DNA of 37,620 nt. Origin: Rhodoluna sp. GTDB lineage: Bacteria > Actinomycetota > Actinomycetes > Actinomycetales > Microbacteriaceae. Positions 1-37,620 of this stretch are shown piece by piece. The stretch is from positions 1 through 37,620 of the forward strand of contig JAURKU010000033.1 of assembly GCA_030831605.1 (NCBI GenBank), written 5' to 3'. Position 1 is the stretch's first letter. Each line of letters starts with the position of its first letter. The position numbers and the translations under genes are program-made. The notes under the pieces are model-generated. The model did not search any database. It saw only the letters and a list, made by a program, of their open reading frames with translations, and was not told where the DNA came from.

Positions 1-1
1 A

Positions 2-235
2 ATCGCTTCGCAGGCATTTATCTATGGCAGAAGTATGGGAGTTCAATTCCACCCAGAGCTAACAGCAGCGGTGCTAAAGGGCTGGCTGGATTGGGGAGGC
101 TTGAGAGAAGTTGGCAATGACGGTCAGGATTCAGATATCATGCTGCAGCAGACTATCGCCGAAGATCCAGCTTCTAGCGAAAGAACTTTCTACCTAATCG
201 ATAATTACTTAGCCAAGGTAGCAAAACTTATCTAA
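2..235 (+). CDS. Class I glutamine amidotransferase, C-terminal fragment (gene cut by window edge)
   Basis: The open frame runs in from the left edge and ends with TAA at 233-235, so only about 77 C-terminal residues are visible. They contain GRSMGVQFHPE, the His-Pro-Glu signature that supplies the His and Glu of the Cys-His-Glu triad in class I glutamine amidotransferases (GMP-synthase-like GATase fold). The internal ATG at 35 lies inside this motif and is not a true start. The catalytic Cys would be upstream, outside the window. Its 3' end overlaps the convergent P450 gene by 8 bases. Such stand-alone domains hydrolyse glutamine or gamma-glutamyl amides; the presence of a second, PuuD-like member 2 kb away makes a gamma-glutamyl role attractive, but that is inference. 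Confidence 0.8.
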   Translation: MASQAFIYGRSMGVQFHPELTAAVLKGWLDWGGLREVGNDGQDSDIMLQQTIAEDPASSERTFYLIDNYLAKVAKLI

Positions 236-1475
236 GGGTTACCTTCACCGGGAAACGCTTGATACCGTTCACAAAATTACTTCTCAGGTGATCTATATCG
301 CCAACTCGTTCCATCTTTGAAATACGAGAGAGTAGATCTTCAAACATAATCCTTACCTCTAGCCTGGCCAGCGAGTTACCCAGACACATATGTGGTCCAC
401 CACGACCAAAGGCCATGTGTTCGTTTGGATTACGAGTCACATCCATCTGGTAGGGATCAGCAAATACTGAACTGTCTCGGTTACCAGAGGCAAACCAAGG
501 AACTACCTTGTCACCTTCTTTGATCTTCACTCCTTGGAATTCAACATCTTTGGTTGCTGTTCTTCTAAAGTGGTAAACCGGTGAAGCTAGACGAATGAAC
601 TCTTCGACTGCCCATGGAATTAGTTCCGGTTTTTCTTGAAGTAAATGCATCTGATCTGGGTTTTCAATCAGGTAGTTCATGGTGTGTGAGATGGTGTGAC
701 GAGTGGTTTCATTACCAGCTACGACAAGTAGCAGGAAGTAGGTATTGAAATCTCGCTCAGATAGCGCTACACCATCAGCTGGCACCTGGTTGATCAGAGT
801 AGAAACTAGGTCTTTGCCGTTGCCGCCCTTGCGTTTTGCAGCAAGGTCCTGACCATAGGCAAATACTTCTAGAGCTGCCGGTGACCTAAATGGAACCAAG
901 CGATACTTCTCGCTCTCTGGGTCATCCAACAGAACATCAGCGTGCTCCGGGTCGGTGTTACCAATCATGCGGTTACCCCACTCGATCAACTTATTAGTGT
1001 CGTGATCTGGAACATCGAGCATTCGAGCTAAAACACGAATCGGGAAATCAGCAGCCACCTCATCGACGAAATCAAATTCACCTTTAGCAAAAGCAGCATC
1101 CAGTGTTGATGCGGTTAGCCCTCTCAGGAACGTTTCGTAACCGGATACCGCCTGTGGGGTGAACTCTCCTTGAAGCAGCCTTCTGAGCGCACGATGGCGT
1201 GCCCCATCGGTTTCCAGCAGCGATCTTCTGGCTTCTTCCTGCTCAGCATCTACTTCCTCCAAATTGGTGAAGTGGGTTGAGGTGAAAGTATCGGGGTCGC
1301 GCAAGATTTTAACGATGTCGTGATAACGGGTGATCGACCAGAAGCCGTGGTTTGGCTTTTCCTCGGTATTCCAGTGCACCGGGGACTCTTCCCGAAGTTT
1401 GTCAAAGACGTGCCAGGGGGCACCTGATTCAAATAGGTCTAAATCAGCAAGGGTTAGCTCGGACAGCGTTGTCAT
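228..1475 (-). CDS. Cytochrome P450 (CYP124/125/linalool-hydroxylase-like)
   Basis: A 415-residue heme monooxygenase. The I-helix oxygen-binding motif AGNETT is at about 253-258, the K-helix ExxR at E292-R295, and the heme loop FGRGGPHMCLG at 356-366 with the cysteine ligand C364. The heme loop has one residue more than the textbook FGxGxHxCxG, as in CYP124/CYP125-type enzymes, which hydroxylate terpenoid or sterol chains. The start at 1475 is chosen because GGAG sits about 9 bases upstream; 18 more codons are open but add an unlikely N-terminus. No membrane anchor is seen, so it should be soluble and need ferredoxin plus reductase, both encoded at 6163-7557. It is divergent from the MarR gene. 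The substrate cannot be read from sequence. Confidence 0.93.
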   Translation of the reverse strand: MTTLSELTLADLDLFESGAPWHVFDKLREESPVHWNTEEKPNHGFWSITRYHDIVKILRDPDTFTSTHFTNLEEVDAEQEEARRSLLETDGARHRALRRLLQGEFTPQAVSGYETFLRGLTASTLDAAFAKGEFDFVDEVAADFPIRVLARMLDVPDHDTNKLIEWGNRMIGNTDPEHADVLLDDPESEKYRLVPFRSPAALEVFAYGQDLAAKRKGGNGKDLVSTLINQVPADGVALSERDFNTYFLLLVVAGNETTRHTISHTMNYLIENPDQMHLLQEKPELIPWAVEEFIRLASPVYHFRRTATKDVEFQGVKIKEGDKVVPWFASGNRDSSVFADPYQMDVTRNPNEHMAFGRGGPHMCLGNSLARLEVRIMFEDLLSRISKMERVGDIDHLRSNFVNGIKRFPVKVTLR

Positions 1476-1533
1476 AATTACTCCGATTGTTTGGATACAA
1501 ATCATTTTCAGATTAGTCCCCAAAATCAAAAAC

Positions 1534-1551
1534 TTAGGGCTTTGTGCCTAA
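1534..1551. promoter_or_regulatory. Candidate operator dyad between P450 and MarR
   Basis: TTAGGGC and GCCTAA form a short imperfect inverted repeat in the 136-base divergent intergenic region. The half-site TAGGGC recurs in the dyad upstream of the aldehyde dehydrogenase operon (2884-2889, with GCCCTA at 2852-2857). This makes it a candidate binding site for the adjacent MarR protein. Only the sequence symmetry is visible; binding is inferred. Confidence 0.35.
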
Positions 1552-1560
1552 AAAGTTATT

Positions 1561-1590
1561 TTGATGCTAACGATTAGTAGACAATAGTTA
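1561..1590 (+). promoter_or_regulatory. Probable promoter of the MarR gene with overlapping palindrome
   Basis: TTGATG (1561-1566) and TAGTTA (1585-1590) are separated by 18 bases and fit a housekeeping -35/-10 pair. The palindrome CTAA-CGA-TTAG (1567-1577) lies in the spacer, where a bound repressor would block polymerase, which suggests autoregulation. A strong Shine-Dalgarno AAGGAGAAG follows before the ATG at 1612. Confidence 0.45.
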
Positions 1591-1611
1591 TACCTATACA
1601 AGGAGAAGATT

Positions 1612-2112
1612 ATGGCCGGACCACACACCCTCGCTGAGACAGAGCGCCAAGTCAATCAAAAACTGGTCCACAAAAACATCAACTTTGAGGCCATGGCGGT
1701 TACCTCCAACCTATTTAGAGCAGCTAACGCGGTTAGAAATCACCTAGAAAGAACAGTGCTCGCCAAGAACGATCTTTCTTGGACCGCCTTTGTTGTGCTC
1801 TGGGTCACCTGGATCTGGGAACCTATTGAAACTAGGCAAATAGCCGAGGAAGGTGGCTTTTCCAAAGCTACTCTTACCGGAGTACTTTCAACTCTTGAAA
1901 AAAGAGGCCTATTAGTTAGAAAAAAGAGCAAAGAAGACGGACGCCTTGTAATTGTTGAACTAACCAGCAAGGGCAGAAAACTTATGGATAGCCTCTTCCC
2001 TGCATTCAACAAACAAGAAACAGCTGTTGCAAATGTTGTTGCCTCATCTAAGCAGGCACAATTAGCGGAACAACTTAGGGCAATAACTAAGTTTGCTGAA
2101 TCGAGAGACTAG
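1612..2112 (+). CDS. MarR-family transcriptional regulator
   Basis: A 166-residue winged-helix DNA-binding protein. The recognition region is around residues 76-100 (TRQIAEEGGFSKATLTGVLSTLEKRGLL), followed by the wing with the family's DGR motif at 109-111 and a C-terminal dimerisation helix. AAGGAGAAG lies just upstream of the ATG. It is divergent from the P450 and convergent with the PuuD-like gene, sharing 4 bases (CTAG) at the two stop codons. MarR proteins typically repress catabolic or efflux genes and release DNA on binding phenolic or other aromatic ligands. This fits a local regulator of the P450 and the ring-cleavage operon, supported by the shared dyad half-sites but not proven. 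Confidence 0.9.
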   Translation: MAGPHTLAETERQVNQKLVHKNINFEAMAVTSNLFRAANAVRNHLERTVLAKNDLSWTAFVVLWVTWIWEPIETRQIAEEGGFSKATLTGVLSTLEKRGLLVRKKSKEDGRLVIVELTSKGRKLMDSLFPAFNKQETAVANVVASSKQAQLAEQLRAITKFAESRD

Positions 2113-2798
2113 TTTTTACGAGCTTCGTTTACTAGTTTCTGGAATAACTCCAACTGCTGAGGGTTCTCTTTGTAGTTATCTTCCGGGTGCCACTGAACGC
2201 CGTAGGCCCATGCTTTTGATGGGATTTTGAATGCTTCGACATGACCTTCGGTAGCAGTGGCTAGAACTTCTAGGCCATCACCTAGTTTTTTGATTGACTG
2301 GTGGTGAAAGCATGAGGACTCAAGGGTTGGTTTGGTAAGTCCCAGACCTTCCATGTCTTTATCGATGGTGATCTGGTGGATAAAGTTTCTATGGTCCTTA
2401 TCCATGTGTTGGACTAGGGATCCGCCCATCAGAACGTTTACAAGCTGGAATCCTCTGCAAATAGCCAGGGTTGGTAGCCCATTATCAAATGCGTATTTAG
2501 CTATTGAGAAATCATTCTCATCTTGGAGATCATCAACACCGTAAAGTTCATCGGTATTTGGCTCTTCGCCATACCACTTGGGATTCACATCCCCACCGCC
2601 TGGGATTAGGACACCTTTGATGCCCTCAAGACGTTCTGCCCAATTCGGGTTTTCGACCGGGAGGAAAGTGATCGGTTCGCCGCCAGCTGCCCAAACGGAT
2701 TCGAGCAGCCTTCTGGAGGAGACCACACCTAGGCTTCTAATTGCTGAGGCGTGCTCAGTAAACCTGCCAACTATGGCTATTCTCGGGCGATTGACCAT
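2109..2798 (-). CDS. Gamma-glutamyl-amide hydrolase, peptidase C26 (PuuD-like)
   Basis: A 229-residue class I GATase-fold hydrolase. GGGDVNP at 67-73 is characteristic of the PuuD/peptidase C26 family. The nucleophile is C114 in the CRGFQ elbow, and the His-Glu pair is H204 and E206 in VQWHPED. E. coli PuuD hydrolyses gamma-glutamyl-GABA; actinobacterial and pseudomonad relatives remove gamma-glutamyl groups from other amines. The start at 2798 has AAGGAG nearby. It is transcribed toward MarR, and its 5' side faces the aldehyde dehydrogenase operon, so both may share the regulatory dyad at 2852-2889. A role in removing glutamate from an amine-derived intermediate is inferred from family and context. 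Confidence 0.88.
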   Translation of the reverse strand: MVNRPRIAIVGRFTEHASAIRSLGVVSSRRLLESVWAAGGEPITFLPVENPNWAERLEGIKGVLIPGGGDVNPKWYGEEPNTDELYGVDDLQDENDFSIAKYAFDNGLPTLAICRGFQLVNVLMGGSLVQHMDKDHRNFIHQITIDKDMEGLGLTKPTLESSCFHHQSIKKLGDGLEVLATATEGHVEAFKIPSKAWAYGVQWHPEDNYKENPQQLELFQKLVNEARKN

Positions 2799-2851
2799 TG
2801 CTGCTCCTTGCCGAATTGTTATGAAAGCATTGGGCTCTGTGTATTAAGTAT

Positions 2852-2889
2852 GCCCTAGTCTAAATCATTAGTATCCTAATGAATAGGGC
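2852..2889. promoter_or_regulatory. Nested inverted repeats upstream of the ring-cleavage operon
   Basis: An inner perfect dyad CATTAG-TATC-CTAATG (2866-2881) is nested inside an outer pair GCCCTA (2852-2857) and TAGGGC (2884-2889). The element sits in the 112-base divergent gap between the PuuD-like gene and the aldehyde dehydrogenase. It ends about 20 bases before the TTG start at 2911, so it would overlap the promoter or leader. It is a good operator candidate for the MarR protein at 1612; a role as an RNA hairpin is an alternative. Confidence 0.5.
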
Positions 2890-2910
2890 TAATAGTGAGG
2901 AACGAAGGCG

Positions 2911-4374
2911 TTGAACACCGTAAACGTTGTTGGGCTTGAGATTGATACCCGCCATTACATCAATGGCCAGCGGGTAGCCTCTGCTGAAACATTTACCAAC
3001 ACTTCCCCAATTGACGGCTCTTTCCTAGGTGAGATCTCTAGAGGCAGCCAGACTGAAGTTGATCTAGCAGTGCAGGCTGCAAAATCCGCTTTTCCGGCTT
3101 GGGCTGCTCTCGGCCCTAAGGGTAGAGGCGAAAAACTACTAAAGCTAGCCGAGTTAGTTGAAGAAAACATCGAGTCACTTGCTCAGTTAGAAACAATGGA
3201 TAATGGATCGCTACTTCGATCTCACCGCAGAGGGGTAATGCCTAGAGTTGCACTCAACATTCGCTTTTTTGCCGAATGGGCAATCAATGAACTACAGCAC
3301 CCAGAGTTTGAAACCCGTGGACACACAAACAAAATCTCCTGGGATCCATCAGGTGTTGCAGCTCTTATTACACCTTGGAATGCACCGCTAATGCTTGCTA
3401 CTTGGAAGATAGGTCCTGCTCTGGCTGCAGGTGACACAGTAATCCTGAAGCCTGCTGAATGGACGCCGCTATCTGCATCATTCTTTGCTGATCTTACCAA
3501 GCAAGCTGGTATACCTGATGGTGTCTTCAATGTGGTTCAAGGTTATGGTAAAGAAGCAGGAGCCGCACTTGTTGCTCATGCTGGCATATCGAGAATTTCA
3601 TTTACTGGTTCGGTTCCAACCGCAAAGATTATTGCTAAATCAGCTGCCGATAATCTAACACCGGTTTCATTTGAACTAGGTGGTAAATCACCCTGTGTTG
3701 TTCTAGAGGATGCTGATTTAGATTTAGCAGTTGAACTTGCAGTTGAGCAGTATGACAATGCTGGCCAGGTTTGTTTATCGGGAACCAGAATCTTGGTTCA
3801 TGAGAGTATCGCTGATGAGTTCGCAATCAAGTTCAAAGAAAAGGCAGCCAAGATCATTCAAGGTGACCCAAGAGAAGAAGCAACTCAAATAGGTCCGCAG
3901 ATTCACCAGGTTCACTTTGAAAGAGTTAAAGGCTTTGTTGATAGAGCTAAAGAATCTGGTGCGAATATCGTCATGGGCGGCGAACCTAATTCAGAGCTAG
4001 GTGGTCTATATTTCAGACCAACACTTGTGATGAACCCGGATCCTGAATCAGAGATTGTCACCTCAGAGGTATTTGGGCCGGTGCTTTGCATGCAGACATT
4101 TAGTTCTGATGAAGAGGCAATTGAGATGGCTAACAGCACAGAGTTTGGTCTAGCAGCTGTTTTGGTTTCAGGTAACAAAGACAGGGCAGAGAAGGTTGCC
4201 AAGGAACTGGTTGCTGGAACCATCTGGGTTAACTGCTTCTTTGTTAGAGACTTACGAGCCCCTTTTGGTGGCTCCAAGAAGTCCGGTATCGGCCGTGAGG
4301 GCGGTAACTGGTCATTTGATTTTTATGCCGATGTGAAAAACACGGTATTTTCTCCAAATGGATGGAAGGAATAA
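2911..4374 (+). CDS. Aldehyde dehydrogenase, HpaE-like (carboxymethyl-hydroxymuconate semialdehyde dehydrogenase)
   Basis: A 487-residue NAD(P)-dependent aldehyde dehydrogenase with a full catalytic set: N157 in PWNAP, FTGS at 231-234 in the coenzyme fold, general base E255 in FELGGKS, and nucleophile C288 in GQVCLSGT. The C-terminal VRDLRAPFGGSKKSGIGREGG is typical of HpaE and 2-aminomuconate/2-hydroxymuconate semialdehyde dehydrogenases. HpaE oxidises the ring-cleavage product of homoprotocatechuate. Translation starts at TTG 2911, preceded by GAGG about 10 bases upstream. It leads a plus-strand operon and is followed after 3 bases by the HpaD-like gene, so it would act directly after that dioxygenase. 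Oxidation of another aldehyde cannot be excluded. Confidence 0.88.
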   Translation: MNTVNVVGLEIDTRHYINGQRVASAETFTNTSPIDGSFLGEISRGSQTEVDLAVQAAKSAFPAWAALGPKGRGEKLLKLAELVEENIESLAQLETMDNGSLLRSHRRGVMPRVALNIRFFAEWAINELQHPEFETRGHTNKISWDPSGVAALITPWNAPLMLATWKIGPALAAGDTVILKPAEWTPLSASFFADLTKQAGIPDGVFNVVQGYGKEAGAALVAHAGISRISFTGSVPTAKIIAKSAADNLTPVSFELGGKSPCVVLEDADLDLAVELAVEQYDNAGQVCLSGTRILVHESIADEFAIKFKEKAAKIIQGDPREEATQIGPQIHQVHFERVKGFVDRAKESGANIVMGGEPNSELGGLYFRPTLVMNPDPESEIVTSEVFGPVLCMQTFSSDEEAIEMANSTEFGLAAVLVSGNKDRAEKVAKELVAGTIWVNCFFVRDLRAPFGGSKKSGIGREGGNWSFDFYADVKNTVFSPNGWKE

Positions 4375-4377
4375 ATA

Positions 4378-5289
4378 ATGGGTGAAGTAGTAGGAGCAGC
4401 ACTTTTGGCACACGTGCCAACAATCATGTTGCCTGAGGCGGTTAGATATGACCTAAACGAAGGTAAGGAACTAACCCTAGTGCCAGGTCTAAAGCAGCTT
4501 CGTAAGGATGTCTTTGAGACTCTCGATTACGACACCGTCGTCGTTCTAGACAGCCACTGGGCAACTACCGTCGAGTTTGTGATTACCTCAGCTGCCGAAA
4601 GATCAGGGCTATTCACCTCTGAAGAGTTGCCTCGAGGTATGTCGCAAATTCCTTACGCCATCAAGGGCGACCCAGAACTGGCTAACTCACTTCGTAACTA
4701 CGATGAGAAGAACGGCACCTGGATTACACCGATTGCCGATCCTCACCTACCGATTTTCTACGCAACCGTAAACCTCTGGCACTACCTAGGTCGTGGCTTA
4801 GATGAAAAGCGCTGGATTTCTATGTCGGTTTGCCAGACCGGAACCCACGAGGATTTCCTTCGTGCTGGTCGTGCTTTAGGTGAAGCAATTAGAGATAGCG
4901 ACCGAAAAGTAATCCTGCTTGCCTCCGGTGCTCTTTCACACACCTTCTATAAGCTTCGCGATCTTAGAAAGCACGAAGCTTCTGATCCTAAACACATTTA
5001 CTCAGATCTAGCTCGTGAGATGGATTACGAAAGATTAGAGTGGATGAAAAATGGTGAGCACGGCAAGATTCTAGAAACAATGCCGGAATTCTCAAAGGTA
5101 AAGCCAGAGGCTAACTTTTATCACTGGCTAGCGATGGCCGGAGCAACCGGTGAAGAACTAAACACCGCTAAAGGTGTTTTGTATTCTGAATACGAGAACT
5201 CGATTGGTACTGGTCAGGTGCACGTTTGGTTCTCAAAGCCTGAAGGCGGCTTCCCGAGACCTAAGGACTTGGTACTAACTCGTGACTGA
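4378..5289 (+). CDS. Class III extradiol ring-cleavage dioxygenase, HpaD/HpcB-like
   Basis: A 303-residue member of the LigB-fold extradiol dioxygenases. By comparison with E. coli HpcB, the iron ligands are H12 (LLAHVP), H60 (LDSHW) and E271 (YSEYENSIGTGQV); H188 in SGALSHTF is the likely acid-base histidine. The GTGQV motif near the C-terminus is also shared. HpcB cleaves 3,4-dihydroxyphenylacetate (homoprotocatechuate) between C2 and C3 to a muconic semialdehyde, the substrate of the preceding HpaE-like enzyme. The gene overlaps the next by 8 bases, indicating translational coupling. The exact catechol is uncertain: protocatechuate-, aminophenol- and catecholamine-type substrates are possible in this superfamily. 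Confidence 0.85.
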   Translation: MGEVVGAALLAHVPTIMLPEAVRYDLNEGKELTLVPGLKQLRKDVFETLDYDTVVVLDSHWATTVEFVITSAAERSGLFTSEELPRGMSQIPYAIKGDPELANSLRNYDEKNGTWITPIADPHLPIFYATVNLWHYLGRGLDEKRWISMSVCQTGTHEDFLRAGRALGEAIRDSDRKVILLASGALSHTFYKLRDLRKHEASDPKHIYSDLAREMDYERLEWMKNGEHGKILETMPEFSKVKPEANFYHWLAMAGATGEELNTAKGVLYSEYENSIGTGQVHVWFSKPEGGFPRPKDLVLTRD

Positions 5290-6160
5290 ATATAGAAGAA
5301 TCCTGCTTGATGGCTATCCAACCCAGGCAGTCAGAGATGGTGAAAATCTGGTTTCCGGTGACGGCAGAGTAGTTGCTATCAAAGATGCAGTGCACCTACC
5401 TCCAGTTGAGCCAACCAAGATTATTGCAGTGCATCTAAACTATGACTCGAGAACCAAAGAGTTCATGACCAAGCTGCCTCCAGCACCTACCTATTTTCAC
5501 AAGCCGATTACTGCATTGAACTCGCACCTAGGTAATGTGGTTAGGCCTCATGGATTGAAGTGGTTGAACTACGAAGGTGAAATTGTAATCGTGATTGGTA
5601 AGACCTGTCGCAACATCTCCCCTTCGGAGGCTGGCGAATACATCGCCGGATACACCATCGGTAATGACTATGGCCTGCATGATTTTAGGGATACTGATGC
5701 TGGATCGATGCTTAGGGTGAAAGGTTCCGACACTCTTGCTCCAATTGGACCAGGGCTAGTTACCGACTGGGATTTCAACAACAAGTTCATTAGAACCTAT
5801 GTCAATGGCGAACTAAAGCAGGACGATAACACCGACAACATGGAGTGGGATATGCACTACCTAGTTGCCGATATCGCTAGAACCATCACGCTTGTCCCAG
5901 GGGATATCTTGTTTTCAGGCACCCCAGCTAATTCAAGGCCGGTAAACCCAGGCGATGTGGTTGAAGTTGAGGTAGAGGGCTTAGGCAAGCTGACCAATTA
6001 CATTGTCGAAGGACCAACCGGGATTAGAACCGATGTTGGAGCTCAGCCATCTTCATCTGAAGAGGTAGTTTCAACCGCTTTAGGTGGCGACTGGGAATTT
6101 AGAGGTATTAGAACCCCGTCTAAAGATTTATACCCTTCGACCGTAGAAGAAAAGGAATAA
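5282..6160 (+). CDS. FAH-family hydrolase/isomerase-decarboxylase, HpaG-like
   Basis: A 292-residue single FAH domain. The metal-binding signature is E98 and E100 in NYEGEIVIVIG and D129 in GNDYGLHDFR; the conserved VKGSD (146-150) and SGTPA loop follow. In the homoprotocatechuate pathway HpaG decarboxylates and isomerises the product of HpaE; other FAH enzymes hydrolyse acylpyruvates. E. coli HpaG is a two-domain fusion, whereas this protein has one domain. The GTG start at 5282 lies inside the dioxygenase gene, in the context CGTGACTGA, and a ferredoxin gene follows after 2 bases. No hydratase (HpaH), aldolase (HpaI) or isomerase (HpaF) is in the window. Confidence 0.85.
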   Translation: MTEYRRILLDGYPTQAVRDGENLVSGDGRVVAIKDAVHLPPVEPTKIIAVHLNYDSRTKEFMTKLPPAPTYFHKPITALNSHLGNVVRPHGLKWLNYEGEIVIVIGKTCRNISPSEAGEYIAGYTIGNDYGLHDFRDTDAGSMLRVKGSDTLAPIGPGLVTDWDFNNKFIRTYVNGELKQDDNTDNMEWDMHYLVADIARTITLVPGDILFSGTPANSRPVNPGDVVEVEVEGLGKLTNYIVEGPTGIRTDVGAQPSSSEEVVSTALGGDWEFRGIRTPSKDLYPSTVEEKE

Positions 6161-6162
6161 CC

Positions 6163-6354
6163 ATGATCAAGATCGAAGTTGATATGACCAAGTGCCAGCA
6201 CTACGGTCAGTGTGTCTTTGAAGCACCAAATATCTTCCGTCTAAACAATGACGACAAACTGGAATACACAGCCGTTGCAGATGATTCAGAACGCGCCAAC
6301 GTTGAGGCTGCTGTTGATGTCTGCCCGATGCAGGCCATTCGCATCGTCGAATAA
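6163..6354 (+). CDS. P450-type [3Fe-4S] ferredoxin with CxxYxxC motif
   Basis: A 63-residue small acidic ferredoxin. Cysteines are C11, C17 and C54 (VCPM); the position that would hold the fourth cluster ligand is Y14 (CQHYGQC), so a [3Fe-4S] cluster is expected. Actinobacterial ferredoxins of this CxxXxxC class commonly deliver electrons to P450s. The gene lies between the FAH-family gene and the ferredoxin reductase. It is therefore the likely electron carrier for the P450 at 228-1475, and perhaps also for the P450 at 36266-37555, which has no nearby partner. Confidence 0.92.
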   Translation: MIKIEVDMTKCQHYGQCVFEAPNIFRLNNDDKLEYTAVADDSERANVEAAVDVCPMQAIRIVE

Positions 6355-6357
6355 TTC

Positions 6358-7557
6358 ATGCATCATCCGGTAGTTATCGTCGGAGCCTCAATGGGGGGTT
6401 TGCGTTGCGCTGAGGCGCTACGCCGATTCGGCTATACCGGAGCGATTACCGTAATTGGTGAGGAATCTTGGAAACCTTATAACCGTCCTCCGTTATCTAA
6501 AGAAGTCCTAGCCAAAGAAGTTTCCCACCAAGCCGTTGCCTTTGAAGAAAGATCAGCAACTGCAGATGTGAATTGGATTCTTGGAACTAAAGCAGTGTCG
6601 CTGGATGTTGAACACAACACAGTAACTGACAGCGATGGTCAAACACACAGGTATTCGGCACTAGTGGTGGCAACAGGTTTGCGACCAAAGAGAGTAGTTG
6701 TTGAGAATTCAGAGCTAGCAAACCGTTTTGCACTTAGAACTCTAGATGACGCCATGGCACTTAGAGAACAGCTACAACCGGGTAGAAACGTTGTGATTGT
6801 TGGTGGTGGATTCATCGGCTGCGAGGTTGCCGCAACAGCAACTAAACTCGGGGCGAATGTCACTGTGATTCACAATGCTAGTCACCCGATGCTTCGGCAA
6901 CTAGGTGATGAACTTGCCAGCCAAATGCAACTGCGCCATGAAGCAGAAGGGGTTAGATTTCTACTCAAGCGTTCAGTGGATGACCTAATTGGTGAAACTT
7001 CAATAACCGGCGTCAAAGTTGATGACGGTGAGATTCTCGACTGTGATGTTTTGGTGGAAGCCGTTGGGTCGCTACCTAATGTTGAGTGGCTATCCAATAA
7101 CAACATCGACCGTAACGATGGTGTGCTAGTCGACTCAGCTATGCGAGTTACACGCAAAGATGGTAGTCCAATCAAGAACGTCTTTGCCATCGGTGATATT
7201 GCCAGATTCGCCAATCCCCTATTTGATGGGGTGCCACGAAGAGTCGAACACTGGAACATGCCAACAGAAACTGCGAAACGGGCAGCTTCAGTAATTGCTG
7301 CGATGTTGACCGAAGCTCCTAGTTACCCGGGCATTCTGGATGATGATTTCAAGCCGCTACCCTCATTCTGGTCTGACCAGTATGAGAATCACCTTCTAGC
7401 CTTCGGCCTTACCTCGCTTGCCGATAGGGCTGAGTTAGCGCAAGGCGATATCGGTGGGGATTGCGTTTTTGAGTATTACCGTGAAAACCAGCTAGTTGGT
7501 GTTTGCGGTATTGGTATGCGAGCAGCCGTGCAGAGTTATCGAAGTAAGTTTATTTAG
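6358..7557 (+). CDS. NAD(P)H:ferredoxin reductase, FAD-dependent (putidaredoxin-reductase-like)
   Basis: A 399-residue two-dinucleotide-fold flavoprotein. The FAD-binding turn is GASMGG (9-14), the NAD(P) fold is VVIVGGGFIGCE with GGGFIG at 149-154, and the second FAD motif is VFAIGD (275-280). The C-terminal part matches the reductase domain of rhodocoxin and putidaredoxin reductases. It should pass electrons from NAD(P)H to the adjacent ferredoxin and on to P450. Only 3 bases separate it from the ferredoxin stop and no strong ribosome-binding site is seen, so translation is probably coupled. The ATG start puts the FAD motif at the expected distance. Confidence 0.93.
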   Translation: MHHPVVIVGASMGGLRCAEALRRFGYTGAITVIGEESWKPYNRPPLSKEVLAKEVSHQAVAFEERSATADVNWILGTKAVSLDVEHNTVTDSDGQTHRYSALVVATGLRPKRVVVENSELANRFALRTLDDAMALREQLQPGRNVVIVGGGFIGCEVAATATKLGANVTVIHNASHPMLRQLGDELASQMQLRHEAEGVRFLLKRSVDDLIGETSITGVKVDDGEILDCDVLVEAVGSLPNVEWLSNNNIDRNDGVLVDSAMRVTRKDGSPIKNVFAIGDIARFANPLFDGVPRRVEHWNMPTETAKRAASVIAAMLTEAPSYPGILDDDFKPLPSFWSDQYENHLLAFGLTSLADRAELAQGDIGGDCVFEYYRENQLVGVCGIGMRAAVQSYRSKFI

Positions 7558-7566
7558 GAGATAAAA

Positions 7567-7815
7567 ATGTCAAATGAATTCGACCTGGATGTCAATTTCG
7601 AAGATGCTGAGCCAGATCTATCTAGCTTTAGCAAAGAGCAGTTAGCGGCAGAAATAAAGAAATTACCAGAAGCGATTTCCAAGGTTGCTTACGGCCTAAT
7701 CATTGAAGAGCGCACGATGAGTGATGTTTCCCAGGAACTAGGCATTAGGCAGGCAGAACTTGTTACTAGGCTTCACCGCGCCAAGCAGATTATTGCTTCT
7801 AATCTTTCCCAGTAA
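7567..7815 (+). CDS. Small stand-alone sigma-70 region 4-like protein
   Basis: An 82-residue protein with an acidic N-terminus (about 1-25) followed by a segment resembling sigma-70 region 4: LPEAISKVAYGLIIEERTMSDVSQELGIR and RLHRAKQIIASNL. This follows the usual LP..R.v..L......s..EIA..LGis...V..RLhRAr pattern, with the helix-turn-helix near 50-75. Region 2, needed to bind core polymerase and open the -10, is absent. AGGAG lies between the reductase stop and this ATG, so it is the last gene of the catabolic operon. It overlaps the convergent DUF6421-like gene by 17 bases. It may be a DNA-binding or sigma-accessory regulator, or only a structural resemblance; no function is established. Confidence 0.75.
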   Translation: MSNEFDLDVNFEDAEPDLSSFSKEQLAAEIKKLPEAISKVAYGLIIEERTMSDVSQELGIRQAELVTRLHRAKQIIASNLSQ

Positions 7816-9193
7816 TACCAATGGTGGATTGAATTACCGGCGACATCTTTTTGATCAGCGCCTCATAAAACATCGATAGCGGGAACTCATCATCCAGAAT
7901 CTGATCGGTAAGTTCACCGGTAGTTCCATTTAGTGGAATTTCTCGCTTAACCCACTTTGAAGCTTGATGTGGGGCTAATACTTCACTGACCAGGTCATAT
8001 GCTGCCAACCAGTGCACAACCTTAGGTCGATCAATTGAGCGCCAGTAAAGTTCGTTGATTTTATCTGAAAGTGAAACTACCGCATCAGGTAGCTCATCCC
8101 AATCAATTGCTAGTTGAGTGTCTGTCCAGTGCAGAACTTTTTGCTGATGCAGATAGGCAAATAAAAGTTGCCCGGCAACTGAATCGTAGTTTCGCTTTCT
8201 GTTACCAGATAGCGGGAAGCGGAATATTCGATCAAAGAGAACTGCGTATTGAACTAGCTGTGCATATTTTCGAGTTTCATCGTCGGTATCTTTTGCTCGA
8301 ACTAGTTTTACCGATTCTCTAAACGCGGTCAGGTCACAGCGTAGCTCTTCAAGGCCGTATAGGTAGAAAGGCATGCGCTGTTTGATCATGAATGGGTCAA
8401 ACGGCAGATCACCACGCATATGTGTGCGATCGTGAATCAGATCCCACATCACAAAAGTCTGCTCAGCAAGTTTCTGATCAGCTAGTAATTCCTTAGCTCC
8501 GGTTGGAAGGTCTAAGTGAGTAATCTCAGCAGCCGCTTTGACTACTCTTCGGTAGCGAGCGGCCTCACGGTCAGCAAAAATTCCACCCCAGCTAAACGGT
8601 GGTAACTCAGCCTTGGTGCCCTCTGGAGAACCAGCAGGAACGCGAGGTGTTACTGCTACTGATTCTGGAAATATAACTGCCGAGTTGGTTACGTATCCCG
8701 GAGTGAAGTCAATAAACCGCACTGGAACAAATGCTGGGTTGGTGTAGTCATCTGCTTCTAGCCTTGAGACAAATTCAGGCCAGATCACCTCAAACAGCAC
8801 TGCTTCGACAAAACGGTCGGTGGAACCGTTCTGGGTATACATCGGGAAAACCACAAGATGAGCTAGCCCATCTATTCTGTTTCGCTCTGGATGGAAGGCA
8901 GATAAAGAGTCATAGAAATCTGGAACTCCGAAACCTGAATCTGACCAACGGTCAAAATCATCAGCACAAGCCAGTAGGTACTCGCTGTCATGCTCAATGC
9001 GCTTGGCGAGCTCTCTTAGCGAACCAGATATACCCGAAACAGAAATAGCGCAGATTCTATGTACTGATTTTTCTGGGATTGATCCGTCGTGGATTTGGTG
9101 TCCTCGGAGGGTAAGGGCAGCGGACTTGATAACTTCCCACTCTTGAGATTGGGCAAGATCTTTAGCTGAAATAGCAGAGTTAATCGAACTCAT
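7799..9193 (-). CDS. Conserved protein of unknown function, DUF6421-like
   Basis: A 464-residue soluble protein without signal peptide or membrane segment. I recognise it as resembling the actinobacterial DUF6421 family, from memory only. The start at 9193 is chosen over an ATG six codons upstream because AAGGAGG lies 5 bases before it. Two segments look functional: HDRTH at 254-258 and EELRCD at 282-287, spaced as metal ligands might be, within a strongly patterned stretch (GDLPFDPFMIKQRMPF). The long N-terminal region has many aromatic and Pro residues. It lies downstream of pckG on the same strand, 101 bases away. No reaction can be assigned. Confidence 0.7.
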   Translation of the reverse strand: MSSINSAISAKDLAQSQEWEVIKSAALTLRGHQIHDGSIPEKSVHRICAISVSGISGSLRELAKRIEHDSEYLLACADDFDRWSDSGFGVPDFYDSLSAFHPERNRIDGLAHLVVFPMYTQNGSTDRFVEAVLFEVIWPEFVSRLEADDYTNPAFVPVRFIDFTPGYVTNSAVIFPESVAVTPRVPAGSPEGTKAELPPFSWGGIFADREAARYRRVVKAAAEITHLDLPTGAKELLADQKLAEQTFVMWDLIHDRTHMRGDLPFDPFMIKQRMPFYLYGLEELRCDLTAFRESVKLVRAKDTDDETRKYAQLVQYAVLFDRIFRFPLSGNRKRNYDSVAGQLLFAYLHQQKVLHWTDTQLAIDWDELPDAVVSLSDKINELYWRSIDRPKVVHWLAAYDLVSEVLAPHQASKWVKREIPLNGTTGELTDQILDDEFPLSMFYEALIKKMSPVIQSTIGITGKD

Positions 9194-9294
9194 GCAAACC
9201 TCCTTGTTCACTACAACAAACTAAGTCTAGCAAATGGTGGATAGGCGCAGAAAGGCCTATTCCGGGAACTATCACTTAGTTTGGAGTCGAAAAG

Positions 9295-11085
9295 TTAGTT
9301 TTTATCAAAAAACGCTAAACGCTTCTCTAATTCGATTGCAAGTTCTTCGGGTAAATGATCACCAAATTTGCCAAGGTATTCCTGAACCGCTTCCAATTCT
9401 TTACCAACCTCGCTCTTGCTCCAATGCAACAAATAAGCTTCGTCTTCTTCGGAGAGGTTCAATTCGGCAATTCCTAGATCAGCTAAGAGTGGTAACCCGC
9501 CAAGCGGAGTTCGTTTGATTTCGACTTGCCCCTCTACTCTTCCAACAATCCACTTCAGCGCTCTTGCGTTTTCTGAAAAACCAGGCCAGACGAACTTGCT
9601 CTCAGAGTTTTTTAGGAACCAGTTGACCCTAAAGATTTTTGGCAGTTTTAGATCTTTATCACTAAACCCAAGCCAATGACCCCAATAATCAGCCATGTTA
9701 TAGCCGCAGAACGGAAGCATCGCGAATGGGTCGCGCCTGAGCTCGCCAACCGTGCCTTCGGCTGCAGCTGTTTGCTCGCTTGCCATGCTCGCTCCCATGA
9801 AGACACCGTGCGACCAGGATTCGCTTTCTGTGATTAGCGGGATGCCGGAACTTCTTCTGCCGCCAAAAATAATTGCATCAAGTTCAAAACCTTCTGGATC
9901 GTCCCAATCGGCTGCAATAGTTGGGCAGTTCCTAGCAGGTGAGGTAAAGCGCGCATTTGGGTGGGCAGCAGGCAAAGCTCGACCTGCTTGATACTTCTCA
10001 CCTCGCCAATCGGTTAACCCTTCAGGGATTTCTCTAGTCATTCCCTCCCACCAGACATCGCCATCGCTGGTCATGGCTACGTTAGTGAAGAGAGTTTCCT
10101 TGGCAAGCATTTGCATAGCAACAGGGTTTGATTTCTCACTTGTTCCAGGAGCCACTCCAAAGAAGCCGTTCTCAGGATTTATAGCTCGAAGTCGACCATT
10201 GGCGTTTGGCGATATCCATGCGATGTCATCACCGATTGTTTCAACTTTCCAACCATCAAGTGAAGGCTTAAGCATAGCCAGGTTGGTTTTCCCACAGGCC
10301 GATGGGAAGGCAGCACTGATGTGATACCTCTTTCCCTCTGGGCTAATCAGGCGCATGATCAGCATGTGCTCGGCCAACCATCCTTCTTTTCGGGCAAGGT
10401 GTGAACCAATACGAAGCGACATACACTTCTTACCCAACAGTGCATTTCCTCCGTAACCAGATCCAAAAGACCAAACCTCCAGAGTCTCTGGGAAGTGCGA
10501 AATGTATTTTTCTTTATTACAGGGCCAGGTGGCGTCGCTATTGGGAGCACCGACTGAGTGGATAGTAGCGACCCAACCGTTTCCGTTTCTGATTCGATTA
10601 AATACTTCTGGTAATACTCGAGTCATGATGTGCATATTCACGACAACGTATTCGCTATCGGTAATCTCTACCCCATAACGAGCTAGCGGTGAATCTATCG
10701 GCCCCATGCTAAATGGAATGACATACATAGTCCTGCCCTGCATTGCCCCTTCGAACAATTCCGCCATTAAGGACTTCATTTGATCAGGGGCCATCCATGG
10801 GTTAGTGGGGCCAGCGTCTTCTCTATTTGCAGAGCAGATAAATGTTCGCTCTTCAACTCGGGCAACGTCGCTGGGATCTGTCCTGGCCAAATAGGAATCA
10901 GGCCGTTTTTCTTGATTTAGTTTGATTAGTGTGCCCTTGGCAACTAAATCTGCAATTAGAGAGTCGTATTCTTTTTGGCTTCCATCGCACCAGATAACAC
11001 GATCTGCTTTGGTGTGCTCGGCGACTAGACGAACCCACTCGTCAAGGCCTATCTGCTGCGGCGAGACACTTTTGATGTCGTTCAA
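9295..11085 (-). CDS. pckG: Phosphoenolpyruvate carboxykinase (GTP)
   Basis: A 596-residue enzyme converting oxaloacetate and GTP to PEP, CO2 and GDP, the entry step of gluconeogenesis. The kinase P-loop is PSACGKTNLA (261-270), with the hyper-reactive Cys of GTP-type enzymes at 264. Further signatures are PNARFTSPARNCP, DAIIFGGRR and the guanine-site region FCGYNMADYWGHWL. The length fits the roughly 600-residue GTP family, distinct from ATP PEPCKs. It appears to start at TTG 11085, with AAAGG upstream; a nearby ATG at 11101 is out of frame. The gap to tRNA-Thr contains a possible -10 (TATAAC) but no convincing -35. Confidence 0.97.
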   Translation of the reverse strand: MNDIKSVSPQQIGLDEWVRLVAEHTKADRVIWCDGSQKEYDSLIADLVAKGTLIKLNQEKRPDSYLARTDPSDVARVEERTFICSANREDAGPTNPWMAPDQMKSLMAELFEGAMQGRTMYVIPFSMGPIDSPLARYGVEITDSEYVVVNMHIMTRVLPEVFNRIRNGNGWVATIHSVGAPNSDATWPCNKEKYISHFPETLEVWSFGSGYGGNALLGKKCMSLRIGSHLARKEGWLAEHMLIMRLISPEGKRYHISAAFPSACGKTNLAMLKPSLDGWKVETIGDDIAWISPNANGRLRAINPENGFFGVAPGTSEKSNPVAMQMLAKETLFTNVAMTSDGDVWWEGMTREIPEGLTDWRGEKYQAGRALPAAHPNARFTSPARNCPTIAADWDDPEGFELDAIIFGGRRSSGIPLITESESWSHGVFMGASMASEQTAAAEGTVGELRRDPFAMLPFCGYNMADYWGHWLGFSDKDLKLPKIFRVNWFLKNSESKFVWPGFSENARALKWIVGRVEGQVEIKRTPLGGLPLLADLGIAELNLSEEDEAYLLHWSKSEVGKELEAVQEYLGKFGDHLPEELAIELEKRLAFFDKN

Positions 11086-11182
11086 CCTGACTACCTTTCA
11101 TCGTTGAAAGATGCCTGCTGGTTATAGGCTACCGCTCCCAGAGACGGGCTTTTGGTTGGCTTGCCCAAAAACCTATAAATGG

Positions 11183-11255
11183 AGCCACCCAGGAGAATCG
11201 AACTCCTGACCTGCTCTTTACGAGGGAGCTGCTCTACCGACTGAGCTAGGGTGGC
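11183..11255 (-). tRNA. tRNA-Thr (anticodon CGT)
   Basis: Reading the minus strand, the acceptor stem GCCACCC/GGGTGGC, D arm GCTC-AGTCGGTA-GAGC, anticodon loop CTCGTAA (anticodon CGT, reading ACG) and T arm AGGAG-TTCGATT-CTCCT form a full 73-base cloverleaf. CCA is not encoded. The last anticodon-stem pair is a C-A mismatch next to the loop. It starts only about 20 bases after the MpaB-like gene, with no obvious terminator between, so co-transcription with the array upstream is possible. Confidence 0.97.
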
Positions 11256-11275
11256 GATTTTTAGTGCACTTAAGT

Positions 11276-12190
11276 CTAATTCTTAGACAGAATGCCGACT
11301 CTTTTCAGGCGATCTAAGGCCCCTTGTTCTATCGGTGAATCAGGCCCAATAATCCACCTAATCAACCTCAGACTAAATCGAGTGCCGGGTCTAATCAACC
11401 AGCGCGGCGCAGATCTTAGATTCAATAGTTTTCGCTCTGCTTCCGACAAACTGGCCACCGCTGCCGCAAAAAGTAGTCGATAGATCCCTGCCGTCCACCA
11501 CGGTAATCCCGGCTTTTTTATAAAAGCGATTACTTCTTTAGTTTTTTCATCTACACGCAATGCGTTATTGGTGATGTATGAGTTTATGAGCTTATCTAGC
11601 TCAGCTTTAGTTTTAGGTGTGTTTTCTAAACCCAAATCCTTTACAGATCTCGCCCATTGACTAACATAAGCATCTTCGCCGCCTGGGATTTCTCTAGTGG
11701 CATAAAGCTGATGACAAACCAGAAAACTTTCGGTGAAAGCGATATGAACCCAAAGCAACAGATCCTGATCGGCAGCTTGGTAGTTTCGCTGGCTTCCATC
11801 TGATAGCGTGAACTTTCCACTGACCCGCTCGTGCAGGCGATTAACTCGTTTAGCCTCGTTGGCTGCAGCTTCAAAAGATCCAAAGGTGGTTACTGTGAGC
11901 CAGCGGATGGTGCCAGCAAGTCTGCCTAACGCATCTGCCTGATACCTAGAATGTCCCGTTACACCAGCAACCGCACCTGGGTGGAGAGCTTGAACAAGTA
12001 GCGCTCTGATGCCTCCAACTAAAGTTCCAAAATCACGGTGAACCACCCAAGGTGCATCGGTCGGAAGGAATAAACCACCGGTGTCGCCTGAAGCGATTAC
12101 CTCAAGCCAAGGCGGGGTACCGCTGGGTTCATTAGAAAGCAACGAGCGAAACTTCTTGGAGAAAAACTCCTGGACACGATTATTTCTCAT
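11276..12190 (-). CDS. MpaB/Lcp-type oxygenase family protein (DUF2236)
   Basis: A 304-residue protein of the family that includes the rubber oxygenase Lcp (heme b) and fungal MpaB. Recognisable segments are WVVHRDFGTLVGGIRALLVQALHPGAVAGV (about 48-77), RLAGTIRWLTVTTFG, the LHERVSG motif with H120, and LLLWVHIAFTESFL with H149. These conserved His and Arg residues are expected to contribute to heme or catalysis. Actinobacterial members are widespread, mostly with unknown substrates. It begins 3 bases after the stop of the TAP-like hydrolase and is the last protein gene of a long minus-strand array. No strong ribosome-binding site is visible, consistent with coupling. Confidence 0.85.
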   Translation of the reverse strand: MRNNRVQEFFSKKFRSLLSNEPSGTPPWLEVIASGDTGGLFLPTDAPWVVHRDFGTLVGGIRALLVQALHPGAVAGVTGHSRYQADALGRLAGTIRWLTVTTFGSFEAAANEAKRVNRLHERVSGKFTLSDGSQRNYQAADQDLLLWVHIAFTESFLVCHQLYATREIPGGEDAYVSQWARSVKDLGLENTPKTKAELDKLINSYITNNALRVDEKTKEVIAFIKKPGLPWWTAGIYRLLFAAAVASLSEAERKLLNLRSAPRWLIRPGTRFSLRLIRWIIGPDSPIEQGALDRLKRVGILSKN

Positions 12191-12193
12191 CAG

Positions 12194-13765
12194 CTAATTA
12201 CAGGTCTTTGCATTGCCGACCAATTTGCCGTCGATAAGGAAATCATCCACCACATCGGCAACGCAGGTATTTGAAGACTCGTATGCGGTATGCCCCTCGC
12301 CTTTGAATGTCAGCAGGTAGGCATCAGCTAAAACATTTTCGGCGAAATTCTTGGCTTGAGAATAAGGCGTAGCTGGATCGTTGGTGGTACCGATAACCAG
12401 CATTGTCGGTGCACCTTTTGCCGAGTAATCTGCTGGTAACGGTTTTACCGGGTAAGGCCAGCCGTGACAACTCAAGCCGCCATACTGCCAATATCTTCCA
12501 AATATGGGACTAATCGCCAAAGCTTTTTTGTTTTGAGCCAGCATCTGTGCTTCAACTTCCGATTCTCTTGAATCAAGGCAGGTGATTGCGCGGAATGCCT
12601 CGTTAATGTTGCTGGTGAATTCTTGATTATCACTGTCATAGGTGTAGTAAGAATCGGCCAAAAGTAAGAAAATCCTGCCATCTCGATCAGAACTGAAAAA
12701 TTCGGTGAAGGCCTGATTTAGATAAGTCCAGGAGGTCTCGGCATATAAAGCCGCAATAATTCCGGTAAAGCCTGCGTAAAGACTAAGTTCCCTACCTTCA
12801 GTGGTAGGTATCGAACCATTTTCTAGTTTTCCTAAAAAGTCCTTACCGATTTTTTGCATAGCCTGGTTCACGGTCAACCCAGCAAATGGGCAGTCCGCCT
12901 CATTTTCAATACAGTCCGATAGGTAGGCTTCCATGGCAGAGGTAAAACCGCGCAACTGGTTTAGCGAATCCTCTTCAGCAGAAGTGGTTGGATCAACAAC
13001 ACCGTCCAGGACAAATCTGCCCACCCGATCAGGATACAAAACCGCATAGGTCGCACCCAACAGAGTCCCGTATGAATAACCGAGGTAATTTAGCTCTTTC
13101 ATTCCTAGCACTGCACGGATTACATCCATGTCTCTAGCTGCCGAAGCAGTGTCCAGATTGGCTAATAATGCGCCGGTATTTTTCTCACAGGCATCGGCAA
13201 ATTTCTGGAACTGGGTTTTACTATATTGCAGATCCTCGGCTGAGAGATAGTCATACGGCGATGGGCTATAGAGAAAATCTCTCAGGGCTTTAGTCGAAAG
13301 ACATTTGACAGCAGTACTCTTACCAACACCTCGTGGGTCGAAGCCAACTATGTTGTATTCACCTCGCAGTCGATCGGTGCCAGTTGAATCAATATATTCC
13401 GTGACCCAGTCTCTACCGCTACTTCCTGGACCGCCTGGATTCATCAGCAGATAAGGCGCGCTCTTCGGGTCCTCAGCTGGATTAATGGCAACGGCAATCT
13501 CAATGCTTCCGGCTGTTGGATTTGACCAGTCCAACGGAACGTCAATTTCACCGCAGCGGGCACTCGGGTTGACCCCCTCGCAGTCTCTCCAGAGTGGTTT
13601 TTGGGTGTAGTAAGAAACCAGGTCTTCCGCCACATCCTCTTCCTCGGCTGGCTCTGGTGTAAAACTAACGTTTGATTTAGGAAGCTCTTGATAAACCAAG
13701 ATGCCAAAAGATAACAGTCCAGCCAAAATGCTAAGACTTAGCACAATCGTGTTTTTCCTAGCCAT
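12194..13765 (-). CDS. Secreted alpha/beta hydrolase with TAP-like C-terminal domain
   Basis: A 523-residue exported hydrolase of the tripeptidyl-aminopeptidase-like family. The N-terminus has a hydrophobic segment (about 7-25) after a short basic start, giving a signal peptide or anchor, followed by an acidic Pro/Glu-rich linker (33-48). The oxyanion region is MNPGGPGSSG (108-117), the nucleophile S231 is in GYSYG, an Asp lies in the late GTTNDPATPY segment, and the His is in GEGHTAY near the C-terminus. Several cysteines suggest extracellular disulfides. It probably acts on extracellular peptides or esters. Its ATG overlaps the holB stop by one base (TGATG). The substrate is unknown. Confidence 0.88.
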   Translation of the reverse strand: MARKNTIVLSLSILAGLLSFGILVYQELPKSNVSFTPEPAEEEDVAEDLVSYYTQKPLWRDCEGVNPSARCGEIDVPLDWSNPTAGSIEIAVAINPAEDPKSAPYLLMNPGGPGSSGRDWVTEYIDSTGTDRLRGEYNIVGFDPRGVGKSTAVKCLSTKALRDFLYSPSPYDYLSAEDLQYSKTQFQKFADACEKNTGALLANLDTASAARDMDVIRAVLGMKELNYLGYSYGTLLGATYAVLYPDRVGRFVLDGVVDPTTSAEEDSLNQLRGFTSAMEAYLSDCIENEADCPFAGLTVNQAMQKIGKDFLGKLENGSIPTTEGRELSLYAGFTGIIAALYAETSWTYLNQAFTEFFSSDRDGRIFLLLADSYYTYDSDNQEFTSNINEAFRAITCLDSRESEVEAQMLAQNKKALAISPIFGRYWQYGGLSCHGWPYPVKPLPADYSAKGAPTMLVIGTTNDPATPYSQAKNFAENVLADAYLLTFKGEGHTAYESSNTCVADVVDDFLIDGKLVGNAKTCN

Positions 13766-14913
13766 CAGGATTTTCTCCTTCGCAGCGTTACCGCAAGTGA
13801 ATCCAAAAGCAGCGTATCTTTGACATTTCTGTCCATCCGGTATCTCACCTGCTGAATCTTTTCAATCGCATGAATAGCCTGAGCCTGGCTAATATCTTTT
13901 GCCAGCGATCTTATTTCCCCATCCAAATCGGGGTTGATCAGCTTTTGACCCGAGCCCAGTTGAATTGCCAAGACATCGCGGTAGAGCCCCATTAGGTCAA
14001 CAAAAATTCTGTCCAGTCCATCACGCTTTGATCTGGTTGATCGCTTTTTTTGCGCATCCTCAAGCTTTTTTATCTGCGAGCGAATCGAGGGAGTCAGCTT
14101 AGTGTCTTCAGTAATACCCAAGCGAGCCATCATTTCAGCCCGCTCCTGTTCGTCAAGCTCTCCAGTTAGCTGCTGCCCATCACTCTCGGCAAGTTTTAGT
14201 AAAACCTCCGAGGCTGAAATAGCAGAAGGTAGGTCGGTGATTGCCAGCACAACCTCAAGCACTTTTGATCTTCGTTCACGGGCTTGAAGATTAGTTGCCA
14301 GTCTTCTTGCCATGCCGACATGGCTTTGCGCCTGCGCTGCTGAGGTTAACGCTAGGTTTTCTGAAACGGAGTATTTTTCGACAAGTAATCTTGCAACTTC
14401 TTCAACACTTGGCACTTTGAGCATGATGCGACGAACGCGAGAGCGAATTGTTGGCAGTAAATCGGATTCGCTTGGTGCGCAGAGCATCCAGATAGTTCCT
14501 CTAGGTGGTTCCTCCAGCGATTTCAAAAGCAGATTGCTGGTGCGCTCTGCCATACGATCGGCATCTTCAACAATCATGATTCGATAGTTAGCCAGTGCCG
14601 GCATCTGCTCTGACTTTTCAATAAACTCGCTTACTTCATCAATGCTGATTTGTACCCGCTCTGTGTTCAGAACCTGAACATCGGGATGATTTCCAACTCT
14701 GACCATCGAGCAAGCGTTGCATTCAGCGCAACCGCCGGCAGGACAAACCAGCGCAGCAGCGAAGGCAAAAGCCAATTCACTTCTGCCAGATCCCGGTGGG
14801 CCGGTGAAAAGCCAAGCATGATGAATCTGATTGGATTTTTCGATTTCACGCAAGAGCTCGGCGACAGCCTCAGGCTGTGAGATAACCTCTCGAAAAACTC
14901 TTGGAGCAACCAT
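13765..14913 (-). CDS. holB: DNA polymerase III delta' subunit
   Basis: A 382-residue clamp-loader AAA+ protein. The Walker A region is GPPGSGRS (38-45), with Arg in place of the ATP-binding Lys, consistent with the non-hydrolysing delta' role. A zinc module C57-C62-C65-C68 follows, then the LLKSLEEPP segment and a Sensor-1-like RSRVRRI region. Delta' joins tau/gamma and delta to load the sliding clamp. It lies 4 bases after tmk and is coupled to the downstream hydrolase. The tmk-holB pairing is common, and the topA-tmk-holB set matches actinobacterial synteny. Confidence 0.93.
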   Translation of the reverse strand: MVAPRVFREVISQPEAVAELLREIEKSNQIHHAWLFTGPPGSGRSELAFAFAAALVCPAGGCAECNACSMVRVGNHPDVQVLNTERVQISIDEVSEFIEKSEQMPALANYRIMIVEDADRMAERTSNLLLKSLEEPPRGTIWMLCAPSESDLLPTIRSRVRRIMLKVPSVEEVARLLVEKYSVSENLALTSAAQAQSHVGMARRLATNLQARERRSKVLEVVLAITDLPSAISASEVLLKLAESDGQQLTGELDEQERAEMMARLGITEDTKLTPSIRSQIKKLEDAQKKRSTRSKRDGLDRIFVDLMGLYRDVLAIQLGSGQKLINPDLDGEIRSLAKDISQAQAIHAIEKIQQVRYRMDRNVKDTLLLDSLAVTLRRRKS

Positions 14914-14917
14914 AAAT

Positions 14918-15535
14918 TTAGATTAGCCCCGAAACGCGAGTCCTAATAATCTCCTGCATTTGTTCAACATCGGCTGCTGCATCAACCACCAAGAAACGAT
15001 CTGGCTCAGCGCTAGCTAGCGACAGATAAGCCTGTCGAGCCCGCTCAAAAAACTCAATCTTCTCGCTCTCTAGGCGATCCGGTTCCGTACCCGTTTTATT
15101 TCGTCTGGATCTGGCGACATCGGCCGGAAGATCAAGTAGGACGGTTAGATCGGGTAGCAATCCACCTACTGCCCAGAGCGAGAGATTGCGCACCTCATCC
15201 ATAGACATTTCGCGACCAGCACCCTGATAGGCCACCGATGAATCAAAATAGCGATCGGTGATTACAATTTCGCCGCGTTCTAAAGCAGGTCTAATCTTGC
15301 TAGCCACGTGGTGAGCTCGATCAGCAGCAAATAGCGCTGCTTCTGCCCTAGGTGCTAATTCACCGCGGTGGTGTAAAAGAATTTTACGAATTTCAACCCC
15401 AACCTCGGTTCCGCCTGGCTCAAGTGTTCTAATCACCGTTTTACCAAGGCCTACTAAATACTTCTCCAGCAGATCGGCCTGTGTCGACTTACCGACACCG
15501 TCGATCCCCTCAAAAGAAATAAATAAGCCGCTCAA
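14918..15535 (-). CDS. tmk: Thymidylate kinase
   Basis: A 205-residue kinase phosphorylating dTMP to dTDP for DNA synthesis. The P-loop is FEGIDGVGKST (8-18), and the DR motif ITDRYFDSSVAYQG binds substrate; the LID region RRNKTGTEPDRLE follows. The length is typical. The start is TTG 15535, immediately after the topA stop (TAATTG), with AAAGG in the topA 3' end acting as ribosome-binding site. This gives a tight topA-tmk-holB operon. Confidence 0.96.
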   Translation of the reverse strand: MSGLFISFEGIDGVGKSTQADLLEKYLVGLGKTVIRTLEPGGTEVGVEIRKILLHHRGELAPRAEAALFAADRAHHVASKIRPALERGEIVITDRYFDSSVAYQGAGREMSMDEVRNLSLWAVGGLLPDLTVLLDLPADVARSRRNKTGTEPDRLESEKIEFFERARQAYLSLASAEPDRFLVVDAAADVEQMQEIIRTRVSGLI

Positions 15536-18235
15536 TTACTTTGCCTTTCGGGTCGAGCCTTTTTTGACAGTTCGAGCCGGCGCGACACCTCGACGAGATT
15601 TAGAAACCTTTGGAGCAGGTTGGCCAGGTTCCAGGCCTAACTTCTCGCGCCTGATTGCCAAGAGCTCGAATGCTCTTTCAGCAGTTAGTTCATCCAGTGG
15701 CTCGTCTTTAGGCACGGTGGCATTTATTGCTCCGTCGGTAACATATAAACCAAATTGTCCGCTCTTTGCCACCACATTGGTCTTTGCCGCCGGGTCTTCA
15801 CCAAATTCTTTTAGCGGTGTTGCCGCGGTAACTCGACCACGAAGTTTCGGTTGAGCAAACAGCGCAAGAGTCCCTTCCAAATCAATTTCAAAAATCTGAT
15901 CTTCGGATTGTAGGCTGCGTGACTCCTTACCTTTCAAAAGGTAAGGTCCAAACTTTCCGTTTTGTGCGGTAATGTCTAATCCTGATTCCGGATCCTGGCC
16001 GACAACTCTAGGCATCGACAACAACTTAAGTGCGGTTTCGAGATCCATTGCTTCTACCGACATAGTTTTGAATAACGATGCGGTTCTAGGTTTCTTGGCA
16101 GCTGGATCATCTAGTAGTACATAAGGACCATAACGGCCATCCTTGAACAGGATATTAAATCCAGTTTCCGGATCAACGCCGAGAATACGGTCTTTGATAA
16201 TTGGTGCTTCGATTAATTCATGAGCTTTTTCCAAAGTCAGTTCATCAGGAGCTAGATTCTCTGGAATGTTGATGATCCTTCTGCCATTTTCATCAGCACC
16301 CTCAGCTCCAGGTTCGATATAGATCTCTAGGTATGGGCCATACTTACCGGTGCGCAAGGTTATTCCGTCACCGAGATCAATCGAGTTCAATGCCTTGGCA
16401 TCAATCTCACCGATGTTATCGACAATTGAGTGCAGCCCCGGGTTATTCTCCGAACCGAAGTAAAACTCTTTGAGCCATTCGCTTCGGTTCATAGTGCCTT
16501 CGGCTATCTCATCCAGATCCTCTTCCATAGCCGCTGTAAAGGCGTAGTCAACAAGCCGCTCAACGTTCTCCTCGAGGAAACGAATAACGGTAAAGGCGAT
16601 CCACTCTGGGACTAAAGCCTGACCGCGCTTAGTCACAAAGCCCTTATTTTGAATGTTGGAAATAATCGAGGCGTAAGTAGATGGTCTACCGATACCGTCT
16701 TCCTCCAATGCCTTTACCAAGCTGGCTTCGGTAAATCTTGCCGGTGGGCTAGTTTGGTGACCCTTGGCGTTCACTTCAGAAACCTTGAGGCTCTGTCCAA
16801 CCGTTAGATTTGGAAGCTTACTTTCCTTCTGTTCAGATTCTTCTTCATCTTTTTCTGACTCGTCCTGGCTTTCCTCGTAAGCTGCCATGAAACCGCGGAA
16901 CGTAACAACAGTTCCACTGGCGCTGAATTCCGCACGGTCACCGTTGGCCAGTGGGTGAACTGCAATTTTTGCAGTAGTAGTTGATACCTTGGCATCTTGC
17001 ATCTGGCTAGCAACAGTTCGCTTCCAGATCAGATCGTAAAGTTCAAATGCTCGGCCAGAAAGTTCCCCGGCAACTTCAGAAGGCTTACGGAAAACCTCCC
17101 CGGCTGGCCTAATGGCCTCGTGGGCTTCCTGAGCATTTTTATTCTTACCTTGGTAAACCCGAGGGGCCGCTGAGACATAATCTTCACCAAACATCTCTTT
17201 AGCCTGTGAACGAGCTGCATTGATAGCTTGAGTGGAAAGTGTCGGTGAGTCAGTTCTCATGTAGGTGATGTAACCCTCTTGGTAGAGCGATTGGGCAACA
17301 TCCATGGTTTGCTTGGCCGACATTCTCAATTTACGAGAAGCCTCCTGCTGCAGTGTTGAAGTAGTAAATGGTGCTGCAGGCTTTCTAGTTGAAGGTTTAG
17401 CTTCAACTGAAATTACTTCAATCTTCGGGCCTGTTGACTTTACTGCTTCAGCGAGAGCTTCTGCTTTCGCTTCATCAAGTAATAGAACCTGTGCGACTAG
17501 TTCACCTTTTTCGTTAAATGAATCTCCAGATGCGATGCGCTGTCCATTGTAAGTAAATAGCTTTGCTTCAAATTTAGGTTCACCATCCACCTGAGTATCA
17601 AAAAGTGCCTTGATGTCAAAATAATTAGCTGAAACGAAAGCCATGCGCTCACGTTCGCGCTCAACAATCAATCGCACCGCTGGCGATTGAACGCGGCCGG
17701 CACTTAGGCCTCTTGCCACCTTGCGCCACAGCAATGGCGATATTTCGTAACCGTAGAGTCGGTCAACAACTCTTCTAGTCTCCTGGGCTTGAACCAAGTT
17801 GTCGTCGATCGCTCGAGTGTTTTTGACAGCCTCCTGGATCGCTTCCTTCGTGATTTCGTGGAAGACCATTCGGTGCACGGGAATCTTAGGTTTGAGCACA
17901 TCTAGCAGATGCCAGGCAATAGCCTCACCCTCGCGATCCTCATCTGTAGCCAGGTAAAGTTCATCGGCGTCCTTGAGAGCAGCCTTAAGCTCGGTTACCG
18001 TCTTGTTCTTACCTGGGGAAATGGCATAGTAGGGCTTGAAATCATCATCGACGTCAATGGCAAAGCGGCCGATGCTGCCTTTCTTCTTCAGTTCAGGCGG
18101 CAGTTCCTTTAGATCAATCAAGTCTCGGATGTGACCGACCGAGGCTAGAACCTTGAATTCTGAGCCTAAATACTTAGCTATTGTCTTAGCCTTTGCTGGT
18201 GACTCAACGATGACCAGTTTTGAAGCTTCAGCCAC
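15536..18235 (-). CDS. topA: DNA topoisomerase I (type IA)
   Basis: An 899-residue enzyme that relaxes negative supercoils. The Toprim domain starts with VIVESPAKAKTI and contains the acidic DEDREGEAI (98-106). The catalytic tyrosine is Y325 in GYITYMRTDS. The C-terminal third has repeated GKFGPYL/GRYGPYV/GQFGLYV modules, as in actinobacterial TopA proteins that use Toprim-like repeats instead of zinc fingers, and it ends in a Lys/Arg-rich tail (about 870-899) that aids processivity. Translation starts at GTG 18235, with AGGAG that overlaps the stop codon of the upstream TadE-like gene. Confidence 0.97.
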   Translation of the reverse strand: MAEASKLVIVESPAKAKTIAKYLGSEFKVLASVGHIRDLIDLKELPPELKKKGSIGRFAIDVDDDFKPYYAISPGKNKTVTELKAALKDADELYLATDEDREGEAIAWHLLDVLKPKIPVHRMVFHEITKEAIQEAVKNTRAIDDNLVQAQETRRVVDRLYGYEISPLLWRKVARGLSAGRVQSPAVRLIVERERERMAFVSANYFDIKALFDTQVDGEPKFEAKLFTYNGQRIASGDSFNEKGELVAQVLLLDEAKAEALAEAVKSTGPKIEVISVEAKPSTRKPAAPFTTSTLQQEASRKLRMSAKQTMDVAQSLYQEGYITYMRTDSPTLSTQAINAARSQAKEMFGEDYVSAAPRVYQGKNKNAQEAHEAIRPAGEVFRKPSEVAGELSGRAFELYDLIWKRTVASQMQDAKVSTTTAKIAVHPLANGDRAEFSASGTVVTFRGFMAAYEESQDESEKDEEESEQKESKLPNLTVGQSLKVSEVNAKGHQTSPPARFTEASLVKALEEDGIGRPSTYASIISNIQNKGFVTKRGQALVPEWIAFTVIRFLEENVERLVDYAFTAAMEEDLDEIAEGTMNRSEWLKEFYFGSENNPGLHSIVDNIGEIDAKALNSIDLGDGITLRTGKYGPYLEIYIEPGAEGADENGRRIINIPENLAPDELTLEKAHELIEAPIIKDRILGVDPETGFNILFKDGRYGPYVLLDDPAAKKPRTASLFKTMSVEAMDLETALKLLSMPRVVGQDPESGLDITAQNGKFGPYLLKGKESRSLQSEDQIFEIDLEGTLALFAQPKLRGRVTAATPLKEFGEDPAAKTNVVAKSGQFGLYVTDGAINATVPKDEPLDELTAERAFELLAIRREKLGLEPGQPAPKVSKSRRGVAPARTVKKGSTRKAK

Positions 18236-18243
18236 TAACTCTC

Positions 18244-18615
18244 CTACCTAATTTCCAACAATCCCACACCTGCATGAGATTGAACCCTATGAACTATACC
18301 TAAAACTTTCTGAGATACCTCTATATAGATGTCAAAACCGACTATATGACATCTTTCTATAGTCCCGCCAAATCCTTGCACAATCTCCTCAGCCGTTTCA
18401 CAGGGATAGCCGGTTGCCAACCCTCTTAAAACATCAACAGCGGCAACAGTTGCATTGTCAGTTTGAGCTTGCAGCCTTGCTAACTCAACACTTTCATTAG
18501 TATTCATAAAAATCATGCTAATTATTCCCAGAATTACAAAAAATATTGCAAATCCGATAATAGAAGCCGATCCGAGGTCGTTCTTTAGGCTCAAAGTCCA
18601 GAATTTCTTGAACAT
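18244..18615 (-). CDS. TadE-like secretion-locus protein (Rv3654c-type)
   Basis: From the ATG at 18615 this is 123 residues: a short N-terminus, one transmembrane helix (LGSASIIGFAIFFVILGIISMIFM) and a small exported domain with two cysteines and VEVSQ-like beta segments. It matches the actinobacterial helicase/secretion-neighbourhood TadE-like group, minor-pilin-like proteins lying next to Tad genes. The start is uncertain: a TTG at 18648 would add 11 residues, and the ATG overlaps the preceding TadE gene by 25 bases. Its stop codon forms part of the topA ribosome-binding site. It would act at the membrane or in pilus assembly. Confidence 0.7.
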   Translation of the reverse strand: MFKKFWTLSLKNDLGSASIIGFAIFFVILGIISMIFMNTNESVELARLQAQTDNATVAAVDVLRGLATGYPCETAEEIVQGFGGTIERCHIVGFDIYIEVSQKVLGIVHRVQSHAGVGLLEIR

Positions 18616-18965
18616 TGGCGCTCGTTTAAATGAATATTCCCTAGCCAAAATATTTTCTTTTCAATGCTAAAACGGACACAAATGAAATCTTTTTCCTGAA
18701 TCACATCGAAGTTTGCAATTCTATTTTGATCTGCAAATAACTGAAGAAGTTCGGCTTCCGATTCACCTCGAGCCAGCGCTCGTGAAGCTACTGCGGCATG
18801 TTCAATCAGTTGAATGCGCGATGCCTGGATAGAGATAAGAGAAACTCCAAACGCCAAGATCATAACTACAACCGGCATAATCATGGCAAACTCGGCAGTT
18901 ACAGATCCACTAGTCTCTTTTAACTGTTTGAACTTGTTGAGATGGCTCCTCGGATTAGTTCCAAT
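18591..18965 (-). CDS. TadE-like pseudopilin, probably with a non-canonical ATT start
   Basis: The frame encodes GSVTAEFAMIMPVVVMILAFGVSLISIQ, the TadE hallmark of a G-S-x-T-A-E processing site followed by a hydrophobic helix, then a soluble tail to TGA at 18591-18593. No ATG, GTG or TTG exists in frame between the hallmark and an ATG at 19109, which would add about 48 odd residues antiparallel in style to no known TadE and fully overlap the DUF4244 gene. ATT at 18965 has AAAGG 7 bases upstream and gives 124 residues, about the usual length (Rv3655c is 125), so I place the start there. A start at 19109 or translational reinitiation remains possible. Confidence 0.65.
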   Translation of the reverse strand: MGTNPRSHLNKFKQLKETSGSVTAEFAMIMPVVVMILAFGVSLISIQASRIQLIEHAAVASRALARGESEAELLQLFADQNRIANFDVIQEKDFICVRFSIEKKIFWLGNIHLNERQCSRNSGL

Positions 18966-19093
18966 AGCATCGCCTTTACTTCTTCTGATCGCAGAATACT
19001 TAGCAACAATCCGGCAAAACCCACCGCTGCCAGCATGATAATTACATACTCTGCGGTAGAAGCGCCCTCTTCGCCTGAAAAGCGTTGGATCAT
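18920..19093 (-). CDS. DUF4244 pilin-like small membrane protein
   Basis: A 57-residue gene, easily missed because of its size. It reads MIQRFSGEEGASTAEYVIIM and continues with a hydrophobic helix (AAVGFAGLLLSIL) and a short amphipathic tail ending in SNS. The EEGASTAEY motif before the helix is the Flp/DUF4244 prepilin-like signature. GGAG sits 9 bases before the ATG. It corresponds in position to Rv3656c between the T2SF gene and the TadE gene, and likely forms the major subunit of a Tad-type appendage. Its 3' third overlaps the proposed TadE start in another frame. Confidence 0.85.
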   Translation of the reverse strand: MIQRFSGEEGASTAEYVIIMLAAVGFAGLLLSILRSEEVKAMLLELIRGAISTSSNS

Positions 19094-19105
19094 TTATGTC
19101 TCCTT

Positions 19106-19891
19106 TCATTCAAATCCCAGCATTGAAAAACTAAGCGGCACTAGCGCCATAAGAATGAAAGCAGGTAATACCAAAAGCCCAAGCGGTAGCAAAAGCCGTA
19201 TGGATAGCTTTTCGATTCTTTTTCCGATTTCGAGCTGTTCCAGTCTTTGCAAAATATCGGCCTGGCGTCTAAATAATTCACCAGCTGGGTTTCCAGTCTG
19301 CTCAGACAATTCTGCTATTTCCCGAAAGGCCGCAATTTCTGTTTCCTCTGGACTTATCCCGTACACCTTCTGAAACATACCCGTCGCCAGTGTCCTTGAA
19401 TTTTCAATACTTCCGCCGGCACCAAGATTCATCGCCACTCCCAGAAGAAATAGCCCGGTCGAGGATTGCTCGGGTCCAACGGCTCGAACAAACCTTTCGG
19501 TCAAAAACTTGGCAATGATCAAAAGGCAGAAGCCGATGCCCACGCTTGCCAGCAACACTGGTTGACGAATTATCGATTCAATTAACCCAAAACCAGAAAG
19601 TTCAGCCAGAGCGAATACCACTACTGGAAACCAGATAATCAGCCTGACGCTCGCCCGCGGTGCCGCCCGAAGGATTTCTATCCTCTGCCTAGACTTTTCA
19701 AGTTCAGCAATTTGGTCCGCAATCAGACTTATTTCCGTTGCTGCCGCCGACCCGGTTTCTAACGCCACCGCAATCAGGAATTGAATGTTTTTATCAGTTG
19801 GTGCTCCGCCGATCATCGCTAAGGCCTGTTGCATTGATATTCCAGAGCGAATTAGCCCCGCAAACTTCAACAAACTCAACGCAGAATCCAA
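19106..19891 (-). CDS. Tad/type II secretion F-domain membrane protein (TadB/C-like)
   Basis: A 261-residue integral membrane protein. An N-terminal cytoplasmic T2SF half (LLKFAGLIRSGISMQQALAMIGG) is followed by hydrophobic segments near 88-110 and 115-128, a second T2SF half (AMNLGAGGSIENSRTLATG ... ELSEQTGNPAGELFRRQADILQ), and a C-terminal helix (RLLLPLGLLVLPAFILMALVPLSF). It would be the inner-membrane platform moved by the neighbouring ATPase. Tad systems often have separate TadB and TadC; only one is seen here. It starts at TTG 19891, directly after the tadA stop. Confidence 0.85.
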   Translation of the reverse strand: MDSALSLLKFAGLIRSGISMQQALAMIGGAPTDKNIQFLIAVALETGSAAATEISLIADQIAELEKSRQRIEILRAAPRASVRLIIWFPVVVFALAELSGFGLIESIIRQPVLLASVGIGFCLLIIAKFLTERFVRAVGPEQSSTGLFLLGVAMNLGAGGSIENSRTLATGMFQKVYGISPEETEIAAFREIAELSEQTGNPAGELFRRQADILQRLEQLEIGKRIEKLSIRLLLPLGLLVLPAFILMALVPLSFSMLGFE

Positions 19892-20758
19892 CTAGATCAC
19901 TAGCTTTTCTATCGAGTTAATCGTTCTATTTTCACTGTTTAGTTCTATAACCACATCAATCGCACTAGAAATTGTTGCTCGAGCTATCGAAGGCTCAAGC
20001 CCAGATAGCGCTAATAAACCAAGCATCCTGGTGATGGCTTGAGTTGAACCGTTGGCGTGCAACGTAAAGCCAACACCATTGTGTCCGGTGTTCAGAGCTT
20101 GCAATACAGTAGCTAACTCTTTGCCTCTTGCCTCACCGATTACTAAGCGATCCGGTCTCATCCGCAAAGCTTCACGAACCAGCATGTCTAAATTTATTTC
20201 TCCATAGCCATCCGCATTCTTAGGCCTAGCATAAAGTTCGATGGCGTTTATAACCTTTAGCTCTTGGCTATCTTCGATGGTGATTATGCGCTGATAAGAA
20301 ACACTATTCAACATCGCTCTAAGTAGTGTTGTCTTACCGCTTCCAGTCGCCCCGATGATTACAAAGTTGCTACGCAAAGTTATAATCTCCTTCAATTTCT
20401 GAAGTTGAGAATTATCGATGGTTCGAAGTGTCAAGAGGTCTTCAAGACTTAACTGTTTTACCGGATGACGTCGAATGGACACCTGGGTCCCAAACGAGCA
20501 CTGCCCAGCTAAAATCGCATGAAAACGCAGTTGACCGAATTCTCCGGCAATGTTCACCTCTGCAAATGGTTTCGCTAAATCTATTCGACCATTTGCATTT
20601 CGTATCTGCTGCTTTGCAAAGTTTTGTAATTCAAGATCATCAGAGAAATACTCCCCAATTGTTTGTAATTTACCTTCTCTAACCACTTGAATACTTTTAG
20701 TTGAATCAACCAATACGTCGGTGACAGTTGGGTCTTGAAACAACTCAAGTGGATTCAT
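19892..20758 (-). CDS. tadA: Tad/CpaF-type secretion ATPase, short form
   Basis: A 288-residue type II/IV secretion ATPase. The N-domain (about 1-125) contains RFHAILAGQCSFGTQVSIRR; the Walker A is GATGSGKT (136-143), the Asp box TIEDSQEL follows, the Walker B is RLVIGEARG (204-212), and the His box is TLHANGS. It powers pilus subunit assembly from the cytoplasm. It is shorter than typical CpaF proteins (over 400 residues) and than Rv3658c, lacking N-terminal extensions. The ATG at 20758 has no strong Shine-Dalgarno. The septum-site/ParA-like gene usually found upstream is missing; the 6C RNA lies there instead. Confidence 0.88.
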   Translation of the reverse strand: MNPLELFQDPTVTDVLVDSTKSIQVVREGKLQTIGEYFSDDLELQNFAKQQIRNANGRIDLAKPFAEVNIAGEFGQLRFHAILAGQCSFGTQVSIRRHPVKQLSLEDLLTLRTIDNSQLQKLKEIITLRSNFVIIGATGSGKTTLLRAMLNSVSYQRIITIEDSQELKVINAIELYARPKNADGYGEINLDMLVREALRMRPDRLVIGEARGKELATVLQALNTGHNGVGFTLHANGSTQAITRMLGLLALSGLEPSIARATISSAIDVVIELNSENRTINSIEKLVI

Positions 20759-20846
20759 GAATTCATAATTGACAGTTTTTCTAATTCTTTTATCGAAGAA
20801 AGAGCTTCTGTTGAAAACCTCAGGGTTTGAGTGCTTGTGGAGGGCT

Positions 20847-20937
20847 TAAAAAGGGGCCCCGGTCTCTGGGGGGAGTGACCGGGGCCGGCGATAAATGATT
20901 GGGGGAATCAAGATATCGCAGGTCAGCCGAAGCTGAC
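20847..20937 (-). ncRNA. 6C RNA (actinobacterial small RNA with C-rich hairpin loops)
   Basis: On the minus strand three stems follow one another. First, GTCAGC-TTCG-GCTGAC (20937-20922), a UUCG tetraloop hairpin. Second, GCGATA/TATCGC (20919-20914 with 20893-20888) enclosing TGATT-CCCCC-AATCA. Third, GGCCCCGGTC/GACCGGGGCC (20886-20877 with 20864-20855) with CCCCCC in its loop, followed by a T run, so it also acts as the terminator. Two hairpins with C-runs in the loops define the 6C motif. The M. tuberculosis 6C RNA (B11) also sits beside the Tad locus, between Rv3660c and Rv3661. It likely regulates mRNAs by C-rich loop pairing with G-rich ribosome-binding sites. Confidence 0.9.
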
Positions 20938-20943
20938 AGAGAA

Positions 20944-20973
20944 ATACTAACAAGATTTTCGCCTTATAGTAAA
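20944..20973 (-). promoter_or_regulatory. Promoter of the 6C RNA, overlapping a possible acs -10
   Basis: On the minus strand TTTACT (20973-20968) and TAGTAT (20949-20944) are 18 bases apart; 6 bases after the -10 comes G20937, the first base of the UUCG hairpin, a natural transcription start. On the plus strand TATAGT (20965-20970) could be the acs -10, although no good -35 is seen for it. If both are real, the two divergent promoters overlap. Confidence 0.6.
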
Positions 20974-21002
20974 GCGCTTCTCTGTAGGCGTAGGGTTGAA
21001 AT

Positions 21003-22886
21003 ATGGACAACATCTATCAGGCCGCGGAACGTGATCGCCTTGGCTTTTGGGCAGACCAAGCCAGAGATCTGCACTGGCACAAACCCTTTAGCCAAGTCCT
21101 TGATTTCAGCGATGCCCCCTTTGCCAAGTGGTTTGCCGACGGTCAACTAAATGCCAGTTACAACTGCCTAGACCGCCACGTCCTTGCCGGTCTGGGCGAG
21201 CGTACCGCACTGCTATTTGAGGGAGAACCCGGCGACACCGCGAGTTTTAGCTACTCGGAACTGCTTGCCGAGACCAAAAGGGCGGCTAATGCCCTATTAG
21301 CTTTAGGGGTCCAAGCCGGTGACCGAGTTGCCATTTATGCGCCATTGATCCCAGAAACAATAATCGCCATGCTAGCCGTAGTCCGGATCGGAGCTGTCCA
21401 CAGCGTGGTCTTTGGCGGGTTTAGTGCTGAAGCGCTAAGAAATAGAATCCAGGACGCTGGGGCGAAAATTGTAATTACTGCAGATGGTGGCTTTCGCAAA
21501 GGTAAGGTTCACGAACTCAAAACTGCGGTTGATACCGCCCTAGCGGATAACTCCTGCCCCACTGTTGAAAAAACAATTGTCATCAGAAGAACAAATTCTC
21601 CTGTAACCATCTCCACAATGGATCTTTGGTGGCATGAACTTATTGCCGCGGCAGAGCCAGAGCACGAAGCAATCGGCTTCGATTCGGAGCACCCGCTATT
21701 TATCCTCTATACCTCTGGAACCACGGGAAAACCCAAGGGAATACTTCACAGCACCGGAGGCTATCTAACCGGTGCTAGTTTCACCCACCGAACCGTTTTC
21801 GATCTGAGGCCTGAGAAAGACGTCTACTGGTGCACTGCCGATGTCGGTTGGGTAACCGGCCACAGTTATGTGGTTTATGGTCCATTGGCCAATGCCGCTA
21901 CCCAGGTCATTTACGAAGGCACTCCAGACACCCCAAGCTTTGGTAGATGGTGGGAAATCATTGCCAAATACAAAGTGTCGATTTTCTATACCGCGCCAAC
22001 GGCAATAAGAACTTTCATGAAAGTAGGCCGTGATGTGGTTAGTGGTCATGACCTGTCCAGCCTGAGAATACTGGGTTCGGTTGGTGAACCAATCAACCCT
22101 GAGGCCTGGCACTGGTATCACGATGTGATTGGCAATAAAAACTGCGAAATAGTTGACACCTGGTGGCAGACCGAAACCGGTTCAATCATGATTTCGGCTA
22201 TCCCAGGGGCGTTCAAAACCAAGCCCGGGGCCGCCCAACGCGCTCTTCCCGGAATTACCGTTGGCATTGTTGATGAAGCCGGCAACCCGATTCAACCTGA
22301 TACAGCAGGCTATCTAACTATCGATGAGCCTTGGCCGAGTATGTTGCGCGGTGTTTGGGGAGACCCAGAAAGATTTAAAGAAACCTATTGGAGTAAATTT
22401 CCGGGTAAATACTTTGCCGGTGATGGAGCAAGATTTGATTCTGACGGTGACATCTGGATCTTGGGCCGAATCGATGATGTCATCAAAGTTTCCGGACACC
22501 GTTTATCAACAGCTGAGATTGAATCCGCTCTGGTGGAGCACCACTGGGTTGCCGAAGCTGCAGTGGTCGGAGCCAAAGATGAAATAACTGAGCAAGCCAT
22601 AGTTGCATTTGTAGTGCTTCGACAAGATGAGATCGCGGATGCTCCTATTGAAGCGGATATGGCGCAAACTCTAAAAGATTGGGTGGTTCAAAAAATCGGA
22701 GCTATTGCAAGGCCAAGGCAGATCATGGTTGTTGCCGAGTTACCTAAAACGCGCTCAGGAAAAATCATGCGCCGATTACTTCGTGATGTTGCCGATGGCA
22801 GAGCAATCGGTGATGTAACCACTCTGGCCGATTCTTCAGTAATGAGTTCCATCAAAGAAAAGATGGAAAACGAATCACACGATTAG
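21003..22886 (+). CDS. acs: Acetyl-CoA synthetase
   Basis: A 627-residue AMP-forming ligase that activates acetate to acetyl-CoA through acetyl-AMP. Motif A3 is YTSGTTGKPKG (236-246), followed by VGWVTGHSYVVYGPL, the acyl-binding region WWQTETGSIMISAIPG with the hallmark Trp, and the hinge GRIDDVIKVSGHRLST. The regulatory acetylatable lysine is K587 in PKTRSGKIMRR. Length and motifs fit Acs rather than propionate or longer-chain ligases. It faces away from the 6C RNA, and GGGTTG before the ATG may be a weak ribosome-binding site. Together with pckG it allows growth on acetate, though the glyoxylate enzymes are not in view. Its stop overlaps the convergent ridA stop by 4 bases. Confidence 0.96.
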   Translation: MDNIYQAAERDRLGFWADQARDLHWHKPFSQVLDFSDAPFAKWFADGQLNASYNCLDRHVLAGLGERTALLFEGEPGDTASFSYSELLAETKRAANALLALGVQAGDRVAIYAPLIPETIIAMLAVVRIGAVHSVVFGGFSAEALRNRIQDAGAKIVITADGGFRKGKVHELKTAVDTALADNSCPTVEKTIVIRRTNSPVTISTMDLWWHELIAAAEPEHEAIGFDSEHPLFILYTSGTTGKPKGILHSTGGYLTGASFTHRTVFDLRPEKDVYWCTADVGWVTGHSYVVYGPLANAATQVIYEGTPDTPSFGRWWEIIAKYKVSIFYTAPTAIRTFMKVGRDVVSGHDLSSLRILGSVGEPINPEAWHWYHDVIGNKNCEIVDTWWQTETGSIMISAIPGAFKTKPGAAQRALPGITVGIVDEAGNPIQPDTAGYLTIDEPWPSMLRGVWGDPERFKETYWSKFPGKYFAGDGARFDSDGDIWILGRIDDVIKVSGHRLSTAEIESALVEHHWVAEAAVVGAKDEITEQAIVAFVVLRQDEIADAPIEADMAQTLKDWVVQKIGAIARPRQIMVVAELPKTRSGKIMRRLLRDVADGRAIGDVTTLADSSVMSSIKEKMENESHD

Positions 22887-23344
22887 TTGAATTCAACTAA
22901 TAGTTCAACCTCAACCGGTGCATCTAGCGGAAGTGAACTAACCCCAACCGTTGTTCGTGAATGAATTCCAGCATCACCAAAAACCTGACCTAAAAATTCC
23001 GATGCTCCGTTATTTATTGCAGGATGGCCAGAAAAATCCGCATCACTGGCAATAAATCCAGTCACCTTAACGATTCTTGTAATTCGATCAAGATCTCCGA
23101 TTGCATACTTCACAGCGGCTAGAGCATTTAGAGCCGAAATCTGGGCTAACTCTTTAGCTTGTTCTGGACTTACCTGGCTTGGCACCTTGCCGGTGGCTGG
23201 CAATTTGCCGTCAACCATCGGCAGCTGCCCTGCAGTGAATACCAAATTCCCACTAACCACGGCCGGTACATATGCGGCAACCGGTGGCACAACCGGTGGA
23301 AGGGGGTGGCCTAGTTCAATGAGGCGATCTTCAATGCGGCCCAT
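22883..23344 (-). CDS. RidA/YjgF-family enamine-imine deaminase
   Basis: A 153-residue protein of the RidA superfamily, which hydrolyses reactive enamine/imine intermediates from PLP enzymes. The C-terminal IHSRTTVGVSSLPLDAPVEVELLVEFN carries the Arg that binds the carboxylate in active RidA proteins, and LVFTAGQLPMVDGKLP is the usual N-terminal core. The ATG at 23344 with AAGGAG is preferred to an upstream start that would add 30 unrelated residues. An N-terminal extension (IEDRLIELGHPLPPV) marks the Rv3678c-type subgroup, consistent with the synteny. It follows the DUF4177 gene by 2 bases. Confidence 0.9.
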   Translation of the reverse strand: MGRIEDRLIELGHPLPPVVPPVAAYVPAVVSGNLVFTAGQLPMVDGKLPATGKVPSQVSPEQAKELAQISALNALAAVKYAIGDLDRITRIVKVTGFIASDADFSGHPAINNGASEFLGQVFGDAGIHSRTTVGVSSLPLDAPVEVELLVEFN

Positions 23345-23346
23345 TT

Positions 23347-23499
23347 TTACTCCTTGATTCGCTTCATATAGGCCACAAAACCGCCTTCTGGAGTTGCCAC
23401 AATTTGGACTAATTCCCAGCCCTGAGCGCCCCAATGGTCCAGTATTTGCTTGGGGTTGTGCGGTGGTAGCGGGGTTACCGTGTATTCCCAGTTCGGCAT
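23347..23499 (-). CDS. DUF4177-type small protein
   Basis: A 50-residue protein beginning MPNWEYTVTPLPPHNPKQIL, with WGAQGWELVQIVATPEGG in the middle; W-E-Y-x-V and GWELV-V are the DUF4177 signature. The start at 23499 is preferred to a longer frame because it opens directly into the domain and has AGGAAG upstream. It is co-oriented with ridA and divergent from the PBP gene, with only 43 bases between, so their promoters must overlap each other's coding regions. The function is unknown. Confidence 0.8.
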   Translation of the reverse strand: MPNWEYTVTPLPPHNPKQILDHWGAQGWELVQIVATPEGGFVAYMKRIKE

Positions 23500-23542
23500 A
23501 GTCTTCAGCTTCCTCTCAAATATTGAAGGTAACCTTGAGTTT

Positions 23543-26050
23543 ATGTCCAAAAAGGGTCAGAAGTCTAAGCGCCGAGGGGGCTGGTGGAGCCTATTTGGCC
23601 TGAGTTCTATTGCCGGGCTTTTGAGCTTTGCAATGCTGGTGCCCTTCGTTTGGCTCGGTGGTCTTGGCATCAGCGCAACGGTGTCGATTTTCCAGAACCT
23701 ACCAGATTTCATTAGGCCCGTTAACGCAGCCGAGGCGTCAACCATTTACGCCGTAAAAGACGGTGAACCCATTGAGGTTGCCCGCTTCTTCAACGAAAAC
23801 CGCATCTCGGTAGGCTTTGATGAAATCTCGCCTAACATGATCCGTGCAGCTATCGACACCGAAGATCCTAGGTTTTACCAACACGGTGGCGTTGACTGGG
23901 TTTCTCTAGGTAGAGCAATTCTCACCAACATCGCTCGGGCAGGAACCGGACCTGGTGGATCGACCATCACCATGCAGTATGTGAAGAATAACCTTTTGGA
24001 AGCTGCGGTGCTAAGCGGTGACCCAGAAGCGATAGCAATGCAGACCAGCAGTGCTTACGCTTTGCAGAGAAAGTTCCAAGAAGTGCGCCTTGCTCTAGCT
24101 TTGGAAAAGAACTACAGCAAACAAGACATTCTTGCCGGTTATCTAAATCTCTCTTTCTTTGGAACAAACATCAACGGTATTGAAGCTGCCAGCGAATACT
24201 ACTTTGGTATTCACGCCAAAGATTTAGATATCCCTCAAGCTGCCATGCTCACGGCGATGCTAAAAGGTGCAGAAGATTATCGTCCGGATAAAGAAGAAAA
24301 CAAAGATCGTGCACTAAACCGAAGAAATTATGTAATTCAAAACATGGCGGATGCGGGAGATATCACGCAAGCAGAAGCCGATGAATACAAAAAGACTCCA
24401 ATAGTGTTAAATATTCAAAAAATCCCAGTCGGTTGTGAAGCTGATCAAAGTACTGCTTTCTTCTGCGACTATGTGGTTTGGAATATTAGAAACTCGCCTG
24501 AGTTTGGTCCAACACAAACCGACCGCGAAGCACTGCTTCGCCGCGGTGGCCTCGATATCTACACCACGATGGATATCAAGATGCAACGAGTTGCCGATAA
24601 TGCCACTAAGACTTGGGCTCCGCCGAGCGATCCCAACCAACTAGGTGCCTCTTCAGTTTCGGTTCAGGTTGGTACCGGTCGTATCTTGGCGCTAACCCAG
24701 AACCGGGTTTACGACCAGACCGATAATCAAACAGCCGGTCACACTTCGGTTAACTACTCGGCCGATAAAAACTACGGTGGTTCATCAGGATTCCAGACAG
24801 GATCGACTTACAAAATCTTTACGCTGGCCGAATGGCTGGCTAAAGGAAATAAACTCCTCGACCGGGTGGATTCAAGGCTAAAAGAATGGGATGCCACCGA
24901 ATTTAGTTCACGTTGCGGTTCGCTGGTTGGCACCTGGGCACCAGGAAATGATTCGCCGGCAGCCGAAGAAATGTCGGCCTTTGACGCCACTGTGAAATCG
25001 GTCAACACTGCATTTGCCGACATGGCCAGCCAATTAGACCTCTGCGACATTCGCGACACAGCGCAACGCTTTGGTGTGCACCGTGCCGATGCCACCGAGC
25101 TCTTGTACTACCCGTCCTCAATTCTTGGAATTAATGAAATTGCTCCACTAACCATGGCCGCGGCTGTTGCGGGAGTAGCCAATAAGGGTGTCTTCTGTTC
25201 ACCGATAGCCATTGACCGAGTCGTAATTAGAGAATCAAATACCGAACTAACTGTTCCAAAATCTATCTGCACCCAGGCAGTTACTCCTGAAGTCGCAGCC
25301 GGTATGACCAAGGCCATGCGCGGTGTAATCTCCGGCGGTACCGGTGCTGCATCCAACACCGGCGATAGCACACCGCTTGCCGGTAAGACCGGAACCACTG
25401 ACTCCGGTGTCCACACTTGGATGACAGGATTCTCTTCTGCGGTTGGAACGGCTGTTTGGGTAGGAAACGTAACAGGGGATATTTCACTTCGAAAAGTGAA
25501 GCTAAATAACAAACAGGCCAGTACTGTCCGTCACGATATTTGGCGCACAATTATGAAAACAGCGAACAAGGCATACCCCGGTGTCGAGTTTGATGAACCG
25601 CCGCAGGAAATGATTGATGCCACCATGCTCAGTCTTCCTTCGGTTGCCGGTCAAGTGCCGGATACTGCAGCACAGAATTTAGCTGCCGCTGGTTTCAATG
25701 TGAAAGTGATGACCACTCTAGTCGGATCATCACTACCAGCTGGAACAGTTGCATACACCAGACCGAAATCACTCAGCGTTATTCCAAAGGGCAGCCTGAT
25801 CAAGGTATACGTCTCAAAGGGTGGATTCACCTCGGTTCCGGATGTCCGCGGTAAGTCGAAAGCCGAGGCAATCAAGATACTAAACGATGCTGGTTTCCCA
25901 TCGGTTAGCGAGCCGCAACCGTCACAGACCCAATACTTCAAGAGTGATCCAACTGTCCCAGCAGGATTTGTAGTTGGCACTGTTCCTGGTGCTGGAAAGT
26001 CTGTTAATTCATTAAGCGCTATCTTGCTGGTACTTTCCACCGGTCCATAA
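23543..26050 (+). CDS. Bifunctional penicillin-binding protein (GT51 + transpeptidase + PASTA), PonA2-like
   Basis: An 835-residue class A PBP that polymerises and crosslinks peptidoglycan. A basic cytoplasmic tail (1-13) precedes a membrane segment (about 20-48). The GT51 domain has catalytic E107 in DTEDPRFYQHGG and GGSTITMQYVKN. The transpeptidase has S421-TYK, SVN at 486-488 and KTG at 615-617. Two PASTA domains end the protein, beginning near LPSVAGQVPD and TSVPDVRGKS; these sense or bind muropeptides. The ATG at 23543 puts the basic tail directly before the membrane helix. It overlaps the downstream phosphoesterase by one base (TAATG), the same order as Rv3682-Rv3683. Confidence 0.95.
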   Translation: MSKKGQKSKRRGGWWSLFGLSSIAGLLSFAMLVPFVWLGGLGISATVSIFQNLPDFIRPVNAAEASTIYAVKDGEPIEVARFFNENRISVGFDEISPNMIRAAIDTEDPRFYQHGGVDWVSLGRAILTNIARAGTGPGGSTITMQYVKNNLLEAAVLSGDPEAIAMQTSSAYALQRKFQEVRLALALEKNYSKQDILAGYLNLSFFGTNINGIEAASEYYFGIHAKDLDIPQAAMLTAMLKGAEDYRPDKEENKDRALNRRNYVIQNMADAGDITQAEADEYKKTPIVLNIQKIPVGCEADQSTAFFCDYVVWNIRNSPEFGPTQTDREALLRRGGLDIYTTMDIKMQRVADNATKTWAPPSDPNQLGASSVSVQVGTGRILALTQNRVYDQTDNQTAGHTSVNYSADKNYGGSSGFQTGSTYKIFTLAEWLAKGNKLLDRVDSRLKEWDATEFSSRCGSLVGTWAPGNDSPAAEEMSAFDATVKSVNTAFADMASQLDLCDIRDTAQRFGVHRADATELLYYPSSILGINEIAPLTMAAAVAGVANKGVFCSPIAIDRVVIRESNTELTVPKSICTQAVTPEVAAGMTKAMRGVISGGTGAASNTGDSTPLAGKTGTTDSGVHTWMTGFSSAVGTAVWVGNVTGDISLRKVKLNNKQASTVRHDIWRTIMKTANKAYPGVEFDEPPQEMIDATMLSLPSVAGQVPDTAAQNLAAAGFNVKVMTTLVGSSLPAGTVAYTRPKSLSVIPKGSLIKVYVSKGGFTSVPDVRGKSKAEAIKILNDAGFPSVSEPQPSQTQYFKSDPTVPAGFVVGTVPGAGKSVNSLSAILLVLSTGP

Positions 26051-26946
26051 TGCTTTGGTTTGTAGCTTTAGCCCTGGCTGTAATAATCTGGGCAACTTTA
26101 ATTGAGCGCTTTCTATTCACTATAAAACGCGAAAGCATCGCCGTTCTACCAAGCAATAGCGCAAGTATCACCATCCTCCACATCAGCGATATTCACCTAG
26201 CTCCATGGCAGAAAGCCAAAATGCGCTGGTTAGCGAAATTGGCAAAAACTGTGCAGCCGGATATGGTTATCGACACCGGCGATAACCTAGGCCATCGAGA
26301 TGCGGTTAGCCCCGCCCTAGTTAGTTTGCATGGCCTAAAAGGTCCAGGGGTATTTGTTAACGGTTCAAATGATATTTACGCTCCGGTTATTACAAATCCG
26401 TTTAGTTACCTACTGCACCCATCTAAACGCCACCGGGATAACAATCCGAAAAATCGCTTGGATGTTGAAAGACTCAACGCAGGATTTAGAAAGTTGGGTT
26501 GGACTGAGTTGAATAATTCAGCCAGCACCATAAAAATCAACGGCCTCACTCTCGGGTTTATTGGAACCGACGACCCGCACGAAGGCAGGGCCGATCTTGA
26601 GAAAGTATCAGCGGCTGCCAAGAAGCTTGGTAAAACCGATTTGATTATTGGCGTGACGCACGCTCCCTACCTAGAAGTAATCGACGCGCTAGCCGGATTA
26701 GATGCCGAGCTGATTTTTGCTGGACACACTCATGGTGGCCAGGTTTGTTGGCCATTTATCGGGCGGGCGTTGGTAACCAACTGTGATTTGCCAGCTAAGT
26801 ACGCAAGGGGTGCCCATCAGCTTGAACGTGCTGGTAAGAGTTTTTGGCTGAATGTTTGCGCTGGTTTGGGGAACTCTATTTTTGCTCCGGTGCGACTAGC
26901 CTGCCGGCCCGAAGTTCGAGTGATTACTTTAGTTGCAAAAAACTAG
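26050..26946 (+). CDS. Membrane-anchored metallophosphoesterase
   Basis: A 298-residue calcineurin-like phosphoesterase. The N-terminal helix (2-18) anchors it in the membrane. Metal motifs run in order: ISDIHL (D47, H49), DTGDN (D78), GSND (N107), VTHAP, and FAGHTHGGQ near the C-terminus. This set matches the YkuE/YaeI group, whose substrates include phospholipid or UDP-linked intermediates, though none can be assigned here. It is translationally coupled to the PBP gene (TAATG), implying a cell-envelope role. Its stop shares CTAG with the convergent lipoprotein gene. Confidence 0.9.
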   Translation: MLWFVALALAVIIWATLIERFLFTIKRESIAVLPSNSASITILHISDIHLAPWQKAKMRWLAKLAKTVQPDMVIDTGDNLGHRDAVSPALVSLHGLKGPGVFVNGSNDIYAPVITNPFSYLLHPSKRHRDNNPKNRLDVERLNAGFRKLGWTELNNSASTIKINGLTLGFIGTDDPHEGRADLEKVSAAAKKLGKTDLIIGVTHAPYLEVIDALAGLDAELIFAGHTHGGQVCWPFIGRALVTNCDLPAKYARGAHQLERAGKSFWLNVCAGLGNSIFAPVRLACRPEVRVITLVAKN

Positions 26947-27470
26947 TTGCCGAAAGCGTAAACGTCTGCACCTAAAACTAGATACTGTCCGGTCTCATTG
27001 TCACAGCGGGCAACTTGTTCTGAAGCAAAACAGGTGATGCCTTCAACAGTGATCTTATTTCCAGAAGCTAAATCGTAGATCCCTTCAGGATCTGAGAACA
27101 AACCGCTGGAACAATACCAATCGGCAACTTTGCCCTCAGAGGGGACAAAGGACCAAAGTTTTGCTTGATAGCCCCAAGCACCTTCGCAACTGGCTGGTGC
27201 AGCCGGAAGCTGGTAAGTGACATCGACTTCGCGGTGCTCACAGATAACGAAATTTGGGTTTACGTTTATGGTGCACCAGACGGTACCGCCACCAACTCCA
27301 AATACATAGCCACCGTAGCTGTTGGTGTAGTCCAAAGCGTTTACCGCCGGAACATCCTCATTTGGCTTTTCTGGAATCTGGGCATTCGGAGTTTGGTTGT
27401 CAGGGCTAGTGCAAGCCGATAGCGCAAAAGGGCTGAAGAGTAACAGCAGGATTAGCAATAACTTGCGCAT
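26943..27470 (-). CDS. Putative lipoprotein of unknown function
   Basis: A 175-residue exported protein. The signal peptide MRKLLLILLLLFSPFALSAC ends in a lipobox LSAC with C20 as the lipidation site. After a Pro/Asn-rich linker, the mature domain has six further cysteines, several of which could pair into disulfides, and many aromatics. No family is recognised. It stands between asd and the phosphoesterase, 21 bases downstream of asd on the same strand, so it may be read through from lysC-asd. Confidence 0.8.
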   Translation of the reverse strand: MRKLLLILLLLFSPFALSACTSPDNQTPNAQIPEKPNEDVPAVNALDYTNSYGGYVFGVGGGTVWCTINVNPNFVICEHREVDVTYQLPAAPASCEGAWGYQAKLWSFVPSEGKVADWYCSSGLFSDPEGIYDLASGNKITVEGITCFASEQVARCDNETGQYLVLGADVYAFGN

Positions 27471-27491
27471 AAGGCAAGGTTACTAAGCAAA

Positions 27492-28553
27492 TTAGAATTC
27501 GCTAGCAACCAATTCAGCAATTTCATAGGTATTCAAAGCTGCACCTTTACGCAAATTGTCACCTACTACGAACATCTCAATCGAGTTTGGGAAATCTAGC
27601 GATGCCCTAACGCGACCAACAAAAGTTGGATCTTGACCGGCAACCAGATTAGGAGTCGGCCAGATACCCTGGGCTGGATCGTCGAGAAGCTTTATGGTTG
27701 GTTCCTCAGCGAGTGCTTTATGCACCTCGGCGACTGTAATTGGCTTAGCAAAGGTTGCATGAACGGTGAGGCTGTGGCCAATGAGCACCGGAACTCGCAC
27801 ACAGGTAACCGCTACCTTCAAATCAGAAATACCTAGAATCTTTCGACTCTCGTTGCGAACCTTCATTTCCTCAGAAGAATAGCCATCCGCTTTTAACGAA
27901 CCAGCGAAAGGGATAACATTCATCGCAATTGGGGCGGGGAATTCCGATTCGGAAACCGGTAGCCCAGCGTTTTCTAGCTGCCAGTCCAGATCCCCGGCCT
28001 GCTCCCCGACAGCTGTCCCACTAACCGCTTGAATTTCCGCACGAAGTCGATCAATGCCGACAACACCTGCACCGGAGACAGCCTGGTAACTTGAAACAAC
28101 CAGTTCGGTCAATCCCCAGCCTCGATGCAGCGCTCCGAGGGAAGCCATCATGGTCATCGTGGTGCAGTTTGGGTTAGCGATAATTCCCTTTGGCCTGTTT
28201 CTAGCCTGCTCCGGGTTGACTTCAGGAACCACTAGCGGAACAGCCGGGTCCATTCTGAACGCAGCCGAGTTATCAACAACGACACAACCGCGACTAGCTG
28301 CCACCGGTGCCCAAATTTCCGAAACTTCATCTGGAACATCAAAAAGTGCAATGTCGATGCCATCAAACGCTTCTTCGCTTAGCGCAACAACAGTGTGCTC
28401 TTGGCCGTGCACAAAAATCTTCTTACCAGCCGATCTAGCCGAAGCGATAAGTCTTATTTCACCCCAGATATTTGGTCGATTATTGATGATGTCAATCATC
28501 ACGGTGCCAACAGCACCGGTCGCACCAACTAGAGCCAGGTTCAGCTTTTTCAC
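27492..28553 (-). CDS. asd: Aspartate-semialdehyde dehydrogenase
   Basis: A 353-residue NADPH enzyme reducing aspartyl phosphate to aspartate semialdehyde, the branch point to lysine/DAP, threonine and methionine. The NADP-binding GATGAVG is at 10-16, the catalytic cysteine is C130 in NPNCTT, and SYQAVSGAG follows. The start is GTG 28553, overlapping the lysC stop by one base (TAGTG). The lysC-asd operon is standard in Actinobacteria and supplies DAP for peptidoglycan. Confidence 0.97.
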
Positions 28554-29830
28554 TAGCGGCCGGTTCCAGCGTAGATAGTGGCAACAGAATCACCATCAAG
28601 ATCAAAGGCCTTGTGCACTGCCCTGGCAGCATCATCAATCTGATCCAAGCTAGTGATTACCGAAATGCGAATTTCTGAAGTTGAGATCATTTCAACATTT
28701 ATTGATGCCTCAGCTAGGGCACGGAACAGGATAGCCGAGACTCCGGAGTGAGTTCTCATACCGGCACCAACCACGCTTAATTTTCCGATTTGATCATCGC
28801 TTTCTAATTCGCGGTAACCAAGCACATCACGGTTTTGGGCCAGAGCATCTAAGACCTTTTTTAGTTCTCCCTTTGGCAAAGTGAAGGTGATATCCGAAAC
28901 GCTGTCGGTAACATCTGACCCAGTTGGCGTGTTTTGCACGATCATGTCGATATTCGCACCGGCTTCGGCAACGGTGGTGAAAACCGCAGCGGCTTTACCA
29001 GGCACGTCGGGAATACCAATAACGGTGATCTTTGCCTGTGTTTTATCGGTAGCTATACCAGAAACAATTGACTCTTCCATTTGCTTTACTCCATCTTCAT
29101 CAGCAAGAACTATGGTTCCAGGATCATTACTAAAAGTTGAACGCACTCTTAGTTCAACATTGTGCCGACGAGCAAACTCAACGGCACGGATGTGTAGGAT
29201 TTTGGCTCCAGCGGCAGCCAGCTCAAGCATCGATTCAACATCAATAGCTTCTAGTTTCTTGGCTGTTGGAACAACTCTCGGGTCAGCAGTGTAAACACCG
29301 TCAACATCGCTGTAGATTTCACAAAGATCTGCCTTCAATGCGGCAGCGAGGGCAACCGCTGTGGTGTCAGATCCACCTCTACCCAAAGTAGTGATATCTC
29401 TTGAGTCACGGTTAAAGCCTTGAAAGCCTGCAACGATGGTGATATTTCCGGCATCGAGAGCCTCTGCAACCCGATCAGGATTCACTTCAGCAATACGGGC
29501 ATTACCGTGGACCTCATCGGTCATGATTCCGGCTTGAGAGCCAGTAAAAGAAAGTGATTTAGCGCCCAGTTCGTTGATAGCCATAGCCAGAAGCGCCATT
29601 GATATGCGCTCACCAGCGGTAAGCAGCATATCCAGTTCTCTACCCTCAGGGTTTACCGCTACCTGGTTGGCTAAATCTAAAAGCTCATCGGTGGTATCGC
29701 CCATGGCAGAAACTACAACACATACCTGATTGCCCTCAGCCTGGGTGTCAATGATGCGCCTAGCGACGTGCTTGATTTTGTCGGCATCGCCTACGGACGA
29801 GCCGCCATATTTTTGGACAATGAGCGCCAA
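28553..29830 (-). CDS. lysC: Aspartate kinase
   Basis: A 425-residue kinase that phosphorylates aspartate, the first step of the aspartate family pathway. [11 protein letters not shown] (5-15) is the kinase signature; [23 protein letters not shown] binds ATP and aspartate; two ACT domains at the C-terminus (beginning near [15 protein letters not shown] and [14 protein letters not shown]) bind feedback effectors such as Lys and Thr. It starts at TTG 29830, with GGAG upstream. The length fits the alpha2beta2-type or homomeric actinobacterial enzyme. Confidence 0.96.
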
Positions 29831-29896
29831 CTAGATTCTCCTAGTTTGGAGGAATGGGGGTTTTCGACGATGAATAATCTAAGTTTAGCCCAGAAC

Positions 29897-30499
29897 CTAG
29901 TTCCCGCTAACAATCCTTCTGCCTTCAAAGGCCCGCCCTAGCGTGATTTCATCGGCATATTCGAGATCTCCACCCACTGGAAGACCAGAAGCTAACCGGC
30001 TAACCGTAATGCCAAGCGGAGAAAGCATGCGAGTCAAATAGGTCGCTGTAGCCTCACCTTCAAGGTTCGGGTCGGTAGCGATAATAACCTCTTTGATCTC
30101 TGGATCATTTAACCTAGACATCAATTCCTTGATACGTAGATTCTCCGGCCCAATGCCATCTATCGGGCTGATTGCTCCACCGAGCACGTGGTAATAACCG
30201 CGGAATTCCCTGGTCTTTTCGATTGCCTGAACATCTTTAGACTCTTCAACTACACAGATAGATTCTTTGCTTCTTCTTGGATCTCTACAAATATTGCACT
30301 GCTCGTGCTCAGAAACATTGAAGCATACAGAACAGAAACGAACTCTTGCCTTCACTTCTAAGAGTATTTCGGCTAACTGTTTAGCCTGCTCATCATCAGC
30401 TTGAACCAGATAGAAAGCAATTCGCTGAGCGGATTTTGGACCAACGCCTGGAAGCCTAGAAAGAGCATCAATTAGTTCTTGAACTACACCCTCATACAT
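29897..30499 (-). CDS. recR: Recombination mediator RecR
   Basis: A 200-residue DNA-repair protein of the RecFOR pathway. The helix-hairpin-helix is [11 protein letters not shown] (16-26), a zinc finger uses C56, C59, C68 and C71, and a Toprim domain follows with VVEESKDV and [12 protein letters not shown]; the C-terminal Walker-B-like end is complete. The ATG at 30499 is contiguous with the dnaX stop (TAAATG). The small nucleoid protein YbaB, often encoded between dnaX and recR, is absent here. Confidence 0.96.
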
Positions 30500-32176
30500 T
30501 TAGTTATCTCGCTCAATAGGCTCAGCACCTAAAACATCTCTGATGGCCGCATCGCCTAAGAGCGCATCAGCATCAATCAATTTATTGCGATCGGCGTTTG
30601 GGTCTTTGACCGGGGCTTCCTGTTTCGCTGGCTCCTCGGTAACCTTGGAAATCGGTTCAGTTACCATCTGTGGTGATGCCGGAGTTGCAACTCGGAATTT
30701 AACCCGAATGCCTAACACTTCAAAGATTGCCCTACGTAGAATCTCACTTGGACTGTTATTGCCCCCGGTGCGGAACAGTTCTTTATCGGCATCATTGGCA
30801 AAGGCAATATCTATTACTTCACCATCAAAGGCAACTGGTTTTTGAGCCATGACAACCTGCCAAGCAGATCTTGAAATACTCGAGAGCTTAGTCAAGACAT
30901 CTGGCCAGGTAGCTATTAGATCAACTTGATTACCAGCAACTGCTTCTGATGCAGTCGGCGCTGGAGATCCTGATACGGTTGGCTGGCTCGAACTTACTGC
31001 AGTAGCAGCACCGCCAACCCCGATTCTTCGCTCAAGTCTTTCAATGCGAGCTAGTGACCCAGTTTCACTTTGATCTTGGGCTGGAACTAGAACTTTAGCC
31101 ATCATCAATTCAAGCTGGAGCTTCGGGCTGGTAGCCCCGTTCATCCTGGTTAAACCCTCAGCGATGACATCTGCCGCATAGTTCAACTCCGCGCGACCAA
31201 ATCGCTCTACCTGTAATCGCAATCTATCCAGTTGATCCTGCGGCATATCTCTAAGCACATTCCTCGCTCCTTGCCCAACCGAACCAACGATAATCAAATC
31301 TCTAATGCGCTCTAAAAGATCTTCAACAAAGCGGTGGGGGTCTTGTCCGCTCTGAATAACCTGGTCGACACTGGCAAAGACTTTAGCCGAATCTGCTTCA
31401 GCTAGCGCATCGACCACTTGATCGAGCAACGCCGAATCGGTATAGCCGAGTAAGCCAACTGCTCGTTCATAGGTAATCTTGTTGCTCTCAGAACCTGCCA
31501 TTAGCTGATCAAGCAAAGAAAGGCTGTCCCTTACCGAGCCGCCACCTGATCTAACTACCAGAGAGAGCACACCTTCTTCTACATTGACATTCTCCGAGGC
31601 GCACATCTCCTGAAGATACTCAAGCATCTGCGCTGGTGGAACTAACCTAAACGGATAGTGGTGTGTTCTAGAGCGAATGGTTGAAATGACTTTTTCTGGT
31701 TCGGTTGTCGCAAAGATAAACTTCACGTGCGCTGGTGGCTCTTCAACTACTTTTAGCAAAGCGTTGAAACCATCTTTGGTAACCATGTGAGCTTCATCAA
31801 GGATAAAGATCTTGTAGCGATCGCGTGAGGGAGCGAAAGCGATACGCTCTCTAAGCTCTCTAGCGTCTTCTACCTTGTTGTGGCTAGCCGCATCAATCTC
31901 AATAACATCTAGAGAGCCGGAACCATCTCTAGATAGCTCAACGCAAGAAGGGCATTTGCCGCACGGGGTATCGGTTGGACCTTCAGCACAGTTTAGGCAT
32001 CTGGCTAGAATCCTTGCCGATGTGGTCTTACCGCAGCCGCGTGGACCACTAAACAGATAAGCGTGATTTACCCGGTCACTTTTTAGGGCCGCCATGAGCG
32101 GAACGGTCACCTGAGATTGACCGATGAGCTCGGCAAATGACTGGGGTCGATAGCGACGATATAAAGCAGTGGACAC
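30500..32176 (-). CDS. dnaX: DNA polymerase III tau/gamma subunit
   Basis: A 558-residue clamp-loader ATPase. Walker A is GPRGCGKT (44-51), zinc cysteines are near 63-78 (LNCAEGPTDTPCGKCPSC), Walker B and DExH are IFILDEAHM, and the SRC-like motif is IRSRTHHYPF. A Pro/Ala-rich linker (about 395-420) joins a C-terminal domain V-like region that would contact the polymerase. Translation starts at GTG 32176. The SRP RNA lies about 50 bases upstream on the same strand, as in M. tuberculosis. Confidence 0.96.
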   Translation of the reverse strand: MSTALYRRYRPQSFAELIGQSQVTVPLMAALKSDRVNHAYLFSGPRGCGKTTSARILARCLNCAEGPTDTPCGKCPSCVELSRDGSGSLDVIEIDAASHNKVEDARELRERIAFAPSRDRYKIFILDEAHMVTKDGFNALLKVVEEPPAHVKFIFATTEPEKVISTIRSRTHHYPFRLVPPAQMLEYLQEMCASENVNVEEGVLSLVVRSGGGSVRDSLSLLDQLMAGSESNKITYERAVGLLGYTDSALLDQVVDALAEADSAKVFASVDQVIQSGQDPHRFVEDLLERIRDLIIVGSVGQGARNVLRDMPQDQLDRLRLQVERFGRAELNYAADVIAEGLTRMNGATSPKLQLELMMAKVLVPAQDQSETGSLARIERLERRIGVGGAATAVSSSQPTVSGSPAPTASEAVAGNQVDLIATWPDVLTKLSSISRSAWQVVMAQKPVAFDGEVIDIAFANDADKELFRTGGNNSPSEILRRAIFEVLGIRVKFRVATPASPQMVTEPISKVTEEPAKQEAPVKDPNADRNKLIDADALLGDAAIRDVLGAEPIERDN

Positions 32177-32225
32177 GAATAGAGCCTAAACCTAATCTCC
32201 GACAGATAAAGCCAGTTGTTAGAAA

Positions 32226-32313
32226 GACTCCCCGCACACCCGCCAGAGCCCAGTTACCCTTGCTATCTTTCGATCCTGGGGGAGTTAGCCGAGGTGACGC
32301 CGCACGGGGAGTC
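32226..32313 (-). ncRNA. ffs: Signal recognition particle RNA (4.5S, small bacterial type)
   Basis: On the minus strand, GACTCCCCG pairs with CGGGGAGTC to close a rod about 88 bases long. The apical helix reads CCAGG-ATC-GAAA-GAT-AGCA, the canonical helix 8 Ffh-binding element (CAGG, three pairs, GNRA tetraloop, three pairs, AGCA). The plus strand would not give a GNRA loop, so the orientation is secure. A TTTCT run just after the stem may aid termination. It functions with Ffh in membrane protein targeting. Exact ends are approximate. Confidence 0.93.
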
Positions 32314-32343
32314 CAAACCAATTCTAACGCTTAGCCAAATTGG

Positions 32344-33093
32344 CTACTTACCCGCTCTTTCTTCTGCAATCATCGCTCTGATCCTTTCAGCCAAAACTCT
32401 GGCTTGATCCTGAGCTGCTTTCTTTCCGCCTTTTTGCCAAGTCAAGGCAAGATCGGCTGCCATGCCGGGAGTTGGTTCAGGGTAATTAGCTGCTTCAAGC
32501 ACGGCTGTTTTGGGTCGGTTCGAGACTGAAACTTCCAGCTGAATCCCATTGGGGCTGGTTTCCATGTTCACTATTTTGTCCAACTCAAATTCAGCAACAA
32601 CGTTATCGCCGGTGAAAACAATTCGTTTGTTAGTGAAAGTTACTTGACCAACATCAATCAGTGTTGATTCTTCTGGCTTTCTGGTGGAACTTCCTTTCAT
32701 TCCCCCAACATTGGCTCTAACACCTTTGGTTACCCTAAAGCTAAGGCCACCATATCCGCCACCATAGTTTGATCCTTTACTCCGATACTCTTTTAGACCT
32801 ACCCCTGAAACTCGAATAACGATTTCCTCGTCTTTTTCAGTGACAAACACAACGTCATCGCTTGGAAACCCAGCCACAGCCATCGTTTCCAGATCAGCAG
32901 CCATCTGCTCCATCTTGGCCAAATAGCTCTGCTGCTCCCTTTTTCTAATTAAGAAAAGTGCCAGAACCATGAGAACTATGATTGCCGCCATAACGGCCCA
33001 AATTGCTGGGTTTTCTTTTCCAGCCTCAAAACCTGCAATGGTAAAGGTGATGATAATCACCATGAAACAGCCCCAGCCCGAAAATATTCTCAC
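32344..33093 (-). CDS. Two-helix membrane protein with PH/GRAM-like domain
   Basis: A 249-residue protein. Two hydrophobic helices lie near 10-24 and 31-48, followed by a short basic and coiled segment. Residues about 165-215 (TLIDVGQVTFTNKRIVFTGDNVVAEFELDKIVNMETSPNGIQL) have the strand pattern of bacterial PH/GRAM-like domains, and an Ala/Lys-rich helix ends the protein. A Gly/Tyr-rich patch (GSNYGGGYGG) sits between. Start GTG 33093 has AAGGG 7 bases upstream. The function is unknown; it is divergent from the secreted protein gene. Confidence 0.7.
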   Translation of the reverse strand: MRIFSGWGCFMVIIITFTIAGFEAGKENPAIWAVMAAIIVLMVLALFLIRKREQQSYLAKMEQMAADLETMAVAGFPSDDVVFVTEKDEEIVIRVSGVGLKEYRSKGSNYGGGYGGLSFRVTKGVRANVGGMKGSSTRKPEESTLIDVGQVTFTNKRIVFTGDNVVAEFELDKIVNMETSPNGIQLEVSVSNRPKTAVLEAANYPEPTPGMAADLALTWQKGGKKAAQDQARVLAERIRAMIAEERAGK

Positions 33094-33119
33094 GTTTACC
33101 CTTCCCTAGATATCTCAAA

Positions 33120-33154
33120 CCTACTCACCGACACCGACATCTAATAGGAGTAGG
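33120..33154. repeat. Inverted repeat in the divergent intergenic region
   Basis: CCTACTC (33120-33126) is repeated inverted as GAGTAGG (33148-33154) with 21 bases between. It lies in the roughly 100-base gap between the PH-like gene and the secreted protein gene, and may be a regulatory dyad. No clear -35/-10 pair is seen nearby. Confidence 0.3.
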
Positions 33155-33193
33155 CTGAAAAACATAGGGGGGAAACCCAGAAAGTCGGGAACA

Positions 33194-34273
33194 ATGTCAA
33201 ATTTTAAGAAATCACTAACTGCGGCTCTAGCTGCAATGCTTTTGAGTTTTACTGGCCTTGGTGTGGCCAAGGCCGAAGAGACGCCTAGCCTCACCCTCGA
33301 GGAATTCATGGCCAGTGCCGCTTATGAAGACTACGTAGCGGCAAATGAAGCGAACATCGACTACTTGAAGGAGCAAAACGGTATAACGATGGATCTAGCG
33401 ATGACATTGCAGAATGGCGACGGTGAACCGGTGCCTTCGGTAGTAAAAATTGAGACAGATAAGCAAAATACTCGAGTAAGTATTTCAAGTGGTGAACTCT
33501 CAATGAACGTCGTGATGATTGGAGACACCGCTTACGCAGACCTCGATACATATAAAACTTATTTTGGTCCTGAGAACCGCAGCAAAGTTTTTAGTCGAAT
33601 TGGAACACCGACCGGTAAATCTATCAAAATGAAAACGATACCTACCGAGGTGGCCGATTTTACTCCAGCCAAAATGTTTGAAAATCCTGCTGGAGTTCAA
33701 TCAGGACTCATCCAATCTCAATATGCCGCTTTTGGTGAGTTATTGAAATTTACTGAAATGGTAAAGACCCCTAATCTAACTGATCAGACTCAAACTGACT
33801 ACAGTTTTAGTTTCGGCTTTGAGTTCTTGGGATCCGTTATCCGAGCTGACCAGGTATCAACCTTTGACGCAAACTCGATGCTCGTGAAATCAATAAGCAA
33901 TGTTTCTGCAGTTTCACAAGAGTTGACAGTAAGCACTAACGTCGAGTTGATCACAACGGTAACTCCAGATTTAGTTATTGCAGCGCCAACAGCGATTTTT
34001 GATGAAAATACAATCATCAGAACATCAAACCAAATTACTGCGGAGAGCAAATCAACGGCAAAAGCTGCTGCTATCGCTAAGAAGGCTGCCGAATTGGCTA
34101 AGAAAGCAAAGAAGCCGGTGAGCGCCACATATTTGGTATCAGCGGCTAAGTCATTGAAGTATTCGGTGACGAAGCTGAGCAATGGTGTGAAGCTAACCTC
34201 AACTGTTTCCGGTGTGAAGGGCAGCCTCTGCGTTACCGCCTACAAGGGTAAAACCAGCACCAAGAACTGCTAG
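33194..34273 (+). CDS. Secreted protein of unknown function with Lys/Ala-rich linker
   Basis: A 359-residue exported protein. A signal peptide (basic start, hydrophobic 8-22) probably ends at AKA|E near residue 27. The central region (about 60-250) alternates beta-strand-like segments (KIETDKQNTRVSISSGELSMNVVMIGDTAYADLDTYKTYF), a pattern seen in LppX/LprG-like carrier folds, but this is not a firm match. A Lys/Ala-rich segment (about 285-312) links to a C-terminal small domain with two cysteines (SLCVTAYKG ... TKNC), likely a disulfide. GGGA lies 4 bases before the ATG. Cell-wall or lipid binding is possible; no function is assigned. Confidence 0.75.
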   Translation: MSNFKKSLTAALAAMLLSFTGLGVAKAEETPSLTLEEFMASAAYEDYVAANEANIDYLKEQNGITMDLAMTLQNGDGEPVPSVVKIETDKQNTRVSISSGELSMNVVMIGDTAYADLDTYKTYFGPENRSKVFSRIGTPTGKSIKMKTIPTEVADFTPAKMFENPAGVQSGLIQSQYAAFGELLKFTEMVKTPNLTDQTQTDYSFSFGFEFLGSVIRADQVSTFDANSMLVKSISNVSAVSQELTVSTNVELITTVTPDLVIAAPTAIFDENTIIRTSNQITAESKSTAKAAAIAKKAAELAKKAKKPVSATYLVSAAKSLKYSVTKLSNGVKLTSTVSGVKGSLCVTAYKGKTSTKNC

Positions 34274-34305
34274 AGATCGAGCGGCTATACTTTTATAGTT
34301 CCGTT

Positions 34306-34390
34306 GGAGAATTCGCCTAGTGGCCTATGGCGCGCGCTTGGAAAGCGCGTTGGGTGAAAGCCCTCGGGGGTTCGAATCCCCCATTCTCCG
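34306..34390 (+). tRNA. tRNA-Ser (anticodon GGA)
   Basis: The acceptor stem GGAGAAT/ATTCTCC, anticodon stem-loop GCGCG-CTTGGAA-CGCG-like with anticodon GGA, a long variable arm (TTGGGTGAAAGCCCTC) typical of serine tRNAs, and T arm GGGGG-TTCGAAT-CCCCC make a complete 85-base class II tRNA. CCA is not encoded. Its position near dnaX and SRP RNA matches M. tuberculosis serV. Confidence 0.97.
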
Positions 34391-34428
34391 CGCTCTACGA
34401 AAGTAGACGTTCGCAAAGAGACAGCGAG

Positions 34429-34455
34429 AAACCCTCTGAGAAATCAGAGGGTTTT
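34429..34455 (+). terminator. Rho-independent terminator after tRNA-Ser
   Basis: AAACCCTCTGA (34429-34439) and TCAGAGGGTTT (34444-34454) form an 11-pair stem with a GAAA loop, followed by a T-rich tail. It lies about 40 bases after the tRNA. The convergent gene ends at 34459, so the same hairpin may also stop minus-strand transcription, though its T tail there is weaker. Confidence 0.85.
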
Positions 34456-34458
34456 GTC

Positions 34459-34812
34459 TTATCTCGCTATAGCTTGATTGACGAGGTTTGCCAAGGATTT
34501 GGCGTCCTGACAGCCCAAAAGCAACCGGTCCCATTTCTCGTTTTGCAACTCTATGACAACAAGTTGCTGACCGCGTCGCCAGATGGTCAAGGCCTTTTGA
34601 CCCTTCTTTCGATAAGTTCCCTTTACAACAAGTCCAGGTACCTCAGTGCCCGGGGATCGAAAACCGATCCCAGAATTTATATAGTTAGAGTCTTCCGTAG
34701 CACCACGAACATGGGTTAGTGGAACTGAGAAGCTCCCTTGCAAAGCCATGACTGCCTCCCAGGGACCAATCTTTACTTCCAACCGATCTCCCTTGAGATA
34801 AACACTTGCCAT
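34459..34812 (-). CDS. Small conserved protein, PH-like, co-encoded with TetR
   Basis: A 117-residue soluble protein with strand-rich pattern: VYLKGDRLEVKIGPWEAVMALQGSFSVPLTHVRGATED, then FRSPGTEVPGLVVKGTYRKKGQKALTIWRRGQQLVVIELQNEKWDRLLLG and a final helix. I recognise this layout in many actinobacterial proteins of unknown function with a PH-like fold, from memory. Its ATG overlaps the TetR stop by one base (TAATG), so it is coupled to TetR and may act in the same response. No catalytic residues are evident. Confidence 0.7.
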   Translation of the reverse strand: MASVYLKGDRLEVKIGPWEAVMALQGSFSVPLTHVRGATEDSNYINSGIGFRSPGTEVPGLVVKGTYRKKGQKALTIWRRGQQLVVIELQNEKWDRLLLGCQDAKSLANLVNQAIAR

Positions 34813-35177
34813 TATTTGTTCTCCTTCATTTTTGCCAAGAGGTTAGCGCCAAGTAAGTTGGCATACGTTTTGCTGTTCTTGCCCACAATTTTTAGGCATA
34901 ACAGCCGAATCGGCTTATCTACAGCCGCTAGATCCTTCAGAGCGACGGTTAGTAAATCCAAACTCTCCGGCGTCGCTTTGAAATCATCAGCAATTTCAGC
35001 CAAAATTTTCTCGAATAGGTTCCGCTTAGAGCCAAAAGCCTTATAGAGGCTTCCTCTTAGCAGTCCAGTTGCCTGCACCAGATCATCGATAGAAGTGCCA
35101 TGGTAGCCGTTGCTAGCGAATAATTGCCGGGCTGAAGCTAGAACTTTAGCCTCATCGAATTCTCTTGGTCTTGCCAT
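34812..35177 (-). CDS. TetR-family regulator with shortened ligand domain
   Basis: A 121-residue repressor. The N-terminal HTH (about 6-58: EFDEAKVLASARQLFASNGYHGTSIDDLVQATGLLRGSLYKAFGSKRNLFEKIL) is complete and highly typical. The C-terminal effector/dimerisation domain is only about 60 residues, against roughly 130 in normal TetR proteins, so ligand binding may be altered or the gene truncated. The frame ends cleanly and is coupled to the next gene, arguing against a recent frameshift. Its promoter places the transcription start at the ATG (leaderless), and direct repeats in that promoter suggest autorepression. Confidence 0.85.
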   Translation of the reverse strand: MARPREFDEAKVLASARQLFASNGYHGTSIDDLVQATGLLRGSLYKAFGSKRNLFEKILAEIADDFKATPESLDLLTVALKDLAAVDKPIRLLCLKIVGKNSKTYANLLGANLLAKMKENK

Positions 35178-35183
35178 AATGAC

Positions 35184-35212
35184 AGCATAGCGATTAGTGA
35201 ACGATTAGTCAA
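35184..35212 (-). promoter_or_regulatory. Leaderless promoter of the TetR gene with two direct repeats
   Basis: On the minus strand TTGACT (35212-35207) and TATGCT (35189-35184) are exactly 17 bases apart, close to consensus. Only 6 bases separate the -10 from the ATG at 35177, so the mRNA should begin at or next to the start codon. On the plus strand CGATTAGT is repeated at 35191-35198 and 35202-35209 (11-base period, one helical turn), filling the spacer as a TetR operator would. Confidence 0.75.
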
Positions 35213-35385
35213 TAATAATCTTGCTTTAGATTTCGGATTAATTTTCCGTATGTGCGTATACCTCAAGACTAAAAAGTAAGTGGTTTCCTAAATGCCACTG
35301 TTTTGTTAGCTTATAAACTTTACGGTCACCGATAGCCTGTATCGTAACCGTGCGGTAAAGACTCGAATGGCTTTGAGAGGGAAAT

Positions 35386-36228
35386 GTGAATAAACGTGAA
35401 AAAATAGTGCTCGCTGTGGCGGTCGCCTTGGCGATGACTTCAAGCGGTCTGGCGTTCGGATCCGCTACAACCAACTCGGGCTCAGATCAAGTAATCTATG
35501 CCTGCGTCACAGGGGTCAACGGAAACATTGTGAAAGTTTCTAGTACTCAAAAAACTTGTCCTCGTGGAACCACACCTATTAGTTGGAACATGTCGGGGCC
35601 GAAAGGTGACACAGGTGCAAGTGGTGAAAAAGGTGAGCGAGGCGAACAGGGAATTCCTGGTGATGCTGGAGTTGGGAACTCCGACCCTGGTGGCAGAAAT
35701 TACTTGGTAAGCCCAGATGGGCAGGTTTCATTACCGCTAGTTAGCGTTCCTCTTATCACCAGCCAACCGGTTGTAAAAATAGACGGTTTGTACTGGGCAG
35801 TATCCGGGGAAGAATTAAGCGCTATCCACTGGGTGAATGAGCATAACTTTCACGCGTTCACAACTGAAGATTGCACAGGAACAAAACTAACCGCACTATC
35901 GAACTATAGAATGTTCCATAAAAATCTTGTTGCCCGCTTCAGCTCTCAACAAGAGGCACCTTTTTACAAGGTAGAGCAATCATCCGTGCTGCTACAAGAT
36001 ATCAAGAGTTTCTCTGCTTCATATGTCTACGACGCGGAAATGACTAACATCCACACGGGCTGTCTGCCCGTAAACTCGGGATCGTTTGTTGTTCCATCGG
36101 GATACTACGCATCAGAATATCTGCTACCGGGATATGGAATCAGAGACATTGACTTCAGCAAATTCTATGAAATCACTGAATTAGAGAAGCCGGCTCCCCT
36201 CACTGGTTGGTACGTAGAATTGCGCTAA
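35386..36228 (+). CDS. Secreted collagen-like repeat protein
   Basis: A 280-residue exported protein. A signal peptide covers about 1-27 (cleavage near the FGSA region). An N-terminal module with two cysteines (IYACVTGVNGNIVKVSSTQKTCPRGTTPISWN) is a form common before collagen-like stretches in Actinobacteria. Then come nine G-x-y triplets (71-97: GPKGDTGASGEKGERGEQGI and on), short for a stable triple helix, and a C-terminal domain of about 180 residues with two cysteines. Start GTG 35386 has GAGAGG 5 bases upstream. It probably forms trimers on the cell surface or in the medium. The ligand is unknown. The region upstream (35213-35385) shows TATAAA at 35312 but no matching -35. Confidence 0.82.
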   Translation: MNKREKIVLAVAVALAMTSSGLAFGSATTNSGSDQVIYACVTGVNGNIVKVSSTQKTCPRGTTPISWNMSGPKGDTGASGEKGERGEQGIPGDAGVGNSDPGGRNYLVSPDGQVSLPLVSVPLITSQPVVKIDGLYWAVSGEELSAIHWVNEHNFHAFTTEDCTGTKLTALSNYRMFHKNLVARFSSQQEAPFYKVEQSSVLLQDIKSFSASYVYDAEMTNIHTGCLPVNSGSFVVPSGYYASEYLLPGYGIRDIDFSKFYEITELEKPAPLTGWYVELR

Positions 36229-36265
36229 CCCGAGCCTTCACTGAGACCTATAAATCCAAGTAACT

Positions 36266-37555
36266 CTAAAAGGCGCTCGGCTGGCTAACCCGAAAACTCA
36301 TAGGTAACGACTCAAGGCTCTTGATTAGCTTGCCTGACCTGTACTTTGGGGTGCCAGTAAGTTTCCAGGATTCAACATCAGGAAAGCGCCTCAGTAGTTC
36401 TCGCCACATTACTTCAGCTTCGACTCGTGCCAACAGGGAGCCAATGCAGTGGTGTGCTCCGAAACCGAAGGAGACGTTTTTCTTAGCATTCTCTCTTTGG
36501 ATCAAAAAGCTATCCGGTTTATCAAATACTGCTGGATCTCGATTGGCTCCGGCTAAGTTCAAAATGACGGTTTGTCCAGCTTTAGCCTTTGTGCCATCGG
36601 CTAAGACAAGTGGAGAGTCTGCGGTTCTGACTACAAACTGAATTGGTGAAGACAGCCGAAGTGCTTCCTCAATGAAATTAGGAATCAGTTCTTGGTTCCT
36701 AGCCAGCAGCGCTAATTGATCTGGATTTTCCAGCAGGGCTAGGGTTCCGACGCTGAGCAGATTCATCGTGGTCTCAAAGCCCGCAATCAAGGTGAAAGCC
36801 ACAGATGCGATTATTTCTTTATCGCTTAGCTTCTGCCCATCTGTCTGGGCGGATGCTAAGAGTGAAATTAGGTCATCCTCTGGTTTTACCCGTCTAATGG
36901 CAAGAAGTTCGCCGATCAAATCGGTTAGCGCTAGCGATGTTGCCTCTAGTTCTTCTAGCTCTTTATTGTTCTTAGGTAAATCCAAACCTATGCCGGCCAG
37001 TGTCCTACCCCAGATATTGCACTTTTCCCAATACAGCTTTGGAACACCGATTACTTCGCAAATAACCGCTAGCGGTAGCGGGTTGGCAATTGATGCTACG
37101 AAGTCAAACTCGCCGTGTTCTTTGACATTACTGAAAAGATCGTTGACTATCCTCAGTGAAGTTTCTTTCCAACTATCAATCACACGCGGCGTAAAGACCG
37201 GTTGCATAAGTTTCTTGATTCGCCTCTGTTCTGCACCATCTATCGCGATGATTGAATCAAGAAATGGGTGAATGGTTTCTGGGGTATAGGTGGTTGGACC
37301 GGTATAGAGTCTTTCGGCAAAAGGTCTAGATAACCAGTTGGGCGATTTTAGAACCTCACTGCAAACCTGGTGATTGGAAGATACCAATACGCCGGTAATG
37401 CTTTTCTGCACCGAGACTTTGTTTGTCCTTTTGGCAAAAGTAACCATATCTGGAGAGCTATAGAACTTTCCGATCGGATCGCCAATTAGACGCAATGCCA
37501 TTGAGAGCGCATTTGTGCCTGAAAAATAAAGTGTGCTTCTTAGGCTAGCTGGCAC
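36266..37555 (-). CDS. Cytochrome P450, second copy
   Basis: A 429-residue soluble P450. The I-helix AGFETT is at 258-263, the ExxR is E297-R300, and the heme loop FGFGAHHCIG is at 363-372 with ligand C370, in the standard spacing, unlike the P450 at 228. The two are therefore from different families. The start GTG 37555 has AAGGA upstream. No ferredoxin or reductase is adjacent; those at 6163-7557 are the nearest visible partners. The remaining 65 bases to the window edge show no further gene. The substrate is unknown. Confidence 0.93.
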   Translation of the reverse strand: MPASLRSTLYFSGTNALSMALRLIGDPIGKFYSSPDMVTFAKRTNKVSVQKSITGVLVSSNHQVCSEVLKSPNWLSRPFAERLYTGPTTYTPETIHPFLDSIIAIDGAEQRRIKKLMQPVFTPRVIDSWKETSLRIVNDLFSNVKEHGEFDFVASIANPLPLAVICEVIGVPKLYWEKCNIWGRTLAGIGLDLPKNNKELEELEATSLALTDLIGELLAIRRVKPEDDLISLLASAQTDGQKLSDKEIIASVAFTLIAGFETTMNLLSVGTLALLENPDQLALLARNQELIPNFIEEALRLSSPIQFVVRTADSPLVLADGTKAKAGQTVILNLAGANRDPAVFDKPDSFLIQRENAKKNVSFGFGAHHCIGSLLARVEAEVMWRELLRRFPDVESWKLTGTPKYRSGKLIKSLESLPMSFRVSQPSAF

Positions 37556-37620
37556 TTTGAAAGTCCTTTGGAAAAGATTCCCCGCATCTTGGCCCTGACC
37601 TGAGTATTAGTCTTTCTTGC

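Follow-up and report, generated by a model that had tools for sequence, protein, structure and literature searches.

A possible gamma-glutamyl-capped arylethylamine pathway in a P450 and ring-cleavage gene cluster of Microbacteriaceae and Streptomyces

Genes for a cytochrome P450 system, for extradiol ring cleavage and for gamma-glutamyl hydrolysis stand side by side at one end of a Rhodoluna contig. Do they serve a single pathway, and if so, for which substrate? An initial annotation of the window (the whole 37,620-nt stretch analysed, at the left end of contig C22) had placed these three modules within 8 kb, and Pfam searches, together with comparison with relatives, confirmed all of the named genes at positions 2–7815. 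The features are as follows:

2..235, plus strand: class I glutamine-amidotransferase-fold protein (GATase), C-terminal 77 aa, cut by the contig end; assigned by homology to relatives
228..1475, minus strand: cytochrome P450 (Pfam p450, 87 bits)
1485..1506, no strand: operator-like palindrome 1, P450/MarR intergenic region (21.2 bits, held-out matrix)
1554..1575, no strand: operator-like palindrome 2, P450/MarR intergenic region (20.1 bits, held-out matrix)
1612..2112, plus strand: HpaR-like regulator of the MarR family, a candidate for binding the palindrome (Pfam MarR; HpaR model 62 bits, 121 needed)
2109..2798, minus strand: PuuD-like gamma-glutamyl hydrolase, Peptidase C26 (Pfam Peptidase_C26/GATase, 137 bits)
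2863..2884, no strand: operator-like palindrome 3, PuuD/ALDH intergenic region, with the ALDH start 26 nt further on (25.8 bits)
2911..4374, plus strand: aldehyde dehydrogenase (ALDH; Pfam Aldedh)
4378..5289, plus strand: LigB-type extradiol dioxygenase, in a clade of its own adjoining HpaD (Pfam LigB)
5282..6160, plus strand: FAH-fold isomerase/decarboxylase, like the C-domain of HpaG (Pfam FAA_hydrolase, 182 bits)
6163..6354, plus strand: single-cluster ferredoxin with three Cys (Pfam Fer4_15, Fer4_13)
6358..7557, plus strand: NAD(P)H:ferredoxin reductase (Pfam Pyr_redox_2 and Reductase_C)
7567..7815, plus strand: 82-aa ORF, here the last gene of the operon, with an HTH-looking C-terminus

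The ALDH, LigB, FAH, ferredoxin and reductase genes and the small ORF share one strand and are spaced by –8 to +9 nt. The annotated pair of amidotransferase-fold genes, one of them PuuD-like, is borne out by Pfam, motifs and relatives. The PuuD-like protein keeps the CRGxQ and QWHPE motifs in alignment with E. coli PuuD, including the expected Cys, His and Glu, and scores below the NCBI PuuD equivalog cut-off (67 of 266 bits); a full-length relative of the truncated protein (L032) has 235 aa and a Pfam GATase match. This GATase, which adjoins the ligase in relatives, may be a proof-reading (AtdA2-like) hydrolase separate from PuuD. The proposed likeness of the ring-cleavage trio to HpaE, HpaD and HpaG holds at the level of family resemblance, but all three proteins miss the NCBI cut-offs (HpaE 524/638, HpaD 126/316, HpaG model TIGR02303 207/276 bits). 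The ALDH, predicted to oxidise the ring-cleavage semialdehyde, is ~40% identical to HpaE and equally so to E. coli PuuC. Within the LigB clade, H12, H60, H188 and E244, which we take to be the iron ligands (two His, one Glu) and the catalytic His, are kept in 159–160 of 160 rows (duplicates not removed), and the window protein combines the Pfam LigB match with these conserved positions, as expected of a LigB-type enzyme. An apparent loss of the HpaD-conserved basic residues K9, H38, H68 and H119 in the clade rests on four HpaD sequences and was not used as evidence. The three Cys of the ferredoxin (C-x5-C...CP) fit the annotated [3Fe-4S] type. The best solved match of the P450 among 60 listed is PDB 8vxi (chain named CYP125MRCA, 378 bits). 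The 82-aa ORF, which adjoins the reductase gene in many relatives, gave no Pfam match.

A GlnA-like ligase and a permease had been predicted to the left of base 1. The cluster is cut there, in a Microbacteriaceae-like MAG that is 81% complete, and the ligase is missing from the window because the contig ends, which is a matter of assembly. When the MAG DNA was searched with the left half of a relative's cluster (6.1 kb), nothing matched beyond the contig end and a single stretch of 39 bp; ligase, permease and ADC genes were not found in this 81% complete MAG. In relatives, the part cut off here consists of a glutamine-synthetase-like (GS-like) ligase, an enzyme of the acetoacetate decarboxylase (ADC) superfamily and an APC permease, with ligase and permease directly left of the GATase gene, in agreement with the prediction.

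We compared 63 non-redundant LigB-clade loci with at least 7.5 kb on both sides. Among these loci, which are related to each other and whose counts are not independent, we found ALDH and FAH genes in 61 each, the ligase in 60, the P450 in 57, ADC and MarR in 55 each, the reductase in 54, the ferredoxin in 53, the GATase in 51, the APC permease and PuuD in 44 each, and the small ORF in 19. PuuD or the GATase is present in 59/63, while PuuD is missing near LigB in 19/63. LigB co-diverges with the ligase (r = 0.75, n = 76), the P450 (r = 0.80, n = 70) and ADC (r = 0.77, n = 65), against r ≤ 0.27 in 300 permutations. Because the gene order is found again in relatives and across further families of the class, and because the genes co-diverge, the annotated grouping is real and not due to chance. 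HpaF, HpaH, HpaI and PuuB had no match in any of the 63 loci, and HpaB had one in a single locus. In contrast, five hpa-type control loci carry HpaF (3/5), HpaH (4/5) and HpaI (3/5) and lack ligase, P450, PuuD and ADC. The initial annotation had sought HpaH and HpaI in the missing left part, which these counts contradict; an ADC-superfamily enzyme probably takes the place of both. It had also reasoned that an hpa-type operon never accompanied by P450 or amidotransferases would speak against the grouping, and the P450 and ligase counts are the opposite of that.

The ligases of relatives are 30% identical to PuuA. At the ammonium site, GlnA Y179 is replaced by V, A or I and E327 by L, M or T in 86 of 86 sequences, and the glutamate, ATP and metal positions are kept in 85–86 of 86. 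Keeping the GS catalytic domain and these other positions but not the ammonium-site residues, the relatives' proteins are candidate GoaS-type ligases; a like criterion was applied to GlnA4 (PMC6529630). A further replacement at D50/S53 proved alignment-dependent in a larger set and was dropped. The closest solved structures to the relatives' ADC enzyme are MppR (162 bits), 6eej/4zbo (145 bits) and 5upb (82 bits). We take 6eej/4zbo to be Sbi00515 and 5upb to be Swit_4259, and all of them to belong to the aldolase/dehydratase-type branch of the superfamily, with the Lys of the motif presumably the Schiff-base Lys. The Lys motif is kept in 71/71 sequences of relatives, which thereby have the features of that branch. 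MppR, Sbi00515 and Swit_4259 share fold and Lys motif with the cluster enzyme, but their own pathway roles differ, and the activity in the cluster is a prediction.

A shared 22-bp palindrome ties the transcription units together. With a matrix trained on other genomes, three strong sites were found in the window, all of them in the cluster, and palindrome 3 is the best-scoring site in the whole 37.6 kb; a Markov null of the window gave a site of at least 20 bits in 1 of 200 simulations. In relatives, the palindrome lies at the divergent promoters of held-out loci and stands before the genes for the ligase, the permease, the P450 and ring cleavage; a site of at least 20 bits is present in 60/63 loci (training loci included), and the Novosphingobium locus (L048) has no palindrome. 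The E. coli hpa control (L196) carries a single strong site (22.1 bits) between hpaR and hpaG, so the motif alone does not define the cluster; top scores in the other controls were 14.8 (L202), 11.1 (L198), 8.0 (L201) and 7.2 bits (L197). Recurrence in Streptomyces and at E. coli hpaR/hpaG points to the HpaR-like MarR as the predicted binder of a putative HpaR-type operator. The exact core ATTAG..CTAAT occurred, among 26 sequences, only in the window and L051, and a degenerate 22-mer was used instead.

Further genes accompany the cluster in relatives. A decarboxylase lies in or beside it at 13/63 loci (four polyamine-type neighbours excluded). Operon-borne decarboxylases occupy three different positions, and that of S. 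lunaelactis is tyrosine-decarboxylase-like; the cluster-linked proteins match PF00282, and their best NCBIfam models score far below cut-off. The PLPDC_L108-type decarboxylases (L094, L107, L108, L109) look like polyamine synthesis and were left out of the substrate argument: the ORF beside the decarboxylase in L108, L094 and L109 reads at its N-terminus as agmatine deiminase, L107 was excluded by analogy with these three, and the MAG's own copy adjoins ORFs that appear to resemble agmatine deiminase and N-carbamoylputrescine amidase. The tyrosine-decarboxylase-like gene of the MAG lies away from the cluster and has no palindrome site. In relatives, three flanking ALDHs score highest with the PuuC model (524, 568 and 554 of 850 bits), and PuuC-like genes above our set threshold occur at 10/63 loci, all with PuuC scores under the equivalog cut-off. 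In S. lunaelactis, such an ALDH gene overlaps PuuD, and three palindrome copies common to both separate this operon from an ALDH-LigB-FAH-decarboxylase operon; in S. canus, permease, PuuC-like ALDH and PuuD are consecutive. Six relatives have a 4-aminobutyraldehyde-type dehydrogenase directly after the small ORF. Those of L033, L091, L096, L099 and L125 (623–659 bits) exceed the PRK13473 cut-off of 615 bits, and that of L079, cut by a contig end, scores 586. The MAG encodes GabT and an aminobutyraldehyde-type dehydrogenase elsewhere.

From gene content, conservation, the shared palindrome and the loss of the ligase's ammonium site, all read from sequence, we infer a substrate, an order of steps, an ADC reaction and a binding regulator. 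On balance, we lean towards a single regulon that serves the use of an arylethylamine as growth substrate, of which the window holds the right-hand part; tyramine is the likeliest amine, with dopamine and 3-methoxytyramine as close alternatives. An APC permease would import the amine, or a decarboxylase would make it from an amino acid, and the GS-like ligase would add a gamma-glutamate cap. The P450 with ferredoxin and reductase would produce a catechol, LigB would open its ring, the HpaE-like ALDH would oxidise the semialdehyde and the FAH enzyme would decarboxylate the product. The ADC-like enzyme would then hydrate and cleave, yielding pyruvate and gamma-glutamyl-4-aminobutanal, a Puu intermediate, which a PuuC-like or aminobutyraldehyde dehydrogenase would convert to gamma-glutamyl-GABA and PuuD would split into glutamate and GABA. 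The amidotransferase adjoining the ligase would probably reverse excess glutamylation, as reported of its counterpart for aniline, and the HpaR-like MarR would switch the regulon via the palindrome. More tentatively, the amine may stay capped through the P450 and extradiol steps, with an ADC-type aldolase for HpaH/HpaI and one HpaR-type palindrome from small-genome Microbacteriaceae to Streptomyces. If the cap persists through ring opening, gamma-glutamyl-4-aminobutanal is expected, and decarboxylases, PuuC-like or 4-aminobutyraldehyde dehydrogenases and PuuD are thus predicted; all are seen in relatives, where the decarboxylases are similar to those for aromatic amino acids. A single FAH protein would have to cover the job of two in Acinetobacter. 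This counts against the overall reading, as do decarboxylases at only 13/63 and PuuC-like genes at only 10/63 loci, the 19/63 loci lacking PuuD near LigB, and the failure to find ligase, permease and ADC in the MAG.

The initial annotation had joined glutamylation, P450 oxidation and extradiol cleavage in one pathway, as we do, but had placed uncapping before ring opening; removal at the end, as gamma-glutamyl-GABA, is likelier. With early uncapping, PuuD or the GATase would free dopamine for cleavage by LigB, and 4-aminobutanal would go to GABA. Such an order would suit the two amidotransferase-fold genes and the dehydrogenase after the operon in six relatives. However, the S. lunaelactis and S. 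canus arrangements place a PuuC-like ALDH with PuuD, the E. coli member of the PuuD family acts on gamma-glutamyl-GABA, and free 4-aminobutanal cyclises, which makes early uncapping unlikely.

A tyramine-type arylethylamine is also more likely than an aniline-type amine that is glutamylated, hydroxylated in ortho position by the P450 and, once freed as a 2-aminophenol, opened by an AmnB-like LigB. Ligase and GATase do resemble the aniline system (PMC4539516, PMC11335346), and AmnB-type chains are the next PDB matches of LigB. Yet these reach at most 40 bits versus 79 bits for 3,4-dihydroxyphenylacetate dioxygenase, the Pfam scan, which covered eight window proteins, found no Rieske oxygenase subunit, and an aniline would leave no place for decarboxylases and PuuC-like or aminobutyraldehyde dehydrogenases; we regard this substrate as improbable. 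We give still less credence to a diverged 4-hydroxyphenylacetate/homoprotocatechuate operon lying by chance beside a polyamine/monoamine utilisation operon. Chance proximity would accommodate the HpaR, HpaE, HpaD and HpaG likeness, the matching E. coli palindrome and PuuA/C/D-like genes typical of polyamine use, but not the ligase accompanying LigB in 60/63 loci where HpaF, HpaH, HpaI and PuuB are all missing, the palindrome before genes of both kinds, or the five hpa-type loci without ligase, P450, PuuD and ADC.

The cluster resembles the hpa/hpc meta pathway in its one-operon trio, HpaR-like MarR, similar palindrome and logic of semialdehyde oxidation and decarboxylation, and differs in having P450, ligase and mostly an ADC-like enzyme, with HpaB in one locus and HpaF, HpaH and HpaI in none. 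With the E. coli Puu putrescine pathway it shares a GS-like ligase, a PuuD-like hydrolase, a permease, in some members a PuuC-like ALDH, and gamma-glutamyl-4-aminobutanal as predicted common intermediate; unlike Puu, it has no PuuB in the 63 loci and would be entered by ring cleavage. Mycobacterial morpholine/piperidine systems also have P450, ferredoxin and reductase near a GS-like gene, but to our knowledge no ring-cleavage trio. The aniline and 1-naphthylamine systems (AtdA, TdnQ, NpaA; GoaS ligases) likewise set a GS-like ligase beside a GAT-like hydrolase, followed by an oxygenase (PMC11335346, PMC4539516); theirs are Rieske-type dioxygenases, whereas the cluster has P450, LigB, ADC, PuuD and decarboxylases. 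We found no description of such a cluster in open-access papers, and the gene set is apparently widespread and undescribed. If correct, the proposed pathway would give tyramine- and dopamine-type amines a second aerobic route, unlike the known amine-oxidase plus Hpa route, and would explain ~12 kb of P450 and ring-cleavage genes in genomes of ~1–1.6 Mb. It would also provide an ADC-like family, known chiefly from its structures, with a physiological role, and name the substrate of a widespread group of GS-like ligases. Cultured carriers would allow a direct test of this reading.

We also looked for the palindrome elsewhere. Nine off-cluster stretches picked by pattern match score 14.5–19.6 bits, so that only sites above ~20 bits stand out. 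A genome-wide IUPAC pattern (3 mismatches, 8 genomes) was at control level in several: pattern and reversed pattern gave 22 versus 24 matches in G000 and 28 versus 36 in G056, but 21 versus 7 in G008. With counts at control level in several genomes, we do not claim weak extra regulon sites. A site of 18.7 bits before an aminobutyraldehyde dehydrogenase gene in G014 and one of 19.6 bits before a PEPCK-like ORF in G062 are merely suggestive.

In a metagenome-assembled genome (MAG; 80.9% complete, 1.14 Mb), the window forms the left end of contig C22. Closely related genomes are listed under such names as Rhodoluna sp., Microbacteriaceae bacterium or Micrococcales bacterium, and from their titles we infer a freshwater habitat. 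Pfam and NCBI model scans recovered every gene that the initial annotation had assigned to an island of P450, ring-cleavage and gamma-glutamyl hydrolase genes. The cluster is laid out in the window as follows:

2-235, amidotransferase-fold gene (GAT), end only
about 1.5 kb, P450 and MarR genes, divergent pair
2.8 kb, PuuD and aldehyde dehydrogenase (ALDH) genes, divergent pair
2911-7815, one strand, operon ALDH-LigB-FAH (HpaG-like)-ferredoxin (Fd)-ferredoxin reductase (FdR)-small ORF (82 aa), with intergenic gaps of -8 to +9 nt

In related loci (e.g. L032, L033, L050, L051 and L114), the order continues leftward with GAT, a glutamine-synthetase (GS)-like ligase, a gene of the acetoacetate-decarboxylase superfamily (ADC) and an APC permease. 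A ligase and a permease, which the initial annotation had proposed to look for left of base 1, are thus found there in relatives. A DNA search of the MAG with the 6.1-kb left-half stretch of L032 matched only the contig end (73% identity, 271 bp) and one 39-bp stretch. Hence, at the sensitivity of a DNA search, the ligase, ADC and APC genes are not in the MAG assembly.

LigB relatives (E-value 1e-20 or better) were found in 35 genomes of a 198-genome set of relatives and, at the level of the class, in 30 out of 394, the MAG itself included in both counts. A wider contig set holds 377 stretches encoding a LigB relative, of which the best 80 were kept; cultured carriers among these include Microcella alkaliphila AC4r and Aurantimicrobium minutum. 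The pooled loci, one per LigB sequence, numbered 112 at ≥45% identity; genes within 10 kb of LigB were counted for the 63 that extend 7.5 kb or more in both directions, and the other 49, being too short, were dropped. ALDH and FAH are each present in 61 of the 63 loci, the ligase in 60, P450 in 57, ADC and MarR in 55 each, FdR in 54, Fd in 53, GAT in 51, and APC and PuuD in 44 each. The ligase expected by the initial annotation therefore does accompany LigB, but the HpaF, HpaH and HpaI genes considered with it do not: protein queries for these and for PuuB matched none of the 63 loci. PuuD or GAT occurs in 59/63 loci and, given the P450 count, the opposite scenario of hpa-type operons never joined by a P450 or amidotransferases was not seen for this LigB clade. 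Five hpa-/hpc-type control loci (L196, L197, L198, L201 and L202; some incomplete) gave no match to ligase, P450, PuuD or ADC. The loci without PuuD or GAT are L167, L042, L048 (Novosphingobium) and L188. L188 (LigB 52% identity) has none of the cluster genes and carries an HpaB-like gene instead, the single HpaB match among the 63 loci (PuuE matched three). This LigB relative near an HpaB-like monooxygenase possibly represents a different pathway or an ancestral setting. Another exception, L045, lacks ALDH, FAH and ADC.

Pairwise divergence of LigB correlates with that of P450 (r 0.80), ADC (0.77), ligase (0.75), ALDH (0.75), FAH (0.59) and PuuD (0.55), against at most 0.27 in 300 permutations. 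As far as divergence can tell, this shows that the cluster genes travel as a unit; it is not evidence of function, and shared descent alone would give the same result.

The ligases of the relatives contain a GS catalytic domain (Pfam) and all score below the cut-offs of the NCBIfam glutamine-synthetase and gamma-glutamylputrescine-synthetase models. GlnA residues Y179 and E327 are replaced in 86/86 distinct ligases, of which 85-86 retain each of the remaining functional positions examined; the GlnA4 paper uses these residues, among others, in its argument (PMC6529630). The best solved relatives of ADC, which keeps its Lys motif in 71/71 sequences, are 4jm3 (MppR, 162 bits), 6eej/4zbo (145) and 5upb (82). 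We take 6eej/4zbo to be Sbi00515 and 5upb to be Swit_4259, and presume that these two and MppR are aldolase/dehydratase-type enzymes, not decarboxylases. Among solved chains, LigB comes closest to a 3,4-dihydroxyphenylacetate dioxygenase (79 bits), followed by 2-aminophenol-type dioxygenases (≤40 bits). PuuD keeps the nucleophile and HPE motifs and does not reach the PuuD equivalog cut-off. A GAT-like enzyme of aniline degraders reportedly hydrolyses gamma-glutamylanilide back to aniline, avoiding toxicity (PMC11335346, PMC4539516); by analogy, the two cluster hydrolases, GAT and PuuD, may have different jobs. Acinetobacter is described as using OPETD plus HHDDI, whereas the cluster has one FAH enzyme; CHM isomerisation is reportedly also spontaneous (PMC12718150 for both).

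Homoprotocatechuate-pathway chemistry turns a ring that bears a CH2-COOH side chain into pyruvate and succinic semialdehyde (steps from PMC12718150, carbon mapping our own). The same chemistry on a CH2-CH2-NH-glutamyl side chain would yield pyruvate and gamma-glutamyl-4-aminobutanal. By E. coli annotation, PuuC acts on the latter and PuuD on what PuuC makes of it, and the proposed meta pathway would converge on the Puu pathway. The substrate would be an arylethylamine, which the P450 may either hydroxylate or demethylate. With this end product, an arylethylamine-making decarboxylase and a PuuC-like dehydrogenase were therefore predicted before the test. Among the 63 loci, 17 have a decarboxylase and 10 a PuuC-like gene (>400 bits); a small ORF is present in 19 and an LLM-type oxidoreductase in 15. 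PuuC is the best model for ALDHs of S. canus (L047; 568/850 bits), L040 (524/850) and S. lunaelactis (L046; ALDH2, 554/850), all below cut-off. The S. canus ALDH is 49% identical to E. coli PuuC versus 41% to HpaE, and that of L040 46% versus 39%. In six relatives an ALDH lies on the same strand as the small ORF, overlapping it by 1 nt or starting within 4 nt after it. Of these, the ALDHs of L033, L091, L096, L099 and L125 are aminobutyraldehyde dehydrogenases (623-659 bits, NCBI cut-off 615), and that of L079, cut by a contig end, scores 586 bits with this model. The MAG's aminobutyraldehyde dehydrogenase (681 bits) lies away from the cluster, and GabT exceeds its cut-off in the MAG, as in 10/10 genomes searched.

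Four of the 17 decarboxylase loci were dropped as resembling polyamine synthesis. Among the remaining 13, nine decarboxylases are adjacent and co-directional (L046, L087, L111, L115, L119, L120, L122, L169, L179), three lie on the opposite strand 1.4 kb from the small ORF (L033, L099, L125), and one is 6.4 kb off (L176). The S. lunaelactis enzyme (PF00282) follows FAH; its best models are tyrosine decarboxylases, far below cut-off, and its best PDB matches 5hsi and 6ebn. A MAG decarboxylase 50% identical to it lies away from the cluster. Salinibacterium has a second type, flanked by GAT and P450, and in L180 this type comes after FAH. In L161-L164, L169, L172, L175 and L179 a third type is the gene immediately behind the small ORF or FdR; its best PDB match (225 bits) is 4obu, presumably a Ruminococcus tryptophan decarboxylase. 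Beside the decarboxylase of L161, two neighbouring genes (14541-16976) read like acetylpolyamine/histone-deacetylase-fold hydrolases. The S. canus cluster has two P450s; folate one-carbon genes beside it (24181-27041; purU, methylene-THF dehydrogenase, aminomethyltransferase family) may mean that the amine used there is methoxylated or methylated. Full-text searches of an open-access library turned up no account of a cluster like this. All of its parts are of known kinds, and what appears new is their combination and the meta-to-Puu convergence.

Reading of intergenic sequences, the window's among them, suggested a palindrome near ATCGTT-N8-AACGAT. A matrix from 84 training sites of 19 relatives, a set that leaves out the window and the loci most closely related to it, has the consensus AATCGTTtGgATcCaAACGATT. 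Its three best sites in the 37,620-bp window are:

2863, 25.8 bits
1485, 21.2 bits
1554, 20.1 bits

The next best scores 5.9, and only 1/200 Markov simulations of the window gave any site ≥20 bits. In 15/15 other held-out loci the best site adjoins a cluster gene. Recurrent positions, not all in every locus, are APC/ADC, GS/GAT, P450/MarR and PuuD/ALDH. Counting training loci, the best site reaches ≥20 bits in 60/63 loci; L188 and Novosphingobium L048 stay below 15, the latter without a palindrome by this matrix (best score 5.6). Strong sites also occur in other families of the class. S. canus has sites of 20.3 and 17.3 bits. S. lunaelactis has palindromes of up to 29.0 bits before GS/MarR, ADC and APC, and three between its PuuC-PuuD and ALDH-LigB-FAH-decarboxylase operons. 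L044, a 12.4-kb contig outside the 63, has LigB without other cluster genes, yet a 30.6-bit palindrome lies just upstream of LigB. Same-genome stretches without core cluster genes (L189-L191, L211-L213) score 1.9-12.1 at best, and the MAG's off-cluster decarboxylase and aminobutyraldehyde dehydrogenase lack a strong site. Nine off-cluster stretches picked by genome-wide pattern match reach 14.5-19.6 bits; therefore, sites below ~20 bits are no evidence by themselves.

The E. coli hpa control L196 has one strong site (22.1 bits, 7199-7220; second best 9.1), in the gap from the end of hpaR (6975) to the start of hpaG (7247). Since HpaR reportedly regulates the hpa-meta operon (PMC7180172), and the cluster MarR is HpaR-like by NCBI model scan, the palindrome probably serves as an HpaR-type operator, with the cluster's own MarR as putative binder. 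The E. coli site suggests that this putative operator is common to different phyla.

An 18.6-bit palindrome-like site in L192 (genome G056; 5525-6965) lies 18 nt before an aspartate ammonia-lyase gene adjoining the permease, and L050 and L051 have similar ones; the regulon may include nitrogen release. A 20.6-bit site in S. lunaelactis (2341-2362) lies upstream of an M14 zinc carboxypeptidase. Among 60 listed solved P450s, the window P450 (228-1475) scores highest with two CYP125MRCA chains (378 and 376 bits; others ≤248). A second P450-like ORF of the window (36266-37555, minus strand) is closest in our reference set to the cluster P450 (31% identity). Genes at 18591-20758 (minus strand) in this small genome appear to encode components of a Tad/type IV pilus (secretion ATPase, TadC-like, pilin-like).
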